Below are positions 1 through 64,000 of a DNA stretch of 64,000 nucleotides, in pieces. The DNA comes from an uncultured Selenomonadales bacterium (GTDB lineage Bacteria; Bacillota; Negativicutes; Selenomonadales; Selenomonadaceae), in contig OMYB01000013.1 in the NCBI GenBank assembly GCA_900315155.1, positions 1-64,000 of the forward strand, given 5' to 3'. The position numbers and the translations under genes are program-made. The notes below the pieces were generated by a model. The model was given only the letters and a program-made list of their open reading frames with translations. It was not told the origin of the DNA and ran no database searches. Position 1 is the first letter of the stretch; each line of letters starts with the position of its first letter.

Positions 1-12
1 TACCATTGACAT
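1..12 (-). CDS. Start of a probable flagellin gene (only 4 codons in window)
   Basis: The minus strand shows a strong ribosome binding site (GGGAGGA) followed by ATG at 12-10 and codons for M-S-M-V, where the window ends. Flagellins of Negativicutes commonly begin with a similar Met-x-Met-Val start. The gene lies directly downstream of fliD-fliS, behind a sigma-28-type promoter and a structured leader, which is the usual setting of a major flagellin. Identity is inferred from context, since four codons cannot prove it. Confidence 0.5.
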
Positions 13-150
13 AGTAAATTCCTCCCTGATATACAGTTATAATTTTTGATCGGCAGGATATCCATTCCTGCCCTAGCTGTATAATGAGCCATCCGCCTCT
101 GCAGCTGCTAGCCGACTGCATCCGCGCCTGACTTATTACCTTTGCTTTTC
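13..150 (-). promoter_or_regulatory. Structured leader of the probable flagellin mRNA with candidate CsrA sites
   Basis: About 140 nt separate the predicted transcription start from the ATG. A GC-rich hairpin (52-57 pairing with 67-72, minus strand) shows AUGGAU in its 9-nt loop, and a second GGA lies in the Shine-Dalgarno sequence (GGGAGGA). CsrA binds GGA in hairpin loops, and in Bacillus it represses flagellin by bridging an upstream hairpin and the ribosome binding site. csrA and its antagonist fliW lie about 3.5 kb away. The arrangement is visible; the function is inference. Confidence 0.4.
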
Positions 151-157
151 ACTTATT

Positions 158-184
158 ATATCGGATCCCGGCTCCGAAAGTTAA
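158..184 (-). promoter_or_regulatory. Sigma-28 (FliA)-type promoter
   Basis: Minus-strand -35 TTAA (184-181) and -10 TCCGATAT (165-158) are separated by exactly 15 bp, close to the flagellar consensus TAAA-N15-GCCGATAA. The same -10 octamer with the same spacing occurs before flgM at 9198-9224. It would drive the gene starting at position 12. Confidence 0.65.
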
Positions 185-231
185 GCCTTTTTCGATTAAA
201 GATTGCTGAAAATCAAAAAATGTTTTTCTGC

Positions 232-615
232 TCAGAACTCCCGATTCAGGATGTTCCCGAGCGGGTTCAGGTGCTCCGTCGTGAGGTCGTAACTGCGCAC
301 CATAGCATTCTGGCGGCGGCTCTTGTTGAGCCATGATTTCGCCTTGTAGACGATCTGCATGTCGAGCGGCCGGATTTCCTGCTGGATGGCCTGGCACTCC
401 AGCGTCACACGGTAGGCCTCAACGACCTCGCGCGGGAGAGCCTTCAGCCCATCCACGACTTTGCCGCGCTGTGCGGCGAGCGCCAGGAACTCATCCACAT
501 CCTGTTTCTCGATGAACTTGAGCAGTTCCTGCGAGAGCGTACGGTAGAGCGTCCAGAGACGTCTCACCTCAGCCTGCGGTTCCTTGCCTGCTGGCGTATC
601 TTTTTCATCCGACAT
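232..615 (-). CDS. FliT-like flagellar protein, 127 aa
   Basis: This small, charged, mostly helical protein directly follows fliS, the place where Firmicutes carry FliT-like export chaperones. I recognise it by position and composition, not by a strong signature. The ATG at 615 is chosen over an upstream in-frame one (633) because it overlaps the fliS stop (605-607) by 11 bp, a typical coupled start. The sequence contains a run of helices (about residues 15-100) with several KQ, EK and QR pairs and no membrane segment. It is the last gene of the flaG-fliD-fliS unit. A general flagellar-operon hypothetical protein is the alternative. Confidence 0.6.
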   Translation of the reverse strand: MSDEKDTPAGKEPQAEVRRLWTLYRTLSQELLKFIEKQDVDEFLALAAQRGKVVDGLKALPREVVEAYRVTLECQAIQQEIRPLDMQIVYKAKSWLNKSRRQNAMVRSYDLTTEHLNPLGNILNREF

Positions 616-1018
616 AGCTGTCACCCTGCACATTCTGCTTGGCGCCCTTTTCCTTGCGCGCTTTCATCATGGCCTGCGCCCAGGCATCGCGGAGCTCTTT
701 CAGGATATCGCGCGCCTCATTGATTTTGGCGGCGTCGCTGCGGAGGTTGCCCTCAACGAGGCAGTCATACGCGTAATTGTAGAGTGGCATCAGCTGATGC
801 GAGATCTCATACTCCATGTTCAGGGTCGCGCGGAACTCTGTGACGATGGCCTGCGCCTTCTGCATGTAGTAGTTCGTATGCTCATAGTCCTTGGCTTCGA
901 GCGCCTTGAGCCCTTCATCGATGAACTTCAGGCAGCCATTGTAAAGCATCAGCGTGAGTGCTTCCGGGGTTGCCGTCATGATCTGCTGCCGCTTATATGC
1001 CTCAGCTGCATTTACCAT
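605..1018 (-). CDS. fliS: Flagellar export chaperone FliS, 137 aa
   Basis: FliS binds the C-terminal helix of flagellin in the cytosol and holds it unfolded for type III export; in Bacillus it also takes part in the FliW-CsrA feedback loop. The protein has the family start (short N-terminus, then a Y-x-x-x-x-I-x-T-A-T-P-E-x-L motif near residues 8-22, followed by L-M-L-Y-N-G), and its length is normal. It follows fliD after 48 bp and overlaps the FliT-like gene, so one transcript is likely. Confidence 0.93.
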   Translation of the reverse strand: MVNAAEAYKRQQIMTATPEALTLMLYNGCLKFIDEGLKALEAKDYEHTNYYMQKAQAIVTEFRATLNMEYEISHQLMPLYNYAYDCLVEGNLRSDAAKINEARDILKELRDAWAQAMMKARKEKGAKQNVQGDSYVG

Positions 1019-1066
1019 AGATTGTTCCTCCTTATCGATAGCCCATCAGCCCGCATGAGGCAGCAA

Positions 1067-2707
1067 TCAGGAATTGCCACCTACCATATAGTTGAACTGG
1101 GCGGTGAGCTGCTGGATGGCCGTCTCCATCGCATCGTACTTCTTGTAGAGCGAGTTCTCGAACGCATCCATCTGCGTCTTGAAGTTCGACATCTTCGTCT
1201 GCATCTCGAGGATGAGCGTGCCGAGCGAGCTGCCGTCTGATGTCTCCGTCGACGTGCCCGCGTAGCTCTTCATCTCTTTCATGTTCGCATAGAGCGAATC
1301 CGTGATGCGGTTGATGACGCCCTGCTGATCGTAATCTGTCGTGGTCGTTCCATCGGTATCTTTGACATCACCAGAGGATGCGAAGATCTGGTAGACGCAG
1401 TCCGGATCAGCCGCGAGGGCTTTCTTGAGCTTGTCCTCGTCGAGGCGGATATGTCCCTGGTCCGTCGAGGACTCGATGCCGATGGACATCATCGTGTTAT
1501 AGCTGCTGTTGACGCTCTCGACCGGCGTGTACATGGCCTCGCGCATCGCAGAGCGGATCTTGCCGATGGACTGGTTGTGGTAGAGCAGGCCAGATTTGGC
1601 TTTCTCGTTCCACTTGTCGATCTGCTCCTGCGTCATCGCGCTTTCCTGGGATTTCGTGAGGACGTCGTAGTCGCTGTACTGCTTTTCATTGTACTTCGAC
1701 GTGAGCTCGTCCATCATCTTATTGTAGTCTTCGACGAACTGCTTGACGTTATCGATGATCTTATCCGTATCCTGCGATACCGTCATCGTCGTCGTGCCCG
1801 TCGTGCCGAGCGTATACGTGACATTCGCGACCGTGAGTTTCTGGCCCGTCGTCTTGTATTCCTTGCCGTCGATGACAGCCGTGCCGTCGCTGCCCGCGAT
1901 GGACGCCGTCGTCGTCGTGCTCGAGAAGTCGGCCAGATCCGTCAGGGACTGCGTGCCGTCCGCCGCCGTCGTGACCTGCGCGAGGTTCAGGTTATTGAGG
2001 AACGACTGGGCATTCGTGTCCGTCGCCTCGATGTTGATCTTGTTCTCCGTGCCGCCGTTCTTCTGGAACAGCGCAAAGCTGTCGTTCACGGAATCGTAGC
2101 TGGCCTGGATATCCGTGCCGGCCGCGTTGACCTTGGATACGAGGTCGTTCAGCGTCTGTTTGCTGTCGAATAAGTCCGCATACGTAAAGCGGATCGTCGC
2201 CTCGCTGGCGCCCGCGCCGTCGCCGTCGCTGATCGTGAACGACAGCGCCGTCTCGTTGGCCAGACTCTCGTCTGCCTCGTAAGCCGATTTCAGCTGCGAC
2301 GCATCAAAGAGATCCGTCAGCGTCGCGCTCGTCTCCGAGGCGTCGCTGTTGCGCGTGAGCTTCGACGAGGACTGCAGGTAGGCATTGCTCGCGACGGATT
2401 TGACCGTGACGGTGTGGCTCATCTGCGCCGCATCGGAGTTCGCCGTCGCCGTGGCGATGGACGTGTTGCCACTGCTGACCGACATCGGATTCATCGTGTA
2501 GGAACGCTTATACGTCGACATCGTCGAATTCGTGAAGGTCGACAGTTTCGAATAGACATCGGCATAGGCCTCTTTGATCCATTCGTTCTTGATCTCCTTC
2601 TTGTACATCTTGTCGTACTGGTTCTGCTTCGACAGCATACCGACCTTGACCATCGAGTCAACGTCGATACCCGAGCCGGACAGACCGTAGATACCTCTCG
2701 TTGCCAT
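1067..2707 (-). CDS. fliD: Flagellar hook-associated protein 2, filament cap FliD, 546 aa
   Basis: FliD forms the pentameric cap that folds flagellin subunits at the filament tip. The N-terminus has the FliD_N pattern (a G-L-S-G-S-G-I-D-V-D-S-M-V start and conserved helices to about residue 100). The middle is Thr/Ser/Ala-rich (the exposed D2-D3 domains), and the C-terminal 200 residues are FliD_C, ending in a coiled coil with Q-x-x-x-A-x-x-x-L-T-A-Q-F-N-Y-M. A GGAGGG site precedes the ATG. Like most axial flagellar proteins it contains no cysteine except one near the C-terminal third. Confidence 0.95.
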   Translation of the reverse strand: MATRGIYGLSGSGIDVDSMVKVGMLSKQNQYDKMYKKEIKNEWIKEAYADVYSKLSTFTNSTMSTYKRSYTMNPMSVSSGNTSIATATANSDAAQMSHTVTVKSVASNAYLQSSSKLTRNSDASETSATLTDLFDASQLKSAYEADESLANETALSFTISDGDGAGASEATIRFTYADLFDSKQTLNDLVSKVNAAGTDIQASYDSVNDSFALFQKNGGTENKINIEATDTNAQSFLNNLNLAQVTTAADGTQSLTDLADFSSTTTTASIAGSDGTAVIDGKEYKTTGQKLTVANVTYTLGTTGTTTMTVSQDTDKIIDNVKQFVEDYNKMMDELTSKYNEKQYSDYDVLTKSQESAMTQEQIDKWNEKAKSGLLYHNQSIGKIRSAMREAMYTPVESVNSSYNTMMSIGIESSTDQGHIRLDEDKLKKALAADPDCVYQIFASSGDVKDTDGTTTTDYDQQGVINRITDSLYANMKEMKSYAGTSTETSDGSSLGTLILEMQTKMSNFKTQMDAFENSLYKKYDAMETAIQQLTAQFNYMVGGNS

Positions 2708-2737
2708 GTTACTCCCTCCCTAGATACGTTTCGCGCC

Positions 2738-3190
2738 TCAGGCGTTCTCATCGATGAACGCGCCGAGCCATTCCTTCGCTTTGATCATGTGCTTGATCAT
2801 GTCCTCCGGCGGTACTTCGCTGAGGACTTTGCCCGTCTTCTTATCGACGAGCTTGACGGACATCGTGTCGACTTCCTTGTGATACTTGAATTCGAGGCTG
2901 GCGTTGATGCGGCTCATGAGCTCGTTGAGTTCCTCGGTCATGTAGCTGACCTGGTCCTCCGTCATCTTGTCATCTTTTTTGTTGTCCTCATCCGTCTCGT
3001 TCGGATTTTGCTGGCCACTGGTCGCATTGAGTTGCTTGTCCTGTGGCTTTGCACTGCCATCCACAGCATAGCTGCCGCCATCGGCTCCATAGCTTTGAGC
3101 CGGCGACACATCCGCTGCGCTGCTCTGCTGCGGCTCCGTCGAGCCCAGCACGATGGCGGCGCTCACCATGTCCTGAATCTTTCCTATCAT
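2738..3190 (-). CDS. flaG: FlaG family flagellar protein, 150 aa
   Basis: FlaG-family proteins are encoded upstream of fliD and affect filament length; their molecular role is unclear. The C-terminal half (about residues 75-150) holds the domain: a helix ending in E-L-N-E-L-M-S-R-I-N, then L-E-F-K-Y-H-K-E, the strand V-K-L-V-D-K-K-T-G-K-V and the E-V-P-P-E-D-M-I tail. The first 70 residues are low-complexity (Ala, Gly, Gln, Ser). ATG 3190 is preferred over 3214 because GGAGGG lies 8 bp in front of it. Confidence 0.85.
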   Translation of the reverse strand: MIGKIQDMVSAAIVLGSTEPQQSSAADVSPAQSYGADGGSYAVDGSAKPQDKQLNATSGQQNPNETDEDNKKDDKMTEDQVSYMTEELNELMSRINASLEFKYHKEVDTMSVKLVDKKTGKVLSEVPPEDMIKHMIKAKEWLGAFIDENA

Positions 3191-3246
3191 GTCTGAATCC
3201 CTCCATAGAATCAATATCCCCGAACCTTGGGGAACGGCGCGCCTGC

Positions 3247-3474
3247 TTATTTTTCCGGCAGGGCGTTGGAAAGGTCGAGATGGGCAGGTGCCGGTGCGGC
3301 GGCCTGCTTGTTCTCTTCCTGGATAGCGCGGTATATTTCGCCGCGGTAGATCTTGACTTTGCGCGGCGCATCGATGGCGATACGGACGTTGTCGCCCTGC
3401 ACCTCCACGATGTGGATGGTGATATCGTCACCGATCATGATCTGCTGTTTCGGTTTTCTGGTGAGTACGAGCAT
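3247..3474 (-). CDS. csrA: Carbon storage regulator CsrA, 75 aa
   Basis: CsrA is a small dimeric RNA-binding protein that blocks translation by binding GGA motifs; in Firmicutes its main target is flagellin mRNA. The start M-L-V-L-T-R-K, the central I-G-D-D-I-T-I and V-R-I-A-I-D-A-P strands, and the R-x-E-I-Y motif (about residues 44-49) are canonical. The Gln/Ala/Pro tail after residue 54 is longer than in E. coli. The ATG is 3 bp after the fliW stop, so translation is coupled. Confidence 0.97.
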   Translation of the reverse strand: MLVLTRKPKQQIMIGDDITIHIVEVQGDNVRIAIDAPRKVKIYRGEIYRAIQEENKQAAAPAPAHLDLSNALPEK

Positions 3475-3477
3475 GGT

Positions 3478-3936
3478 TCATTCCCCCTGTGTCACGTTTT
3501 CTTCCTTGGCAGGGAACAAACGATGTTTCGTCGTGTACGGGCTCTTTTCGAGCACGACCTGCTTGGCCTGCATGGTGTTCTTGTTGATGATGACCGGCGC
3601 CATGAGGTTGACCGTCATGTCCGGCACGCTGCCGTTCGGGATGGTGATGAGCACGTAGACGAGCATATCCTCCAGGCTCGTCAGGCCCAGTTTCTGCTGG
3701 TTCTCATCATCGATCTCGAAGCTGTAATCCGGGAAGAAGATGAACGGCATCGTCATGAGGAACGCGAGGTCCGGCGTCTGCAGGGACTGCAGGAACACAT
3801 AGGGACTCTCCTCATCATAGGGGATGATGACGAATTCGTGCTCATCCTCGAAAGCGGGGATGCCCTGCTCGAAGTGCACGATCTTTGCCTCATCGACCTC
3901 GATTTCGCCAAAACGCACGGTATTGACTTTTTTCAT
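3478..3936 (-). CDS. fliW: Flagellar assembly factor FliW, 152 aa
   Basis: FliW binds either CsrA or free flagellin. When flagellin accumulates it releases CsrA, which then silences flagellin mRNA. The sequence has the family pattern: an early F-G-x-I-x-V-D, F-x-x-G-I-P-A-F near residue 26, P-Y-D-E-E-S-P-Y-V-F-L-Q-S and an acidic patch with F-P-D-Y. Length is normal. A GGAGG site precedes the ATG, and csrA follows after 3 bp. Confidence 0.95.
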   Translation of the reverse strand: MKKVNTVRFGEIEVDEAKIVHFEQGIPAFEDEHEFVIIPYDEESPYVFLQSLQTPDLAFLMTMPFIFFPDYSFEIDDENQQKLGLTSLEDMLVYVLITIPNGSVPDMTVNLMAPVIINKNTMQAKQVVLEKSPYTTKHRLFPAKEENVTQGE

Positions 3937-3985
3937 ATCTACGCCTCCAACATCTTTCGTGAGTCCCCGGGCCGCCTAGCCCGCC

Positions 3986-4570
3986 TCACGCGTAAATATC
4001 ATAATGGTCTTCCGTGACCCATTGACGAACATTTCCTTTCTGCTGCAGATAAGCATCCACCTGACCGGGCGTGAAATGCGACGTCGCGAACGGATCCGAC
4101 TGCGCGTGCTGCGTGAGGTCGCCGAGGTCCGGCTCGCCCATCACATGCCCCGGCGTCACCGTTATCTTCGGCGGCGGAATGAGCTCAGCGACGATATGCC
4201 GGTTCTTTGCCTCCGAGGCGGTCTTCATGACCTTCCCCTCGTAGAACTGCTGAATGAGGTCTGTCCCGGGCCGCGCCGCATTATCGATGTTGTTCCATGC
4301 GCGTCCCGTCGCCGAACGCGTCGCCTGCTGCAGGTCGCTGAATCCCTGCTGGCCGTACTTTGCGGCAAAGTCGGCAGGGTTCAGGTGCCCGTAGGCCTTC
4401 TCGCTCTCGTAAGCGTCGATGTCGATCTTCGGCTGGGTCCAGCCGGCATTCGACCGCGCCTGCCGGTTCTCCGAGGAGAGCACGGCCGGCGTCGAGTGCG
4501 TCTCGAGCCGCCCGAGGTGCGTTGTAATGCGGAGCATCGGCCAGGTCTGGCGGATATTCAATCGCAACAT
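3986..4570 (-). CDS. DUF6470 family flagellar-cluster protein, 194 aa
   Basis: This corresponds to the YviE-type protein found between flgL and fliW in Bacillus and relatives; its function is unknown. The N-terminus has L-x-I-x-Q-T-x-x-x-L and a P-A-V-L-S-S/ P-K-I-D-I-D-x-Y-E-S pattern. The centre is helical and Ala/Gln-rich, and the C-terminus has a P-P-x-I-x-V-T-P-G-x-V beta stretch. No signal peptide or membrane helix is seen. A GGTGA site precedes the ATG. Confidence 0.75.
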   Translation of the reverse strand: MLRLNIRQTWPMLRITTHLGRLETHSTPAVLSSENRQARSNAGWTQPKIDIDAYESEKAYGHLNPADFAAKYGQQGFSDLQQATRSATGRAWNNIDNAARPGTDLIQQFYEGKVMKTASEAKNRHIVAELIPPPKITVTPGHVMGEPDLGDLTQHAQSDPFATSHFTPGQVDAYLQQKGNVRQWVTEDHYDIYA

Positions 4571-4640
4571 AGATAATTCACCTTCTCCCTGGTCAAATCC
4601 TGCTCATCCTGAGCAATCTAATGGACTTTTCAGCGTTTTA

Positions 4641-5996
4641 TCAGCTGAGGTAATCCGTCAGCGACTGTGGCAGGATGCGCGCGCCGAGACTCAGGCTCAT
4701 GTTGTAGATGGCCTGTGCCTCCATGAGCTTCACGGCGAGATCCGCGACATCCGTTGCGCTGACATCCGTGATATCCTGCGTGATGTTCTCCTTCTGGTTG
4801 CCGAGCATTTCCTTGACGGAGTTGTAGAGGTTCTGGCGGGCGCCGACCTTCGACTCGGCGTTCAGCGTCACCTCGTTGGCGCGGTCCGAAATGGTCTGGC
4901 CATCCGTCGTGAGCCATTTGTTGTCGCCGCCATTCGTCTTCGCGTACACCGTGATCATCTGGTTCAGCATGGCCGTGCCGGAGACCTGGTTGCCGGAGTT
5001 CGCATCATCGAAGATATCCGAACCGAAGAGATCCTGTCCCGTCACGTTGACCGTATCCGAGGACGGGTCCGTCGGGCCGTTCTGCTTGACCATCGAGATG
5101 TATTTCTGGTCGCCCGTATAGGTGGCAACCTGCTGCCGGACCGTCGCAAACGTGAAGCTGACCTTCGTGATGTCCGGGTTCGTGCCGTTGATGTCTTCGG
5201 CGCCCTTGAGCGTGGCGTTTTTCTGGATGATCTCGCCCGTGTTCTTGAAGTAATCCGACACTTTTGCCGTACCGTCACTCCAATCCGAGAGCTGGCCGAC
5301 CGCATCGAGTGCCGGGTCGACGATGGCATTGGCATCCTGTGCCGTCTTGTCCTTGTACCCTTCCTCGACGAATTCCTGCGTATAGATGTAGCCGTCCGTC
5401 GTGTTCAGGTAGTAGGTATTGCCGTCGTCGCCATTCAGCGTGAGCATCTGCGTGAGGCTGCCGGAGCTGTCCGCGCCGCGCACACCGCTGAAGTAAGCGG
5501 CCTGCTTGTCGTCGAGCGTCTTGGCGAGGCCCCGGTCAACCTCGCTTTTCGACAGAGCAAACGGCTGCGTCGTATCGGACTGGCCGGAGAATACGTAGCG
5601 GTCGCCCTGCTGGGTGTTGCCGAGGGAGATCATTTCCTGAATCTCCGCGAGCATCTCCTTGGCCGTGGCCTGCATATCACTCGTCGTGTTCGTGCTGTTC
5701 GCCGCCTGAACGGTCTTCTCCTTGAACGTCTTCTGGATATCCGTCATGGACACCATGGCGGCATCCGCTGTCTTCATCCACGAGGTCGCTGTACCGATGT
5801 TAGCCTGGTACTGATCGTTCTCGCTGTCCGAGACGTCGTAGCGCATGTATTTGCTGTAGCCGACGGAGTCATCCGACGGTTTGTGCAGTTTCTGGCCGTC
5901 GCCCTGCCGGAGCAGGTCCGCCTGTCTTGCATCCGCTTCATTGAGGGATTTCTGATAGTTATATACATTCTGCGTACTCGATACGCGAATCGACAT
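4641..5996 (-). CDS. flgL: Flagellar hook-associated protein 3 FlgL, 451 aa
   Basis: FlgL joins hook and filament with FlgK. The N-terminal region (about residues 1-140) is the flagellin-like D0-D1 helix pair, with a short M-S-I-R-V-S-S start and V-Y-N-Y-Q-K-S-L-N. The C-terminal helix (about 395-451) ends in L-M-E-A-Q-A-I-Y-N-M-S-L. The Thr/Asp/Gly-rich middle is a variable surface domain and makes the protein longer than the about 300 aa of many FlgL proteins. It follows flgK after 20 bp. Confidence 0.93.
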   Translation of the reverse strand: MSIRVSSTQNVYNYQKSLNEADARQADLLRQGDGQKLHKPSDDSVGYSKYMRYDVSDSENDQYQANIGTATSWMKTADAAMVSMTDIQKTFKEKTVQAANSTNTTSDMQATAKEMLAEIQEMISLGNTQQGDRYVFSGQSDTTQPFALSKSEVDRGLAKTLDDKQAAYFSGVRGADSSGSLTQMLTLNGDDGNTYYLNTTDGYIYTQEFVEEGYKDKTAQDANAIVDPALDAVGQLSDWSDGTAKVSDYFKNTGEIIQKNATLKGAEDINGTNPDITKVSFTFATVRQQVATYTGDQKYISMVKQNGPTDPSSDTVNVTGQDLFGSDIFDDANSGNQVSGTAMLNQMITVYAKTNGGDNKWLTTDGQTISDRANEVTLNAESKVGARQNLYNSVKEMLGNQKENITQDITDVSATDVADLAVKLMEAQAIYNMSLSLGARILPQSLTDYLS

Positions 5997-6016
5997 GTTG
6001 TGTCACCCCTTATCCA

Positions 6017-7741
6017 TTATCTGCCGACCATGCCCGTGCTGTTGATGAGCTTGTCGAGCATCTCGTCCATCGTCGTGAGGCAGCGCGCGCAGGCACTGTA
6101 GCCCGTCTGGAACTTGATCATGTTCGTGAGTTCCTCGTTCCAGTCGACACCGGCCGTCGAGCTGCGCCAGTTCGTGATCTGCTGGATGAGGTCATCCTGG
6201 GCATCCTGTTTTTGGTCCATATTCTCCGAGTCGCTGCCGAGCTTGCTCGTCATGCTCTGGTAGTAGCTGTTCAGCGAAATGACACCGATCGGACGTGCCG
6301 TGTACGTGTCCTGCGTCTCCGACTGGTTCAGGTTGAACAGGTTCGAAAGGTAGACGGCGTTCGTGCCATCGCCGGCGCCGTTCGGCACGGCCTCGTACTC
6401 GTTCTCGATGAGCGCGCCCGTCGAGCTGACTTTCTGCTGGACGGCCAGCGTACGCGCCGCGATGAGGTTCTGCCCGGAGACATCCGTGATGCGGCTGTTG
6501 ATGGAAAGCGCATCGATGAGCTGCATGCCCTTCATCGTCGTCGCTTTCTCCGCAGCTCCCGGGGTACCGGCAATCGTGACGCGGGGAATGCTGGTCTCGC
6601 TGTCCGGCTGATCCAGGCTGCGCGTGATGCTGCTGTACTGCCGCGCCACGACACTCTGCGTGCCATCATCCCACGTATAAATCGTATCGTCATTGCCGAA
6701 GAAGTTCACGCCGAAGCTCGGGCCCGTGTAGCCGCGTTCCGTCGACGTGTAGGCGCGGATATCGGAATCCGTCCCGTCGATGCCGACGCCCTGCTGGTGC
6801 AGGTCGTTGAACGTCGTGAGGAAGAACGCTGCGATGTTGCCGAGCTTATCGATGAACGTCTTGTCCTCCGCGACCGTATCCTGCAGCGACTTGAATTTGC
6901 CATCCTGCGGTATGAAGTCGATATCGGCCTCCTTGAGGCGGATGTTGTAGTCGTTGATGCCATACGTCGGGTTCTTGATCGGATCCGAGAGCTCGAGCGA
7001 CATGAACGAGGAACCGGATACGAGGCTCGCGCCATTCGAGACGATGTTGTACATGCCGTGCTGATCCTCATAGACGTTGAGGTTCACGTAGGTCGACATC
7101 TCATCGACCAGGTTATCGCGCTGGTCGCGAAGGTCGTTGGCCGTTGCGCCCATGGATTCCGTGAGGGCGATGTTCTTGTTGAGCTGTGCGACCTGAGCCG
7201 AGAGGTCGTTGAACTTCGTGAGGTCGGATTTCAGGTCATCGTACTGCGAGTTGATCTGGCTCTGCACCTGCGTGGCCGCCGTCTGGAGCTTGTCGATGAG
7301 CGACTGCGCATCGGAGATGACGGAGACGCGGTTGCTCGAGGTCGAGGCACCGCTGGAGAGCGTCTGCCAGGCCTTATAGAACTTTTCGAGTTCGTTGAGC
7401 ACGCCCGTGTCCTCGGTATCGTTGAAGATCGTCTCAATTTTGTCGTAGTTTGTCTGGCGCGTCTCGTAGTAGGTCTTGGTCGAGTTCTCCGTCCAGTACT
7501 GTTTATCTGCGTAGACGTTGCGTGCACGCTGGATGCTGCTCGCTGCGACGCCCGTGCCCGCGAGCATCGTGCCGTTCGAGGTCGAGACCTCCTGCGCATG
7601 CGTCGTGCCGAGGTTCACGGCCTGGCGCGAGTAGCCTTTCGTGTTCGCATTCGTGATGTTATGGCCGGTCGTATGGAGCGAGAGCTGGTTGGACGTGATG
7701 CCCGATACCATCGTATTGAGGCCGGCGAAGGTAGAACGCAT
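6017..7741 (-). CDS. flgK: Flagellar hook-associated protein 1 FlgK, 574 aa
   Basis: FlgK is the first junction protein on the hook. Residues 1-60 show the rod-hook signature (F-x-G-L-N-T-M-V-S-G-I, H-N-I-T-N-A-N-T-K-G-Y-S-R). The C-terminal helix carries T-N-M-I-K-F-Q-T-G-Y-S-A-C-A-R and ends in L-I-N-S-T-G-M-V-G-R. The usual hook-protein motif in that place is Q-x-A-Y-x-A-x-A-R, so this copy has Cys for one Ala. Length is typical. Confidence 0.95.
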   Translation of the reverse strand: MRSTFAGLNTMVSGITSNQLSLHTTGHNITNANTKGYSRQAVNLGTTHAQEVSTSNGTMLAGTGVAASSIQRARNVYADKQYWTENSTKTYYETRQTNYDKIETIFNDTEDTGVLNELEKFYKAWQTLSSGASTSSNRVSVISDAQSLIDKLQTAATQVQSQINSQYDDLKSDLTKFNDLSAQVAQLNKNIALTESMGATANDLRDQRDNLVDEMSTYVNLNVYEDQHGMYNIVSNGASLVSGSSFMSLELSDPIKNPTYGINDYNIRLKEADIDFIPQDGKFKSLQDTVAEDKTFIDKLGNIAAFFLTTFNDLHQQGVGIDGTDSDIRAYTSTERGYTGPSFGVNFFGNDDTIYTWDDGTQSVVARQYSSITRSLDQPDSETSIPRVTIAGTPGAAEKATTMKGMQLIDALSINSRITDVSGQNLIAARTLAVQQKVSSTGALIENEYEAVPNGAGDGTNAVYLSNLFNLNQSETQDTYTARPIGVISLNSYYQSMTSKLGSDSENMDQKQDAQDDLIQQITNWRSSTAGVDWNEELTNMIKFQTGYSACARCLTTMDEMLDKLINSTGMVGR

Positions 7742-7775
7742 GGGTAATCATCCTTTCCTGACTATTTTCATCCGG

Positions 7776-8249
7776 TCAGACGCCCGCGTCGAACATCTGC
7801 CTGCCGCGCGGGTCACCGGCCGGCGCAGCCGCTCCCGGCGGCGCATAGATATCGCTGGCCTGTGCCTGATTCATGACATTGATATGGAACTGGATAAAGG
7901 CGCCGCTCTTTTTGAGGAGCTGCTGGTCGGCCGCGAGGGCGTTGCGCAGGCGTTCCTGCATGACCCCGATGGCCGCGAGCAGCCTCTGTGCGAGCTGTTT
8001 CTCCGGGGAGTCCGCCTGTGTCTCGACATAGGCGGCTGCGGTATCCTGCCCCGTAAAGGAAAGCCATTCCTCCTGTTTTTTGACCAGTTCCCCGAGCTCC
8101 TGCAGCAGGGGTGTGACGGTAGATGCCGCCTCGGCAACGCCCTGCCCGGACGTGCTATCCACGAGGATCCTGCGGAGCTCCTGCAGCCGCTTGACGGCTG
8201 TATCCTCCAGCTTCAGCTGCTGCTGGAGCATGGGAAGAATCTCCTTCAT
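7776..8249 (-). CDS. Second FlgN-like flagellar-cluster protein, 157 aa
   Basis: This helical protein sits between flgN and flgK. Like its neighbour it is made of two long amphipathic helices (about residues 1-55 and 75-125) with many Leu, Gln and Glu residues, and it ends in an Ala/Pro/Gly-rich tail. ATG 8249 is chosen because GGAAGGG lies about 7 bp upstream; in-frame ATGs further upstream lack such a site. It may be a chaperone for FlgK or FlgL, as FlgN is, but sequence alone does not prove this. Confidence 0.6.
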   Translation of the reverse strand: MKEILPMLQQQLKLEDTAVKRLQELRRILVDSTSGQGVAEAASTVTPLLQELGELVKKQEEWLSFTGQDTAAAYVETQADSPEKQLAQRLLAAIGVMQERLRNALAADQQLLKKSGAFIQFHINVMNQAQASDIYAPPGAAAPAGDPRGRQMFDAGV

Positions 8250-8302
8250 GGCTGTCCCTTCCTTTATCTTGAGATTTATCTTGAGGCTGCTGCGTTTCGG
8301 CA

Positions 8303-8785
8303 TCACACCTCGAAATTGAGGCGCCTGTGCTGCTGGACGCCCGTCTCGCCGGCCTTGCCGTACGAGGGCTGCACCGTCGTGCCGCCGATGCGGTTCAGAT
8401 GATAGTTGACCGCACGGAGCGCCGCCTCGACGAGGACGCGGTTGTCCTCCGAGAGTTGGCGTGCCCCGGCGACGTTTTTCGTCAGCGCATCGTAGAGCTT
8501 CGTGAGCGTTTCGCGCTGGGCCGGCGCTGCCCGGCGGATCATCTCCGCCATTGTCGTATCGGGCCGGATATGTGCATCCGCCTTGATGAGTCCGAGGAGC
8601 TTTGCCTGCCGCTGCTTTTCCATCTGCGTGATGGCGGAGGTAATCTTCTCCTCCTGGTCGTTGAGCCCTGCGACCGTTTTCATATCAATCGTGATGAGGG
8701 CTTTCTTTTTCTGCTTGCCGAGCTTGATGAGCAGCTCATACGCCGCATTCAGCCGGGTCAGCAGGTCGATAAAATCCTTGTCCAT
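8303..8785 (-). CDS. flgN: Flagellar export chaperone FlgN, 160 aa
   Basis: FlgN is the cytosolic chaperone for the hook-filament junction proteins FlgK and FlgL. The protein is a helical FlgN-type chain: a leading L-x-x-L-N-A-A-Y-E-L-L-I-K-L-G, a middle helix with L-N-x-Q-E-E-K-I-T, and a C-terminal helix whose N-R-x-L-V-E-A-A-L-x-A-V-N-Y pattern resembles the FlgK-binding region. ATG 8785 has GGGGAGA upstream. flgM overlaps no part of it (37 bp gap), and the unit continues to flgK. Confidence 0.8.
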   Translation of the reverse strand: MDKDFIDLLTRLNAAYELLIKLGKQKKKALITIDMKTVAGLNDQEEKITSAITQMEKQRQAKLLGLIKADAHIRPDTTMAEMIRRAAPAQRETLTKLYDALTKNVAGARQLSEDNRVLVEAALRAVNYHLNRIGGTTVQPSYGKAGETGVQQHRRLNFEV

Positions 8786-8822
8786 AGCGGTATCTCCCCG
8801 TCTTATCCTTCGATGCTTCGAT

Positions 8823-9104
8823 TCAGAAGCGCGTATCGAGAAGCTTAGCGGCAACGTCGCTGCTGCTGGGCCCATACGTACCGGCAGTGATCTGCTGCTG
8901 GATGGCTGCGACCTTGTCCTGACGGATATCGTTCATGCCCTGCAGCTCCTGGAGCATATCACTGAAGCTGCGTGCCTCGCTCGAAACCATAAAGGCGGGG
9001 CTGTCAGCCTGCGGATGCTCGGCCGCTTTCGTCCGGCGGGCCGGCGTCGCGTGCGTCGTCGCATAGACGCTTGCCACGGACTGGATGCCATTGTTGATCA
9101 TCAT
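8823..9104 (-). CDS. flgM: Anti-sigma-28 factor FlgM, 93 aa
   Basis: FlgM binds and inhibits sigma-28 until the hook is complete and is then exported. The family pattern is visible: a disordered Ala/Thr/Gln N-terminus and a C-terminal helical half with M-x-D-I-R-Q-D-K-V-A-A-I-Q-Q-Q-I-x-x-G-T-Y, then D-V-A-A-K-L-L. Two adjacent ATG codons follow AGGTGGTG; the first is used here. It opens the flgM-flgN-(orf)-flgK-flgL-DUF6470-fliW-csrA unit. Confidence 0.88.
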   Translation of the reverse strand: MMINNGIQSVASVYATTHATPARRTKAAEHPQADSPAFMVSSEARSFSDMLQELQGMNDIRQDKVAAIQQQITAGTYGPSSSDVAAKLLDTRF

Positions 9105-9197
9105 CGTTGTTCACCACCTGTGTGTTGTTTTTCTCCTAATCTTCTTGTTTTCCTAGAGATATAGCGGCTTCCACGCCACACTAGTCTCCTGTTTTTT

Positions 9198-9224
9198 ATA
9201 TCGGAAAAAGGAGCAGGAATCTTA
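9198..9224 (-). promoter_or_regulatory. Sigma-28-type promoter of flgM
   Basis: Minus-strand TAAG (9224-9221), 15 bp, TCCGATAT (9205-9198). The -10 octamer and spacing equal those before the probable flagellin gene. The -35 element lies inside the terminator hairpin of the upstream gene. Confidence 0.6.
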
Positions 9225-9238
9225 ACCTCCTGCTCCTA
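9207..9238 (-). terminator. Intrinsic terminator after the YvyF-like gene
   Basis: A stem of about 8 bp (GGAGCAGG pairing with CCTGCTCC) is followed by five T on the minus strand. It lies 50 bp downstream of the stop at 9288 and overlaps the flgM promoter. Confidence 0.75.
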
Positions 9239-9287
9239 AAAACTTTTTCACGGATTAAATTTCCAATCCTGCTCCGCGCTGTGCGCC

Positions 9288-9710
9288 TTATTTGCGTTTC
9301 GTGCGCGTCTCGTGCTGCATCGAGTGCATACCGCCGCTTCTGTCTCTCGCCGCCTGTTTCGCAGCGGTGATCTTCGCGGTCTCTTTCTGCAGCGACTCGC
9401 GCATCTCCGTCATGCATTTCTGGCAGAGATCGCCCTGCGTGATCGGGGCGCCGCACTTCTTGCACGGATAGGACAGCGGCACGCCGACCTGTACGAAGCG
9501 TCCCTCGCGGATCATGCGCTTGATCATCTTCTCGTCGGCACCTGTCGCCTCGACGATTTCCGGAATCTTGCTGTTTGGGTTGTCGCGCACGTAGTTCACG
9601 ACATCCGATTCCATCTTGCGCATCTTCTCATAGCAGTCCTGGCACACGTGCGCGCCAAAATCGGCAAACAGCTTGCCGCACATCGGACAGTTCTTCAGTT
9701 TTCCAGCCAT
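9288..9710 (-). CDS. YvyF/TIGR03826-type flagellar operon zinc-ribbon protein, 140 aa
   Basis: The protein has two cysteine clusters: C-P-M-C plus C-Q-D-C in the first 30 residues and C-K-K-C plus C-Q-K-C at about residues 85-105, with a helix-turn-helix-like helical middle (P-E-I-V-E-A-T-G-A-D-E). This matches the YvyF family, which lies between comFC and flgM in Bacillus and clostridia; its function is unproven. ATG 9710 has GAGGAGGAAAT directly upstream. The same gene order is kept here (comFC, this gene, flgM). Confidence 0.85.
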   Translation of the reverse strand: MAGKLKNCPMCGKLFADFGAHVCQDCYEKMRKMESDVVNYVRDNPNSKIPEIVEATGADEKMIKRMIREGRFVQVGVPLSYPCKKCGAPITQGDLCQKCMTEMRESLQKETAKITAAKQAARDRSGGMHSMQHETRTKRK

Positions 9711-9755
9711 AGTATTTCCTCCTCTAGTCCCGCTGGAGAGCATCTCTCCGACGAA

Positions 9756-9813
9756 ACCCTCTCCGCCTCGCTATGCTCGGCACCTCTCCCCTGGGGGAGA
9801 GGCTTCTCTTGCT
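9756..9813. repeat. Dispersed palindromic repeat, copy 1
   Basis: An imperfect palindrome ends in a C-rich/G-rich hairpin (9783-9790 with 9795-9802). It belongs to a family of intergenic elements seen also at 10664, 22406, 31191, 34501 and 34557. Confidence 0.55.
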
Positions 9814-9860
9814 TTTTTATATTCTCTACGGACGTGCAGATTCCTGCACCGATGAAAAAT

Positions 9861-10637
9861 TTACACGCGATCGTGGTCGCTGGCCAGGACGAGCGCGTAG
9901 ACGTGGCGCGCACCCGCATCGAGGAGGACCTCCGCGCACGCCTCGAGCGTCGTTCCCGTCGTGCAGATATCATCGACGAGCAGCACATCATGGCCGGAAA
10001 GCAGACGATCTCCCGACGGATGCCTATCATGATGCCCTTGATATCCTTGGTATCCTTGGTGTCCTTGAAAATCTGCCAATTCTTCCTCCGCCAAATCGGC
10101 CAGGGCAAAAGCCCCCTGCAGGTTCTTCCGGCGCTGCTGACGGTCGAGGCCGAACTGCGGTTTTGTCGCCCGCGTGCGCTGCAGGAGGCGGACGAGCGGG
10201 ATCCCACAGGCATCGAGCCAGTCACGGAAGATGAGCTCCGCCTGGTTGAAGCCGCGCTGCCGCTCGCGCTCCGGATGCAGCGGCACGGGCACGGCCAGGT
10301 CGATAAAGGCGGCCTCGGCCCCTCCCAGAAACTCGGCGGGCAGCGTATCGAGCACCGTGCGGATATAGGGCAGATTCGCCTTTTTCCCGTGATATTTCAG
10401 GCCGCGGATGAGCTCGCGCAGCCCGCCGCGGTACAGCCCCGCCGCCCAGGCCGCGCGCACGGGCGAGTCCTCCGCCAGTACGAGCCGCCCAGCCACAGCC
10501 GCCTCCCGCAGGCAGCCCGGGCACCAGCCTCCCCGCTCCTCCACATAAGCCCCGCAAAGCGGGCACCGCGGCGGGTAAATAAAGTCGAGCAAAGCCGACC
10601 AACAATGTGACAGAAACATAGAAACCACCATACACAC
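9861..10637 (-). CDS. comFC: ComFC-family phosphoribosyltransferase-like protein, about 258 aa
   Basis: ComFC is needed for transformation in competent bacteria and is widespread in others. The N-terminus carries a zinc ribbon (C-P-L-C at about 25-28, C-P-G-C at about 39-42). The middle has L-K-Y-H-G-K and R-Q-R-G-F-N-Q-A-E-L. The PRPP-binding loop V-L-L-V-D-D-I-C-T-T-G-T-T lies at about 215-227. An unusual insert at about 192-210 (G-H-Q-G-Y-Q-G-Y-Q-G) comes from a 9-bp tandem repeat at 10036-10073. An internal Met at residue 7 is an alternative start. Confidence 0.88.
   Translation of the reverse strand: MCMVVSMFLSHCWSALLDFIYPPRCPLCGAYVEERGGWCPGCLREAAVAGRLVLAEDSPVRAAWAAGLYRGGLRELIRGLKYHGKKANLPYIRTVLDTLPAEFLGGAEAAFIDLAVPVPLHPERERQRGFNQAELIFRDWLDACGIPLVRLLQRTRATKPQFGLDRQQRRKNLQGAFALADLAEEELADFQGHQGYQGYQGHHDRHPSGDRLLSGHDVLLVDDICTTGTTLEACAEVLLDAGARHVYALVLASDHDRV
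10036..10073 (-). repeat. In-frame 9-bp tandem repeat inside comFC
   Basis: Four degenerate units of AAGG-ATACC type (9 bp each) run in frame on the minus strand and encode Q-G-Y/H repeats. The insert lies between the core domain and the PRPP loop. Confidence 0.7.
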
Positions 10638-10663
10638 AAATCCCGCAGACGGATGTTATGTTT

Positions 10664-10711
10664 GACTCCCCCCGTTGGGGGAGCTGTCGCCGTCAGGCGA
10701 CTGAGGGGGTC
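10664..10711. repeat. Dispersed palindromic repeat, copy 2
   Basis: The element is ACTCCCCCC-GTTGGGGGAG followed by a second palindrome GTCGCC-GTCAGGCGAC and GAGGGGGTC. It follows the yqeB-like stop codon (10715) within 4 bp, so it could also end that transcript. Confidence 0.65.
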
Positions 10712-10714
10712 TTC

Positions 10715-11560
10715 TTAGAAGAACCGATGTTTTTTCACATGCTCCGCGTTCCACACCATGACGGCCTCGAGGACGCTGCCGCTGACGCAGCGGGCTTTGT
10801 CGGAAATCGTAAAGCATTCTTCCTGACCGAGCGTCGGATGGACGTCCGCGATGCGCTCGCCCTCCTCGACCTCGCTGTTATTCGGGAGGATGCCGCGCAG
10901 GACGCCGTCGAGCGGGGCCTCGATGTTCTTCGTCGTGCCCGTCGCATCCGTAATGCGCCCGATGATGTCTCCCTTCTTCACCATGAGCGAGATCGCATGC
11001 GCCGCCTCAAAAGAGCCGCTGACGGGGGCAAAGAGGATATGCTCGACCGTATCGTCGCTGTCGACATATCCCTTCCGCGCGTCCGCCTGCTCGCCGCCCT
11101 TGGCACAGAAGCCATCGTAGACCAGGCGTCCGAGATCATGCCCGCGGGCCGTCTCCACGACGACATCCACATCGCGGCCCGCGCAGTAACCCGGACCGAG
11201 CGCCACCGTGAACGGTGCCATCGCGCGGTTCGTGCCGTTGTTCTTCTCGTCGGTGATCGCATCGACGACGACATTCGGCTCCAGATGTCGGATGCTCTTG
11301 CCCGCCGGGTCGCCGAGCATGACGATTTTGCCTTCTTTCAGCATTTTCTTCGCTGCATCGGCATCCTCCGCACGGTAGCACGTCACGCGTTCCACCGTCG
11401 CCTCGCCCATCGCGATCGCATCGGAGAAGGCCACGCGCCGACGCGTCGCCGTCGGCAGTTCCCGTTCCAGGATCAGTACGCGCAGGCCCACGCGGTGCAG
11501 CGCAATCGCAATCGCGGTGCCGAGCTCGCCGCCGCCGCGGACAATAACCAGATGTTTCAT
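10715..11560 (-). CDS. YqeB/EF2563-type selenium-dependent molybdenum hydroxylase accessory protein, 281 aa
   Basis: Proteins of this family (YqeB, EF2563) accompany selenium-dependent molybdenum hydroxylases; the biochemical role is not settled. The N-terminus has a Rossmann-like glycine loop (V-R-G-G-G-E-L-G-T). Further conserved blocks are L-G-P-G-Y-C-A-G-R-D-V-D-V-V-V-E-T-x-R-G-H (about 130-150) and a biotinyl-like G-D-I-I-G-R-I and L-D-G-V-L-R-G stretch (about 200-235). ATG 11560 has GGGGAG upstream. No molybdenum hydroxylase genes are adjacent here, so the context gives no support. Confidence 0.82.
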   Translation of the reverse strand: MKHLVIVRGGGELGTAIAIALHRVGLRVLILERELPTATRRRVAFSDAIAMGEATVERVTCYRAEDADAAKKMLKEGKIVMLGDPAGKSIRHLEPNVVVDAITDEKNNGTNRAMAPFTVALGPGYCAGRDVDVVVETARGHDLGRLVYDGFCAKGGEQADARKGYVDSDDTVEHILFAPVSGSFEAAHAISLMVKKGDIIGRITDATGTTKNIEAPLDGVLRGILPNNSEVEEGERIADVHPTLGQEECFTISDKARCVSGSVLEAVMVWNAEHVKKHRFF

Positions 11561-11715
11561 CGTAACTCCCCTTTCGAAATCGTTACCAATCACTCCCTAT
11601 TATACGCTTTTTGCCCAAAAGATTCTATCCCACGTGACTACATGGCCGCGAATCCGCTCGCATTTGCATGCAATTTCTTTCTTTTTTCTTTTTGTAAATA
11701 TTTTTCTCAAAAGCA

Positions 11716-11744
11716 TTGCAATTATCTGACATCTATGCTATCAT
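11716..11744 (+). promoter_or_regulatory. Promoter of the standalone RNA
   Basis: TTGCAA (11716-11721) and TATCAT (11739-11744) are separated by 17 bp on the plus strand, and an A/T-rich stretch precedes the -35. It starts the structured RNA at about 11751. Confidence 0.6.
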
Positions 11745-11750
11745 ATAAGT

Positions 11751-12115
11751 GTAAAAAGAACCAAGGGAACAAGGTAAAGCCCCCAAGTCATGTCGGGCGA
11801 GGGAGCAGGAAAACCCAGTACCCCCGAAGATGTCACCGGTGACATGGTTCCGCGAGATTTTGGAAAGGATGATGTGTATTGATGATTCCTTGCCAGAAAG
11901 ATTCTCTCCGTACTGACTAGCAAGTGCATTGTTGAAGTACAAGACTATCGATGTGACGCGAGTAAGGCAGCGCAGTGATGAGAGCACCAGCGGACCGGAA
12001 AGCCCCGAAGTATGGAGCACAACGTCAGAGACACGAAGGGAACGTTAGCAGGTATCTATGTTAGATTGGATGTAACCGGCTCGTACCGTGGAAGGATGCG
12101 AGCCGGTTTTGCTCC
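11751..12115 (+). ncRNA. Unassigned structured noncoding RNA, about 365 nt
   Basis: Between two minus-strand genes lies a plus-strand transcription unit with its own promoter and a strong intrinsic terminator, and no credible reading frame. It contains several self-complementary parts, for example the palindrome at about 11830-11845 (ATGTCACC-GGTGACAT), and purine-rich unpaired stretches (AAGGTAAAGC, GAGGGAGCAGGAAAA). It is not tmRNA, 6S, RNase P or SRP RNA by the motifs I know. The size, free-standing location and style fit the large Firmicute RNA classes such as raiA; that assignment is a guess. Confidence 0.6.
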
Positions 12116-12116
12116 T
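12074..12116 (+). terminator. Terminator of the standalone RNA
   Basis: A 10-bp stem (12074-12083 with 12099-12108, AACCGGCTCG) is followed by TTTGCTCCTTATTTC. It closes the plus-strand RNA unit. Confidence 0.8.
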
Positions 12117-12146
12117 TATTTCTTTTACCAAAACCATAAAGCACTC

Positions 12147-12176
12147 AAAAAGCCCCGCCATTTGATGTGGCGGGGT
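12147..12176 (-). terminator. Terminator of the radical SAM gene
   Basis: The stem CCCCGCC/GGCGGGG (12153-12159 with 12069+100, i.e. 12169-12175) is followed by TTTTT on the minus strand, 17 bp after the stop at 12193. Confidence 0.8.
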
Positions 12177-12192
12177 CTTTTGCTGTCTTTTT

Positions 12193-12858
12193 TCAGTTTT
12201 CCTCGTAGGGCCGCACGCGGAGGGTGAGTCCTCTCTCCTCGCAGATCTTGCGGCATTTGGCGATTTCTTCGTCGCTCTCGACGTGATCGACGACCGTAAG
12301 GACGACGTTTTTGACGTATGGCTTGCAATGCATCGCGAACGTGAGCATGCCATCCCAGGATTTCACGCCGAAGCGGGCGCGCGTGAGCTCGTAGTAGCGC
12401 TCAGCGTTCGAAGCGTTCAGGCTGATCGAGACCGTATCGAGGAGCCCATCGAACTGCGCGGCGATGTCGTCACGGCCGTACTGGAGCTCTGCGAGACCGT
12501 TCGTGTTGAGGCGCGTCGGCATGCCGGGGTGCATCTCTTTCACATAGCGCAGCAGCTTCACGAGGTCATCGAGGCGCATCGTGGGCTCGCCGAAGCCGCA
12601 GAAGACGACTTCCTTGATGTAGTCCCAGGGGACGGCGTCGAGCTCCCGCTCCACCTGCTCCACCGACGGTTCGCCGTCGCGCAGCCACAGCGACGAGTTC
12701 TCCGCCATGTGCTTCATGTTGCGCAGGCAGAACGTGCAGCTGCAGTTGCACTGGTTCGTGATATTGACATAGAGATTCCGTTTTCCCTCGGGCTGCTCCC
12801 GCAGGGACTCATCGAGTGGCAGATACCTGCCGCCCGCGTGCGTTGCGTATACGATCAT
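12193..12858 (-). CDS. TatD-associated radical SAM protein (TIGR04038-like), 221 aa
   Basis: The 4Fe-4S/SAM motif C-x3-C-x2-C is seen near residue 37-44 (C-N-C-S-C-T-F-C), preceded by N-L-Y-V-N-I-T-N-Q. The G-F-G-E-P-T block and L-N-T-N-G-L strand are typical of radical SAM barrels of the short family often encoded with TatD. No TatD gene is adjacent; the neighbour upstream is pyridoxamine kinase, 12 bp away on the same strand, so they are probably co-transcribed. Substrate is unknown. Confidence 0.8.
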   Translation of the reverse strand: MIVYATHAGGRYLPLDESLREQPEGKRNLYVNITNQCNCSCTFCLRNMKHMAENSSLWLRDGEPSVEQVERELDAVPWDYIKEVVFCGFGEPTMRLDDLVKLLRYVKEMHPGMPTRLNTNGLAELQYGRDDIAAQFDGLLDTVSISLNASNAERYYELTRARFGVKSWDGMLTFAMHCKPYVKNVVLTVVDHVESDEEIAKCRKICEERGLTLRVRPYEEN

Positions 12859-12870
12859 CGTTTTTCCCTC

Positions 12871-13695
12871 TTACTTTAACTCCGTGAGAAACTGTTCAAA
12901 TGGTAGGCCGTAGTTCCAGGGAAGGTCGAGCTGCACGGCGTAGGCGATGCATCGGCTCACGAACGCGGCGGCCTTTTCGACGGACTCCGTGAGGGAGTCG
13001 CCGCGGATGAGGCCGGCGGCCACGATGGCGGCGAAGGCATCACCACTGCCTGAGCGGTCGCCGCCGACGCGGGGCTGCTCCTGCAGCGTGCCGTGTCCCG
13101 CCTCGTAAATGAAGTTTGCGACCGAATCCTCGGAGCCGAGCCCCGTGATGACGACCTGCGCCGGCCCCATATCCGTGAGCCCGGCGGCCATGTACTCCAG
13201 GTTCCCCTTCTCCACGTGCCCGTTCTCGGGATACGGGATATCGAGGAGGTTGCATGCCTCCGTGAGATTCGGCGTCACGAGGTCGGCGACGGCCACGAGG
13301 TCGCGCATGCGGCGGCACATCTCCTCCGTATAGGACGAGTAAAGCTTTCCGTGGTCGCCCATGACGGGATCGACCATGACGCGCGTGGCCGGCTGCTTGA
13401 AGCGGCGGATGAAATCGAGGACGATTTCGATCTGCTCCGCCGAGCCGAGGAACCCCGTTGCGATGCCGTCAAAATGGAGATGGTTTTTCTCCCAGCTTTT
13501 GATATAGCTGCCCATGCGGGCCGTGTAATCATCGAGATAGTAGTCCGGAAAGCCCGTATGCACGGCGAGGATGGCCGTCGGCAGCGGGCAGGCCTGGATT
13601 TTCATCGCGGAGATCAGCGGGAGCTCCACGGCGATGGAGCAGCGGCCGAAACCCGTGATGTCGTTGACGAGTGCAATGCGTTTTTGTCGTTTCAT
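12871..13695 (-). CDS. Pyridoxamine/pyridoxine kinase, 274 aa
   Basis: This ribokinase-fold enzyme phosphorylates pyridoxal-type vitamers to pyridoxal 5-phosphate. It has the PdxK/PdxY start (V-N-D-I-T-G-F-G-R-C-S), V-D-P-V-M-G-D-H-G at about 107-115, T-P-N-L-T-E-A near 142, and the ATP/anion-hole motif G-G-D-R-S-G-S-G-D-A-F with the catalytic Asp near 219. Length fits the family. PdxK versus ThiD-like alternatives cannot be fully separated, but the N-terminus favours pyridoxamine kinase. Confidence 0.87.
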   Translation of the reverse strand: MKRQKRIALVNDITGFGRCSIAVELPLISAMKIQACPLPTAILAVHTGFPDYYLDDYTARMGSYIKSWEKNHLHFDGIATGFLGSAEQIEIVLDFIRRFKQPATRVMVDPVMGDHGKLYSSYTEEMCRRMRDLVAVADLVTPNLTEACNLLDIPYPENGHVEKGNLEYMAAGLTDMGPAQVVITGLGSEDSVANFIYEAGHGTLQEQPRVGGDRSGSGDAFAAIVAAGLIRGDSLTESVEKAAAFVSRCIAYAVQLDLPWNYGLPFEQFLTELK

Positions 13696-13717
13696 TGAGA
13701 GAGAGGACCTCCTCCCC

Positions 13718-14212
13718 TTACCGGTTATCGACTTTGTCCATGGCGACGAGGTCGTGCTCCATGAAGCGGTGCTCGGCGAGCTTTTCGTATTTCGTGCCGG
13801 GCTGGCCGTAGTTCGTGTAGGGATCGATGGAGATGCCGCCGCGCGGGAGGAACTTGCCCCAGACTTCGATGTATTTCGGGTCCATGAGCCGGATGAGATC
13901 CTTCATGATGACGTTGACGACATCCTCGTGGAAGTCGCCGTGGTTGCGGAAGCTCACGAGATAGAGCTTCAGCGATTTCGACTCGACCATCCGGATATTC
14001 GGGACATACGAAATATAAATCGTCGCGAAATCCGGCTGTCCCGTGATCGGGCAGAGCGCCGTGAACTCCGGGCAGTTGAATTTCACCCAGTAGTCGTGGT
14101 CCGGGTGCTTGTTTTCGAAGGTCTCGAGGACCTCCGGATGGTAGTCGTAGTCGTATGGGACTTTTTTCTGCCCCAGCAGCGTGATGTTCTCTTTCTCTTT
14201 ATCTCTGGGCAT
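13718..14212 (-). CDS. queF: preQ0 reductase QueF (YkvM type), 164 aa
   Basis: QueF reduces 7-cyano-7-deazaguanine to preQ1 with NADPH on the queuosine tRNA pathway. The single-domain form is seen: catalytic C-P-I-T-G-Q-P-D (Cys near residue 54, Asp after it) and the QueF motif E-S-K-S-L-K-L-Y (about 79-86), followed by [10 protein letters not shown]. No preQ1 riboswitch can be seen, since the gene follows the GGDEF-EAL gene after 25 bp. No other queuosine gene is in the window. Confidence 0.95.
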
Positions 14213-14237
14213 GTTGTGTCTATCTGCCTTTCTTTCG

Positions 14238-15956
14238 TTACTGTTTCACCGTTTTCAGCGGTTCGAGGAATTTCAACTCGAAGTTTTCGATGCTCTCAGG
14301 GTGACCGAACAGGTAGCCCTGGATCGTGTCGGCGTGGCATTCCTTCGTGAGGAGGTCGTACTCGGCCTCCTGCTCGACGCCCTCGATGCAGCATTTGATG
14401 CCGATGCTGTGGCAGAGCGCAACCGTGGATGCGACGAGCTTCTTATCGAAGTTCGTCTCGAGGATCTTCTTGACGAATTCGCGGTCGATCTTCACGATAT
14501 CGCAGGAGAGGTTCTTCAGCGAGGACAGGGACGAGTACCCCGTGCCGAAGTCATCCATGGCGATCGCGATGCCGTTGCTGCGGAAGCGGTCGAACTGCTG
14601 ATTGACGAAGTTCCAGTCTGCGACGATCTTGCTCTCCGTGAGCTCGAGGATCACGGACTCCGGCGGCATATCATAGCGTTTCAGGCACTCGCCGACGAAA
14701 TCCTGGAACGAGAGGTCTTTGACCTGCTCGTAGCTCATATTCACGCTCACGCGGAAATCCGGAATGACAGCGCGCCATTTCTTGCACGTCTTGAGCGCTT
14801 CTTCAAAGATCCACTTGCCCACGGGGATGATGAGTTTCGTCTCCTCGAGGATCGGGATGAATTCCATCGGCGCAACCATGCGGCCTTTGGGATTCTTCCA
14901 GCGCAGCAGGGCCTCGGCGCCGATGATGCGCTGATCCGTGGCATTGACCTGCGGCTGGAAAAACAGGCTGAAGCCCTCGCAGCCTTTCTCGACGCTGTCC
15001 CAGATGCTGTCGCGCATCGAAATCGAGCGCACCCAGCGGTTGTACTGCTCCTTGCTGAACAGGCAGTTGCGGTTCTTGCCGTCGCGCTTCGCGAGGTCCA
15101 TGGCTGCCTCGGCGTGCTTGTGCAGCACGAGATAGTCCTTGCCCGCCTGCGGATAGAACACCGTACCGGCCGAAGCCGTGCAGAAATACTGCTTGCCATC
15201 GATATCCTGGGGGCGCGAGAGGCAGGCCTGGATGCTCTCAAAGAGCTCCGCGATTTCCTTCTCGCCCGCTCCCGGGTAGATGATCGCAAACTCATCGCCA
15301 TCGAGCTTGTACAGCGTCTGCTGCGAGGGCAGCAGGTCATCGACGAGACGGGCCACGCGCTTCAGCACATGGTCACCCATGACGCGGTTGTAGGTCTCGT
15401 TGACGATCTTGAAGTTGTCGAGGCCGAACACCATGATGGCGCCGCCCTCCTGCGTCGCGCGGTACTCCGCCAGCGCCATCTTGACGCCGTGCTCGAACTG
15501 ATACTTGTTGAGGAGGCCCGTGACTTCATCGGCCTGGTTGCGCTTCGCCATGCGCGAGACGATGCCCGCGAACAGATTCGGCGTACCGTCGCGGTCCGTA
15601 CCGACCTGCCCGCGCACGCGCAGCCAGACGTACTCGCCCTTGCGTGTCTTGACGCGGTACTCCTGCATCTGCTCATAGATGCCCTGCTCGTTCCGCACCG
15701 ACCGCATCGACGCCTCATAGCCCGCCCGTTCCTCCGGGTGGATCAGCGGCGTCCAATGCGCATCGAAATCACGGATTACTTCACTCGGCAGGTCGAAATC
15801 CTGCACGAGGTTGGAGGAAACCATGACGAGTCCCTCCTGGAGATCTTCCAGGAACAGGTACTCGTCTGTCGTCTTCTTCAGCAGGTCAAAGTAATACTTG
15901 ACCCGGCGGAGAAGAGGACTCAAAGGGATACGATTTGCTCTTCTCATCATCATCAT
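14238..15956 (-). CDS. GGDEF-EAL cyclic di-GMP turnover protein with PAS domain, 572 aa
   Basis: Domain order: a PAS-like sensor (about 45-140, with W-L-R-V-R-G), GGDEF (about 145-310) and EAL (about 330-560). The GGDEF signature reads D-G-D-E-F (about 219-223), a variant of the first glycine found in some active enzymes. EAL residues look complete: E-A-L-L-R, the N in V-N-M-S, L-E-L-T-E-S, D-D-F-G-T-G, K-I-D, E-G-V-E and Q-G-Y. Phosphodiesterase activity is therefore likely and cyclase activity uncertain. The first of four consecutive ATGs (15956) follows AAGGAAATAGG; longer frames upstream lack a site. It lies on the same strand as queF, which is probably chance. Confidence 0.9.
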
Positions 15957-16061
15957 CCTATTTCCTTGTAATTTATCCGTCCATGGGTCCGTGAGATACA
16001 CTCTCATAAACCTATCATAGCGAAAAGAGCGGGAAATGGCAAGAGAAATGCCCAGAACGAC

Positions 16062-16105
16062 AAAAAAACCCACGAAAGAAAGGGAATTCTTTCGTGGGTT
16101 TCGTT
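16062..16105 (-). terminator. Terminator of the fumarase/fumarate reductase operon
   Basis: A perfect 14-bp stem (16067-16080 with 16087-16100) is followed on the minus strand by seven T. It lies 15 bp after the frdB stop and also separates the operon from the GGDEF-EAL gene. Confidence 0.9.
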
Positions 16106-16119
16106 TTAACCAGCGAATC

Positions 16120-16872
16120 TTAGTGGTTGAAAATGTTCTTCAGAGCCTGCTTGTTGACATCGCGGTTCAGCTGTGCGAGGTACGTCGTCAGCTTGATGTT
16201 CTTCGGGCAGGCCTGGACGCAGTTCTGGCTGTTGCCGCAGCTCGTGATGCCGCCTTTCTCCATCAGGGCATTCAGGCGCTTCGGCGCGTCGAATTTTCCG
16301 AGCGGATGGAGGTTGAACAGGTATGCCTGTACCGTCGGAGCCGGTCCGATGAAGTCGGACTGCGGGCCGACGTTCGGGCAGGCCTCGAGGCAGCAGCCGC
16401 ACGTCATGCAGTGCGAGATCTCGTAAGCCGTCTGCGCCGTGTACGGGTTCTGGATCGGAGCGTCCTTGACCTCCCAGGTGCCGTCGACCTCGACCCAGCC
16501 CTGGATGCGTTTGAGGGACTCAAACATCACGGAGCGGTCGATGAGCAGGTCGCGGATGACCGGGAACGTGCGTGCCGGAGCGAGGTGGATCGGCTGCTCG
16601 AGCTTGTCGACGAGCGAGCAGCAAGCCTGACGGGCCTTGCCGTTGATGACCATCATGCAAGCGCCGCAGACTTTCTCGAGGCAGTTGCACTCCCAGACGA
16701 CCGGAGCGACTTTCTTGCCGTCAGCGGTCACCGGGTTCTTCTGGATTTCCATCAGGGCTGCAACGATGTTGAGGCCCGGACGATACGGAACATCGAACTC
16801 CTGCGTATACGGCTTCTCATTCGGGCCGTCCTGGCGTTCGATAATGAGTCTTACAGTTTTCTGATCTGCCAT
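16120..16872 (-). CDS. frdB: Fumarate reductase/succinate dehydrogenase iron-sulfur subunit, 250 aa
   Basis: This subunit passes electrons between the membrane quinone site and the flavoprotein. The [2Fe-2S] ligands appear as C-N-C-L-E-K-V-C-G-A-C with a later C (about 61-83). The other clusters are bound by C-M-T-C-G-C-C-L-E-A-C-P (about 151-162) and C-G-N-S-Q-N-C-V-Q-A-C-P (about 206-217). The layout is of the Bacillus/epsilon type with a single cytochrome b subunit. It follows frdA after 17 bp. In an anaerobic fermenter next to fumarase the fumarate-reducing direction is likely. Confidence 0.93.
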   Translation of the reverse strand: MADQKTVRLIIERQDGPNEKPYTQEFDVPYRPGLNIVAALMEIQKNPVTADGKKVAPVVWECNCLEKVCGACMMVINGKARQACCSLVDKLEQPIHLAPARTFPVIRDLLIDRSVMFESLKRIQGWVEVDGTWEVKDAPIQNPYTAQTAYEISHCMTCGCCLEACPNVGPQSDFIGPAPTVQAYLFNLHPLGKFDAPKRLNALMEKGGITSCGNSQNCVQACPKNIKLTTYLAQLNRDVNKQALKNIFNH

Positions 16873-16889
16873 TCTATTTGTCCTCCCTC

Positions 16890-18791
16890 TTACTCTTTCT
16901 TAGCTACAGCGTAGTTACGCAGACGCGGCTTGATGAGAGAGTGTTCGAACTCGCGGTAGGAAACCTCCGGCTGCTCCGTCTCCTGATTGAAGGTAACGAT
17001 CGTCGTGCGCATGAACTTCTTGTCATCGCGCTCCATGAAGACGAGGTCGCCCTTCTCATCCATGGCGCGATGCGTCTCCGGATCGAAGTGGAACTTGCCG
17101 ACCTTCTTCTCGATGCGCTCCTTGAGATCCGGATCCATCGTCGGATAATCCGTATCGAGGACGATCTTCGCATGAGCGCCGCGGCTCTCATCACGGAGAA
17201 GTGCAGACTTCGTGATAGCCATTGCATAAATGATCATGTTGCGGAGCTGACGGACGAACATAGCTTCCTGGTTTGCCCAGGTGCCGTGATCCGTAACGCC
17301 GATGCTATCCCACTCTTTGAGGACATCGTTGAGCTCGACCAGGCACTGCTTCAGGCCGTTGTTATCGCGTTCGACGGAGACGTACTTGTACATGATATCG
17401 CCGAGTTTATGATGCAGCTGATGTGCATTCACGGAACCGTTCATGTTGCGGATCTTGTCGAACTCGTCGACGCACTCCTTGCGGGCCTGCTCCATCTCGG
17501 CATCCGTCAGCGGATCGCCGACTTCACTGCTGCGTGCGAGACGCAGAGCCTCCGGGCCGGAAATCGTGCCCGAATACGTAGCGGAGAGCAGGGAGTTTGC
17601 ACCGAGGCGGTTTGCGCCGTGGTACTGGTAATCGCACTCGCCGGAAGCCAGGAGGCCCGGGATGTTCGTGTGATGCATGCGATCGACCCAGATACCGCCC
17701 ATGGAGTAATGGATGGACGGGAAGATCTCCATCGGGACCTTACGCGGATCCTCACCGACGAAGTCGTTATACATCTCGAGGATGCCGCCGAGCTTGCGCT
17801 CGAGGTAAGCAGCCGGGATGTGGGAGAGGTCGAGGTACACGCGGTTCGGGTTGTGCATGCCGAGCCCCATGTGGACGACGACTTTGTAGATGGCGCGGGA
17901 TGCAACGTCACGCGGCACGAGGTTGCCGTATGCCGGATACATATCCTCGAGGAAGTACCAGCGCTCTTTCTCGCCCGTGTCCGGGTTCTTGCGGTAAACC
18001 CAGACGCGGCCACCCTCGCCGCGGCAAGCCTCGGACATCAGACGGTTCTTGTCCGGGCCCGGGATAGCGGTCGGATGGATCTGGAGGAACTCCGGGTTGC
18101 CGAGCTCTGCGCCCTGCTGGTAAACAGCAGAGACAGCGGAGCCGTTGCAGATCGTGGAAGCCGTGCAGCGGCCATAGACCTGGCCCGGGCCGCCCGTTGC
18201 GAGGATGACAGCGTCAGCCGGGAACGAAACGATCTCGTTGGAGTTCATGTTCTGGGCAACGATACCGCGGCAGATGCCCTGCTTGTTGCGGATGATCTTG
18301 ATGAATTCCCAGAACTCGTATTTCTTGACACCGCCCTTGACTTCCCAGCGGCGGACCTGCTCGTCGAGAGCGTACAGGAGCTGCTGGCCCGTCGTGGAGC
18401 CGGCGAATACGGTGCGCTTGTTCTTCTGGCCGCCGAAGTTACGGAGGTCGAGAACGCCTTCAGCCGTGCGCGTGAAAGGCACGCCCATGCGGTCGAACAT
18501 CTTGATCAGTTTCGGTGCAGCCTCAACCATGCCTTTGACAGCGAGCTGGTCAGCGAGGAAGTCGCCGCCGTAGACCGTATCATCGAAATGCTCGTAAATG
18601 GAATCGTGCTCGCCCTTGGTATCCATGCAGGCATTGATACCGCCCTGAGCGCAGAGGGAATGCGAACGTTTTACCGGGCAGTAGGAGAACAGGTCAACCT
18701 TGCCGCCGCCTTCGCAGATTTTCAGCGCAGCCATGAGGCCCGAAAGGCCGCCGCCTACGACGATAATCTTCTTTTCTGGTTTATTAGCCAT
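16890..18791 (-). CDS. frdA: Fumarate reductase/succinate dehydrogenase flavoprotein subunit, 633 aa
   Basis: This is the catalytic subunit interconverting fumarate and succinate. An N-terminal FAD loop (V-V-G-G-G-L-S-G-L, about 7-15) is followed by R-S-H-S-L-C-A-Q-G-G-I-N-A (about 43-55), whose His normally carries covalent FAD. Substrate-binding features are H-P-T-A (about 244), R-G-E-G-G (about 263) and H-Y-S-M-G-G-I-W-V-D (about 358). The length of 633 matches the Bacillus/Wolinella type. It lies between frdC and frdB. Confidence 0.95.
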   Translation of the reverse strand: MANKPEKKIIVVGGGLSGLMAALKICEGGGKVDLFSYCPVKRSHSLCAQGGINACMDTKGEHDSIYEHFDDTVYGGDFLADQLAVKGMVEAAPKLIKMFDRMGVPFTRTAEGVLDLRNFGGQKNKRTVFAGSTTGQQLLYALDEQVRRWEVKGGVKKYEFWEFIKIIRNKQGICRGIVAQNMNSNEIVSFPADAVILATGGPGQVYGRCTASTICNGSAVSAVYQQGAELGNPEFLQIHPTAIPGPDKNRLMSEACRGEGGRVWVYRKNPDTGEKERWYFLEDMYPAYGNLVPRDVASRAIYKVVVHMGLGMHNPNRVYLDLSHIPAAYLERKLGGILEMYNDFVGEDPRKVPMEIFPSIHYSMGGIWVDRMHHTNIPGLLASGECDYQYHGANRLGANSLLSATYSGTISGPEALRLARSSEVGDPLTDAEMEQARKECVDEFDKIRNMNGSVNAHQLHHKLGDIMYKYVSVERDNNGLKQCLVELNDVLKEWDSIGVTDHGTWANQEAMFVRQLRNMIIYAMAITKSALLRDESRGAHAKIVLDTDYPTMDPDLKERIEKKVGKFHFDPETHRAMDEKGDLVFMERDDKKFMRTTIVTFNQETEQPEVSYREFEHSLIKPRLRNYAVAKKE

Positions 18792-18822
18792 GAGTCAATC
18801 TCCTTTTCTTACACCGACAGCC

Positions 18823-19449
18823 TTACATTACGAAGTAGCTGCCCATGAATGCCAGCGTGATGAGGCAGAGCACAGCGCAGAGGCACATGCTGAGGACACC
18901 GACGACATTCTGGACGCGCGGGCCTTTGGCAATGCCCCAGGTCATGCAGAACGTCGTGATACCATTGCAGAAATGGAAGATCGCGGCCCACATGCCGAGG
19001 ATGTAGAGCACCGTCGTGATCGGGCTGCTCGTGAAGAGGTTCTGGAGCAGCTCATAGGAAATCGGCGTGCCCGTAATGCCCTTCGTGAAGATGCGGAGAT
19101 AGCCGATATGCCAGATAAGGAATACGACCAGGTACCATGCCGTCCAGCGCTGCAGAGCAAACTGCCAGTTGCGGATGTACCCAAAGCGGCGCGGGTTGTT
19201 GTTGGCCTGCAGTGCGATGTAGACGCCGTAGATGGCGTGGAAAAGCAGCGGCACGGCGATTGCGCATACCTCGATGCCGAGGAAGATCGGTTTCGGGATG
19301 AGTTCCATCATGGCGAGTGCGCCATTCAGTGCTGCTGCACCGCCCATAGCCATCGAGTTCGTGAAGATGTGCTCAAAAATGACACCGCCAAGAATGAACA
19401 GGCCTACGAGGGAATGCAGACGACGCAGATAAAAGGTTGTGTGAAACAT
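18823..19449 (-). CDS. frdC: Fumarate reductase cytochrome b subunit (SdhC/FrdC type), 208 aa
   Basis: This membrane anchor binds two haems b and oxidises menaquinol. Five hydrophobic segments are visible, and haem-ligand type histidines occur in L-H-S-L-V-G-L, F-H-A-I-Y-G, V-F-L-I-W-H-I-G-Y and I-F-H-F-C-N-G. The early R-R-L-H-S is typical of the b558 family. It follows fumB after an 84-bp gap that forms a long stem, and it precedes frdA. Confidence 0.92.
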   Translation of the reverse strand: MFHTTFYLRRLHSLVGLFILGGVIFEHIFTNSMAMGGAAALNGALAMMELIPKPIFLGIEVCAIAVPLLFHAIYGVYIALQANNNPRRFGYIRNWQFALQRWTAWYLVVFLIWHIGYLRIFTKGITGTPISYELLQNLFTSSPITTVLYILGMWAAIFHFCNGITTFCMTWGIAKGPRVQNVVGVLSMCLCAVLCLITLAFMGSYFVM

Positions 19450-19470
19450 TCTATACCTCCTAAAATTCCA

Positions 19471-19526
19471 GAGAAACGCCGAAGGAATCGGGCAGGGATA
19501 ACCCCCGCCCGGTTCCCCGGTTTCTC
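19471..19526 (-). other. Long intercistronic stem between fumB and frdC
   Basis: The two ends (GAGAAAC and GTTTCTC) and the inner C/G-rich arms pair into an interrupted stem of about 25 bp. No T tract follows, so it is not a clear terminator. It could stabilise or separate the fum and frd parts of the mRNA. Confidence 0.5.
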
Positions 19527-19533
19527 TTATCTA

Positions 19534-20124
19534 TCAATAGCCCTTGAGGGTACGATATTTCTTCTGGTTTACGTCGTAGAGGTTGTTGCCTTCGCAGTCG
19601 ATGACAACGATGGCCGGGAAATCCTCAACCGTCAGCTTGGCGAGGGCCTCCGGACCGAGCTCCGGATAAGCGATGACCTCGTACTTCTTGACGGATTTCG
19701 CAATGTAAGCAGCAGCGCCGCCGACCGCAGCGAAGTACGTGACGCCGTTCTTCTTCATGGACTCGACAACGGCCTCGGAACGGGAGCCTTTGCCGATCAT
19801 GCCCTTGATGCCCTGGTCGAGCATCGTCGGCGTGTAGGCATCCATACGGCCGGAAGTCGTCGGGCCGCAGGAACCGATCGGATCGCCCGGTTTTGCCGGC
19901 GTCGGGCCGAGATAGTAGACCATCTTGTCATGCCAGTCGATCGGCAGTTCCTCGCCAGCAGCGAGAGCCTCGGTCATCTTCTTGTGTGCCGCATCGCGGG
20001 CCGCGTAGATCTCGCCGGTGATGAGCACGGAATCGCCGATATGGAGTTTCTTGGAATCCTCCGCCGTGAACGGAGTGTGAATGCGAATTGGTTCTGCCAT
20101 TGTTATCTCTCCTCTCCTGATCAA
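19534..20124 (-). CDS. fumB: Class I fumarate hydratase, beta (C-terminal) subunit, 196 aa
   Basis: With the alpha subunit it forms the oxygen-labile Fe-S fumarase that interconverts malate and fumarate. Conserved blocks are the swivelling-domain Y-L-G-P-T-P-A, G-S-C-G-P-T-T-S-G-R-M-D (about 83-94), M-I-G-K-G (about 109), and F-A-A-V-G-G-A-A-A (about 132). The stop is followed by the frdC gene. Its ATG overlaps the alpha-subunit stop by 4 bp. The symbol is used for the beta subunit only. Confidence 0.93.
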   Translation of the reverse strand: MIRRGEITMAEPIRIHTPFTAEDSKKLHIGDSVLITGEIYAARDAAHKKMTEALAAGEELPIDWHDKMVYYLGPTPAKPGDPIGSCGPTTSGRMDAYTPTMLDQGIKGMIGKGSRSEAVVESMKKNGVTYFAAVGGAAAYIAKSVKKYEVIAYPELGPEALAKLTVEDFPAIVVIDCEGNNLYDVNQKKYRTLKGY

Positions 20125-20978
20125 AGCGTACGGCTCTTATGACGCATCGCGTGGCAGCAGATGGATACCGCTACCGGCAGCTGGGCGATATGCGTCGGGC
20201 CCCATTCGATGTTGACACCGAGGCAGGTCGTGGAGCCGCCGAGCTGCGGTCCGATACCCGTCTGGTTGACGAGGTCGAGGAGTTCATCTTCGAGTTTCGC
20301 ATAGCGCGGATCCGGGTTGTGAGAGTCAACGGAACGCGTGAGAGCCAGTTTCGACATGACGCAGGCGCGGTCCATGTTGCCGCCGATGCCGATGCCAAGG
20401 ACCGTCGGCGGGCACGGGTTCATGCTGGCATGGAGCACGATGTCCATGACGGCTTTTTTGACGCCCTCGACACCGTCTGCCGGCACGAGCATGCGGACGC
20501 CGCCCTTATTCTCGGAGCCAGCGCCCTTCGGTGCGATCGTGATCTTCAGCTGGTCGCCCGGAACGAGTTTCGTGTAAATGACGCCCGGCGTGTTGTCCTT
20601 CGTGTTCACGCGGTTGAACAGCGGCTCGCCGACGACGGATTTACGCAGATAGCCTTCCGTGTAGCCCTTTGCGATACCAGCGTTGACAGCGTCGTTGAGG
20701 TCGCCGCCCGTGATGTGCAGGTCCTGCCCGACCTCGAGGAACACGATGACCATACCGGTATCCTGACAGTACGGACGATCCTCCGTGCGCGCGATCTCCG
20801 CGTTCTTCAGGATCTGATCCAGCACAGCCTGGCCAGCCGGGGATTTCTCCGTCTCGCGGCCTTTCTTCAGGGCTGCGACGACATCCTCCGGCAGATAATA
20901 CGCAGCCTCTTTGCACATTTCGGCCACGTTTTCCGTGATTGTTTTTGCGTCGAGTTCTCGCAAAGTGATCCCTCCCAT
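20121..20978 (-). CDS. fumA: Class I fumarate hydratase, alpha (N-terminal) subunit, 285 aa
   Basis: This subunit carries the catalytic 4Fe-4S cluster. Recognisable parts are Y-L-P-E-D-V (about 27), C-Q-D-T-G-M (about 70-75), P-K-G-A-G-S-E-N-K-G-G (about 148-158), C-P-P-T-V-L-G-I-G-I-G-G-N-M (about 185-198) and a C-terminal T-C-L-G-V-N. Cysteines of all three blocks are the expected cluster ligands. It is the first gene of a five-gene operon. An ATG with GGAGGGATC-type site is used. Confidence 0.94.
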   Translation of the reverse strand: MGGITLRELDAKTITENVAEMCKEAAYYLPEDVVAALKKGRETEKSPAGQAVLDQILKNAEIARTEDRPYCQDTGMVIVFLEVGQDLHITGGDLNDAVNAGIAKGYTEGYLRKSVVGEPLFNRVNTKDNTPGVIYTKLVPGDQLKITIAPKGAGSENKGGVRMLVPADGVEGVKKAVMDIVLHASMNPCPPTVLGIGIGGNMDRACVMSKLALTRSVDSHNPDPRYAKLEDELLDLVNQTGIGPQLGGSTTCLGVNIEWGPTHIAQLPVAVSICCHAMRHKSRTL

Positions 20979-21008
20979 AAATACAACTTATCACACATGA
21001 TTAGTTTC

Positions 21009-21037
21009 ATCATAGCATATTTTGACGGGGGTTACAA
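21009..21037 (-). promoter_or_regulatory. Promoter of the fum-frd operon
   Basis: Minus-strand TTGTAA (21037-21032), 17 bp, TATGAT (21014-21009), 30 bp before the start codon. Confidence 0.6.
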
Positions 21038-21122
21038 GACGTTTCGAAGGCCCGCGAACCCGCGAAAAACATGAACTCCGTTCACTTTTACCTCCGTCAG
21101 AATGCTGCCGATTTCGCTCATG

Positions 21123-21142
21123 GATGTGACATTGCTCACATC
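21123..21142. promoter_or_regulatory. Crp/Fnr-type operator
   Basis: A perfect TGTGA-N6-TCACA palindrome (21125-21140), extended on both sides to GATGTGA/TCACATC. It lies about 90 bp upstream of the fum-frd -35 element. Crp/Fnr proteins of anaerobes use this half-site type; the actual regulator is unknown. Confidence 0.55.
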
Positions 21143-21242
21143 TACTGGTAGTATTTGCCGTTGAGAGGAAAATTCCTGCTATTGCGTAAAAAAAAGTAAG
21201 ATTATTTTTGCTGATTATCGCAATAAGAAATTTTTATGTTTT

Positions 21243-21773
21243 TTATTTATGACCGATATGCATGCCATGCATACCCGGAAAAAAGTCCGGGTACTCCATG
21301 CGGATGAGCTCGCCCTCCGGCAGGTGGTCCGGCTCGAGCGTGAGGATGAGGAAGGAGCCATGTGCGTCGTCGCGCGGGCGTGCGAGGCTGCCGGGATTCA
21401 CGACCGTGATGGCGGCGGGCAGGAACTCGGCGCAGTGCGTGTGGCCGTAGACGACGATATCGCAGTCCTGAGACGCGGCCTCGCGGATGAGGCGATCCGT
21501 ATCGTACTGCGCGCCGTACGTGTGCCCGTGCGCGAGGAAGATGCGATGCCCCGCCGCCTCGACAATGGTCTCATCCGGCACGAAGCCCGGCCAGTCGCAG
21601 TTGCCCGCGACCTTGTGGACGGTCTTTCCCGTCATCATGGCGAGGTAGTCCGCATCCGTCGTCACATCGCCCGCGTGCAGCCAGAACGCCACCTCCTGCG
21701 CCTCCGGCCGTTCGAGCATCGCATCGATGGCGCGCGTGCTGCCGTGCGTATCGCTGACAATTCCGATCTTCAT
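21243..21773 (-). CDS. YfcE/MJ0936-type metallophosphoesterase, 176 aa
   Basis: A small calcineurin-like phosphodiesterase. Metal ligands of the family are visible: S-D-T-H-G (about 7-11), H-A-G-D-V (about 33-37), G-N-C-D (about 57-60), H-G-H (about 82-84) and G-H-T-H (about 110-113), then N-P-G-S. The N-terminal helix has the expected position. Its ATG overlaps the rdgB stop by 4 bp (ATGA), so the pair is translationally coupled as in other Firmicutes. Confidence 0.92.
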   Translation of the reverse strand: MKIGIVSDTHGSTRAIDAMLERPEAQEVAFWLHAGDVTTDADYLAMMTGKTVHKVAGNCDWPGFVPDETIVEAAGHRIFLAHGHTYGAQYDTDRLIREAASQDCDIVVYGHTHCAEFLPAAITVVNPGSLARPRDDAHGSFLILTLEPDHLPEGELIRMEYPDFFPGMHGMHIGHK

Positions 21774-22372
21774 TTCAAATATTCCTCCAGTGCTTTGGTA
21801 AAGGCCCGCACGGCCTTGCCGCGGTGGCTGATGGCCTGCTTCTCTTCGAGCGTGAGCTCCGCCATCGTCCGGGCATCCGGCGCGCCGCTCACGTAGAAAT
21901 ACGGATCGTAGCCGAAGCCGTTCGTGCCGCGCGCCTCCGTGCGGACTTCGCCGTCGACGCGGCCGCCCGCCGTGAGCTCATGCCCATCGGTATCGAGGAA
22001 GACGAGCTCGCAGCGGTAGTCGGCCGCCGAGCGGTCCGTGCCATGCGCGCGCAGCTCCTCGATGAGCTTGGCGTTATTCGCCGCGTCGTCGCCGTGCACG
22101 CCCGCAAAACGCGCGGAATGCACGCCCGGGGCATTGCCGAGGACGGCGACCTCGAGGCCGGAGTCGTCCGCGATGCAGGCGCAGCCCGTCCGCTCGGCGT
22201 AGAACCGCGCCTTGATGCGCGCGTTCTCCGTAAACGTCGTACCGTCCTCCACGGGCTCCGGCATCGCTGGGAAGTCCGCCAGGGACAACAGCTCGATCGG
22301 CAGATGGGTCAGTGCCGCGCGCAGCTCGCGTACCTTCCCGGCATTTTTCGTGGCTAAAACAACTTGTTTCAT
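21770..22372 (-). CDS. rdgB: XTP/dITP diphosphatase (RdgB/Ham1), 200 aa
   Basis: RdgB removes deaminated purine nucleotides (XTP, dITP, ITP) from the pool. The family start (V-L-A-T-K-N-x-G-K), F-T-E-N-A-R-I-K-A (about 52-60), A-D-D-S-G-L-E-V (about 71-78), G-Y-D-P (about 151-154) and S-H-R-G-K-A (about 180-185) are all present. ATG 22372 has GGAGG upstream. It forms a unit with yfcE, and rph lies upstream on the same strand, a common Firmicute arrangement. Confidence 0.95.
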   Translation of the reverse strand: MKQVVLATKNAGKVRELRAALTHLPIELLSLADFPAMPEPVEDGTTFTENARIKARFYAERTGCACIADDSGLEVAVLGNAPGVHSARFAGVHGDDAANNAKLIEELRAHGTDRSAADYRCELVFLDTDGHELTAGGRVDGEVRTEARGTNGFGYDPYFYVSGAPDARTMAELTLEEKQAISHRGKAVRAFTKALEEYLK

Positions 22373-22405
22373 GACAACCTCCAATTTCGTGCCAAGCGCA
22401 ACAAG

Positions 22406-22450
22406 ACACCTTCCGGCCCTGACGGGCCACCTCCCTCAAAGAGGGAGGCA
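22406..22450. repeat. Dispersed palindromic repeat, copy 3
   Basis: ACACCTTCC-GGCCCTGACGGGCC-ACCTCCCTC-AAAGAGGGAGG: two hairpins of the same family, placed between rph and rdgB. Confidence 0.55.
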
Positions 22451-22459
22451 AGTTCTCGG

Positions 22460-23206
22460 CTACCCTTCACGTCCAACCAGCCAATCAAGGGTGCTGCCGA
22501 GGACGTCTTTTTCGTAGGAGATGAGCTCCGTGCAGCCCTTTTCCCCGAGGGCGAGGAGGCTCGTAAGCTCGCTGTGCGAGAACGGGCGTCCCTCGCCGGT
22601 GCCCTGGATCTCGACGAACTTCCCGGCGCCGCTCATGACGACGTTCATATCGACGATGGCGTGGGCGTCCTCCTCGTAGCAGAGGTCGAGGATCGGCTCG
22701 CCCTCCTCGCTGACGCCGACGCTGATGGCCGCGAGGAAATCCTTGACGGGGAAGATATTTCCCTTTTCGTAGAACGTCGAGCAGGCCTCGACGAGCGCGA
22801 CAAAGGCGCCCGTGATGGACGCCGTGCGCGTGCCGCCATCCGCCTGGATGACGTCGCAGTCGATGTGGATTGTGCGTTCCCCGAGTGCCGCGAGATCGAC
22901 GACGGAGCGCAGACTGCGGCCGATGAGGCGCTCGATTTCCTGCGTGCGCCCCGTCTGCCGCCCGTGCACGGCCTCGCGCTGCGTGCGCACGGCCGTCGCA
23001 CTCGGCAGCAGGGCGTACTCAGCCGCGATCCAGCCCTCGCCCGTGCCACGCTGGAAAAACGGCACGCGCTCCTCGACCGTCGCGGCGCATATCACCTTTG
23101 TCGCGCCCATCTCGATGAGCACGGAGCCGGCCGGATAGCGCTGGAAATGACGCGTCATCCGGCACGGCCGCATCGCGTCCGCCGCGCGCCTGTCCCATCT
23201 CGACAT
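22460..23206 (-). CDS. rph: Ribonuclease PH, 248 aa
   Basis: RNase PH trims tRNA 3' ends by phosphorolysis. The protein shows [10 protein letters not shown] (about 49-58), G-W-I-A-A-E-Y (about 65-71), R-S-L-R-S-V-V-D (about 95-102), [13 protein letters not shown] (about 115-127) and a C-terminal E-I-Q-G-T-G-E. These are the core phosphate- and RNA-binding parts. A perfect AAGGAGGG site precedes the ATG. rdgB and yfcE follow. Confidence 0.96.
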
Positions 23207-23223
23207 GATGATCCCTCCTTACA

Positions 23224-23253
23224 GAAAAAGCCTCCCCTGCGGGGAGGCTCCAA
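23224..23253 (-). terminator. Terminator before rph (end of the upstream unit)
   Basis: GAGCCTCCCC-GC-GGGGAGGCT stem followed by TTTTT on the minus strand, 6 bp after the stop at 23259. Confidence 0.85.
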
Positions 23254-23258
23254 TTGTC

Positions 23259-23930
23259 TTACTTGCCAGATTTCTTGGCTTCCTGATACTGCCGGTAGTT
23301 CTTGATGATGCAGATCGGGCTCTTCTGGCTGGCGTTGCCGAATGGGTTGTCGATGAGCAGCATGCGGGCGATGTCGCCGTCCACCTTCGGCGTGATGCCG
23401 ACGACGCGGCTGCGCTTCAGGTCGTTGACGTCGGCGATCATGGCGCCATAGCAGCCGAGGCGGTCGGTGATCGCCTGGCAGACGTTATCCGCATCCGCCG
23501 GGCCGTAGACGATGCATTTATCGAAAGGAGGCATCGTGCCCGTGACGTCATCGATCATAGCCGTCTCTTTGCCGCCCCAGACGTAGAACATGCCGGGCTT
23601 GCCGACGAGCTTCGCGAGAAAGCCGCCGAACAGCGCGAACGCTACGCGCCATTTGCCCTCGACGTCCATGAGGGACTGCATGCCATGCGGCGAGGCGAGG
23701 GAGCCGTAGTCCGGGATGAACCGGCAGCAGAACTGCGCGACGCGGGAGATCTTGAGGTTCTCCGGGCGGACGTAACGGCCCTGCGTGATGGCGACGACGC
23801 TCTCGGCGCTGCAGACGAGGTCATCGGGGCCGACCTTGCCCTCCGTGTAGCGGGCGATGCTGTCTACGATATCATCTTTCTCGGTCAGGATGCGTGTATG
23901 CACCGGGATGAGTTCCAAATCTTCTGCCAT
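23259..23930 (-). CDS. CofE-like F420-0:gamma-glutamyl ligase family protein, 223 aa
   Basis: The protein has the CofE fold start (I-P-V-H-T-R-I-L-T-E-K-D-D-I), G-x-Y-V-R-P, and C-terminal I-D-N-P-F-G-N-A-S-Q. Firmicutes that lack coenzyme F420 often keep such a short, single-domain homologue of unknown role. It follows a membrane-anchored hypothetical gene after 13 bp and a thioesterase gene before that, all on one strand. A GGAGGAAG site precedes the ATG. Confidence 0.72.
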   Translation of the reverse strand: MAEDLELIPVHTRILTEKDDIVDSIARYTEGKVGPDDLVCSAESVVAITQGRYVRPENLKISRVAQFCCRFIPDYGSLASPHGMQSLMDVEGKWRVAFALFGGFLAKLVGKPGMFYVWGGKETAMIDDVTGTMPPFDKCIVYGPADADNVCQAITDRLGCYGAMIADVNDLKRSRVVGITPKVDGDIARMLLIDNPFGNASQKSPICIIKNYRQYQEAKKSGK

Positions 23931-23943
23931 ACCTGCTTCCTCC

Positions 23944-24534
23944 TTAGTCCAACTTCAGCGTGACACCGGCGAGTTTTGCGATCTCCCCGGCGGAGAGGAT
24001 GACCTGCACCTTGCGGTAATGCCACGGCGTGCGGCCCGTCTCCTGCCAGATGATATCCAGCGGCACATCGACCATCTTCGTCAGCGCTTCCTCGAGTTTC
24101 ATACCTTTGCGCGCCTTGAGCTGCACCAGGGCATAGAGGTTCAGCTTGTCTTCTTTGCTCGCGGAGCCCTTTTTCTCGAGGATAACGGCCTCGAAATAGT
24201 CGTCCTCGCGGTGGATTCTCCTGCCGGAGGCGCCGTCTTTCGTCTCGCGCGGATAGAGCTCGCGGTCCATCTTGCCGCGTGCCTCGATGCCGTCGTACTG
24301 CTCGTACGGCAGTTGCGGGCGCACGATGGCATCCATGATCGTCGCGCACTGCTTGCCCTCGTTGCGATAGGCGAGCTTCTTCGAGATGACGATGCTCTCG
24401 TCGTCTTTCTTCTCCACCTCAAACGGTGCGGATGTATCGACGACGATCTCTTCCTTGCCGGCTGCGGCGAGGTACAGATTCGCGACGACGACGGCCAGCA
24501 CGATGAGGCCGATGATGGCATATAAAATGATCAC
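23944..24534 (-). CDS. Membrane-anchored conserved hypothetical protein, 196 aa
   Basis: An N-terminal hydrophobic helix (about residues 2-25) is followed by a charged soluble domain of mixed strands and helices. The start is GTG at 24534-24532, overlapping the thioesterase stop by 4 bp, with GGAGGAAG upstream. The Y-R-N-E-G-K-Q, Y-P-R-E-T and K-V-Q-V-I-L blocks suggest a folded extracytoplasmic or cytosolic domain, but I recognise no family. It is coupled to the thioesterase and CofE-like genes. Confidence 0.75.
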   Translation of the reverse strand: MIILYAIIGLIVLAVVVANLYLAAAGKEEIVVDTSAPFEVEKKDDESIVISKKLAYRNEGKQCATIMDAIVRPQLPYEQYDGIEARGKMDRELYPRETKDGASGRRIHREDDYFEAVILEKKGSASKEDKLNLYALVQLKARKGMKLEEALTKMVDVPLDIIWQETGRTPWHYRKVQVILSAGEIAKLAGVTLKLD

Positions 24535-24977
24535 TTTTCTTCCTCCTTAGCGGCTTGTTCTGCTTTCTCGCGGGCGAGCGCGTCGGCGAGAGGCCGGTAA
24601 TACTCCTCCGGCAGGCGCGTGATGTGTCCCGTGGCGAGGCTCGTGAAGACGTTCCGGCTCATGCCCGTCACGAGGAGCTCGCCCGTCTTCGCATTGAGGA
24701 TGCGGTACGTGAACTCCATCTTCGCGCGCGTCATGGCCTTCGCCGTCGTCTCGATGAGCACGTTATCATCGAAGCGGGCCGGGCTCACATACTTCGCGCT
24801 CACGGCCGTGATCGGGTAGGAAAACCCATGCTCCGTGAGCACGTTGAGGTCGATGCCGGCCTTGCGCAGGAACTCCACGCGGCCGATTTCGAACCAGCGG
24901 ATATAGTTGGAATGATGGACGACCGCCATGGCGTCCGTCTCATAGTAGTCTACGTGATGCTTTGCCGTGATCGGCAT
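24531..24977 (-). CDS. YbgC/FadM-type acyl-CoA thioesterase, 148 aa
   Basis: This hotdog-fold (4HBT) enzyme hydrolyses acyl-CoA thioesters. It has Y-Y-E-T-D-A-M-A-V-V-H-H-S-N-Y (about 8-22), whose Asp is the family catalytic residue, then W-F-E-I-G-R-V-E-F-L, and F-D-D-N-V-L-I-E-T. ATG 24977 is chosen for its AGGAGG site. Substrate chain length cannot be read from the sequence. Confidence 0.9.
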   Translation of the reverse strand: MPITAKHHVDYYETDAMAVVHHSNYIRWFEIGRVEFLRKAGIDLNVLTEHGFSYPITAVSAKYVSPARFDDNVLIETTAKAMTRAKMEFTYRILNAKTGELLVTGMSRNVFTSLATGHITRLPEEYYRPLADALAREKAEQAAKEEEK

Positions 24978-25024
24978 GTCGATGCCTCCTCTATCTGCTT
25001 GTTTCAAACACAACCTATAGCCTA

Positions 25025-25075
25025 AAACAATCCGCGGGAAAAGTCAAGGAATCTCGGCTTCCCGCGGATTGTGTC
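25025..25075 (-). terminator. Long hairpin after the aminotransferase gene
   Basis: ACAATCCGCGGGAA pairs perfectly with TTCCCGCGGATTGT around a loop of about 19 nt, with TTTT following on the minus strand. It probably ends the aminotransferase transcript 55 bp after its stop. TTGACT inside the loop could serve as the -35 of the thioesterase operon. Confidence 0.65.
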
Positions 25076-25129
25076 ATGCGTTGTATTCGATTTTGATGGT
25101 ATGCCTATTGTTCGTCGATACCTATGGCA

Positions 25130-26296
25130 TCAGGCAAAGAGGCCGCTCGCTTTGATCCTTTCGGCGGCGCGGCGCAGCACATCGGGATCCTGCACGAGGG
25201 CCATGCGCACGTATCCCTCGCCCGACGGGCCGAACGCGCTGCCCGGCGTGACCATGACGCCGGATTTTTCCAGCAGGTCGAACACAAACCGCTCCGACTC
25301 CGTGTAGCCCGGCGCGATCGGCGCCCAGACGAACATCGTGCTCTGCGGGCGGTCGATGTGCCAGCCCGCCTCGGCAAAGCTCTGGCACAGCACGTCGCGG
25401 CGCTCCTCGTAGGCAGCGCACGTCGATTCGGCAACGGATCGCGGGCTTTTCAGCGCCGTGATGGCCGCCATCTGCACGGGCAGGAACATGCCGTAGTCCA
25501 TGTTGGACTTCAGCGTCTTCAGGTGGCTGACGACCTCGGCGTTGCCCACGCAGAAACCGACACGCGCACCGGCCATGCCGTAGGTCTTCGAGAGCGAGTT
25601 GAACTCCACGCCGACGTCCTTGGCGCCCGGATACGCGAGGAAGCTGCCGCCCGTCCTGCCATCGAAGACGAGCTCGCTGTACGCATTATCGTGCAGCACG
25701 ATGATGTCGTACTTCTTCGCAAACGCGATGAGCTCCTCGTACCAGCTGTCCGGCGCGAGCACCGTCGTCGGGTTGTTCGGATAGGAAACGATCATGAACC
25801 GCGCGCGGCGGGCGACGTCCTCGGGAATTTCGTCGAACTGGATGAGGTAGTCGTTCTCCTTCTTCATCGGCATGTAGTGCACATCGGCGCCTGCGATGCG
25901 CGGGCCGTCCTGGAACACCGGGTAACACGGATCTGGCACGAGCACGACATCGCCCTCATCAACAATGGAAAGTGAGATATGCGCGAGGCCCTCCTGCGAG
26001 CCCATGAGGGAGCAGATTTCCGTTTTCGGGTCGAGCGTCACACCGTAGCGGGTGCTGTACCACTCGGCAACCGTCTCGAGGAGCGCATCGCGGTCGTGCA
26101 GGGCATAGAGATAGTTCGCCGGCTTCATGGCCTCCTGGGCGATCGTCTCCATGACGGCCTTCGGCGGGGCGATGTTCGGCGCGCCGACCGAGAGGTCGAT
26201 GACCTCCACGCCCGCGGCAAGTTTCTGCTGCTTCACGGCGGCGAGACGCGAGAAAACGCCCTCGCCGAACTGGTCCATGCGGTGTGCAAAATTCAT
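25130..26296 (-). CDS. Class I/II PLP-dependent aminotransferase (diaminopimelate-type), 388 aa
   Basis: A fold-type I aminotransferase. Visible parts are V-G-A-P-N-I-A-P-P (about 38-46), G-S-Q-E-G-L-A-H (about 95-102), Y-P-N-N-P-T (about 174-179), D-N-A-Y-S-E-L (about 203-209), the PLP Lys in S-L-S-K-T-Y-G-M-A-G (Lys about 236) and R-V-G-F. Sequence style resembles LL-diaminopimelate or succinyl-diaminopimelate aminotransferases, but the amino acid substrate is not certain. murI lies just upstream (13 bp), suggesting a cell-wall precursor role. Confidence 0.87.
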   Translation of the reverse strand: MNFAHRMDQFGEGVFSRLAAVKQQKLAAGVEVIDLSVGAPNIAPPKAVMETIAQEAMKPANYLYALHDRDALLETVAEWYSTRYGVTLDPKTEICSLMGSQEGLAHISLSIVDEGDVVLVPDPCYPVFQDGPRIAGADVHYMPMKKENDYLIQFDEIPEDVARRARFMIVSYPNNPTTVLAPDSWYEELIAFAKKYDIIVLHDNAYSELVFDGRTGGSFLAYPGAKDVGVEFNSLSKTYGMAGARVGFCVGNAEVVSHLKTLKSNMDYGMFLPVQMAAITALKSPRSVAESTCAAYEERRDVLCQSFAEAGWHIDRPQSTMFVWAPIAPGYTESERFVFDLLEKSGVMVTPGSAFGPSGEGYVRMALVQDPDVLRRAAERIKASGLFA

Positions 26297-26309
26297 ATTC
26301 CTTGCTCCT

Positions 26310-27089
26310 TTACAGGGTATAAACTTTTTCCAGTTGCTGTAAATAATCGTTTAAGCGCTTTTGCTCGGAGGCGTCTGTGACCTCGCGGCCGGAGTAGTAG
26401 TACGTGACCTGCGGACCGAGGTCCTCGAGCTGATGGCGGGACGCGAGCTGGCGTCGGAGCTCGCGGACCGTGCCCTCGTTGCCATCGACGAAATGCATCG
26501 ATGGCGGCAGGATCTCGCGGAATGCCGGCTTAAAGTAGTTGAAATGCGTGCAGCCGAGCACGAGCGCCGAGTACTGCGAAAGATCGTATGGCGCAAGCTC
26601 CGCGCGCAGGTAGGCGAGCACGTCCGGGCCGTCAAAGTCCTGCCGCTCTGCGAACTCGACGAGGCGCGGCAGCGCGAGGCGGTCGACGAGATGGTCTTTA
26701 TCCACGCGGTCGATGAGGAGCTGCATTTTCTGCCCCTTCACCGTGATCGGCGTCGCGACGACGAGGACGCGGTGCTCACCATCGAGGTCGAGCGCCTTCT
26801 TTGCCGCGGGCTCCATGCCGATGATCGGCAGATCGTAGCGCGCGCGCATCGCCGGCACGGCCACGGACGTCGCCGTGTTGCAGGCGACGACGATGGCCTT
26901 GACATCCTGGCGGATGAGGAAATCGAACGCCTCCGCGACGAAGCCCTGCACCTCCTCCGGCGTCTTCGTGCCGTAGGGGACGTGGTCTTCATCGGCAAAA
27001 AAGATAAACGGCTCGCGGGGCAGCTGACGGCGCGCCTCGTAGAGCACCGACAGCCCGCCGATGCCCGAATCAAAAACCGCGATTTTCAT
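26310..27089 (-). CDS. murI: Glutamate racemase, 259 aa
   Basis: MurI supplies D-glutamate for peptidoglycan. It has F-D-S-G-I-G-G-L-S-V (about 5-14), the first catalytic Cys in V-A-C-N-T-A-T-S (about 71-78), the second in L-G-C-T-H-F (about 183-188), and V-P-Y-G-T-K. ATG 27089 has GGAGG upstream, while the longer frame adds unsupported residues. It is the first gene of a probable unit with the aminotransferase. Confidence 0.95.
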   Translation of the reverse strand: MKIAVFDSGIGGLSVLYEARRQLPREPFIFFADEDHVPYGTKTPEEVQGFVAEAFDFLIRQDVKAIVVACNTATSVAVPAMRARYDLPIIGMEPAAKKALDLDGEHRVLVVATPITVKGQKMQLLIDRVDKDHLVDRLALPRLVEFAERQDFDGPDVLAYLRAELAPYDLSQYSALVLGCTHFNYFKPAFREILPPSMHFVDGNEGTVRELRRQLASRHQLEDLGPQVTYYYSGREVTDASEQKRLNDYLQQLEKVYTL

Positions 27090-27153
27090 CCAAAAAGCCT
27101 CCAAAACACTGCGAAAATGGTACTGAAACCCATTATAGCAGGAGGCCTCCCAT

Positions 27154-27183
27154 TTGACAAGAAAAGCCTACCTCTGCTATAAT
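27154..27183 (+). promoter_or_regulatory. tRNA promoter
   Basis: TTGACA (27154-27159) and TATAAT (27178-27183) with an 18-bp spacer, 12 bp before the tRNA. Confidence 0.8.
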
Positions 27184-27195
27184 GTTTCTGTTTAC

Positions 27196-27286
27196 GGAGA
27201 GGTACTCAAGTGGTTGAAGAGAGCGGTCTTGAAAACCGCCAGTGTCCGCAAGGGCAGCGTGGGTTCGAATCCCACCCTCTCCGCCA
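27196..27286 (+). tRNA. tRNA-Ser (anticodon TGA), CCA encoded
   Basis: A class II tRNA of 91 nt: acceptor GGAGAGG/CCTCTCC, anticodon stem GCGGT/ACCGC with loop CTTGAAA (TGA at 27230-27232), a long variable arm, T-arm GTGGG-TTCGAAT-CCCAC, discriminator G and encoded CCA. The long variable arm and G discriminator fit serine. TGA reads UCA (and wobble partners). Confidence 0.95.
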
Positions 27287-27298
27287 TAATTTTGCCAC

Positions 27299-27345
27299 GT
27301 AAAAGCAGCTGCGCGATGGGTTTCGCGCAGCTGCTTTTTTTGTGT
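27299..27345. terminator. Terminator of tRNA-Ser, probably bidirectional
   Basis: A 14-bp stem (AAAGCAGCTGCGCG/CGCGCAGCTGCTTT) with seven T on the plus strand and four T on the minus strand. It ends the tRNA and may also end the amt transcript from the right. Confidence 0.9.
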
Positions 27346-27433
27346 TTGCTTTGTGTATGGGTATTGCCTTGTGTATATGGGTATTTTCAGGAGAAAACGT
27401 GGGTTATGGTGTGATGCGTGATGGGCCTAAGCC

Positions 27434-29149
27434 TTACAGCGGCTTATCCTGCAGGGCATCGTAGCCTTCCTCGCCCGTGCGGATCTTCACGACGTTCTCC
27501 ATCGGGGAAACGAAGATCTTGCCGTCGCCGTACTTGCCGGTGAACAGGACTTTCTTGGCCGCGTTGATGATCGTGCGTGGCGGGATTTTCGACACGACGA
27601 TATCGCACTGGACTTTCGGACGCAGGCGGGACGGGATCTTCGCACCACGATAGACTTCCTCGTGGCCCTTCTGGATGCCGTAGCCCTGTACGTGCGTGAC
27701 CGTCATGCCCGTGATACCGATGCGCTCCATCGCGTCCTTCAGGCGGTCAAAGCGCTCCTCCGACGTGATGATGCGGACGTTCGAGATACCGGAGGCCTCC
27801 GCCGCCGCGACGTTCGGGGCAACGGACTCCGCCGCAGCAGGAGCCGCAGCCGGGGCTGCAGCAACCGCCGCTGCCGGCTCCTCCGTGTACTCGGCACCCT
27901 CGCCGTAGTTGTCCGGGAGCACGAGGAAGCTCGCGTAGGCAGACGGCAGGCCGTGCTCGACGCTGTCGAGACCGCCGATTTCCTCCTCTGCGGAGACGCG
28001 CAGGCCGACGACCGCGTCGATGACCTTGAAGACGACGAAGCCGATGATGGCGACGTAGATGGCGACGGCAGCGACGCCGAGGACCTGGATGCCGAGGAAA
28101 TCCGCCTTGCCCGTGAAGAGCAGGCCATCCTTTACGGCAAAGACACCCGTGAGGATCGTGCCGAGGGCACCGCAGACACCGTGGACAGAGACGGCGCCGA
28201 CCGGGTCATCGACGTGAAGTTTCTGATCGATGAACTCCACGGAAAAGACGACGACGACACCGGCGATCACGCCGATGATGAATGCGCCCATCGGGCTCAC
28301 GACATCGCAGCCGGCCGTGATGGCGACGAGGCCGGCGAGCGCGCCGTTCATCGTCATGGAAACATCAGGATGCCCGTAGCGCAGCCACGTCAGGCACATG
28401 ACCGTGCACGTAGCAGCCGCTGCCGCAAGGTTCGTCGTGACGAAGATGGAGCTCATGCTCTCGATGACTTCATCGCCCGTTGCGCAGACCGTCGAAGCGC
28501 CGTTGAAACCAAACCAACCAAACCAGAGGAAAAACGTACCAAGGCAGGCCAGCGGGATGCTGTGGCCGAGGATAGCATTCGCCGAGCCATCTTTGTTGTA
28601 TTTACCGATACGAGGTCCGAGGAGGAACGCGCCGATAAACGCGAGGATACCGCCGACCATGTGGACGACCGTGGAGCCGGCGAAATCATGGAAACCGAGC
28701 TCCGAGAGCCAGCCGCCGCCCCATGCCCAATGGCCCGAGATCGGATAGATGATGAGGCTGATGAGCACGCTGTAGAGGCAGTACGCGGAGAACTTCGTGC
28801 GCTCTGCCATGGAGCCGGAGACGATCGTCGCGGACGTCGCACAGAAGACCGTCTGGAAAATCAGGTAAGCCATGGCCGGATAGCCCGCATCCGCAGCAGT
28901 CTGGTACGCGGAAACGAAGAAGTCCGGCGTGCCGATGACGCCGTGGATATCCTGGCCGAACATGAGGCCAAAGCCGACGATCCAGAAGAACACGGTGCCG
29001 AGCGCGAAATCCATGAGGTTTTTCATACAGATATTGCCGGCGTTCTTTGCCCGCGTGAGGCCGGTCTCGACCATCGCGAATCCTGGCTGCATGAAGAACA
29101 CCAGGACGGCGCCGAACAATACCCATATCGTATCGACAGAGGAATACAT
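27434..29149 (-). CDS. Ammonium transporter fused to a PII (GlnK-like) domain, 571 aa
   Basis: Residues 1-420 are an Amt transporter with about 11 membrane helices (F-M-Q-P-G-F-A-M-V-E-T-G start, D-F-A-G-S-T-V-V-H-M-V-G-G, F-G-W-F-G-F-N and conserved His in V-S-V-H-G-V). An Ala/Pro/Glu-rich linker (about 430-470) leads to a C-terminal PII domain (about 475-570) with G-Y-G-I-Q-K-G-H-E-E-V-Y-R-G and I-R-T-G-E-E-G. The T-loop reads A-K-I-P-S-R-L-R-P-K, so the Tyr that PII proteins have in this loop for uridylylation is absent. Such fusions sense 2-oxoglutarate/ATP in cis. It replaces a separate glnK gene here. Confidence 0.93.
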   Translation of the reverse strand: MYSSVDTIWVLFGAVLVFFMQPGFAMVETGLTRAKNAGNICMKNLMDFALGTVFFWIVGFGLMFGQDIHGVIGTPDFFVSAYQTAADAGYPAMAYLIFQTVFCATSATIVSGSMAERTKFSAYCLYSVLISLIIYPISGHWAWGGGWLSELGFHDFAGSTVVHMVGGILAFIGAFLLGPRIGKYNKDGSANAILGHSIPLACLGTFFLWFGWFGFNGASTVCATGDEVIESMSSIFVTTNLAAAAATCTVMCLTWLRYGHPDVSMTMNGALAGLVAITAGCDVVSPMGAFIIGVIAGVVVVFSVEFIDQKLHVDDPVGAVSVHGVCGALGTILTGVFAVKDGLLFTGKADFLGIQVLGVAAVAIYVAIIGFVVFKVIDAVVGLRVSAEEEIGGLDSVEHGLPSAYASFLVLPDNYGEGAEYTEEPAAAVAAAPAAAPAAAESVAPNVAAAEASGISNVRIITSEERFDRLKDAMERIGITGMTVTHVQGYGIQKGHEEVYRGAKIPSRLRPKVQCDIVVSKIPPRTIINAAKKVLFTGKYGDGKIFVSPMENVVKIRTGEEGYDALQDKPL

Positions 29150-29159
29150 AAAAATCAGT

Positions 29160-29222
29160 CCTTTCCCGCACAAAAAAGACGCCTGCCCGGCCGAAGCCGA
29201 TGCAGACGCCTTTGTCTGTTTC
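29160..29222 (-). promoter_or_regulatory. Attenuator-like terminator in the amt leader
   Basis: A strong stem (GGCGTCTGC/GCAGGCGTC with an inner GGC-TTCG-GCC) is followed by TTTTTT on the minus strand, just before the GGAAAGGA ribosome site of amt. Together with the promoter 100 bp upstream this looks like transcription attenuation. I see no clear antiterminator; TGGAAAA at about 29264 can pair with TTTTCCA at about 29226. Confidence 0.5.
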
Positions 29223-29319
29223 CTGGAAAAATGAATGCTATGCGATTCAGAACGACCTTTTCCAAACCTGCAGGATAGCGAAACCGTTTTGTGATTTCCT
29301 TGGAAAAGATGTTATGTAT

Positions 29320-29348
29320 ATACTACCCCTTTCGTACTATAGTGTCAA
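29320..29348 (-). promoter_or_regulatory. Promoter of amt
   Basis: Minus-strand TTGACA (29348-29343), 17 bp, TAGTAT (29325-29320). The resulting leader is about 165 nt. Confidence 0.75.
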
Positions 29349-29400
29349 GGGAACGGGCAATAATTTACACGTTTTATGAAAAGTATACAAAATACGGCGG

Positions 29401-30087
29401 TTATCTGTTATCCTGTTTCTCTACTGCTTTGTCCCTGGGCACGCGGCGGCGGCGGAAGATGCTGCGCTTCGGATGCGGGTGATAGAGCTGCCAGCCGAAG
29501 TGAATGGCGCACGCGCGCAGCAGCAGCACGACACAGAACCCGATCCAGGACGCGCCGTCCGCACCGTACGGCCAGGCCGTGCACATGACGAACGCCCCGG
29601 CGAGCGAGGCCACGGCGTAAACATCCATGCGGAGCACGACGGGAACTTTCTGCGCCATGAGATCGCGCAGCATGCCGCCCCCGACGGCCGTAATGCAACC
29701 GAGCATCATCGGCAGGATGTACGCCGCGCCCGGCACCTTCATGCCGACGAGCACGCCCGTGACCGTAAAGGCCGCGAGGCCGATCGTATCCGAGACGTCG
29801 TAGAGGAATCCCATCATCTTTTTCCGCTCGTACGTGAGCGGCAGCACCTCGTAGACGACGGAGACGGCGACCGCCGTGACGATGGCCAGCAGCAGGTCCA
29901 CCGGCTGCACGAGCGCGACGGGCGGCGTATTGCCGACGAGCACATCGCGCACCATGCCGCCGCCCACGGCCGTGAGCACGGCGAGCACGACGACGCCGAA
30001 GATATCCATACGCTTCGACAGTCCCACCATCGCGCCGGACACGGCGAAAGCCACCGTGCCGAGCCAGTCGAACAGCATCCATGTCAT
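29401..30087 (-). CDS. UPF0126/TRIC-type cation channel membrane protein, 228 aa
   Basis: Two repeated three-helix halves are visible: G-T-V-A-F-A-V-S-G-A-M with G-G-G-M-V-R-D, and D-T-I-G-L-A-A-F-T-V-T-G with G-G-G-M-L-R-D. These G-G-G-x-x-R-D motifs define the bacterial TRIC family. ATG 30087 is used, as the longer frame adds a non-hydrophobic leader. Terminal basic residues (R-R-R-R) lie in the cytosol. It is a single gene with no obvious operon partner. Confidence 0.9.
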   Translation of the reverse strand: MTWMLFDWLGTVAFAVSGAMVGLSKRMDIFGVVVLAVLTAVGGGMVRDVLVGNTPPVALVQPVDLLLAIVTAVAVSVVYEVLPLTYERKKMMGFLYDVSDTIGLAAFTVTGVLVGMKVPGAAYILPMMLGCITAVGGGMLRDLMAQKVPVVLRMDVYAVASLAGAFVMCTAWPYGADGASWIGFCVVLLLRACAIHFGWQLYHPHPKRSIFRRRRVPRDKAVEKQDNR

Positions 30088-30140
30088 AATCGTTTTCCCC
30101 TCCCCTTTGATCCTATCCCCAGGGTTATGCAACCAAAAGT

Positions 30141-30171
30141 CAGGCTTATCCACAAGTTGTGGATAAGCCTG
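30141..30171. other. 31-bp perfect palindrome holding two DnaA boxes
   Basis: CAGGCTTATCCACAA, a central G, and TTGTGGATAAGCCTG form perfect 15-bp arms. Each arm contains a consensus DnaA box (TTATCCACA at 30146-30154 and its complement at 30158-30166). Near TTGATAAAC (about 30172) a weaker box follows. It lies between two minus-strand genes. Confidence 0.6.
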
Positions 30172-30292
30172 TTGATAAACTGTGTGTTTGTCTGTGTATA
30201 CTGTGAACAGCTGCGGATTCCCTCTCGCTGACTACCCTGCCTCAGCAAGGCCAAACGCCCGCCTGTTCTCCGGCATATACACGCCATGCCTG

Positions 30293-31129
30293 CTAAGCGG
30301 CCATCGGCCACTGCACGCCTGCCGCACCGCGCGGTACCTGCACCATCGCGTTGTACGCGAGGCTCTGGCGCACGGCCTCGGCCTTTTCCTCCGGCGTGGA
30401 GCGCGGGCTGCGGCGGATCTCGTAGACCTCGTGCGACGCCTGTTTCACGGCAAACGACTGCGGCGTGTGGAACTGCAGCTCCACGACCTGCCCGACGGGG
30501 CTCACGAGCTTCACGTTGATGCCCTGATAGAATTTGCCGCCCCAGGCATTGTGGAACTTCGTGACGCGGAAACCGCGCTGCGTCAGGAACGTGAGCGCCT
30601 GCGGCACCGCACCAGCGTACATAGTCTCATCCGTGCTGACAAGCGTGTAGCGGAGCACATCGCCGATACCGTGTGCAGCCTCCTCGAGGCTCACAGCGTC
30701 ATCCACCGACTTGCTGAGAATCTTGCGCGTCAGGCTCCCGTGGTCCTTGAACCGGTACTCGAGGCCTTTGAGCTCCCACTGCCGGCGGCCGATGTCCGTG
30801 CCTGCCGAGACGTCCTGCAACGCCGCCGTGATCTCCGGCTCCGCGAGCTGGGCACGCCAGAGCAGCCAGCTCGACAGGAACGCTGCCTCCTGCGTGCGGT
30901 TGCGACGGTTCCGGCTGCCACGGCCGCCATCCCGGTCATCGCCCATCGTGATGAGCTCTGCACCGGCCTCGACGCCCTCGTCATCCGGTGCCGCGGCCGC
31001 CCGCATCAGCCCGGACGGAGCCAGGACGCTGACCGTGAAAAACATCAGTGCCGTCATCCACCGCAGCGTGCGGTTTACCTGTCTCAGCGGCACATCGCCC
31101 TTATCCTTATTGTTCGTAGATGGTGTCAC
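30293..31129 (-). CDS. Secreted RelA/SpoT-fold protein, 278 aa
   Basis: An N-terminal membrane helix with a signal-like end (about residues 22-46, S-V-L-A-P-S-G-L-M-R-A-A-A-A) precedes a domain resembling the RelA/SpoT synthetase core: R-F-K-D-H-G-S-L-x-R-K-I, D-V-L-R-Y-T, W-G-G-K-F-Y-Q-G-I-N-V, V-E-L-Q-F-H-T and K-x-A-S-H-E-V-Y-E. Position and spacing mimic the (p)ppGpp synthetase motifs, but full catalytic competence cannot be read. GTG 31129 is chosen because the upstream ATG lies inside the GGAGG site. A Asn/Arg/Gly-rich stretch (about 70-85) follows the signal. Exported synthetase-fold domains are known mainly as toxins; the role here is open. Confidence 0.65.
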   Translation of the reverse strand: MTPSTNNKDKGDVPLRQVNRTLRWMTALMFFTVSVLAPSGLMRAAAAPDDEGVEAGAELITMGDDRDGGRGSRNRRNRTQEAAFLSSWLLWRAQLAEPEITAALQDVSAGTDIGRRQWELKGLEYRFKDHGSLTRKILSKSVDDAVSLEEAAHGIGDVLRYTLVSTDETMYAGAVPQALTFLTQRGFRVTKFHNAWGGKFYQGINVKLVSPVGQVVELQFHTPQSFAVKQASHEVYEIRRSPRSTPEEKAEAVRQSLAYNAMVQVPRGAAGVQWPMAA

Positions 31130-31190
31130 AGCAGATACCTCCAATCTGCAAAGTCCTCCCCTCTCTGTGCCAACCTTTCCGCCCGAGTAT

Positions 31191-31238
31191 GGCTCCCCCC
31201 GTTGGGGGAGCTGGCGCCGAAGGTGACTGAAGGGGTCC
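31191..31238. repeat. Dispersed palindromic repeat, copy 4
   Basis: GGCTCCCCCC-GTTGGGGGAGC followed by GGCGCC-GAAGGTGACTGAAGGGGTC. Very close to the copy at 10664. Confidence 0.65.
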
Positions 31239-31349
31239 TTGTGGCTTAATCGCTTTTTCTGATTACAGGTTATACTCTACCATCATGCCCTTGAAACAAT
31301 ATGAAATTGTCTGAAAGAAATCTGAAATTGTTGCCCAGAGCAACAACTT

Positions 31350-32333
31350 TTATCTCTCCTTCGCTAATTGCCCACGGATGTATGCGGCGTCCCTCGTCTC
31401 GGCGAGCAGCAGCATGAGCCGCGGCAGCAGCGCCTCCGTGCAGAGGTCGCCGCCCGGTATCACGCCGAGGCGCTGGGCGCGCACGCCCATCTCATAGTGG
31501 TCGAGATCCGCGCCATCGTAAACGCACTGCGTCGTGCAGACGATGAGGCAGCCGTTGTCCCGCGCGTACGCAAGCGTCGGCAGGAAGTCCAGCGGTGACT
31601 CCTGGTCCGGGATGCCGCCCATGCCGTAGCCTTCGACGATGAGCGCATGAAAACCTTCATCGACGAACAGCTTCAGCATCTTCGGCGGGAGCCCCGGCAC
31701 GAGCTTCAGCACGCCGACCTTCGTATCGAGCTGGTCGCGCAGGCGGAACTTGCCCGCAGGTTTCACGGCCGGCACGTTCCATACGAGCCGCCCGCCGGCA
31801 TACGTGCCGGCCTCGGGCTTCTGGATCGTGCCAAATGCCGCGAGCTGGCGCGTGCAGAGCTTTCGCGCAGAGTTGCCGAACAGGATACGCCCGCCGAACG
31901 CGAGGTAGACGCCCGGGCGCCCCGAGAGTACCGCATGGAACGCCGTGAGCAGGTTCTGCTCCGCATCGGAGCCCGGCACGCCCGCCGGCAGCTGCGAGCC
32001 CGTGAACACGACGGGACACGGGACATGTTGCAACATGTACCAGAGCGCGGCGGACGAGTACGCCATCGTATCCGTACCGTGCGTCACGATGAAGCCATCG
32101 TACTGCCCGATGGCGACCGCGATCGTCCGCGCCATGCTCTGCCAGTGCTGTGGCAGGAGATTGCTCGAGTCCAGCTGCAGCAGCTGCGCGCAGCTCACAT
32201 CCGCGAGCGCGCGGATTTCCGGCACGAGATCGAGGATATCCTCTCCCGTGAGCGCCGGCATGAGCCCGTTTTCCGTCGGCCGCGAGGCGATTGTGCCGCC
32301 CGTCGCGATGACGCAGATCTTCTTTTTTGCCAT
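31350..32333 (-). CDS. L-asparaginase (type I-like), 327 aa
   Basis: Hydrolyses asparagine to aspartate and ammonia. The A-T-G-G-T-I-A motif (about 10-16, Thr nucleophile), the second Thr block G-T-D-T-M-A (about 86-91) and H-G-T-D are typical. There is no signal peptide, so the enzyme is cytosolic. No neighbour suggests a pathway; the minus-strand terminator of GH53 lies upstream. A weak hairpin (GTTGC/GCAAC) directly follows the stop. Confidence 0.9.
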   Translation of the reverse strand: MAKKKICVIATGGTIASRPTENGLMPALTGEDILDLVPEIRALADVSCAQLLQLDSSNLLPQHWQSMARTIAVAIGQYDGFIVTHGTDTMAYSSAALWYMLQHVPCPVVFTGSQLPAGVPGSDAEQNLLTAFHAVLSGRPGVYLAFGGRILFGNSARKLCTRQLAAFGTIQKPEAGTYAGGRLVWNVPAVKPAGKFRLRDQLDTKVGVLKLVPGLPPKMLKLFVDEGFHALIVEGYGMGGIPDQESPLDFLPTLAYARDNGCLIVCTTQCVYDGADLDHYEMGVRAQRLGVIPGGDLCTEALLPRLMLLLAETRDAAYIRGQLAKER

Positions 32334-32424
32334 GGCATTACCTCCTTCTCCGTTTAGAAAATTCCTTTCCTTCTACCCATAGTATACCGCAAAGATTTCC
32401 ACTCTGTAAATACAAAAAATGGAC

Positions 32425-32465
32425 ACAAAAGGGGTGTTGTCCCCGAAAAAAGGACAACACCCCAA
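32425..32465 (-). terminator. Terminator of the galactanase GH53a gene
   Basis: A 12-bp stem (GGGGTGTTGTCC at 32431-32442 with 32452-32463) with TTTT following on the minus strand, 25 bp after the stop at 32489. Confidence 0.85.
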
Positions 32466-32488
32466 AGAACTTTTCCCACTGCGCGGAA

Positions 32489-34354
32489 TCACTCCTGCAG
32501 ATAGAATTCGAAGTTATCGAAAGAGCCCCAGTTGCCAGCGTTCGCGTCCATGTCGACGCCGATCGTGGCCTTGCCGTCTTTGACGACGACATCCTTGATG
32601 GTCGTCGTGATCCACTTGTTCCAGCCCTGATCCTTGATGTCTGCCGTCAGCTTCTGGCCCTTGTCGCCGATGACGAAGAGCTGGGCGAGTTTCTGGCCGC
32701 CGCCGCCCTGCGTCATGACGGAGACCGTGTACTTGCCATCTTTCAGGCCCGTGAAGCTCTGCTGCGCCGTGAAGTGGAACGCATTCGCCGCCCAGTAGTG
32801 CATCGCACCCTGGCCGAGCGCGTCGCCCGCCTTGCTCACGCAGTCCACGGCCTGCTTGTCGCCCGTGATTGTCCAGCCGTCGAGCTTCACCGACTCGAAC
32901 GCCGGATTCTGCACGAGGTTGACCTTCTTGATGACCGTGACCTTGCACGTGACCAGCTTATTGCCCGCGTCTTTCACGACACCTTTGACCGTGTACACGC
33001 CCGTCTTGTCGAAGACCGGTTTTGCGTTATCCCACGTGATCGCGAGATTCTCCGCATGATCATCCGAGAACGTCACGCGCGTCTTGTCCGGCAGCTCGAT
33101 GGGGGCACCGGCGCCGCCCTCGGCCGTGAGATTATCGATTTCCTTGACCGTGGCTTTGACCGTCTTGGCCTTCGGGTTCGAGACTTCGCTCCAGACCTTC
33201 ATCGACTCCAGCGCCTTGCCTTTATCGTCGAACATCGTGAGATTATCCCACTCGTCGCCTTCCCCGGTCTTCCAGCCGGCACCCGGTACTGCGTACCACT
33301 CCGGCTCCCAGTAGAAGATACCCGTGCCGCGATGATCCGGCACGGCGACAACATGCTCCATGAGGTCGCGCAGACCCGTGGCCTGGCCCTGCACCGTGCT
33401 GCGGTAGCCGCCGATGCGCTCCGCCGCCTCGCCATACGGATTCTTCATATCGTCGAAGTTCTGATTCGTGTAGCCGAACGCCGTCTCGACGACGATGACG
33501 TCTTTATTGTAGCGTTTCGAGACATCGTCCATGTTCTGCTGCAGCTGTTGCATCGTGCCATGCCAGAACGGATAGTAGGACATGCCGATGATATCAAAGT
33601 CATTGACGCCGTTCTTGAGGATCAGCGTATTGAAGAAATCCTGATAGACGTCGTTGCTGCCGCCGTCCGGCAGGTGGATCATCGTCTGGATCCTGTGGCC
33701 CGGGTCGTTATCGTGGACGGCCTTGAGACCGGCGCCGACCATCTTCGCGAGCTCCTGGCTGTTGTTCTCGCCCGGGAACCTGCCCTCCGGCCAGATCATG
33801 CCGTTCTTGATCTCATTGCCGACCTGGATCATATCCGGCGTCAGGCCCGCCTCGTTGAAATCCTTGACGACTTTCGCCGTGTAGTCATAGACATCCTGCA
33901 CGAGCTGCTCTTTGCTGTGACCCTCCCACGCATACGGCTTGTACTGCTTCGCGGGGTCTGCCCACCAGTCGCTGTAGTGGAAATCGATGAGCACTTTGAG
34001 ACCCAGTGCCTTCGCACGCTTCGTCATCTCGAGCGCCTTGGCCTCGTCGGTGTTGCCGCCGCCGCCCTGGCCTTTGCTCGGATCATTCCAGATACGCAGG
34101 CGGATCCAGTTCACGCCGTGGTTCTTCAGCACCTGCAGGCAGTCCATCTGCGTGCCGTCCACGTCGTAGAACTTCGCGCCGTATTTCTCCATTTCAGGAA
34201 TCATCGAGACGTCCGCGCCCTTGATGAAATCCGCCGGCATCCCCACCACCGGATTCACCTGCACCGCGGCCTCCGAGGCCGGCTGCCAGGCAGCGAAAGA
34301 ACCCGCGACCACAGCCGCGAGCACGAGACGTTTCAGCATACTTTTCTTCATCAT
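32489..34354 (-). CDS. Secreted endo-beta-1,4-galactanase, GH53 with Ig-like and CBM61-like domains (GH53a), 621 aa
   Basis: This enzyme cuts beta-1,4-galactan (pectic type I arabinogalactan) outside the cell. A signal peptide ends near residue 29 (A-S-E-A). The GH53 barrel spans about 35-395, with acid/base Glu181 in Q-V-G-N-E and nucleophile Glu290 in V-V-E-T-A-F-G-Y. A Big_4-like Ig domain follows (about 405-485), then a CBM61-like galactan-binding domain (about 490-620, V-Q-N-P-A-F-E and W-T-I-T-G-D). ATG 34354 or the next ATG 34351 is used (GAGGTG site). The 25-bp galactan box lies upstream. GH53b next to it is a tandem paralogue. Confidence 0.93.
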   Translation of the reverse strand: MMKKSMLKRLVLAAVVAGSFAAWQPASEAAVQVNPVVGMPADFIKGADVSMIPEMEKYGAKFYDVDGTQMDCLQVLKNHGVNWIRLRIWNDPSKGQGGGGNTDEAKALEMTKRAKALGLKVLIDFHYSDWWADPAKQYKPYAWEGHSKEQLVQDVYDYTAKVVKDFNEAGLTPDMIQVGNEIKNGMIWPEGRFPGENNSQELAKMVGAGLKAVHDNDPGHRIQTMIHLPDGGSNDVYQDFFNTLILKNGVNDFDIIGMSYYPFWHGTMQQLQQNMDDVSKRYNKDVIVVETAFGYTNQNFDDMKNPYGEAAERIGGYRSTVQGQATGLRDLMEHVVAVPDHRGTGIFYWEPEWYAVPGAGWKTGEGDEWDNLTMFDDKGKALESMKVWSEVSNPKAKTVKATVKEIDNLTAEGGAGAPIELPDKTRVTFSDDHAENLAITWDNAKPVFDKTGVYTVKGVVKDAGNKLVTCKVTVIKKVNLVQNPAFESVKLDGWTITGDKQAVDCVSKAGDALGQGAMHYWAANAFHFTAQQSFTGLKDGKYTVSVMTQGGGGQKLAQLFVIGDKGQKLTADIKDQGWNKWITTTIKDVVVKDGKATIGVDMDANAGNWGSFDNFEFYLQE

Positions 34355-34438
34355 CTTCACCTCATACCCCCGACGCACCCCGGGAAAACACGGATGATTC
34401 CCCAGGACACGTCTGATAAACACTTCTCTTTATTCTTC

Positions 34439-34489
34439 ATTATAGATTGCAAGCGTTTGCCGGGGTTTTCAGATTTTGAAAATCTTTTC
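34439..34489 (-). promoter_or_regulatory. Galactan-box promoter of GH53a
   Basis: Box 34465-34489, then 20 bp, then TATAAT (34444-34439), minus strand. There is no TTGACA-like -35. Confidence 0.7.
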
Positions 34490-34500
34490 TTGCGGCAAAT

Positions 34501-34546
34501 GGCTCCCTCCGCTGAGGGAGCTGCCCGCAGGGCTGAGGGTGTCTCC
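34501..34546. repeat. Dispersed palindromic repeat, copy 5
   Basis: GGCTCCCTCC-GCTGAGGGAGC with GGGCTGAGGGTGTC. It forms an inverted pair with copy 6 across about 10 bp. Confidence 0.65.
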
Positions 34547-34556
34547 ATAAACTGCT

Positions 34557-34606
34557 AGGACACCTTCAGTCACCTGACGGTGACAGCTCCCTCAGAGAGG
34601 GAGCCT
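34557..34606. repeat. Dispersed palindromic repeat, copy 6
   Basis: GACACCTTCAGTC-ACCTGACGGTGACAGC and TCCCTCAGAGAGGGAGCC. Inverse orientation to copy 5, between the two GH53 genes. Confidence 0.65.
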
Positions 34607-34623
34607 TGGTTTTGATATGTGGT

Positions 34624-36474
34624 TTACTGCTGGCGCACGAATTCGAAATTGTCGAGGGAGCCCCAGGTGCCTGGCTTGGCCTGCATCGTGACGCCGATCG
34701 TGGCTGTGCCGCCTTTGACTTCGATGTTCTCGATGGTGAACGTATGCCAGTCGTTCCACTTCGTGTCCTGAATGCTGGTGCTCTGGCGCTTGCCATTCAC
34801 CTCGCAGAACAGCTCGTATTTGCTCTGGCCGCCGCCACCCTGCGTCGAGACTTTGAGCGTATATTTGCCGTCGGGCAAGTTTTTGAGCGTCTGGCTGGCC
34901 GTAAAGCTGAAAGCCTTGTCACTCCAGTAGTGCATGGCCGTCTGTCCGAGCGCGTCGCCCGTTTTCTGCACGGCATCGACGCAGTTGTCGCCCGTGATCG
35001 TCCAGCCAGCGAGCGAGCCCTGCTCGAAATCGCCGTTCTGGGCGTAGTTGATGTTGTCGTTCACGTCGACGACGCATAGCACGTCATGCTTTTCGCCGTT
35101 ATACGTGACCGTGCCGTCCACGCTGTACTGGCCCTGCGCGTGGTAGACGGGCGCGGGCGTCGTCCAGGTCACGGGCAGCAGCTCCGTGTGCTCGTCGCTG
35201 AACACGACGCGCGCCTCTTTCGGCAGCGCGATGGGGCTCTCCTGCGCACCCTCGGCGCCGAGCGTCTCTACGTATTCGATCGTCACGGGCACGACGGGCT
35301 GCGAGGCGTCGCTGACTTTGCTGAACGTCTCCCAGGACTCGAGTGCCTTGCCCTGCCCATCGAACATGGCGAGGCTCTCCCAGCCGTTGTCGTCGCCGAC
35401 ACCGCCGCCGACGCCCGGGATGGAGTACCAGTCCGGCTCCCAGTAGAAAATGCCGAGGCCGCGGCCGTTCGGTACCTGCGCGACCTTTTCCATAACTGTG
35501 CGCAGACCCGTGGCCTGTCCCTGCACGCTCGACTTGAAGCCGCCCGCGCGCTCCTCCTTCACGCCGTATAGGTTCTCGCAGCGGTCGTGGTTCTCGTTCG
35601 TATAGCCGAACGCCGTCTCCACGACCACGACGTCCTTATTGTAACGCGCGGAAATGTCGTTCATGTTCGCCTGCAGTGCGGCCGGCGTACCGTGCCAGAA
35701 CGGATAGTAGCTGAGGCCGATGATGTCGAAATTGTCCACGCCGTTGTCCTTGATGAGCATGTCAAAGAACGAACGGTATACCGCGTTGTCGCCGCCATCC
35801 GGCAGATGGACCATGAGCTTTGTTTTATGCGTGGGATCGCAGTCGTGTGCGGCCTGCAGGCCTGCCGCCATGAGGCGTGCGAACGTCTTGCCGCCGTCCT
35901 TGGCGGGCAGCTTACCCGCGGGCCAGAGCATGCCGCTCTTGACCTCATTGCCGATCTGCACCATCTCGGGCTGCTGCCCCGCCTGCTGGAACATGCTCAG
36001 TACGTCTTTCGTATATTGGTAGACATCCTTCTCCAGCCGCGCGGCGCTATGGCCCGCCCAGGCCGCCGGCGTCACCTGATGGCCGGGGTCCGCCCACCAG
36101 TCACTGTAGTGGAAGTCGATGAGCACCTTGAGCCCGAGTGCATGCGCGCGCTGCGTGAGCTCGAGGGCGCGTTTCGCATCGACAAAACCACCGCCCTGCG
36201 TCGGGTGGTTGAAAATGCGGAAACGGACCCAGTTCACGCCGTGGTTCTTCATGATCTGCATCTCATCGAGCTGCGTGCCGTCCACATCGTAGTACCGCGC
36301 GCCCGCTTTCTCCATCTCGGGCAGCATCGAGACATCCGCGCCCTTGATGAAATCCGCCGGCAGCCCCGGGATCGGATTCACCTGCACCGCCGCCCCCGCG
36401 AGCGGCATCCCCGCCGCCAGCGAGCCCGCGACCAGCGCACCCAGCACCAAACGTTTCAGCATGTTCCTTTTCAT
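34624..36474 (-). CDS. Secreted endo-beta-1,4-galactanase, GH53 paralogue with Ig-like and CBM61-like domains (GH53b), 616 aa
   Basis: Second galactanase with the same domain order as GH53a: signal peptide (to about Ala28-29, L-A-G-A-A), GH53 barrel (about 35-390; Glu177 in Q-I-G-N-E and Glu286 in V-V-V-E-T-A-F-G-Y), Ig-like domain (about 400-480) and CBM61-like domain (about 485-616, G-D-F-E-Q-G-S-L-A-G-W-T-I-T-G-D). Large parts agree residue by residue with GH53a, so the pair arose by duplication. ATG 36474 has AAGGAG upstream. It is preceded by its own galactan-box promoter. Confidence 0.93.
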   Translation of the reverse strand: MKRNMLKRLVLGALVAGSLAAGMPLAGAAVQVNPIPGLPADFIKGADVSMLPEMEKAGARYYDVDGTQLDEMQIMKNHGVNWVRFRIFNHPTQGGGFVDAKRALELTQRAHALGLKVLIDFHYSDWWADPGHQVTPAAWAGHSAARLEKDVYQYTKDVLSMFQQAGQQPEMVQIGNEVKSGMLWPAGKLPAKDGGKTFARLMAAGLQAAHDCDPTHKTKLMVHLPDGGDNAVYRSFFDMLIKDNGVDNFDIIGLSYYPFWHGTPAALQANMNDISARYNKDVVVVETAFGYTNENHDRCENLYGVKEERAGGFKSSVQGQATGLRTVMEKVAQVPNGRGLGIFYWEPDWYSIPGVGGGVGDDNGWESLAMFDGQGKALESWETFSKVSDASQPVVPVTIEYVETLGAEGAQESPIALPKEARVVFSDEHTELLPVTWTTPAPVYHAQGQYSVDGTVTYNGEKHDVLCVVDVNDNINYAQNGDFEQGSLAGWTITGDNCVDAVQKTGDALGQTAMHYWSDKAFSFTASQTLKNLPDGKYTLKVSTQGGGGQSKYELFCEVNGKRQSTSIQDTKWNDWHTFTIENIEVKGGTATIGVTMQAKPGTWGSLDNFEFVRQQ

Positions 36475-36563
36475 AAAATGCTTCTCCTTTTTACTACGGA
36501 CACGGGCAGCGCCCCCTCCCCAGGGCCACGTCCCACGCGCCTCTATTCCTATACTCACGATTC

Positions 36564-36614
36564 ATTATAGTTTGGAAGCATTTACCACCGTTTTCGCATC
36601 CTGAAAAGATTTTC
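36564..36614 (-). promoter_or_regulatory. Galactan-box promoter of GH53b
   Basis: Box 36590-36614, 20 bp, TATAAT (36569-36564), minus strand. Confidence 0.7.
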
Positions 36615-36702
36615 ACAGCTATAACCAGCCCTTGCTATTTTGACAAGAGATGCTACAATTTAGATAGCTGGATAGTTGAAGAATTATTCATGGGCGAAGC
36701 AA

Positions 36703-36740
36703 AAGCCCCTCGGGAGTCGTGACCCGAGGGGCTTTGTCGT
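36703..36740. repeat. 38-bp hairpin repeat, copy A, also terminator of hicAB
   Basis: AAGCCCCTCGGG and its complement around GAGTCGTGAC; an identical 38-bp copy lies at 37551-37588 in the same orientation. On the minus strand CTTTTG follows the stem 124 bp after the hicB stop, so it can end that transcript. Confidence 0.75.
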
Positions 36741-36863
36741 ACGCGGGGCTGATTCTCCATCTGTTAGCGTGGTAGGTCACCACATACTGTGGCACTGACA
36801 GAGAAAGGGCCTAACCAGCCCACGGCTCCCTGCTTAGCAGAGAGCTTTTCGGTGTCCTGGATT

Positions 36864-37235
36864 TCACCCTACCTGATGCATAACGTCATTGCGGCTCAGC
36901 AGATAAAGGCAATACTGGTTCATGCTCATGCCTTCCTGTTTCGCATGTTCTGCCAAGGCCCGGTGCAGGGATTTCGGTATGCGCAGTTTGAACTGCCCCG
37001 AATAATTTTTATGCGCCTGCGGCAATGGTATTGCTGCCCCATCCTCAAGAGCTGCTGACAACCAGCAACGTTTCGCATCCTCGGCGTTCGCCACAGTCTC
37101 AGCCATGGTCTCACCGCAGGTCAGGCACCCCGGCAGTTCCGGATAGCGCGCCACAAAGCCCCCCTCTGCCGTATCCGGCACGATCTCCAGCCGATACGGC
37201 AACTGCATATATTCAGCGAAAGTCATGATAATCAC
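36864..37235 (-). CDS. hicB: HicB-type antitoxin, 123 aa
   Basis: HicB binds and silences the mRNA-interferase toxin HicA. The HicB core is at about residues 11-60 (L-P-Y-R-L-E-I-V-P-D-T-A-E-G-G-F-V-A-R-Y-P-E-L-P-G-C with Cys later), and a ribbon-helix-helix DNA-binding end is at about 82-118 (G-Q-F-K-L-R-I-P-K-S-L-H-R-A-L-A, then S-M-N-Q-Y). The GTG start overlaps the hicA stop by 4 bp. RHH antitoxins usually autoregulate the operon at a palindrome. Confidence 0.85.
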   Translation of the reverse strand: MIIMTFAEYMQLPYRLEIVPDTAEGGFVARYPELPGCLTCGETMAETVANAEDAKRCWLSAALEDGAAIPLPQAHKNYSGQFKLRIPKSLHRALAEHAKQEGMSMNQYCLYLLSRNDVMHQVG

Positions 37236-37459
37236 CGTTCTTCCTCTTGCGACAAAATCACATCGCGCACCATTTCAACATATACCGTCTTGATACTGCC
37301 ATGCCGTGGCACCGTAATGCTCGGCTTACCCTGCTTGCGAAACGTAATATGGCTGCTGCCGCCGCCCGTTTCCTTGCCCACATAGCCATAGGCCTCCAGT
37401 ATTTTCTTGATTTCGCGGTACCGCATATTCTTATCCAAGCTGCGGATTCTCTGCAGCAA
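37232..37459 (-). CDS. hicA: HicA-type toxin, with possible disrupted start, about 75 aa
   Basis: HicA is a small double-stranded-RNA-binding-fold mRNA interferase. The core M-R-Y-R-E-I-K-K-I-L-E, G-G-G-S-S-H-I-T-F-R (catalytic His) and V-P-R-H-G lies in the later two thirds. The best ribosome site (GGAGG at 37489-37485) would start GTG at 37477-37475, but codon 3 of that frame is TAG (37471-37469); the next in-frame starts are TTG 37459 or ATG 37426. The frame upstream (F-E-K-L-L-Q-R-I-R-S-L-D-K-N) looks like genuine HicA N-terminus. The gene may therefore be weakly expressed or inactive. Confidence 0.65.
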   Translation of the reverse strand: MLQRIRSLDKNMRYREIKKILEAYGYVGKETGGGSSHITFRKQGKPSITVPRHGSIKTVYVEMVRDVILSQEEER

Positions 37460-37468
37460 TTTCTCAAA

Positions 37469-37477
37469 CTAGGACAC
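37469..37477 (-). other. Amber codon at position 3 of the apparent hicA reading frame
   Basis: Minus strand GTG-TCC-TAG-TTT-GAG-AAA-TTG: GTG lies 7 bp after GGAGG, TAG follows at codon 3, then coding that fits HicA. Start choice decides whether the toxin is intact. Confidence 0.6.
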
Positions 37478-37491
37478 GTTATCTCCTCCAT

Positions 37492-37536
37492 GATCTCATT
37501 ATACACTGACACCAAATAAGGTGTCAACGTATAATA
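37492..37536. promoter_or_regulatory. Divergent overlapping promoters with palindromic operator (hicAB)
   Basis: Minus strand TTGACA-18-TATAAT toward hicA and plus strand CTGACA-18-TATAAT away from it share the palindrome GACACC-N6-GGTGTC. Both -35 elements lie in it. It is a natural site for HicB autoregulation. The plus promoter would give a 45-nt RNA ending in repeat copy B. Confidence 0.6.
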
Positions 37537-37550
37537 GAGGCTATAGCAAC

Positions 37551-37588
37551 AAGCCCCTCGGGAGTCGTGACCCGAGGGGCTTTGTCGT
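37551..37588. repeat. 38-bp hairpin repeat, copy B
   Basis: Identical to copy A over 38 bp, in the same orientation, on the other side of hicAB (about 850 bp apart). Confidence 0.8.
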
Positions 37589-37625
37589 GCAAATTGGCTT
37601 GACACTCACATACAGCAATAGACAC

Positions 37626-37654
37626 TTGTAGATTTAGTTAGTACATGCTATAAT
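37626..37654 (+). promoter_or_regulatory. Promoter of the small plus-strand transcript
   Basis: TTGTAG (37626-37631), 17 bp, TATAAT (37649-37654). Confidence 0.6.
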
Positions 37655-37660
37655 CATACT

Positions 37661-37851
37661 GCCACGGCCCTAACCAAACCAATCTGGTGAGGAAGGGGGC
37701 ATTGACATGTCTTTACGACACGCTTTGACATGTTTATCTTACCACATCGCCGACACAGGCGCAAGAAAATTCGGCACGAAAACAGCAAAAGCACAAAAAG
37801 TCTCAGCCTCGCAAACTGAGCAGGAGAACTGGCTTCGGCCAGTTCTTTTTT
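37661..37851 (+). ncRNA. Small transcript, possible decayed type I toxin locus
   Basis: A promoter at 37626 and a terminator at 37825-37851 bracket about 190 nt. The leader holds GAGGAAGGGGGCATTGAC before an ATG (37707), the kind of unusually strong site seen before the small holin-like toxins of Firmicutes. The frame behind it (M-S-L-R-H-A-L-T-C-L-S) is not hydrophobic and runs through the terminator, so no working toxin is evident. I interpret it as a relic or a noncoding RNA. Confidence 0.4.
37825..37851 (+). terminator. Terminator of the small plus-strand transcript
   Basis: AGAACTGG-CTTCGG-CCAGTTCT stem, followed by a T tract (TTTTTT). Confidence 0.9.
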
Positions 37852-37970
37852 GGCACAAAGTGGCTGCTGCTCTGGATAGGGGCTTGCCGCGCCGGACTGG
37901 CTGGCGTGGTGGCGGCGGGGTGCGGCGAGGGATGGCGGCGCGGGACGTGGGGCGGGCTGCGGGGAGATAA

Positions 37971-38003
37971 AAGAAAAGTGGCCGCACGGGGGTGCGGCCA
38001 CTT
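37971..38003 (-). terminator. Terminator of the porin gene
   Basis: A 12-bp stem (AAGTGGCCGCAC with GTGCGGCCACTT) with TTTTCTTTT behind it on the minus strand. Confidence 0.85.
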
Positions 38004-38052
38004 GGCGTAAGATGGGAAAAGTATACGTTTTGAGTAGGAATATGCTGTCGGA

Positions 38053-39717
38053 TTAGAAGCTGTACGTGAGAGCAGCCAGTGCAACATCGTTATAGTCGTT
38101 GAAGGTATTGCCCCACTGACCAGCCGGCGTGCGATCAAACGGCTTGAGCTTGTAATAAGCAACCTCGATGTTCGTGTTGGCAGCCAGCATATACTCAGCA
38201 GCAAGGCCCCAACCACGGACGCCGTTGCCCCAGAGGTTGTTGTCGTCCTTCCAATAGCTGTTGCCACCGGAAATATTCAGGTGGTGACCCCAGAATTTCG
38301 AGTCGATGGAAGCGTTGCCAAGAGCGAAATACTCACCATAAATATCCCAGGTATTCGCTTTCCGCCACTCCATCTTGCCATAAGTCAAGCGGGTCCAGAA
38401 CCCTTTACGATCCAGTTTCTGGCCATAAGAATTCTTCTCGGCGATGTTGTTATAAACGCCTTCAGCTACAAGGTTCCATTTAGGAGCCAGCTGCGTGTTC
38501 ATGCCCAACGCGAATTGGTTAAACTTATAGTCTTTCTTGGTCCATGTTGTATTTTTCTTTGTCGTAGCTGTCGTAGGAACAACCGAATCCACCTTAAGGT
38601 TCGACGTATCCGAAGTATCTACTTTGAAATTCCCCAAGGTGCTATTCCAGCCCATTGCTTGAGAGCCATCATACCAAATAGTCGACGTCTTCTGCTGAGT
38701 CCCATCGGCTGCTGATTTAACCGTTCCGTTAGAATCTTTTAATACATACTTCGTATACCCTTCCGTGATTTCTGTATCATAGCTGCTCGAAGCGGTGTTC
38801 AAGTCGCTATTCGTATGCAGTGTTGCAAACGTAAACGTCGTAGCAGGGCTTGCTTTAAACGTGGTATTGGTGAAATATGCCCACATCGTCGAATCATGCC
38901 AACCTGCAGCAGCCATATCACCATAACCAGCCATGACATTGACCTTCGGACCAAACTGATGAGCTACATACGCGCCATCCATAGCGTTCTCCCACCAGAG
39001 AAGGCCCTGACCAAGATTCATTTCATTACGGCCAATGGCGAACTTGGTACCGGCATTATTCCAAATCAGGCTGGCCTTATCGAGGCGGAAAGAGCTTTGA
39101 TCCTTATAGTTATCATCCCAAACATTTTGGTGATTGCCGCCCCAACCATTATGTTCGTCCGTATTATCCTCATATTTTATGCGCGCATCCACGACCAAAT
39201 TTTTAGCGGGTTCACCGTAAATACCGAGACGCACGCGCTTTTCATACGTGCGCTCCTTACCTTTCTGATCGGCGCTACCCTTGAACATACGACCGTCTTT
39301 ATTCTGGAAATAGCGCAGACGCGTATCGCCGTACCATTTAAAGCTGGACTGACCCTTACGCAGTTCTGCCACGTCCTGCTCGAGGCCTGCGAGGCGGGCG
39401 TCCATGTCTTTGAGCTCGGCTTTGAACTCGCGCTGCAGTTTCTTGATGGCGCCTTTGTCTTTCATGCCGACGGAGCCGTATTTCTCGGCGGCTTTGGCGA
39501 CGATTTCGGCCATTTCGTAGCGGTTCATGAGTTTGTCACCGCCGAACGTGCCGTCGCCGTAGCCATCGACAACGCCGTCTTTGACGAGCATGTTCACAGC
39601 GTCGTATGCCCAGTGTCCCTCTGGCATGTCCTTGAACGGGTTCTGCGCGGCGAAGGCCGGCGTAGCCGACAAGGTAGTGGCTGCCAGGATGGCAGCGACG
39701 AGTGCTTTTTTCTTCAT
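38053..39717 (-). CDS. OmpM-type porin with N-terminal SLH domain, 554 aa
   Basis: OmpM proteins link the outer membrane to peptidoglycan and form the main porins of Negativicutes. After a signal peptide (to about Ala23) comes one SLH domain (about 25-85: F-K-D-M-P-E-G-H-W-A-Y-D-A, D-G-V-V-D-G-Y-G-D-G-T-F-G-G, N-R-Y-E-M-A-E-I), then a coiled coil (about 95-125, L-x-x-L-E-Q-D-V-A-E-L-R). The rest is a beta barrel of alternating aromatic strands ending in an aromatic residue (A-L-T-Y-S-F). It follows lacE in the galactan operon and may admit galacto-oligosaccharides. A GGAGGAG site precedes the ATG. Confidence 0.92.
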   Translation of the reverse strand: MKKKALVAAILAATTLSATPAFAAQNPFKDMPEGHWAYDAVNMLVKDGVVDGYGDGTFGGDKLMNRYEMAEIVAKAAEKYGSVGMKDKGAIKKLQREFKAELKDMDARLAGLEQDVAELRKGQSSFKWYGDTRLRYFQNKDGRMFKGSADQKGKERTYEKRVRLGIYGEPAKNLVVDARIKYEDNTDEHNGWGGNHQNVWDDNYKDQSSFRLDKASLIWNNAGTKFAIGRNEMNLGQGLLWWENAMDGAYVAHQFGPKVNVMAGYGDMAAAGWHDSTMWAYFTNTTFKASPATTFTFATLHTNSDLNTASSSYDTEITEGYTKYVLKDSNGTVKSAADGTQQKTSTIWYDGSQAMGWNSTLGNFKVDTSDTSNLKVDSVVPTTATTKKNTTWTKKDYKFNQFALGMNTQLAPKWNLVAEGVYNNIAEKNSYGQKLDRKGFWTRLTYGKMEWRKANTWDIYGEYFALGNASIDSKFWGHHLNISGGNSYWKDDNNLWGNGVRGWGLAAEYMLAANTNIEVAYYKLKPFDRTPAGQWGNTFNDYNDVALAALTYSF

Positions 39718-39870
39718 TTTTCTTTCTCCTCCTACTACTCTCTCTATGAGGTTCCCTTTTCACCTCGTAGTCGGTTGGTGTGTGGCAGGCGGCGTGCGGT
39801 TGTTTCCTTGTTGCCAGCCGTTGACCGGGCTGCCTTGTATGGTGAACAGATTGCTCTGTTACCTTCTCTT

Positions 39871-41646
39871 TTAGTCGTTGATGATGTTCAGGGCGAAGTC
39901 GAGGGCCTTTTGCGGGTCACGCGTGAGGCCGACGTATTCGCGGCCGCTGGTCGTGGCGCTCTTGACGCCGGCGGCGTTGCAGTCCTGCTGCAGCTCCTCG
40001 AACATGGAGGCCATCTGCGGCGCGAGGATGATCAGGTCGTAGTCGCTGATGATGTCCTTGTGCTGGCCGTAGGCCATGGCGATGGACTCGACGGGGACGC
40101 CGCGCTGCTTGGCGCCTTTGCTGATGGCTTTCGCGAGCATGGAGCTCGTTGCACCGGAGGCGCAGAGTACGAGCACGCGGCGCTCGGTCATGTCCTCTGG
40201 CGCTGCCTCGCTCTGGAGGGCTGCGGCGCTGGAGGCCTCACTCACATTAGCGTTACCTGCGGCGGCTCCAGCCATAGCGGGCTGCATCGCGACGCCGCTC
40301 TCGATGGCCTCGGCCTCTTTCTCGGCGTCGGCCGGCGTTGCGGTCTCCTCGTCGTCGGCGGAGATTTCGCCGTTGGCGATGGCCGTCTCGCGGGCCACGA
40401 GCTGTTTATCATAGACGCGGAAGAACGGATAGTACATGACGGCATCCATGATCAGCAGCAGCGGAGCGAGGATGAACGCGAGCTTGGCGAAGCCCGTGCC
40501 GATGACGAGGCCGATCGGGGCCGGCGTCGTCCACGGCAGGATGTACAGGAACGAGTTCATGCCGAGGTTATCGACGAAGAATTTGAAGACCCAGACGTTG
40601 GCAATTGGGGTCAGGATGAACGGGAAGAACAGAACCGGGTTCAGCACGATCGGGGCGCCGAACAGGATCGGCTCGTTGACGGCGAACGTGACCGGGATGA
40701 TGGATGCGCGGCCCACAGCCTTGAGCTGCTGGGATTTCGCGATAAAGGCGCACATCGCGCAGAACATGAGCGTTGCGCCCGTGCCGCCGAGCGTGGCGAC
40801 GAAGTAGGACGTCGGATGCGTGAGGATATTGACCGCGTGGCCGCCGGCGGAGTAAATCTGCAGGTTGGCCTCGATGTTGGCGATGTAGATCGCGGTCACG
40901 GCCGGCTCGACGATGGACGGACCGTGGATACCCATGAACCAGAACATGGCCATAGCGCCGTAGATGATCGCGACACCGATGTAGCCATCCGCGGCTACGA
41001 ACAGCGGCTTAAAGAGCTCGAGGACCCAGACGCCGAACATCATGCCCGTGACGTTTTTGAACACGAGGCTGCCGAGCCAGAACACGAAGACGGCGACGGA
41101 CAGCGGAATGAGGTCGGCGAACGTCTGCGCGATGTAGTGTGGGACTTCATCCGGCAACTTGATCGTGATGTTGCGGCTCACGAAGAACTTGTAGATGTTC
41201 GGTACGGAGAACGCAACGACGAACGCGGAGAGCAGGCCTTTCGTGCCCATGAACTCTGCCGCCATACCGCCTTTGATCGGCTCCACGGCCAGCAGCAGCA
41301 GACAGATGATCGAGACGATCATGACGGAGACGTCGTTGATCTGGCGCAGCTTTGGCAGCTTGTGGTTGATGCTGTCGGTCAGGCTTTTCGAAATCGTGGC
41401 GACCATGAGCACCGCGAGGATACCCATGGAGTAATTGTAGGCCTGCCAGAGCGGCGTGCTGACGGACTCAGGCAGCTTGATGCCGAAGATCTCCGGCACG
41501 CTGGCGACCAGGATGAACAGTGACGAGAACAGGATGACCGGGATGCAGCTGACGAAGCCGTCGCGGATTGCTCTCAGGTACTTGTTGTTGGAAACCTTCT
41601 CGAAGAAAGGCTTCAGTTTTTCAACAAGCGCGATCAGTTTTTCCAT
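39871..41646 (-). CDS. lacE: PTS lactose/galacto-oligosaccharide-specific EIICB (LacE-like), 591 aa
   Basis: This permease phosphorylates beta-galactosides during uptake. The IIC domain (about 1-410) has 8-10 membrane helices, with the conserved G-I-H-G-P-S-I-V-E-P and N-E-P-I-L-F-G-A-P loop. An acidic, Ala-rich linker (about 420-485) joins the IIB domain (about 490-591), whose phospho-Cys lies in V-L-V-L-C-A-S-G-A-T-S-S. ATG 41646 (AAGGGAA site) is preferred to a longer frame. A galactan-box promoter lies about 90 bp upstream, and the porin follows. Confidence 0.94.
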   Translation of the reverse strand: MEKLIALVEKLKPFFEKVSNNKYLRAIRDGFVSCIPVILFSSLFILVASVPEIFGIKLPESVSTPLWQAYNYSMGILAVLMVATISKSLTDSINHKLPKLRQINDVSVMIVSIICLLLLAVEPIKGGMAAEFMGTKGLLSAFVVAFSVPNIYKFFVSRNITIKLPDEVPHYIAQTFADLIPLSVAVFVFWLGSLVFKNVTGMMFGVWVLELFKPLFVAADGYIGVAIIYGAMAMFWFMGIHGPSIVEPAVTAIYIANIEANLQIYSAGGHAVNILTHPTSYFVATLGGTGATLMFCAMCAFIAKSQQLKAVGRASIIPVTFAVNEPILFGAPIVLNPVLFFPFILTPIANVWVFKFFVDNLGMNSFLYILPWTTPAPIGLVIGTGFAKLAFILAPLLLIMDAVMYYPFFRVYDKQLVARETAIANGEISADDEETATPADAEKEAEAIESGVAMQPAMAGAAAGNANVSEASSAAALQSEAAPEDMTERRVLVLCASGATSSMLAKAISKGAKQRGVPVESIAMAYGQHKDIISDYDLIILAPQMASMFEELQQDCNAAGVKSATTSGREYVGLTRDPQKALDFALNIIND

Positions 41647-41734
41647 GATATTTTCCCTTCTTTTGCTTGTTACAGAAGTTCCGAGCAGGGGTTTTGGATC
41701 CTCAGTTCCTCTGCTTCTCTCTCTTTCTGTAAAC

Positions 41735-41785
41735 AGTATACGAAAAAATCGTTTTTGCGTGTTTTCACGTTCTGAAAAGATTTTC
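41735..41785 (-). promoter_or_regulatory. Galactan-box promoter of lacE
   Basis: Box 41761-41785, 20 bp, TATACT (41740-41735), minus strand. It lies just inside the end of the upstream GH53c gene (stop at 41798). Confidence 0.7.
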
Positions 41786-41797
41786 AGCCTATTTCCA

Positions 41798-43009
41798 TTA
41801 TTTTTCGTAGACTTCAAGAACCGGCAGCTCTTTGCCCTCGAAGTCGAACCAGGTCGTGTTGTCGACGACGTTCACGTCTGTCGCGTGGTTGGACTCGAAC
41901 TGGGCCCAGCCGGCGTCCGGGGCCTTGATCATGATGGGGTCCCAATAGATGTCGCCGATGCAGCCGTGGTCGGGGACGGCACGGAGCGCCGCGAAGAGCT
42001 CCTGCATGAAGGCTTTCTGGCCCTGCTTGCTCATGTCGTTGTACGGGCCGTTGTTCACGAGCTGGCCGGGCCAGCCGTCGGAGCGGTTCTTGTCCCAGGC
42101 GTAGCCCGTCTCCATGATGATCGTCTGCTTGCCGTATTTCTTGTGCAGGAAATCGCAGTACTCGGCGACCTTGTCCGCTTTCACTTTATGGAAGAACGGA
42201 TAGTAGGACGCGCCCATGATGTCGTAGTCGATGCCGTATTTCTGACAGTTGCCGAAAAAGTAGTCGCCTTTATCGATGTGGCCGCCGTCTGCGATGTGCA
42301 GGATGATGCGCGTCTCGGGTGCGACCTCACGCACGGCACGGGCGCCCGCGTTCACGAGGCGCGCGTAGTGCTGCCAGCCGTCGGGCGTGTCGAGCTTCGC
42401 GTAGGGGTAGAGCATGCCGCCCTGCGTCTCATTGCCGAGCGAGATGAACTCGGGCGTCATTTCGCTTTCCTTGAAGTTTTCCATGACGGATTTCGTGTAG
42501 TCATACGTGAGCTGCTCGAGCTTTGCGATGGCGGCCTCGCCCTGGAGCCCCTTCAGCTGGTCCGCCCACTCGTGCGGCACGTTCTGGCGCTCGCCGTTTG
42601 TCCAGTAGTCGCTGTAGTGCAGCGAAAGCTCGATCGCCATGCCGCGCTCACGCGCCTCCTCCGCGATGCGCAGCGCATCGAACTCCGTCACGTAGTTCGG
42701 CGGGCAGTACCACGTACCGTCGCCGCGCCCCGGGCCCGGGTCGTTATAGATGCGCACGCGCGCGATGTTCACGCCACGGTCCTTCGCGATGTCCAGCGCA
42801 TCCGCCTGCGTGCCGTCCGCGCGGTAAAACTTCCCGCCCTTGCGCTCGATGTAGTGCAGCATGGAAAAATCGCCACCCTTGTAAAACGTCGTGATCGGCG
42901 TGGCCGCGGTTGTCGCAGCAGCAGGCTCCGCTGCCAGGGCCGTCCCGCCGAGCAGCGTGCAGGATAACAGGGCGGCGGTCAGGATTTTATGCCAGGATTT
43001 CATCATCAT
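41798..43009 (-). CDS. Secreted single-domain endo-beta-1,4-galactanase, GH53 (GH53c), 403 aa
   Basis: Third galactanase of the locus, without Ig-like or CBM61-like domains. A signal peptide ends at about residue 27 (T-A-L-A-A). The barrel has acid/base Glu194 in L-G-N-E-T-Q-G-G-M and nucleophile Glu300 in I-I-M-E-T-G-Y. The sequence differs clearly from GH53a/b, so it is another GH53 subgroup. Three ATGs follow GAGGT. An intrinsic terminator lies 12 bp upstream, between lacG and this gene. Confidence 0.92.
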   Translation of the reverse strand: MMMKSWHKILTAALLSCTLLGGTALAAEPAAATTAATPITTFYKGGDFSMLHYIERKGGKFYRADGTQADALDIAKDRGVNIARVRIYNDPGPGRGDGTWYCPPNYVTEFDALRIAEEARERGMAIELSLHYSDYWTNGERQNVPHEWADQLKGLQGEAAIAKLEQLTYDYTKSVMENFKESEMTPEFISLGNETQGGMLYPYAKLDTPDGWQHYARLVNAGARAVREVAPETRIILHIADGGHIDKGDYFFGNCQKYGIDYDIMGASYYPFFHKVKADKVAEYCDFLHKKYGKQTIIMETGYAWDKNRSDGWPGQLVNNGPYNDMSKQGQKAFMQELFAALRAVPDHGCIGDIYWDPIMIKAPDAGWAQFESNHATDVNVVDNTTWFDFEGKELPVLEVYEK

Positions 43010-43020
43010 ACCTCACTTTC

Positions 43021-43060
43021 AAAAAAGAGGTGTAGGGGCAGATACCTGTCACTACACCTC
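43021..43060 (-). terminator. Terminator between lacG and GH53c
   Basis: GAGGTGTAG pairs with CTACACCTC around a 16-nt loop, followed on the minus strand by TTTTTT. It should reduce expression of the downstream GH53c. Confidence 0.75.
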
Positions 43061-43061
43061 C

Positions 43062-43152
43062 TGTTGGGGAATGTATAAAAAGGGAATGGGAATTTATAGG
43101 GAATTTCCGATTTGTATTTGGGAATGGGGAATAAGAATTTGTCAGGGGTTTA
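43062..43152. repeat. GGGAAT-rich purine repeat, copy 1
   Basis: The plus strand carries six or more degenerate GGGAAT/GGGGAAT units separated by 3-12 bp, immediately after the lacG stop. A second such tract is at 56048-56130, after the lacC stop. Confidence 0.6.
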
Positions 43153-43163
43153 GGGGAGCTGCC

Positions 43164-44585
43164 TTACTCCGGCAGCTGGAGTTCGCCGCTGGCGGCCATT
43201 TCTTTATACCAGTACGCGCTCTTTTTCGGGTAGCGCTTCTGCGTCTCGTAGTCGACATAGAACAGGCCGTAGCGTTTGTTGTAGCCGTTGCTCCACGAGA
43301 GCACGTCCATGAGGCTCCAGATATAGTAGCCTTTGACGTTCACGCCCTCGTCGACGGCCTTGAGCAGGGCCTCGAGATGTTTCGTCACGTAGTCGATGCG
43401 CGGCGTGTCGTCGATCTCGCCATCGACGAAGTCATCTTTGTAGCCCATGCCGTTCTCGGAAATGTAGATTTCCGTGACCTCGGGGTAGTATTTCTGGATG
43501 CGCTTCAGCTGGCGATACATGCCCTCGGGGTAGATGGGCCAATCCCAGTCCGTCGTCGGCACCTCGGGGTTTGAGACGCGCGCGCCGATGCCCTGCAGGC
43601 AGAACACGCTCGTGCCCTTCGCACCCGTGCTGTTGTTGACGACCTTGCTCTCGCCGTCGTAGGCCTGGAGGAAGTGGCTGGAGTAGTAGTTCATGCCGAG
43701 GAAGTCCATCTTCGGCGCAGCTTCTTTCAGCGCCTCAAAGTCCTCCGGCTCCGTCACGAGCTTCGCGCCGTTTTTATCCAGAATCTCGTTGATGAGCGCC
43801 ATGACCTCCGGCGTGTATTCGCCCTTAAAGCAGGCATCCATCATGAAGCGGTTGGAAATTGCGTCGTCGAGGTCGCGCGCGTGGATGTTCTCCGGCGTCG
43901 GCGTAATCGGCTCTTTGCCCTCCAGCGTGTGCACGATGCCGATGCGGCCCGGCAGGTTCATGGATTTATAGAGAGTGACCGCCTTTGCATGCGCGACCAT
44001 GAGGTTGTGCTCGATCTGGATGGCCTTGCCGATCTGGAACGTCTCGTTCGGCGGGAAGTTGCCGGCGATGTAGCCGTTCTGCGCGATGGACCACGGCTCG
44101 TTGAACGTCGCCCATTTCTTCACGCGGTCGCCGAAGTGCTCAAAGCAGATTTTCGCGAAGTTCTGGAACTCGTCGATGAGGTCGCGGTTCAGCCAGTGGC
44201 CGTTTTTGTAGAACGGCAGCGGCGTGTCGAAATGATGCAGCGTGACGAACGGCTCGACGCCCTGCGCGATGCACGCGTCGATGAGCTTGTCGTAATAGTC
44301 GAGGCCCGCCTGATTGATTTTGCCTTTGCCCTCCGGCAGGATGCGCGTCCACGAAATCGAGATGCGGATGCCGTTGATGCCGAACTCCTTGCACAGGCGC
44401 AGGTCTTCTTTGTACTGATGATAGAAATCGCTGGCCGGGTCGCCGTGGTAGCGGCTCTCGGGGCGGTTCAGGTACTCGTCCCAGGCGCAGGGGCCGCGGC
44501 CGTCCTCCGTCGTCGCGCCCTCGACCTGATAGGCCGCCGTGGCGCCGCCGAAAATGAAGCCTTTCGGGAATTTCTTCGTCGCCAT
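43164..44585 (-). CDS. lacG: 6-phospho-beta-galactosidase, GH1 (LacG), 473 aa
   Basis: Splits phosphorylated galactobiose or lactose into galactose-6-phosphate and a sugar. The acid/base Glu163 is in T-F-N-E-P, and the nucleophile in Y-I-S-E-N-G (Glu about 373). The phosphate-recognising C-terminal motif S-W-S-N-G-Y-N-K-R-Y-G with a tryptophan in its second position matches LacG. Full-length GH1. It follows lacF after 4 bp and lies in the galactose-6-phosphate part of the operon. Confidence 0.95.
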   Translation of the reverse strand: MATKKFPKGFIFGGATAAYQVEGATTEDGRGPCAWDEYLNRPESRYHGDPASDFYHQYKEDLRLCKEFGINGIRISISWTRILPEGKGKINQAGLDYYDKLIDACIAQGVEPFVTLHHFDTPLPFYKNGHWLNRDLIDEFQNFAKICFEHFGDRVKKWATFNEPWSIAQNGYIAGNFPPNETFQIGKAIQIEHNLMVAHAKAVTLYKSMNLPGRIGIVHTLEGKEPITPTPENIHARDLDDAISNRFMMDACFKGEYTPEVMALINEILDKNGAKLVTEPEDFEALKEAAPKMDFLGMNYYSSHFLQAYDGESKVVNNSTGAKGTSVFCLQGIGARVSNPEVPTTDWDWPIYPEGMYRQLKRIQKYYPEVTEIYISENGMGYKDDFVDGEIDDTPRIDYVTKHLEALLKAVDEGVNVKGYYIWSLMDVLSWSNGYNKRYGLFYVDYETQKRYPKKSAYWYKEMAASGELQLPE

Positions 44586-44589
44586 ACGA

Positions 44590-44922
44590 TCACCCCTGCT
44601 TCTTGCGGCCTGCCTTGATGAGGCGCTTGTCGATATCCGACAACAGCATGGCCGTCATCAGGTGGTCCTGTGCATGGACGGTCAGGAAGCCGATCTCGAT
44701 GTCCTCGCCAGCAGCCTCTTTGGAGATGAGCTCCGTCTGCTGGTTGTGGGCGTTCAGGATGAGGTCATCGCCCTCTTTGACGAGTGCCTCTGCCTTATCG
44801 AAATCTTCGTCGTTGATGGCGTCGAGCGCATCGAGGTATTTCGTACGCGCATCGCCGGAGTACGCGACGATTTCCATCGCGACCATTGCCATATCGTCTT
44901 TCGTCATTGCCATATCGTTCAC
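44590..44922 (-). CDS. lacF: PTS lactose-type EIIA (LacF), 110 aa
   Basis: Carries phosphate from HPr to LacE. The phospho-His83 lies in V-H-A-Q-D-H-L-M, the family motif, and A-M-E-I-V-A-Y-S-G opens the first helix. The protein is all helical, with Asp/Glu-rich middle. It lies 36 bp after lacB and 4 bp before lacG. Confidence 0.95.
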   Translation of the reverse strand: MNDMAMTKDDMAMVAMEIVAYSGDARTKYLDALDAINDEDFDKAEALVKEGDDLILNAHNQQTELISKEAAGEDIEIGFLTVHAQDHLMTAMLLSDIDKRLIKAGRKKQG

Positions 44923-44958
44923 CTTTTCTTTCGCAGTGTGTCTTTCTATTATATCACA

Positions 44959-45474
44959 TTAGTCGTGATAATACCCCTCAGCCCAGCGCTGGTTGTAGAG
45001 GTCGAAGATGTGGTCGTTCTCGATGCAGTCGTTGTCCGGGATCATCTCGTCGATCTTCTTGATGAGGGCGTCGCGCTCCGGCGTCGGCTGGTACTGCGCC
45101 TTGAGGAACGCATCGAGAATGTACTCGATCGTGCCGATGCCGACGACGCGGCCGCCGCAGCCGATGACGTTTGCATTGAGGTGCTCTTTCGCGGCAACGG
45201 CCGTCTGCACGTCCGTTACGCAGGCAGCGCGCACGCCTTTGACTTTCTGCGCGCCGTTGTTGATGCCGATGCCCGTGCCGCAGATGCAGACGCCGAGATC
45301 GACCTCGCCCTTTGCGACGAGCACGCCGACTTTACGGCCGTAGATCGGATAATGCGTGCGGATGAAGTCGTAGGTACCGACGTCGATGACTTCATGGCCC
45401 TGCTTCTTCAGGAACTCGGCAGCTTTGATTTTGATATCCGTGACGATATGGTCACAGCCAATAGCGATTTTCAT
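44959..45474 (-). CDS. lacB: Galactose-6-phosphate isomerase subunit LacB, 171 aa
   Basis: With LacA it converts galactose-6-phosphate to tagatose-6-phosphate. RpiB-fold features: I-G-C-D-H (about 5-9), C-G-T-G-I-G-I (about 65-71) and N-A-N-V-I-G-C-G (about 99-106), then G-I-G-T-I-E. Length 171 is the LacB size. The ATG starts 26 bp after the lacA stop. Confidence 0.95.
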   Translation of the reverse strand: MKIAIGCDHIVTDIKIKAAEFLKKQGHEVIDVGTYDFIRTHYPIYGRKVGVLVAKGEVDLGVCICGTGIGINNGAQKVKGVRAACVTDVQTAVAAKEHLNANVIGCGGRVVGIGTIEYILDAFLKAQYQPTPERDALIKKIDEMIPDNDCIENDHIFDLYNQRWAEGYYHD

Positions 45475-45500
45475 GTCTGTATGTCCTCCTGTTTTACGGA

Positions 45501-45923
45501 TTAAAGTTCACGGTTCAGCATGTCGATGCGCACCTGATGGCGGCCGCCGTCGTACTCCGTCTTGACGAAGTTCTCAGCGAGCTGGCAGGAGAGCACCTCG
45601 GCCGTGATGTTCGCGCCGAGCGCGATGATCTGCGTCGCGTTGTGGTGGCGCGTCATGGAGGACGTGTAGTCCTCGTACGTCGGCGCGCAGACGATGCCGT
45701 GGTTCTTGGAGGCGATCATGAACGGCGCCACACCGTAGTCATCGATGACGATGCCGCGGTTCACGTCGTCCTCGCCCTGAATCGCGTGCACGACATTCAT
45801 CGTGGCCGTGAAAATATCGTTGTCGGAGAGGTCCTGCACCTCGTAGCCCTTGCCCTCGAGGTAGCCCTTGACGACGTCCTTCAGATGTGCGCCCTCCTGG
45901 TTGGCGGCGATAGCAACTTTCAT
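45501..45923 (-). CDS. lacA: Galactose-6-phosphate isomerase subunit LacA, 140 aa
   Basis: Partner of LacB. It starts M-K-V-A-I-A-A-N-Q-E-G-A and shows G-I-V-I-D-D-Y-G (about 56-63), where LacA lacks the RpiB cysteine, then H-N-A-T (about 91) and A-L-G-A-N. ATG 45923 is preferred to a longer frame. It is the first gene of lacABFG and follows a galactan-box promoter divergent from rpiR. Confidence 0.95.
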   Translation of the reverse strand: MKVAIAANQEGAHLKDVVKGYLEGKGYEVQDLSDNDIFTATMNVVHAIQGEDDVNRGIVIDDYGVAPFMIASKNHGIVCAPTYEDYTSSMTRHHNATQIIALGANITAEVLSCQLAENFVKTEYDGGRHQVRIDMLNREL

Positions 45924-45990
45924 GTTTCTTCTTCCTTTCTGTATCAAAGAGGCCTGCCCGGCCCCCACATGACTTTCGCTTTATGGTTTT

Positions 45991-46041
45991 ATTATAGGGA
46001 CTGCCAGGGGCGCTTTGTTTTCACAATTTGAAAATCTTTTC
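45991..46041 (-). promoter_or_regulatory. Galactan-box promoter of lacABFG
   Basis: Box 46017-46041, 20 bp, TATAAT (45996-45991), minus strand. It lies in the 206-bp region shared with the divergent RpiR gene. Confidence 0.75.
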
Positions 46042-46129
46042 CTAGGGTATCGGTTTCCTTTATCTCTTCTCAGGTTCATGGTAGAATAGCTCCAGGGGAG
46101 AATTTACCTAGGGGAAAGGAACACCATTC

Positions 46130-46942
46130 ATGCTGATCAAGATTGACCATAATTTTCACGAACATCTGACCGAGACCGAGAAGAAGGTCATCAATTTCAT
46201 CAATATGAACGTGGAGAAGATCGCCTCCATGTCCATCAGTGACGTGGCCGATGCGACGTTTTCTTCGCCGGCGACGGTGTCGCGCACAATCAAGAAATGC
46301 GGCATCTCCGGTTTTGCGGAGCTGCGCTATCTGCTCGCGCAGCAGCAGGAAGCACGCACGGATGATACGGATGTCAACGAGATTTTCAATAAATCGCTGC
46401 TCGAGGTCACGAACACGATCGATCACCTCTCGATCGAGGATATCCTCTCCGTCGTCAAGGAGCTGCGCAGCGCAAGCCGCGTGTATCTGCTCTCGCGCGG
46501 CCTGTCGGAGCACGTGGCGCAGGAGTTCGCATTGAAACTGCAGATTCTCGGCTACAATATCTTCGAGAACTCCGATCCGTCCATCATGCGCGAGGTGACG
46601 GCTCACGTCAAACACGATGAGCTCGTGATCATCTTTTCGCTCTCCGGTGAGACACCGGAGCTCCTGAAGGCCGCGGAAAACGCCTCCAGCCTCGGCGCGC
46701 GCATCGTGTGCATCACCTGCGGCTCGCCGATGACGCCGCTCGCGCGTATCGCTCACCTGACGATTTACGGCTACAAGCACCAGCACGTCTCCATCAAGAG
46801 CGTCGATGCGACGTCGCGCCTGCCGCTCTACGTCATCTCGCGCATCCTCATCGACTACCTGACCATGCAGAAAAATCAGGAAGCCGAGCAAAAGCGCAAA
46901 AAGGATGAAGCCTACCGCCGCCAGCATTATTTCCAGGTCTGA
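46130..46942 (+). CDS. MurR/RpiR-family transcriptional regulator, 270 aa
   Basis: An N-terminal HTH (about 1-77, with M-S-I-S-D-V-A-D-A-T-F-S-S-P-A-T-V-S-R-T-I) is joined to a sugar-isomerase (SIS) domain (about 105-245, S-R-G-L-S-E-H-V-A, F-S-L-S-G-E-T) that senses phosphosugars. It is the only regulator in the locus and is divergent from lacABFG, so it is the best candidate to bind the 25-bp galactan box, perhaps as activator since all five promoters lack a -35. GAAAGGA precedes the ATG. Confidence 0.88.
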   Translation: MLIKIDHNFHEHLTETEKKVINFINMNVEKIASMSISDVADATFSSPATVSRTIKKCGISGFAELRYLLAQQQEARTDDTDVNEIFNKSLLEVTNTIDHLSIEDILSVVKELRSASRVYLLSRGLSEHVAQEFALKLQILGYNIFENSDPSIMREVTAHVKHDELVIIFSLSGETPELLKAAENASSLGARIVCITCGSPMTPLARIAHLTIYGYKHQHVSIKSVDATSRLPLYVISRILIDYLTMQKNQEAEQKRKKDEAYRRQHYFQV

Positions 46943-46963
46943 CAGCCACGAAAAACGCACGCG

Positions 46964-47002
46964 AAAAGCGGCGGCACCACAAACAAGGTGCCGCCGCTTT
47001 TT
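46964..47002 (+). terminator. Terminator of the RpiR gene
   Basis: A 15-bp stem (AAAAGCGGCGGCACC with its complement, 46964-46978 and 46987-47001) with TTTTT behind it. Confidence 0.9.
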
Positions 47003-47041
47003 CAGCGTATGGAAAAGGCCACAGACCACCGTCCGTGCCGC

Positions 47042-47752
47042 TTATTTACCGATATAGGCTTTGAATTTCGCCACGTCGCTGTTGATGACGAGCTCCTCGG
47101 GGAAGCCGGCCTCCGCGATGAGCTTCTGGCTGTACTCGTGGCTGCCCACGTCGAGGTCGATGTGCGCATCGCTGCCCATGATGACCTCCGTGCCAAACTC
47201 CTTGCATGCCGCGAGCAGCTTCAGGCCGTTCTCCCACGAGCCGGGGCGGCTGCCATTCGGGCGGTATGAGCTGTTGTTGATCTCCAGCAGCACGTGCTGC
47301 TCCCGCGCCGCCTGCGCGATAGCGCGGAAGTCCACGGGGAACATCGGGTTATCCGGGTGGCCGATGATATTCACGCGCGGATTGCGCATGGCATTCACGA
47401 TGGCCTGCGTATTCTGCTCCTCCGTGCCCGGCTCGATGCAGATATCGTGCAGGCTCGCGATGGCGTAATCGATGCGGCGCAGATAGGCCGCCGAAAGATC
47501 CGTCGAGCCCGTGTAATCGATGATATTCAGCTCCGCCCCCATGACGACATCGATCGGGTAGCACTCCGGCCGCACGACCTTGAAATTGCAAAAATAAATC
47601 TCCGGGCACGACCCCTCCATGCGCGGCCCATGCTCCGACATCCCCACGAGCTCCAGCCCGCGCTTTGCCCCCATCTCGATCATCTCGCGCACCGTGCTGT
47701 AAGCATGCCCGCTCGCGATCGTATGCGTATGTACATCCAGTAAATCCTGCAT
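47042..47752 (-). CDS. PHP-domain phosphatase (YcdX type), 236 aa
   Basis: PHP metal sites are visible: D-V-H-T-H-T (about 6-11), S-E-H-G (about 39-42), G-A-E-L-N (about 72-76), I-A-S-L-H-D (about 98-103), G-H-P-D (about 133-136), and S-D-A-H-I-D (about 192-197). YcdX-type proteins are trinuclear phosphatases of uncertain substrate. Independent of the galactan cluster (own strand, convergent to rpiR). Confidence 0.92.
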   Translation of the reverse strand: MQDLLDVHTHTIASGHAYSTVREMIEMGAKRGLELVGMSEHGPRMEGSCPEIYFCNFKVVRPECYPIDVVMGAELNIIDYTGSTDLSAAYLRRIDYAIASLHDICIEPGTEEQNTQAIVNAMRNPRVNIIGHPDNPMFPVDFRAIAQAAREQHVLLEINNSSYRPNGSRPGSWENGLKLLAACKEFGTEVIMGSDAHIDLDVGSHEYSQKLIAEAGFPEELVINSDVAKFKAYIGK

Positions 47753-47951
47753 GATGATACCTCCTGTTTCACTCGCTCAACCGGCACTATTATACAACGG
47801 AACACGCAAAAAGAAAACGCTTTATTTGCAACTGCCGCCTTGTCCCCCCCTGCAACGACCAGCCGACAGGCCACCTTAAATTTGTATGGCTATCCCGCAT
47901 GGCACAAGGTATAATAGGGACAGGACAAAATAACAAAGGAGGACCGTACCC

Positions 47952-49580
47952 ATGAAGGAAATATCCACATCTACCTACAGTTTCCGCCGCTTAAGAGAGC
48001 ACGATTGTCTTTACGTAGACAAAACCAAATACATCTACAAAATGCTGCAGGCCTCCGGTGGCCAATTCTTTTTCTCCCGCCCGCGCCGCTTCGGCAAAAG
48101 CCTGACCGTCTCCACGTTGGAAGCCATATTTAAAGGCGAACGCGAGCTCTTTCACGGGCTTTATCTGGACAGTACTGACTATGACTGGCCCGTGCATCCC
48201 GTCATCCATATCGACTTTACCCGTTGCCCGATGGATACGCTGGCACAGTTGTCCTATTCCCTTTGCCTGCAGCTTTTAGAGATTTACGAATCCTATAAGC
48301 TCGACCCCCCACGCAAAAAAGATGATGCCCCGGTTTTATTCCTGGCACTCATTCAGCAACTTTATAAAAAAACGGGGCAGGGCGTCGTCATCCTGATTGA
48401 CGAATACGACAAACCCATCCTAGAGCACATGAAGACGGCAGAGGACGCGGAAACGTTCCGCAGCTTCAGTGAGAGCTTTTATCAGGTCATCAAGGGCATG
48501 GATGCCTATGAGCATTTCGTTTTCCTTACCGGCGTCACGAAATTTGCCAAAGTCTCCATTTTCAGTAAGCTGAATAATCTGACCGATATCACTGCCGACC
48601 CGGAATATGCCACTATGCTCGGCTACACGCAGGAGGAATTCGAGCAGGCATTTGCCGAACACCTCGATCACCTGCTGGCCACAGGCGTACGCAGTCTCAA
48701 CAAGCAGCCGCTCAACCGGACACAGCTGCTGGCGGAAATCAAGAAATGGTACGATGGCTTTTGCTTCACCGACGGTGCGCCGACCGTCTACAACCCGGTC
48801 TCCGTCGGCAAATTTTTCCAGGGACACGGCCGCTTCCGCAATTACTGGTTTGCAACGGGCACGCCGACTTTCCTCATCGATATTCTCCGCAAGCAGCAGC
48901 TGACGCTGGCCGACCTTGACGGTGCCGTAGTCAGCGACATCGACTTTGAAACCTTTGACGTGGCCCGCCTGGCTGAGGGACAGGCCACCAATGAACAGAT
49001 TTTCCAGATTATGCTCCAGGCAGGCTATCTGACGCTCGACACGGAACAGGCCAGCGGTGCCATGTTCATGTACACGCTGCGCTTCCCGAACTACGAAATC
49101 GAAACCTCTTTCACCGATCAGCTCTCACGCGCCTACCACCCACGCCTCACCTTCAGCAACTATCTGTACCAGCTGATACAGGCCGTCCAAAAGGGTGACA
49201 CGCAGGCCTTCATCAGCTGGCTGAAAGAATACCTGGCCAATATCCCCTACGATATCCAAATCGCACAGGAAAAATACTACCAATCGCTCGTCTACGGCGT
49301 CTTGCTGCTATGCGGTGCCGATATGCAGACGGAGGTCCGCACGAACAAGGGCCGCATCGACGCTGTCCTGAAGTCCCCCAACCATCTCTACATCATCGAG
49401 TTCAAACTGAACCAGTCCGCCGAAACCGGCCTCGCCCAAATTGAGGAAAAGGACTACACCGAGCGCTACCGCCTGCAGGCCCGCGAGAAACACCAGCAGC
49501 TGCACCAGCTCACCATCAACTTTTCCTACGACAAAGACGTACGCAACATCACAGACTGGAAAGAGAGCATAGACGCATAA
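47952..49580 (+). CDS. DUF1703-type AAA-ATPase with C-terminal PD-(D/E)XK nuclease-like domain, 542 aa
   Basis: The predicted AAA-ATPase (PF09820-type) begins F-F-F-S-R-P-R-R-F-G-K-S (about 40-51, P-loop-like) with the Walker B I-L-I-D-E-Y-D-K-P (about 154-162). The C-terminal domain (about 440-520) holds G-R-I-D-A-V-L and Y-I-I-E-F-K-L-N, the D and E-x-K of a PD-(D/E)XK nuclease fold. Such genes are common, multi-copy and of unknown role in Firmicutes and Bacteroidetes. An AGGAGG site precedes the ATG; a TATAAT lies at about 47909. Confidence 0.85.
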   Translation: MKEISTSTYSFRRLREHDCLYVDKTKYIYKMLQASGGQFFFSRPRRFGKSLTVSTLEAIFKGERELFHGLYLDSTDYDWPVHPVIHIDFTRCPMDTLAQLSYSLCLQLLEIYESYKLDPPRKKDDAPVLFLALIQQLYKKTGQGVVILIDEYDKPILEHMKTAEDAETFRSFSESFYQVIKGMDAYEHFVFLTGVTKFAKVSIFSKLNNLTDITADPEYATMLGYTQEEFEQAFAEHLDHLLATGVRSLNKQPLNRTQLLAEIKKWYDGFCFTDGAPTVYNPVSVGKFFQGHGRFRNYWFATGTPTFLIDILRKQQLTLADLDGAVVSDIDFETFDVARLAEGQATNEQIFQIMLQAGYLTLDTEQASGAMFMYTLRFPNYEIETSFTDQLSRAYHPRLTFSNYLYQLIQAVQKGDTQAFISWLKEYLANIPYDIQIAQEKYYQSLVYGVLLLCGADMQTEVRTNKGRIDAVLKSPNHLYIIEFKLNQSAETGLAQIEEKDYTERYRLQAREKHQQLHQLTINFSYDKDVRNITDWKESIDA

Positions 49581-49599
49581 AACTATACAGCACAACGCA

Positions 49600-49626
49600 A
49601 AGGCCCCGCAACTGCGGGGCCTTTGA
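49600..49626. terminator. Terminator between two convergent genes
   Basis: AAGGCCCCGC-AACT-GCGGGGCCTT, followed by T-rich bases; ends 47952-49580 and may also close the NUDIX unit. Confidence 0.75.
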
Positions 49627-49633
49627 CATACTG

Positions 49634-50038
49634 TCATCCTTGTTCACTAGAACGCAATATAGTACCAATTTGTTGCACCAACCCTGCATCGGCTGGCAAC
49701 CAGGCCACGGAAGTTATTTCCTCGGCCCCTAGCCACCGCAGCGCATCGTGCACGGAAAGTGTCGGTTCACCAGCAGCGATGGTGGCCCAATAACAGCGCA
49801 TACTCAGATGAAACGTTGGGTAGTCATACTCCACAATATCCAGTAAATCGCCCGGCACGATTTTGACGTGCAATTCTTCCCGCAGCTCGCGCACGAGCGC
49901 CTGCTGCGGTGTCTCACCGACCTCGACTTTGCCGCCGGGGAATTCCCAGCCGCCTTTGAATTCGCCGTAGTTACGTCTCGTCGCGAGTATTTTATCGCCC
50001 TCGCGTATAACGGCCGCCACGACCTGCACCTGTTTCAT
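49634..50038 (-). CDS. NUDIX hydrolase (MutT type), 134 aa
   Basis: The Nudix box G-G-K-V-E-V-G-E-T-P-Q-Q-A-L-V-R-E-L-R-E-E-L begins near residue 36. The domain matches short MutT proteins with 8-oxo-dGTP or oxidised-nucleotide preference. It follows the helicase stop after 23 bp on the same strand, so it belongs to the three-gene cassette; alternatives (RNA cap hydrolysis, ADP-ribose) cannot be excluded. Confidence 0.88.
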   Translation of the reverse strand: MKQVQVVAAVIREGDKILATRRNYGEFKGGWEFPGGKVEVGETPQQALVRELREELHVKIVPGDLLDIVEYDYPTFHLSMRCYWATIAAGEPTLSVHDALRWLGAEEITSVAWLPADAGLVQQIGTILRSSEQG

Positions 50039-50061
50039 CGTACACTATGCTCCTTCAACAC

Positions 50062-53000
50062 TCAGCCCTCACTGCTTGTCAGATAATCGTATATATCCTC
50101 ACGCACGGGCACATCGAGATGCCATTGCAATTCTACCACATCATCGCCAGTCCCTGCCATCTGTTCCTGCCGCGCGTCCACATTCGTCATGCGACCCAGG
50201 TAGTAAAAGCTCTTGGCGCCATCGTTGTCGTCTTTGTTTTTACGCACGAAAAGGTCAATCGGCGTTTGCAGTTCCCGCGCGTGCATAAAACGCTGCACGT
50301 CATCCGAAGCCAACGTGCGCTTACCTTTGGACATAGCCACGAGTCGCTGGCGATTGACAAAGTGGTCCTGATAATTTATTGAATCCTGAATATCCGCCGC
50401 CTTGTCATAGTTGATAAACACGGGGAAGGTATTCGTCCGCTTGTCATATTTGTAGCCGCCCATATTGAGCGGCACGATGTTCTGTTCCCAATTCAGGATG
50501 CGGCACACATCCTCGTACTCATATTTTTGATAGAGACTAAAGCCGCTGTCCTCATAGGGATTGCTATAGCAGTCCTGATAACGCTTGAGCCCAAACGCCA
50601 GCGTCTCCTGCAGCAGCTGCTGGAATGCATCACTAGCCAACATTCCCTGATATGCGGGGGCGATGTCATAGTCACCATTGGCATTGGCCTGCAAGAATAC
50701 GCAATGCTTAAAACTCCCCTTACCGGAACCAGTCAGGAAATTACCCGTCATAATGTTGATGACGTTCTGTCGGGCAAAAGTATTGAGCTCCAGCTGATAG
50801 TCTACCCGCAAGCGGTTACTGAGTTGTGCCAACACGTTCTGTGGTGACTGTAACAAAATCTGCAGCAAGAGCAATTCATGCGGCCGCTTGCCTTCGCCAA
50901 ATTTCAGGGAAATAAAATGCAGTACCTCCTCCTGCGCTGACGTCAGCACTGTTTTGTACTCCTTCTCGTATTTTTTCAACAGCATATAATATGAGCCCAG
51001 CGATTTATTGCGGAAAATGCAGGTCACATCCATCTCACCATAGCGGTCAAAATCCAAAATGCTCGGGATACGGCCCAGCTTCTGCCGCAGTTGCTGGTAG
51101 CTTTCTTTGATACGTTTGACATCGCCTAGCCGCGCATGGTCGATGGAAGCGAAAATACGCTGCTTGGCAATTTTATCAAAATGAATCGTCGAGGCGCCAG
51201 GGATAATGCGCGAGCCCTCCATAAGGCAACGGCGAATATTGTCTTTATTGAAACTTCGGTCGCCAGTTAAAGCCATCGGTATCATGAAATTGTTATCGAG
51301 ATAGTTACCGATAAAATCGAGGATAACCACATACTCCTTGCCTTGTGCCTTGCGCAAACCACGCCCCAGCTGCTGCACAAAAACAATCGGACTCTGCGTC
51401 GGGCGCAGCATGATGACCTGATTGATTTCCGGTACATCCACGCCCTCGTTGAAGATATCCACGGAGAAAATATAGTCGAGCTGGTCGTCACACGTATCAC
51501 TGACCAAGCGCTCAATATAGTTTTCACGCTGCTCCTGCGTCGTCTCGCCACCGATGCTGACCGTATGCCAACCGCGCGCGTTGAATTTACGCGAAAGTTC
51601 CGCGGCCTCCCGCCGACTGCTGCAGAAAATCAAGCCCTTGACACGCTCACCGCTAAAGCCATAAAAATCTGCTTTTTGCAAAATAGCCGTCACGCGCTCG
51701 TCACTCGTCAAGCGCTTAAATAGTTCGCCGGCTGTATCCTCAGTCTCATCGCCTTCTGCCGTAGCTTGTACAGACTTATCCTTATCATAAACGGCAATAT
51801 CCGTAATGCCAAAGTAATGGAACGGGCAGAGCAAATCCTCCTCCAGCGCCTGCTGCAACCGAATTTCATAAGCGATATTGTGGTCAAACAGAGCGTATAT
51901 ATCGAAGCCATCCGTACGCTCCGGACTGGCCGTCATGCCAAGGTAAAACTGCGGCCTAAAATAATCCATGATACGCTGGTAACTCGCGGCACCGGCACGG
52001 TGTACTTCATCGATGATAATAAAATCGAAGGCCTCGCGGGCAAAACTATATAGCACATGTTCCTGTGCCATCGTCTGCATGGTGGCAAAGACATACTGCG
52101 CTCCGCTTTCCTTGCTATTACCTGAGAGCAAGCCCATACTGGCATCTGGCCCACAGACGCGACGGAAACTACGCAGTGCCTGCTTCGCTATTTGCTCACG
52201 GTGCACGAGAAACAACATCCGCCGTGGCTTGGCATCCCGCACCGCGAACGCGGCCGCATACGTTTTACCCGTGCCTGTAGCCGAAATGAGCAACGCCCGC
52301 GCGGCTTGCTGGGCCCGTAAATCACGCATGCTTTGGATGAATTCCGTTTGCATGGTATTCGGTTTTAAAGCTGGTGCAGTACGCCCGGTATGATAGGCAG
52401 CCCCTGCTGCCTCAGCCACATACTCACCATCGACTTCGTCCGGTCCTTCATTTTGCTTAGGCAATAACGTAGGCCGAGGCGCCTCTCGTGCCGCCCGCCT
52501 GGCCTTTTCCTGCCTATAAAGCGCTTGATAATCCGTGAAAAAGGCCGCAAATTCCTGCGTATGTTCATCCTGCCAGAGTTGCTGGAAGCGCTTGATGACA
52601 TCATAGGTATACTCCCCCTGCGTCAAGGAGACAACCTTGATATTCCATTCCTCATTTTTCGTCAAGGCATTGGCCGTCAAGTTAGCACTGCCGATGAGCA
52701 TACGGTAGACATCGCCCCGCCGGAAAATATAGCCCTTGGTATGAAAGCCGACTTCACTTTGCGTCCAATACATGCGTACGTCAATATTTTCAAATGCCTG
52801 CAAGCGTTGCAACGCCTCTGGGTCACTAAACCACAAATAGTTGGTGGTCAAGACTTTTCCAGGTACACCCTTGGCCGCTAATTCCTCCAAGATAGGCAAC
52901 AAAGCAATCAGGCCGCTCATAGTCACGAAAGCAACGCTGAACACAAACTCTTCGCAATGCGCCAGCTCACGCTCTAGCGCATCCAGCACCTTCATGCCCT

Positions 53001-53115
53001 TACGGTAGTCGTTATAGACAAACTGCTGGCGAAACTCCTCGTCCGAACGATAATTACGGTCCACCAAAGCCGTCCGCCCGCCCTTTAACAACGCCCGCAA
53101 GACATCCTGCTGCAT
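50062..53115 (-). CDS. PLD-like / SF2 helicase / DUF3427 protein, 1017 aa
   Basis: N-terminus (about 25-190): phospholipase-D-like nuclease half with F-H-T-K-G-Y-I-F and I-G-S-A-N-L-T (HxK and GSxN motifs). Middle (about 260-620): SF2 helicase with S-A-T-G-T-G-K-T (Walker A), I-I-D-E-V-H-R (DEVH) and L-G-R-G-L-R-K (motif VI). The C-terminus (about 650-1000) is DUF3427-type. A HNH gene lies upstream by 51 bp and a NUDIX gene downstream. Domain combination suggests DNA-damaging defence or repair. Base composition appears lower in GC than the neighbours. Confidence 0.87.
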   Translation of the reverse strand: MQQDVLRALLKGGRTALVDRNYRSDEEFRQQFVYNDYRKGMKVLDALERELAHCEEFVFSVAFVTMSGLIALLPILEELAAKGVPGKVLTTNYLWFSDPEALQRLQAFENIDVRMYWTQSEVGFHTKGYIFRRGDVYRMLIGSANLTANALTKNEEWNIKVVSLTQGEYTYDVIKRFQQLWQDEHTQEFAAFFTDYQALYRQEKARRAAREAPRPTLLPKQNEGPDEVDGEYVAEAAGAAYHTGRTAPALKPNTMQTEFIQSMRDLRAQQAARALLISATGTGKTYAAAFAVRDAKPRRMLFLVHREQIAKQALRSFRRVCGPDASMGLLSGNSKESGAQYVFATMQTMAQEHVLYSFAREAFDFIIIDEVHRAGAASYQRIMDYFRPQFYLGMTASPERTDGFDIYALFDHNIAYEIRLQQALEEDLLCPFHYFGITDIAVYDKDKSVQATAEGDETEDTAGELFKRLTSDERVTAILQKADFYGFSGERVKGLIFCSSRREAAELSRKFNARGWHTVSIGGETTQEQRENYIERLVSDTCDDQLDYIFSVDIFNEGVDVPEINQVIMLRPTQSPIVFVQQLGRGLRKAQGKEYVVILDFIGNYLDNNFMIPMALTGDRSFNKDNIRRCLMEGSRIIPGASTIHFDKIAKQRIFASIDHARLGDVKRIKESYQQLRQKLGRIPSILDFDRYGEMDVTCIFRNKSLGSYYMLLKKYEKEYKTVLTSAQEEVLHFISLKFGEGKRPHELLLLQILLQSPQNVLAQLSNRLRVDYQLELNTFARQNVINIMTGNFLTGSGKGSFKHCVFLQANANGDYDIAPAYQGMLASDAFQQLLQETLAFGLKRYQDCYSNPYEDSGFSLYQKYEYEDVCRILNWEQNIVPLNMGGYKYDKRTNTFPVFINYDKAADIQDSINYQDHFVNRQRLVAMSKGKRTLASDDVQRFMHARELQTPIDLFVRKNKDDNDGAKSFYYLGRMTNVDARQEQMAGTGDDVVELQWHLDVPVREDIYDYLTSSEG

Positions 53116-53166
53116 ATCCAGTCAACTCCTTATATGTTAACAGCGGTTAGCAAAACTATAGAGCCA

Positions 53167-53919
53167 CTAACTCTCACGCTCTCCCAGCGCCACCCGCTCA
53201 AATTCATCCTTGCCCAAGGCCAAGCCACTCTGCGCGAAACGCTCGCGCCGCGTCTCGTAGATATGGTCTACGATATCCCGTCGTTCAGCCATGAGCCCAT
53301 GATGTAGCTGGCGATGGCAAACGGGGCACAGGCAGATGACATTGGCATAGACGTCGAGACTGTGCCCGAACTCTGCCTGCTGTCCCAAAGGGATAATATG
53401 GTGCGCCTCCATGTATGGCTCATGCGTGGCCTCTGCGATAAAGGTCCGGTGCTCCGGATGAAGTTCACATTGGTAGCCCGCCGCCGCGATAGTCTGTGCG
53501 CGCAAAATACCCGAACGCCGCCACACCTGATACTCGATGTGTGCAGGCTCTGCCACGGCCATCGGCGCGTCCAGCGCCATGAGGCTCTCCGGCTGCCCGA
53601 GCATCCCTTCACCCTGCACGAACTCGTTGTAGCGCCGATAACCTGCACTGTACATCTGGTGCCCACGCCGGTTCAGTTGCATAAAATCCTCATCCTGAGA
53701 CAGTATTCCCCATCGCGCATGCAGTTGCTCAATGCTCCCTACCTCGTAAATATCACGCTGAACGAGATGGCGCTCACGCATGTAGCGTGAAATCGTGTTG
53801 AGCGCGTCCTGATAATGCCGTACCGACGACGCTGACAGCCCACGCACTTTTGTCAAATACTGTGCAAAATAGGCCTGTAGCTCCGCGCCGTAGGCAAAAG
53901 GCACCTTCCGCTCTTCCAT
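53167..53919 (-). CDS. HNH endonuclease with integrase-N-like domain, 250 aa
   Basis: The N-terminal 90 residues resemble the SAM-like DNA-binding domain of tyrosine recombinases (L-S-A-S-S-V-R-H-Y-Q-D-A-L-N-T-I). The C-terminal part carries a HNH core (E-A-H-H-I-I-P-L, V-Y-A-N-V-I-C-L-C-P-V-C-H-R-Q-L-H-H) and an earlier C-E-L-H. ATG 53919 has GGGAGGTGG upstream. First gene of the HNH/helicase/NUDIX cassette. Confidence 0.85.
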   Translation of the reverse strand: MEERKVPFAYGAELQAYFAQYLTKVRGLSASSVRHYQDALNTISRYMRERHLVQRDIYEVGSIEQLHARWGILSQDEDFMQLNRRGHQMYSAGYRRYNEFVQGEGMLGQPESLMALDAPMAVAEPAHIEYQVWRRSGILRAQTIAAAGYQCELHPEHRTFIAEATHEPYMEAHHIIPLGQQAEFGHSLDVYANVICLCPVCHRQLHHGLMAERRDIVDHIYETRRERFAQSGLALGKDEFERVALGERES

Positions 53920-54121
53920 GGCTCCACCTCCCTTACAGACAGACAAAAATGTTAGCAACTAGAATTTATCTTCGACATGCGTCCCGGAAAATCCTCCTAT
54001 TTGCACATACGAGCCGCCATTATTTGTAATGTGCTTCTGATGGTCAATGTGCTACTTACAGACTATAATGAGTTAGCAAGTAAATTAATTAGAACACATT
54101 GTAGTACAGGAGGATGATTGT

Positions 54122-54628
54122 ATGCACAGTGCAATTTTTACAGTAATATCCTTGCTTGACGAAGCCCCCACTACTCCAACTGACCTTAAGCGCCTACACA
54201 GAGAATTTACCTCCCCCGATGTAGACGAGCTACTTGAAAGCATGGGCGATAGGGCTGACTACGTGCAGTGTTCTGAAGACAGCGGGAATTGGCATTTGAC
54301 TGACCTGGAACATTGTTTAGAGCACCATCCATTCATCGACGTGCAACCGGGCCATGTCTTCCACTTTTCTAAGGATAGGAGCTACATCCGTACCGATCTA
54401 CTCAAACGTTTAGCCAAAGCTGAACAATTCTTGGCCGCGCCCCCTCACGATTATGGGCTGTTATTCGATATTAACAGAATTATTAATGAAGATGACTCTT
54501 TCTATATCAATGTTGTCGATACGATGAATAATCCGATGCACTTTATGGCTCTCGGAGAATTCCTGCTGGCAGATATGAATGTTGACATGACTTATATGAT
54601 TGCAGCTGTCAATGATTATCATTGCTGA
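54122..54628 (+). CDS. Uncharacterised protein, 168 aa
   Basis: An AGGAGGATG site lies 7 bp before the ATG, and a TATAAT lies about 55 bp upstream. The protein is acidic and His-rich, with no signal peptide or membrane segment; S-E-D-S-G-N-W-H-L-T-D-L-E-H and P-F-I-D-V-Q-P-G-H-V-F-H-F are distinctive. I know no family. It is in the opposite strand to both neighbours and lower in GC, as expected of accessory DNA. Confidence 0.65.
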   Translation: MHSAIFTVISLLDEAPTTPTDLKRLHREFTSPDVDELLESMGDRADYVQCSEDSGNWHLTDLEHCLEHHPFIDVQPGHVFHFSKDRSYIRTDLLKRLAKAEQFLAAPPHDYGLLFDINRIINEDDSFYINVVDTMNNPMHFMALGEFLLADMNVDMTYMIAAVNDYHC

Positions 54629-54663
54629 GCCAACATAATGCACAGTGTCTATTGCGTAGTATT

Positions 54664-55869
54664 TTATTTATCCACCAGCCACCGCAGCACGTTCCGTTTC
54701 TGGATGCCGTTGTAGTTGGCCTCGGGCTCGATTTCGTCCAGCGTCAGCAGGTATTTCGGGTACTGGTCACCGGTCTGCTGCAGGGGGCACAGTTCGCGGG
54801 CCAGTACGTCGGGGTCGAGGGTACTCAGTGCCACCTGATAGTAGGCCAGCCCCTGGGGCGTTTCAGCGACGAAGTCAATTTCGCCCTTAGGCAGCTGGCC
54901 TACGTAGACGCGGTAGCCACGCTGCAGCAGTTCCAGATACACAACGTTTTCCAGTATATGCCCCGTGTCCCGCCCGGTCGCATTGACGAGCAGCTGGCGC
55001 AGGGCCGTGTCGACGAGGTAATATTTCGCGTTGATTTTGAGCAGGCTCTTGCCCCGCACGTCGTAGCGGTCGCACTGATAAATCAGCAGACTGTCCCGCA
55101 GCCCCTGCAGGTAGCGCTCGACCGTCTTGTTATCCATTTTTCGCCCGATGCTCGTCAGGGTGTTGGCAATCTTGCTGGGGGAAATCAGACTGCCGATGTT
55201 AGCGGCCAGATATTTCATAATATTGTCGATGACCGTGGGCGCCCCACTCCCCAGCCGCGTCAGCGTATCCTTGACGAGTATCGTGTTGTAGATGCCCTGC
55301 AGGTATTCGCGTACGCCCGCCTCGTCGGCCTCCACCTGCGTGAGATAAGGGAACGAGCTCTGCTGCAGATAACGCTGATAGAGCACCGCAGGCATTGTCT
55401 GCGCTGGCATTGACAAGCCACTGCAAAACTCCTTGAACGACAAGGGCAGCATACGCAGCTCCACATAGCGTCCGGAGAGCAGCGTTGCCAGTTCGCCCGA
55501 CATAAAGAAGCCGTTGGACCCGGTGATATAGAGGTCAACATTCCCCTTGATAAAGAGGCTGTCTACAGCCTTTTCAAACTGCGGCACGTGCTGTATTTCA
55601 TCGAGAAAAACGTACGTGCGTTCACCCTCGGTCAGATGCTTGCAGACGTAGTCATACAGGGCATGATACTCCTGCAGAGTCTCAAAGGCCAAATCTTCAA
55701 AATTGATGGTCAGCATGCGCTCCGCGGGCACGCCCTCGGCTGCCAGTTGCTCACGGAACAGCTGAAACAGGGTAGACTTGCCGCAGCGCCGCACCCCGGA
55801 GACGACCTTGATAATCTGGTGATCACGGTGACGGTTGAGAAAAGCCATATAATGTGGTCTATTAATCAT
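54664..55869 (-). CDS. AAA-ATPase with DUF4143 C-terminal domain, 401 aa
   Basis: Walker A is G-V-R-R-C-G-K-S-T (about 26-34) and Walker B Y-V-F-L-D-E-I-Q (about 91-98), with sensor G-S-N-G. The C-terminal DUF4143 (about 215-390) includes K-Y-Y-L-V-D-T-A-L-R and G-E-I-D-F-V-A (nuclease-like D and E). Such genes occur in many copies in anaerobes; function unknown. Its promoter sits inside an inverted-repeat operator. Confidence 0.87.
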   Translation of the reverse strand: MINRPHYMAFLNRHRDHQIIKVVSGVRRCGKSTLFQLFREQLAAEGVPAERMLTINFEDLAFETLQEYHALYDYVCKHLTEGERTYVFLDEIQHVPQFEKAVDSLFIKGNVDLYITGSNGFFMSGELATLLSGRYVELRMLPLSFKEFCSGLSMPAQTMPAVLYQRYLQQSSFPYLTQVEADEAGVREYLQGIYNTILVKDTLTRLGSGAPTVIDNIMKYLAANIGSLISPSKIANTLTSIGRKMDNKTVERYLQGLRDSLLIYQCDRYDVRGKSLLKINAKYYLVDTALRQLLVNATGRDTGHILENVVYLELLQRGYRVYVGQLPKGEIDFVAETPQGLAYYQVALSTLDPDVLARELCPLQQTGDQYPKYLLTLDEIEPEANYNGIQKRNVLRWLVDK

Positions 55870-55927
55870 AGCACGCCTCGTTTCCCAGGATATAAATCCA
55901 TATCTGCTGTCAATTCACTGTATTTTA

Positions 55928-55979
55928 GGAATTAAATCCCAAAGTACAGTTATTATAACATATAACAGGATTTAATTCC
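55928..55979. promoter_or_regulatory. Inverted-repeat operator of the DUF4143 gene
   Basis: Two perfect 12-bp arms GGAATTAAATCC (55928-55939) and its complement (55968-55979), with a TATAAT (minus strand) in the 28-bp spacer. A dimeric repressor site overlapping the -10 region is plausible. Confidence 0.6.
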
Positions 55980-55992
55980 ATACTCTCGTAAA

Positions 55993-56032
55993 GCAAAACC
56001 CGCCCCAGCGCGATGCCGGAGCGGGTTTTGTG
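55993..56032 (-). terminator. Terminator of the lacC transcript
   Basis: AAAACCCGC pairs with GCGGGTTTT around an inner hairpin, with TTTTG after it on the minus strand. Confidence 0.75.
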
Positions 56033-56047
56033 GCGCCTAGGGGAGCG

Positions 56048-56130
56048 CCTGTAGGGGAATGTTAGGGGAATAAAATCAGGGAATATATGGGAAATTAGGG
56101 GAATAACGGGTTATAGGGGGATAGGGATAA
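56048..56130. repeat. GGGAAT-rich purine repeat, copy 2
   Basis: Plus strand tract with AGGGGAAT, GGGGAATA, CAGGGAAT, TGGGAAAT, GGGGAATA and AGGGGGATAGGGAT units, after the lacC stop. The same kind of tract follows lacG. Confidence 0.6.
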
Positions 56131-56169
56131 TGAGAGAAAAGGAATCGGGATTTTGCCACCGTTATGCTG

Positions 56170-57096
56170 TTACAGTTGCGTAACGGTGATTTGTGGCAGG
56201 AGGGACTCGACTGTCTCCTTACGGACGAAGCCGCTCTCAGCCTCCATGGCGTTCGCCGTGCCGCAGGCAGCGGCGAGGCGCAGGAGCTCCGGCACGGGCA
56301 GGTGCCGGGCAAAGCCGGCCGCCGCGCCGGCGACGAAGGAGTCACCCGAGCCCACGGGGTTCACACAGTCGATGTGCGGCACCGTGATGCGGAACAGGCC
56401 CTCTTTGCAACCGGCGATAGAGCCAGCCGCGCCGAGCGAGACGACGGCGAGGGGAATGCCATCGTCCAGGAAGGCCTGTACCTCGCGCACGACCGCGGCC
56501 TCATCTTCGACGGGGCGGCCGCGCAGGGCCTCGATCTCATCTTTATTGGGTTTGATGAAATCGGGCTTTGCTTTTATACCCTCCTCGAGACGCTTGCCGC
56601 TCGTATCGAGCAGGAACGGCTTTGCTGCCGCATGCGTCTCGCGGATGAGTTCTGCATAAAAGGTATCGGGGACGCCGCGTGGCATGCTGCCGGACGCCAC
56701 GACGACGTCGGCTTTTGCCAGCAGGGCACGGAACTTCCCGCGGAAGGCCGCCAGCTCGTCGGGAGAGATGGTGGGGCCAGGCTCGAGAATCTCCGTCTGG
56801 GCGCCATCCTCCGTGATGATGGCGAGGCACGAGCGCGTCTCACCCGCCACGGGGACGAAATCGCCCCGGATACCGTAGTCACGGACACGTTCTGCGATAA
56901 ACTCGCCCGGCTTGCCGCCGAGCCAGCCCGTCACGAGCGTGTCTTCGCCGAGAATCGTATCGACATTGGCCACATGCAGGCCTTTGCCGCCCGGCGTGTT
57001 ATCGACCGCGTCCGCGCGCTGGACTTCACCTTTGACGAGGTCTTTGAGCGTGTAGCGCTTGTCGATGGAGGCGTTCAGGTTCAGTACGAGAATCAT
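56170..57096 (-). CDS. lacC: Tagatose-6-phosphate kinase (LacC/1-PFK family), 308 aa
   Basis: Phosphorylates tagatose-6-phosphate to tagatose-1,6-bisphosphate. PfkB-family features: L-N-A-S-I-D-K-R-Y (about 7-15), G-G-K-G-L-H-V-A (about 36-43), S-G-S-M-P-R-G-V (about 133-140), K-P-N-K-D-E (about 179-184) and the catalytic V-G-S-G-D-S-F (about 253-259). A 1-phosphofructokinase is the alternative; the neighbours lacD-like aldolase and GH1 make LacC the better name. Confidence 0.88.
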   Translation of the reverse strand: MILVLNLNASIDKRYTLKDLVKGEVQRADAVDNTPGGKGLHVANVDTILGEDTLVTGWLGGKPGEFIAERVRDYGIRGDFVPVAGETRSCLAIITEDGAQTEILEPGPTISPDELAAFRGKFRALLAKADVVVASGSMPRGVPDTFYAELIRETHAAAKPFLLDTSGKRLEEGIKAKPDFIKPNKDEIEALRGRPVEDEAAVVREVQAFLDDGIPLAVVSLGAAGSIAGCKEGLFRITVPHIDCVNPVGSGDSFVAGAAAGFARHLPVPELLRLAAACGTANAMEAESGFVRKETVESLLPQITVTQL

Positions 57097-57134
57097 GGGG
57101 ATGCCTCTTTTCTATGAAAACTCAGGAACCGGCA

Positions 57135-57989
57135 TCAATAGCGGTTCTTGCTGAGGCAGACCTCAATCTTATGCTGCACGACCTTCTTCATGGCCTCTTT
57201 GCCCGGCGTCATGTACTTGCGCGGGTCGTTGGCCTCCGGATGCTCCTTGAAGAAAGCCTTGACGGCATTCGCGAACGGGATCTTCAGATCCGTTGCGATG
57301 TTGACCTTGCAGATGCCGAGCGTGATGGCCTTCGAGACGAGCTCGTCCGGGACATCGGAGGCACCGTGCAGGACCAAGGGGATTTCGACCTTGCTGCGGA
57401 TCTTCTCGAGGCGGTCGAAATCGAGATGCGGACGGCCTTTGTACAGGCCATGTGCCGTGCCGATGGCGACGGCGAGGCTGTCGATGCCCGTCTCCGCGAC
57501 GTAGCGGACGGCATCATCCGGATCCGTGTACGCGCTCTCGGCGTCAGAAACCTCGACGTTATCCTCGCGGCCGACGAGCTTGCCGAGCTCAGCCTCGACC
57601 GTTGCGCCGCAGGTGTGTGCGAATTCGACAACCTTCTGGACCTTGGCGACGTTCTCCTCGTACGGGAGGCGGGACGCATCGATCATGACGCTGCGGCAGC
57701 CGGCGGCAATCGTCTCCTCGATCTGCTGTACATCCTCGTGATGATCGAGATGGAACGACATCGGGATGTCGTATTTCTCCATGGCTGCGCCGACGAGCGC
57801 GACGAGGTAGTCCTTGTCTGCGTACTCGACCGTGGACGGCGTTGCGGCGATGATGACCGGGGAACGCATCTCGGCAGCCGTGGAAACGACGACCTGCAGC
57901 GTCTCGAGGTTGTGGATGTTGAACGCCGGGACCGCGTAGTGGCCCGCCTGTGCATCGAGCAGCATCTGTTTCGTGTTGTGAAGTTTCAT
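57135..57989 (-). CDS. Class II tagatose-1,6-bisphosphate aldolase (GatY/KbaY type), 284 aa
   Basis: Splits tagatose-1,6-bisphosphate into DHAP and glyceraldehyde-3-phosphate. The class II pattern is clear: Y-A-V-P-A-F-N (about 18-24), zinc ligand His in S-F-H-L-D-H-H (about 79-85), G-x-V-E-A-E-L-G, G-T-A-H-G (about 179-183), H-G-A-S (about 207-210) and N-I-A-T-D (about 229-233). A fructose-1,6-bisphosphate aldolase cannot be excluded. ATG 57989 (GGAGAT site). It lies between lacC and the variant GH1 gene. Confidence 0.9.
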   Translation of the reverse strand: MKLHNTKQMLLDAQAGHYAVPAFNIHNLETLQVVVSTAAEMRSPVIIAATPSTVEYADKDYLVALVGAAMEKYDIPMSFHLDHHEDVQQIEETIAAGCRSVMIDASRLPYEENVAKVQKVVEFAHTCGATVEAELGKLVGREDNVEVSDAESAYTDPDDAVRYVAETGIDSLAVAIGTAHGLYKGRPHLDFDRLEKIRSKVEIPLVLHGASDVPDELVSKAITLGICKVNIATDLKIPFANAVKAFFKEHPEANDPRKYMTPGKEAMKKVVQHKIEVCLSKNRY

Positions 57990-58005
57990 GTTGGTTATCT
58001 CCTTT

Positions 58006-59502
58006 TTATCCCTGAATGCCCTGCTGGGCACCCTCTGAATCCATAGTTGCATCGGCGTCCGGATCCGCATGGAAAGCCGTGCCGAGGCCGCTGAGCGTCA
58101 GCATGATGCGGCGTTTCGAGAAATCCCGCAGCCAGTGCGCACTCTTTTTGGCATAGCGCCGCCCGTCCGCCCGGTCGACGTAGAACAGGCCGTAGCGTTT
58201 CTCATAGCCGTTCGTCCAGGACATGCAGTCCACGAGCGACCAGATAAAGAACCCGCGCACATCGACGCCGTCCTCGATCGCATCGAGAACCGCCGAGATG
58301 TGCTGACGCAGGTAGTCGATGCGGTCATCGTCCTCCACGGTGCCCTTTTCGAGCTCTTCATGCATCCCGAGCCCGTTCTCCGTGATGAGGATGGGCTTTG
58401 CGGGGTACTCGCGATGGATGCGCATGAGCATGTCGTAGAGCCCCTGCGGGAAAATCGACCAATCCCAGTCGGTGGTCGGTATCTCCGAGCGGGCAACGCG
58501 CCGCCCGATACCGGCGAGTGCATACGTCGTCGTGCCTTTCTCGCCTGCGCCGTTGTGGTGGATGACATTGCCGCCCTGCCATGCCGTCGTGAAATGGCTC
58601 GCATAGTAGTTGACGCCGAGGAAATCCAGCGAAGATGCCGCCACCTGGAGGAACGAGGCCTCCTGCGGATCCTGCATGAAATACCCGTTGCGCTGCGGGA
58701 CCAGCACCGTGTTGATGGCCTGCTGCGTATCCTCGCGCGATCTGCCATCCAGGACGAGGTCGAGCAGGAAGTGGTTCGAGAAAGCATCGTCGAGCCAGGC
58801 TGCGCGCCGGTCCGCCTCCGTATCCTGCAGTGGATAGACGGGCTCCGCACGGTGCGCGATGCCGATCTTTCCGCCCGGGTACATGCCCTTGTAGAGCATC
58901 ACGGCCCGGCTGTGCGCGACGGTCATGCGGTAAAGCTGATGCAGCGCATCCTCGGGAGCAAAATAATTGCCCGGCGGGAACAGGCCCGTGATGTGCGTGT
59001 GGAACGACTCCGTGACGGGATCTTTGAATGTCAGCCAATGATGGACGCGGTCGCCGAAATGCGTAAAGCAGAGCTTGGCATAGGCGAGGTAGCGTTCCGT
59101 CGTCAGCGGGTCGAGCCAGCCGCCGCGGTCCGCGAGATCGGCGGGCAGGTCAAACTGGTAGAGCGCGACGTAGGGCTCGATGTCCGCCTCGAGGCACGCA
59201 TCGATGACCGCATCGTAGAACTTCAGCCCTTCCGGGTTCGCCTGCCCTTCCTCGTCCTGCAGGCGCGTCCAGGCAAAGGAGATCTGCAGGCTTTTGATGC
59301 CGTACTGGCGGCAGTTTTCGATATCCTCGCGCCACCGGTGGTAGCTGTCGCTCGCGATCTCCGCATCGAACAGGTTCGACGGGCGCTGCAGCCAGCTGTC
59401 CCATGCTGCGGGGATGCGTCCGCCCTCATGGAGCCCTCCTTCGACCTGATAGGCCGCTGACGTGGCACCGAGCACGAAATCCCGTGGTAATGTACGGATC
59501 AT
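58006..59502 (-). CDS. GH1 family protein with altered acid/base motif, 498 aa
   Basis: GH1 barrel related to LacG (S-W-T-N-G-Y-E-K-R-Y-G phosphate-recognition motif, nucleophile region I-T-E-N-G). The acid/base block, normally T-F/L-N-E-P, reads T-F-K-D-P at residues 158-162, so Asn is Lys160 and the catalytic Glu is Asp161. This is certain in the sequence (AAA GAT CCC). The protein might act slowly, on activated substrates or not at all as a hydrolase. It carries an extra C-terminal 25 residues. First gene of a unit with aldolase and lacC, behind a galactan box. Confidence 0.92.
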   Translation of the reverse strand: MIRTLPRDFVLGATSAAYQVEGGLHEGGRIPAAWDSWLQRPSNLFDAEIASDSYHRWREDIENCRQYGIKSLQISFAWTRLQDEEGQANPEGLKFYDAVIDACLEADIEPYVALYQFDLPADLADRGGWLDPLTTERYLAYAKLCFTHFGDRVHHWLTFKDPVTESFHTHITGLFPPGNYFAPEDALHQLYRMTVAHSRAVMLYKGMYPGGKIGIAHRAEPVYPLQDTEADRRAAWLDDAFSNHFLLDLVLDGRSREDTQQAINTVLVPQRNGYFMQDPQEASFLQVAASSLDFLGVNYYASHFTTAWQGGNVIHHNGAGEKGTTTYALAGIGRRVARSEIPTTDWDWSIFPQGLYDMLMRIHREYPAKPILITENGLGMHEELEKGTVEDDDRIDYLRQHISAVLDAIEDGVDVRGFFIWSLVDCMSWTNGYEKRYGLFYVDRADGRRYAKKSAHWLRDFSKRRIMLTLSGLGTAFHADPDADATMDSEGAQQGIQG

Positions 59503-59528
59503 AGGCCTCTCTCCTTTCTACAGTGAAT

Positions 59529-59579
59529 ATTATAGGGTTTCCCGCGTTCCGCTTGTTTTCACCTTTTGGAAATGTTTTC
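59529..59579 (-). promoter_or_regulatory. Galactan-box promoter of the GH1-aldolase-lacC unit
   Basis: Box 59555-59579 (middle TTTCC instead of TTTTC), 20 bp, TATAAT (59534-59529), minus strand. Confidence 0.7.
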
Positions 59580-59587
59580 AACGGAGG

Positions 59588-59635
59588 CACAAAAAAAGCT
59601 GGCACGCCGTTTGGATTCTGCGTACCAGCCTGAAA
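59588..59635 (-). terminator. Terminator of rfbB
   Basis: A GC-rich stem (GCTGGCACGCC at 59598-59608 with GCGTACCAGC at 59620-59629) followed by seven T on the minus strand. Confidence 0.85.
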
Positions 59636-59646
59636 AAGCTGTGATA

Positions 59647-60690
59647 TTAGATTTTTGCGTATTCGAGCACTTCGCGTTTGCCGTACATGCGGTCATAGTA
59701 GCTCTGGTATTCACCGGAAATGATGCCCATCCACCAGTCGCGGTTGTCGAGGTACCACTGCACCGTCTTTTTGATACCGTCCTCGAACTTCGTCGTCGGC
59801 TCCCAGCCGAGCTCGTCGTGGATCTTCGTTGGGTCGATCGCGTAGCGGCGGTCGTGGCCCTTGCGGTCCGTGACGTGCTCGATGAGGCTCTCGGGCTTGC
59901 CGAGCTGCTTGAGGATCGTCTTGACGACGTCAATGTTCGCGCGCTCGTTATGGCCGCCCACGTTATAGACCTCGCCGACCCTGCCCTTGCGGATGATGAG
60001 ATCGATGGCCGAGCAATGATCCCCGACGTAGAGCCAGTCGCGCACGTTGAGGCCATCGCCGTAGACCGGCAGCGGCTTGTCGTCCAGCGCATGGATGATC
60101 ATGAGCGGGATGAGTTTCTCAGGGAAATGATACGGCCCGTAGTTGTTCGAGCAGCGCGAGATCGTCGTCGGCACTTTGTACGTGCGGTGATAGGCCATGA
60201 CGAGCAGGTCGGCACTGGCCTTCGAGGCCGAGTACGGGCTCGAGGTGTGCAGGTTCGTCTGCTCCGTGAAGAACAGGTCGGGGCGGTCGAGCGGCAGGTC
60301 GCCGTAGACCTCATCCGTCGAGACCTGATGATAGCGGTCGATGCCATATTTGCGGCAGGCATCGAGCAGCACGCTCGTGCCGATGATGTTCGTCTGCAGG
60401 AAGATTTCCGGATTCTCGATGGAGCGGTCCACATGCGACTCCGCCGCAAAATTCACGACGATGTCCGGCTTCTCCTCTTCGAAAATCTTGTAGACGGCCT
60501 TGCGATCCGCGATATCCGCCTTGATGAACTGGAAATTATCCTTTTCCATGAGCGGCTCGAGCGTCTCGAGGTTGCCCGCATACGTGAGCTTATCCACGCA
60601 GATGATCTTGTCCTGCGGATGATGTTTGTGCTGATAATAGACGAAGTTCGAGCCGATAAAGCCCGCTCCGCCCGTGACGATGATATTCAT
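59647..60690 (-). CDS. rfbB: dTDP-glucose 4,6-dehydratase, 347 aa
   Basis: Makes dTDP-4-keto-6-deoxyglucose for rhamnose or other deoxysugars. It has the NAD loop T-G-G-A-G-F-I-G-S (about 5-13), F-A-A-E-S-H-V-D (about 80-87), S-T-D-E-V-Y-G (about 122-128) and Y-S-A-S-K (about 151-155) with catalytic Tyr and Lys. The C-terminus carries Y-N-V-G-G and the RfbB-type R-R-Y-A-I-D. No rfbA, C or D is adjacent, so the window shows only this enzyme of the pathway. Probably in a unit with the PBP gene upstream. Confidence 0.95.
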   Translation of the reverse strand: MNIIVTGGAGFIGSNFVYYQHKHHPQDKIICVDKLTYAGNLETLEPLMEKDNFQFIKADIADRKAVYKIFEEEKPDIVVNFAAESHVDRSIENPEIFLQTNIIGTSVLLDACRKYGIDRYHQVSTDEVYGDLPLDRPDLFFTEQTNLHTSSPYSASKASADLLVMAYHRTYKVPTTISRCSNNYGPYHFPEKLIPLMIIHALDDKPLPVYGDGLNVRDWLYVGDHCSAIDLIIRKGRVGEVYNVGGHNERANIDVVKTILKQLGKPESLIEHVTDRKGHDRRYAIDPTKIHDELGWEPTTKFEDGIKKTVQWYLDNRDWWMGIISGEYQSYYDRMYGKREVLEYAKI

Positions 60691-60708
60691 GAATTTATAC
60701 CTCCTAAA

Positions 60709-62682
60709 TCAATCCGGCTTGAAATAAACCGTGACCGTCGTTCCCTGGTCCACGAGTGTGTTCATGGGGATGCTCTGCCCCGATCCGTAGCCCGAGCCCT
60801 CGCTTTCGAACGTCACGCCCACCTCCGAGGCCTTTTTCGCAGCCTCGCGGATGCTCATGCCGCTGAAGTCCGGCACGATGACCTTGCCCTGCGGCACGAC
60901 GCCTTCATACGTTTTCTTCGGTTTCGGCGTTTCCTTCTTCTGCTCCATATCCGCGAACGGATCGCTCGACGGCTCGATATGGAAATAGCGGAACAGCTGC
61001 GAGAAGATGCTGCCCGCGACCGGCGCGGCGATCTGTCCGCCGTAGAACCGCCCGGTGCCCGGGTCGTCGATGATGACGAGCACGACGAGCTGCGGATCCT
61101 CGACGGGAGCAAAGCCGCAGAACGAGGCGATGTAGTGGCCGTCGAGATAGCCCGCGCCGTCGTTGCGGATTTTCTGCGCCGTACCTGTCTTGCCTGCGAT
61201 GCGGTAGCCCTTGACGGCGGCCTTCTTGCCGCTGCCTGAGGAAACGACCTGCTCGAGCAGGCCCTCGAGCGTCTTGTCCGTGGCCGAGTCGATCGTGCGG
61301 CGGACCTCCGTGCGCTCGTTGACGAGGTAGTCCGAGCCGTCCGGGTTCTGGACGGACTTCACGATGTGCGGCTTCAGCAGGACGCCGTCATTCGCGATTG
61401 CCGAGATCGCCGTCACGAGCTGCAGCGGCGTCACCGCGATACTCTGCCCGATGGCCATCGTCGCGATATCGGATTCGCGCATGTTCTTTGCTTCGAACAG
61501 GATGCCCTGCTCCTCGCCGGGCAGGTCGATGCCCGTATACTCGCCGAAGCCGAACAGCTTCGCATATTTCGTGAGGTTCTCCGCGCCGAGGCGCAGGCCG
61601 ACCTGGGCAAAGCCCGTGTTCAGCGAATGCTTGACGACATCGGCAAAGGAAACCGGACCGAGTGCCTCGTTATCCGCGTTCTGGATGCGGTGCCCCGAGA
61701 CCATGATGAATCCCGGATCGAAAATCGTCATGTTCGGCGTGACGACCTTTTCCTGCAGGGCGGCCCCGGCCACGACCGACTTGAACGTAGAGCCCGGCTC
61801 GTAGATGTTCGAAACAGCACGGTTGCGCCAGACATTGGCATTGTACTCCCAGAAACGACTCGGGTTGTAGGTCGGGCGCGAGGCCATCGCCAGGATATCG
61901 CCCGTCTTCGGGTCCATGACGATGCAGGTCACGGCCTGCGGATTGTTCGCAGCCATCGCCTTGTCGAGCTCCTGCTCCACGATGAACTGCACGCCCGCAT
62001 CGATCGTGAGCTGCACGGTCTTGCAGGCATCGCCCTTGTAGGTGCGCTTGCTCGAGAAAATCGAGTCGAGGATCGGCGTGTTCTGCACGTCGGTCTGCAG
62101 CATCGCATCCTGGATTTCCCCCTTCAGGAGCTTATCCATGGACTGCTCGATGCCATCGAGGCCCTTGTCATCCGTACCGACAAAACCGAGGATGTTCGCC
62201 GCGAGCTCGTCGTTCGGATAGAACCGCTTTGCCTCGCTCTTGAAGCCAAGGCATTCGGAATAGGACTTCGCGCGGATGAGGTCGCGCACGGCTTCGTACT
62301 CCTCCTGCGGCATCCGGCGTTTGAGCCAGACAAAACCGCCGCCGATGGCGATTTTCTGCTGAATATCCTCCTCGCTGAGACCGATGAGCGGTGCGAGGTC
62401 CGCTGCGAGCGTATCCGCGTCCTTGACGTGGTTCGGATCCACGTAGAGCGATTTCGTCATCGTGCTCACGGCGAGCTCGCGGCCCGTGCGGTCGAGGATC
62501 CGCCCGCGCGGCGACTCGATCTTGACATCCTGGTTCACGAGGCTGTCCATACGCCTGGCCATGGCATCCCCATCGACGATCTGAATCCAGGCATACCGCA
62601 GGATAACGATGCCGAACAGGCCCAGGAATATCAGCGTAGAACGCAAAATACGATTCTGGACTTTCTGCCGGTTATACTTCAT
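60709..62682 (-). CDS. Class B penicillin-binding protein (PBP2/SpoVD type) with PASTA domain, 657 aa
   Basis: A peptidoglycan transpeptidase. One N-terminal membrane helix (about 12-32) is followed by a dimerisation region with R-G-R-I-L-D-R (about 59-65), then the transpeptidase: S-T-F-K (Ser about 302), S-L-N (about 355-357) and K-T-G-T-A (about 507-511). One PASTA domain ends the protein (about 590-657, V-P-D-F-S-G-M-S). ATG 62682 has AAGGAG upstream; it lacks nothing essential. The FtsI or SpoVD orthologue assignment is uncertain. Confidence 0.93.
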   Translation of the reverse strand: MKYNRQKVQNRILRSTLIFLGLFGIVILRYAWIQIVDGDAMARRMDSLVNQDVKIESPRGRILDRTGRELAVSTMTKSLYVDPNHVKDADTLAADLAPLIGLSEEDIQQKIAIGGGFVWLKRRMPQEEYEAVRDLIRAKSYSECLGFKSEAKRFYPNDELAANILGFVGTDDKGLDGIEQSMDKLLKGEIQDAMLQTDVQNTPILDSIFSSKRTYKGDACKTVQLTIDAGVQFIVEQELDKAMAANNPQAVTCIVMDPKTGDILAMASRPTYNPSRFWEYNANVWRNRAVSNIYEPGSTFKSVVAGAALQEKVVTPNMTIFDPGFIMVSGHRIQNADNEALGPVSFADVVKHSLNTGFAQVGLRLGAENLTKYAKLFGFGEYTGIDLPGEEQGILFEAKNMRESDIATMAIGQSIAVTPLQLVTAISAIANDGVLLKPHIVKSVQNPDGSDYLVNERTEVRRTIDSATDKTLEGLLEQVVSSGSGKKAAVKGYRIAGKTGTAQKIRNDGAGYLDGHYIASFCGFAPVEDPQLVVLVIIDDPGTGRFYGGQIAAPVAGSIFSQLFRYFHIEPSSDPFADMEQKKETPKPKKTYEGVVPQGKVIVPDFSGMSIREAAKKASEVGVTFESEGSGYGSGQSIPMNTLVDQGTTVTVYFKPD

Positions 62683-62756
62683 GGCGCTCCTTCTTCCCTT
62701 CTGTCCGCCCGTCTGTGGACAGGATACGACATACTGATACATTCTCCATTATACAC

Positions 62757-62789
62757 AAAAAACCCTTCCCCGTGAATGGGAAAGGGTTG
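62757..62789 (-). terminator. Terminator of rlmH
   Basis: An AACCCTTTCCC/GGGGAAGGGTT stem with TTTTTT behind it on the minus strand, 13 bp after the stop. Confidence 0.85.
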
Positions 62790-62801
62790 ATTCCTGCTGG
62801 A

Positions 62802-63281
62802 TTACCAGTGATATTTCTCGCCGTGATTGATTTTGAAGCAGCGGTAAATCTGCTCGATGAGCAGCAGCCGCACCATCTGGTGTGTAAACGTCAGCTGCGA
62901 GAAGCTCAGGCGCTGGTCCGCTGCCTGCCGTACCTCCTTCGAGAGGCCGAAAGCGCCGCCGATGAGGAACGTGATGCTGCTGCGCCCGTGCAGGCCGAGG
63001 TCCGCCATCTTCGCCGCGAGGTCCTCCGAGGACAGTTCCTGTCCGTAGACATCGAGCACGAAAAGGTAGCTGCCCGGCGGAACGAGCTTCAGCAGGCGTT
63101 CGCCCTCCTTGTGGAGGACCTGCTCCTTTTCTGCCGGCGACGGGTCCTCGGGCATCTTCTCCTCATGGATTTCCCGGATGTCCACCTGCGCGAAAGGCTG
63201 CAGGCGCTTGAGGTACTCCTGGATGCCCGTCGTGAGGTACTTCTCTTTCAGTTTCCCGGCGCAGACGATCGTGACTTTCAT
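62802..63281 (-). CDS. rlmH: 23S rRNA pseudouridine-1915 N3-methyltransferase RlmH, 159 aa
   Basis: SPOUT methyltransferase acting on helix 69 of the assembled ribosome. It has L-K-E-K-Y at the start, F-V-L-D-V-Y-G-Q-E-L-S-S-E (about 74-86), F-L-I-G-G-A-F-G-L-S (about 104-113), and the C-terminal F-T-H-Q-M-V-R-L-L-L-I-E-Q-I-Y-R (about 130-145) knot. The ATG overlaps the DegP stop by 1 bp. Confidence 0.97.
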   Translation of the reverse strand: MKVTIVCAGKLKEKYLTTGIQEYLKRLQPFAQVDIREIHEEKMPEDPSPAEKEQVLHKEGERLLKLVPPGSYLFVLDVYGQELSSEDLAAKMADLGLHGRSSITFLIGGAFGLSKEVRQAADQRLSFSQLTFTHQMVRLLLIEQIYRCFKINHGEKYHW

Positions 63282-64000
63282 CAGCGGTTCTGCTGCGGCA
63301 TCTCATCGAGCGAGACATCGATGGTCTGCTCCTTGCCGTTGCGGTCGAACGTGACCTGGACCGTATCGCCGACCTTATGCTGGGCGATCTCGGCGCGCAG
63401 GTCTGCGACGCTGTTCGTCTCATGGTCGCCGATCTTCAGGATGATATCGCCGCGCTGCATGCCGGCACGGCCTGCAGGACCGTTGAGCATGAGCTGGAAG
63501 ACATAGACGCCCTTGTCGATGTTGAGCATGTAGCCATAGCGCGCCGCCGACTCCGGATCGAATACCGTCACGCCGAGGTACGGACGGGAGACATAGCCCT
63601 TATCCATGAGCTGGTCAATGACATCTTTGACCGTGTTGATGGGGATGGAGAAGCCCATGCCCTCGACGCCCTCCGTGGCAATCTTCGCGCTGTTGATGCC
63701 GATGACCTCGCCGTCAGCATTCACGAGCGCGCCGCCGGAGTTGCCCGGGTTGATGGCGGCATCCGTCTGGATGAGCTTAAAGCTGCGGTCCTGGACGGAG
63801 AGCGTGCGGTTCAGCGCACTGATGACGCCGGCCGTCACGCTGCCCTTGAACTCCAGGCCCATCGGGTTGCCGATGGCGATGGCTGGCTCGCCGACGACGA
63901 TGTTATCCGAGTTGCCGAACGTAGCCGTCGGCAGGTCTTTCGCGTTGACCTTGACGACCGCGAGGTCCGTGGCCTCATCCGTGCCGATGAGCTTGCCTTT
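63281..64000 (-). CDS. HtrA/DegP-family serine protease, C-terminal 239 residues (partial)
   Basis: The window cuts the N-terminus. The retained part has the triad Asp in D-L-A-V-V-K-V, the Ser nucleophile in I-N-P-G-N-S-G-G-A-L, and one PDZ domain at the end (G-V-Y-V-F-Q-L, G-P-A-G-R-A-G-M-Q-R-G-D-I-I-L). Family members are membrane-anchored or periplasmic and degrade misfolded proteins. The catalytic His and the anchor lie outside. Coupled to rlmH (1 bp overlap). Confidence 0.93.
   Translation of the reverse strand, partial: KGKLIGTDEATDLAVVKVNAKDLPTATFGNSDNIVVGEPAIAIGNPMGLEFKGSVTAGVISALNRTLSVQDRSFKLIQTDAAINPGNSGGALVNADGEVIGINSAKIATEGVEGMGFSIPINTVKDVIDQLMDKGYVSRPYLGVTVFDPESAARYGYMLNIDKGVYVFQLMLNGPAGRAGMQRGDIILKIGDHETNSVADLRAEIAQHKVGDTVQVTFDRNGKEQTIDVSLDEMPQQNR

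What the first reader, a model, noticed from the sequence alone, without database searches (positions are those of the whole stretch)
58006..59502. Expressed-looking GH1 enzyme with K-D instead of N-E at the acid/base site
Residues 158-162 read T-F-K-D-P where GH1 enzymes have T-F/L-N-E-P. LacG at 43164-44585 keeps N-E-P (Glu163). The frame is intact over 498 residues, the nucleophile motif I-T-E-N-G and the phosphate-binding motif S-W-T-N-G-Y-E-K-R-Y remain, and the gene has a galactan-box promoter and sits before lacD/lacC-type genes. A decayed gene would not be expected to keep that. It may be a sensor or regulator of phospho-galactosides, a transferase, or an enzyme for substrates with good leaving groups.
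Basis: seen in the sequence. Interest (0 to 1): 0.65.

Follow-up and report, generated by a model that had tools for sequence, protein, structure and literature searches.

The report
Acid/base-less LacG paralogue in galactan operon
Several rumen-type bacteria keep, next to a normal sugar-splitting enzyme, a second copy whose cutting residue has been replaced in all nine species found; the gene is co-regulated, intact and under selection, so it probably binds the same phosphorylated sugar for a different job.

Summary
Observation confirmed. The gene lies on the minus strand (59502..58006, 498 aa) and reads T158-F-K-D-P162 where LacG has T-F-N-E-P. It is not a private mutation or a sequencing error. 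Nine Selenomonadaceae genomes of four genera carry a monophyletic orthologous clade: eight have K-D, with synonymous codon changes, and the ninth has A-S. None keeps the acid/base Glu, the Asn before it, or LacG's Arg72. All nine keep the nucleophile Glu375 and the Gal6P phosphate site (Ser428, Lys435, Tyr437, plus Trp429). In all nine the gene directly precedes a GatY-type tagatose-bisphosphate aldolase and a PfkB kinase, and a TGAAAAC-type box also found at lacA and at the EIIC gene lies upstream. That box occurs four times exactly in the 2.49-Mb genome, all in this window. dN/dS is 0.10-0.32. A normal LacG co-occurs in eight of nine. I favour a conserved pseudo-phospho-beta-galactosidase that binds Gal6P or 6-phospho-galactosides without normal hydrolysis. 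The main rival is a myrosinase-like enzyme for anionic or good-leaving-group aglycones. Partner and substrate are unknown. New variant of a known kind.

The parts
58006..59502 (-). LacG paralogue with K160-D161 at the acid/base site (498 aa, GH1 fold)
59020..59025 (-). codons K160 (AAA) and D161 (GAT) in place of Asn-Glu
   Evidence: positions counted from the gene start at 59502; codons; motif site 59015-59037
57135..57989 (-). GatY-type class II tagatose-bisphosphate aldolase, 16 bp after the stop of the paralogue
56170..57096 (-). PfkB-family hexose kinase (tagatose-6-phosphate kinase type)
59555..59579 (-). regulatory box GAAAACATTTCCAAAAGGTGAAAAC in front of the paralogue
59529..59534 (-). 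TATAAT -10-like element
   Evidence: sequence
59509..59517 (-). Shine-Dalgarno-like AAAGGAGAG
   Evidence: sequence
46017..46041 (-). same box in front of lacA, between lacA and the rpiR-type gene
41761..41785 (-). same box in front of the PTS EIIC gene
34465..34489 (-). same box in front of a second GH53-like gene (33185-34354)
43164..44585 (-). normal LacG with N162-E163
46130..46942 (+). RpiR-family regulator with SIS domain, candidate reader of the box
   Evidence: binding is inferred

Best explanation
It is a conserved pseudo-phospho-beta-galactosidase: an old LacG paralogue that still folds as GH1 and still has the galactose-6-phosphate pocket, but has lost the residues that make normal retaining hydrolysis work (acid/base Glu160, 2-OH-binding Asn159, nucleophile-positioning Arg72; L. 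lactis numbering). Shown: conserved loss of these residues, conserved ligand and phosphate residues, intact frames under purifying selection, fixed place before the aldolase and kinase, shared promoter box. Inferred: it binds Gal6P or 6-phospho-galactobiose without efficient hydrolysis when galactan is used, and acts by binding, most likely as a regulatory partner or ligand-dependent scaffold of the LacG-aldolase-kinase pathway. Which partner is not known.
For: Nine orthologues, four genera: Glu160 0/9, Asn159 0/9, Arg72 0/9, against 29/29 for each in LacG. Gln19, Trp347, Glu375, Trp421, Ser428, Trp429, Lys435 and Tyr437 are kept 9/9. K-D in eight with AAA/AAG and GAT/GAC turnover; A-S in one. 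dN/dS 0.10-0.32. Order paralogue-aldolase-kinase 9/9. Box upstream 9/9; four exact sites in the genome, all in this window. Clade support 100/99. Model matches LacG, Z 53.3, 1.6 A over 464 residues. A normal LacG is in 8 of 9 of these genomes.
Against: No activity or binding data exist. The nucleophile Glu375 is invariant, which a pure binder need not keep (though it also touches the sugar). Asp161 could still be a weak acid. K-D and Arg218 are held very constant in eight members, as a new chemistry would require. G002 shows no LacG, so there the paralogue might have to act alone, though its contig ends inside the kinase gene and its LacAB are also missing.
Confidence: 0.55

Rival explanations
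1. Myrosinase-like enzyme: it still uses Glu375 as nucleophile on 6-phospho-beta-galactosides whose aglycone is anionic or a good leaving group and needs no strong acid. Lys160 and Arg218 would bind the negative aglycone.
For: Glu375 and the phosphate site are kept 9/9. Myrosinases replaced the proton-donor Glu by Gln and gained a basic pocket residue that binds the sulfate (PMC3947992). This clade gained Lys160 and Arg218; the latter aligns with the LNL-type Asn at the end of beta-5 in other GH1 enzymes, a place described as close to subsite +1 in TmBglA (PMC9113129).
Against: Arg72, which in GH1 positions the nucleophile (own knowledge), is lost 9/9. The G006 member has Ala-Ser and Gly218, so no basic pair, in the same operon slot. 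No source of such an aglycone is evident in the galactan operon.
Confidence: 0.22
2. Ordinary 6-phospho-beta-galactosidase or transglycosidase in which Asp161 replaces Glu as acid/base, with Lys160 compensating for the lost Arg72.
For: Asp is a carboxylate; K-D is held in eight members with synonymous turnover. Loss of Arg72 and gain of Lys160 could compensate each other (inference).
Against: The shorter Asp reaches less far, Asn159 is lost, and one member has Ser. NCBIfam lacG cut-offs are not reached by the three members tested, while LacG passes. A normal LacG is already present in eight of nine.
Confidence: 0.13
3. Accessory subunit of the neighbouring GatY-type aldolase, replacing GatZ/KbaZ.
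For: Gap of 16 bp in the window, same order in 9/9. No GatZ/KbaZ (PF08013) in 12 genomes; E. coli control positive. GatZ raises aldolase activity in E. coli (PMC11907403).
Against: G018 and G026 have the aldolase without GatZ and without the paralogue, so it is not generally needed. GatZ is an aldolase relative, not a GH1.
Confidence: 0.07
4. Decaying gene or sequencing error.
For: The clade evolves faster than LacG (65% against 90% identity for the same genome pair); G225 has a garbled stretch of about 35 residues.
Against: Nine genomes, intact frames, dN/dS well below 1, conserved box and order.
Confidence: 0.03

Closest known systems
LacG, 6-phospho-beta-galactosidase (GH1; L. lactis, PDB 1pbg to 4pbg)
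   Same: Fold over the whole length (Z 53.3), Gln19, Glu375, Trp421, Ser428, Trp429, Lys435, Tyr437 (and Asn297, Tyr299 in eight of nine), operon context
   Different: Arg72, Asn159 and Glu160 are replaced; His116 is Gln in three members; score below both NCBIfam lacG cut-offs; clade-specific HRAE-VYP motif and RRIMLT tail
Gan1D and dual 6-phospho-beta-galactosidases/glucosidases (PDB 4ze4)
   Same: GH1, phospho-galactoside context, Trp at the galacto-specificity position
   Different: 33-34% identity; Gan1D is a working enzyme whose E170Q form (4ze5) is listed as a catalytic mutant
Plant myrosinases (GH1)
   Same: Natural loss of the acid/base Glu and a basic residue in the pocket (PMC3947992)
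   Different: Glu to Gln, not Asp; thioglucosides; eukaryotic; no phosphate site
Klotho-type GH1 pseudoenzymes of animals (own knowledge, not tested here)
   Same: GH1 fold used for binding after loss of catalytic Glu
   Different: Receptor proteins; unrelated context

Membership tests
Glycoside hydrolase family 1 (fold and sequence family) | Match to Pfam PF00232 above cut-off | tested here: met
   436 bits against cut-off 22.6; three orthologues 371-455 bits
Glycoside hydrolase family 1 (fold and sequence family) | GH1 (beta/alpha)8 fold | tested here: met
   Model pLDDT 81, pTM 0.85; LacG 3pbg Z 53.3, 1.6 A, 464 residues
LacG 6-phospho-beta-galactosidase | Acid/base Glu preceded by Asn (N159-E160) | tested here: not met
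   K-D in 8, A-S in 1 of 9; 29/29 LacG have N-E
LacG 6-phospho-beta-galactosidase | Nucleophile Glu375 | tested here: met
   9/9
LacG 6-phospho-beta-galactosidase | 6-phosphate site Ser428, Lys435, Tyr437 and galacto-specific Trp429 | tested here: met
   9/9 by alignment; role of Trp429 from PMC10360150, phosphate site from own knowledge
LacG 6-phospho-beta-galactosidase | NCBIfam lacG cut-offs (TIGR01233, NF010036) | tested here: not met
   478 < 561 and 534 < 610 bits; window LacG 639 and 733 pass
LacG 6-phospho-beta-galactosidase | Hydrolysis of 6-phospho-beta-galactosides | not testable with these tools
   needs purified protein
Myrosinase-like GH1 | Acid/base Glu lost, nucleophile kept, basic residue in the pocket | tested here: inconclusive
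   Glu lost and nucleophile kept 9/9, Lys160 and Arg218 in 8/9; their position in the pocket was inferred by alignment only
Pseudoenzyme (conserved, catalytically deficient paralogue) | Catalytic motif lost across orthologues while the gene is maintained by selection | tested here: met
Pseudoenzyme (conserved, catalytically deficient paralogue) | Absence of the ancestral activity and presence of a binding function | not testable with these tools
   needs assay

The most novel reading that the evidence does not exclude
A GH1 clade with a re-wired active site (Lys160-Asp161-Arg218 in place of Asn-Glu-Thr, Arg72 given up) that uses the Gal6P pocket for a reaction other than hydrolysis, for example transfer to or from an anionic acceptor such as phosphate, feeding the tagatose-6-phosphate pathway.
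Probability: 0.08. Interest if true: 0.8.

Novelty: new variant of a known kind. Interest (0 to 1): 0.55.

Why it matters
Bacterial GH1 proteins are routinely annotated as working glycosidases. Here a whole clade has dropped the acid/base residue yet is kept as the first gene of a sugar-phosphate operon under its own regulon box. It offers a compact bacterial system in which the working enzyme and its disabled paralogue sit in one regulon, so the function of a glycosidase pseudoenzyme (or a switch of chemistry) can be tested by knock-out and assay.

Tried and rejected
Private mutation or sequencing error: rejected by eight further genomes. K-D as a general feature of Selenomonadaceae GH1: rejected; none of the other full-length GH1 proteins in the relatives set lacks N-E. 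Wider spread: 0 further clade members in 398 genomes of the phylum at E<=1e-185, 0 K-D motifs outside Selenomonadaceae in 380 class genomes, none in viral contigs. GatZ replacement: weak, because G018 and G026 have neither GatZ nor the paralogue but do have the aldolase. Age of the duplication: the tree puts the clade as sister to all LacG including L. lactis, but the AU test does not reject an origin inside Negativicutes (p 0.083), and long branches make this unsure. Literature searches for a bacterial GH1 or LacG pseudoenzyme found none in the open-access papers held; subscription papers are not covered.

Full report
What is there. The ORF is on the minus strand, 59502 to 58006, 498 aa. It matches GH1 (PF00232, 436 bits). 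Its closest solved relative is L. lactis LacG. It reads T158-F-K160-D161-P162; the LacG of the same window reads T160-F-N162-E163-P164. ITENG (Glu375) and SWTNGYEKRY (428-437) are intact.

It is a clade, not a mutation. A genome-contig scan and tblastn gave three orthologues with K-D: L038 (UBA2897, 66%), L039 (RUG179, 63%) and L040 (a Selenomonas MAG, 56%). A motif scan found K-D in 5 of 189 Selenomonadaceae genomes and in none of the other genomes among 380 of the class. The three g25 members have F-L-T-M-K-D-P, with Phe in place of the Trp that the motif scan required, which is why that scan missed them. Eight have K-D, with codons AAA or AAG and GAT or GAC, so the residues are held while synonymous sites turn over. 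The ninth, G006, sits in the same operon slot and has Ala-Ser, with ECG for ENG. No member has Asn-Glu. The strict phylum search found no more.

Which residues changed. Against 29 LacG sequences including L. lactis: Arg72 is lost in 9/9 (Q, E, G, T), Asn159 in 9/9 (K or A), Glu160 in 9/9 (D or S), His116 in 3/9 (Q). Gln19, Trp347, Glu375, Trp421, Ser428, Trp429, Lys435 and Tyr437 are kept in 9/9. The roles of Asn297 and Trp429 in galacto-specificity come from PMC10360150; the phosphate-site roles and the role of Arg72 next to the nucleophile are from own knowledge. Clade-specific gains are Arg218 in an HRAE-x-VYP motif at the end of strand beta-5 and an RRIMLT-type tail. Arg218 aligns with the Asn of the LNL motif of other GH1 proteins; in TmBglA the residues N222-G224 at the end of beta-5 are close to subsite +1 (PMC9113129). 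Arg218 is present in the eight K-D members and is Gly in the A-S member, so it may pair with Asp161; that is inference from one event.

Structure. AlphaFold2 on a 14-sequence alignment gave pLDDT 81 and pTM 0.85; the last 29 residues have low confidence. The best PDB match is LacG 3pbg, Z 53.3, 1.6 A over 464 residues (Foldseek). So the fold is unchanged; the differences are in the active site. NCBIfam agrees: the window protein misses both lacG cut-offs (534 < 610; 478 < 561), while LacG passes (733; 639).

The gene is maintained. dN/dS is 0.10-0.28 for the close g25 pairs and 0.16-0.32 for more distant pairs (the distant values are near saturation). It evolves faster than LacG: 65% against 90% identity between the window and G001. 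G225 has a garbled stretch of about 35 residues, probably compensating frameshifts or an assembly error.

Context. In 9/9 genomes the order is paralogue, GatY-type aldolase, PfkB kinase on one strand, with a 16-bp gap in the window. A normal LacG is present in 8/9, with LacA, LacB and IIA seen beside it wherever the fetched contig reaches that far. G002 shows neither LacG nor a close LacB, but its contig ends inside the kinase gene. G003, a fourth species of the genus, has no paralogue and only a 49-residue remnant of LacG, which fits loss of the whole pathway (that genome is 82% complete). The promoter region carries a box close to TGAAAAC-N-TTTYCAAAA-NN-TGAAAACA followed by TATAAT in all nine genomes (G006 differs at a few positions), and the same box lies in front of lacA and EIIC. 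In the window's 2.49-Mb genome the pattern has four exact sites, all in this window: in front of a GH53-like gene, EIIC, lacA and the paralogue. The RpiR-type SIS-domain regulator beside lacA is the obvious candidate to bind it (inference). The paralogue is therefore one of very few promoters of a dedicated galactan regulon.

Origin. The clade is monophyletic (100/99) and sister to all LacG, L. lactis included. A duplication within Negativicutes is not rejected (AU p 0.083). Long branches make the depth uncertain.

How it most likely works. Loss of the acid/base Glu, of the Asn before it and of Arg72 together, in every member, while the Gal6P pocket is retained, points to a protein that binds Gal6P or 6-phospho-galactosides without efficient hydrolysis. 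The G006 member shows that the K-D pair itself is not needed for whatever keeps the gene in the operon, unless G006 has changed function. Co-regulation with LacG and its place before the aldolase and kinase point to a role within the pathway: partner, ligand-dependent scaffold, or sensor; these are the usual roles listed for pseudoenzymes (PMC10211241). The partner is unknown. The strongest rival is a myrosinase-like enzyme: myrosinases lost the same Glu and gained a basic pocket residue (PMC3947992). An accessory role for the aldolase like that of GatZ (PMC11907403) was considered; GatZ is indeed absent, but so it is in genomes with the aldolase and without the paralogue.

Verdict. Function remains to be measured. 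New variant of a known kind: a bacterial GH1 pseudoenzyme-like clade inside a phospho-galactoside regulon.

Noticed in passing
window 47952-55869: Between the PHP gene and the kinase gene lies an insert with an AAA-ATPase/nuclease-type gene, NUDIX, a type IV methyl-directed restriction-type helicase (PADLOC mREase_IV, 685 bits), an HNH protein and a PDC-S01 ATPase; in G001 (L048) this gap is only about 1 kb and holds a 192-aa ORF instead.
   Followed up: partly
window 33185-36453: Two further GH53-like genes upstream of the EIIC gene, with regulatory boxes at 34465-34489 (exact) and 36590-36614 (two mismatches); the galactan regulon extends there.
   Followed up: no
L091:9418-9564 (G003:C2): A lone 49-residue C-terminal remnant of LacG (75% identical) with no other lac gene in 18 kb, a relic of a lost lac cluster in the same genus.
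   Followed up: no
L085:1397-2866 (G225): The G225 clade member has about 35 garbled residues with a 9-residue insertion between otherwise very similar flanks, probably paired frameshifts or an assembly error.
   Followed up: no
L050:3114-4541 (G006): The clade member with Ala-Ser at the acid/base site, Cys after the nucleophile Glu, and a very long branch; it may be a further step of the same functional change.
   Followed up: partly
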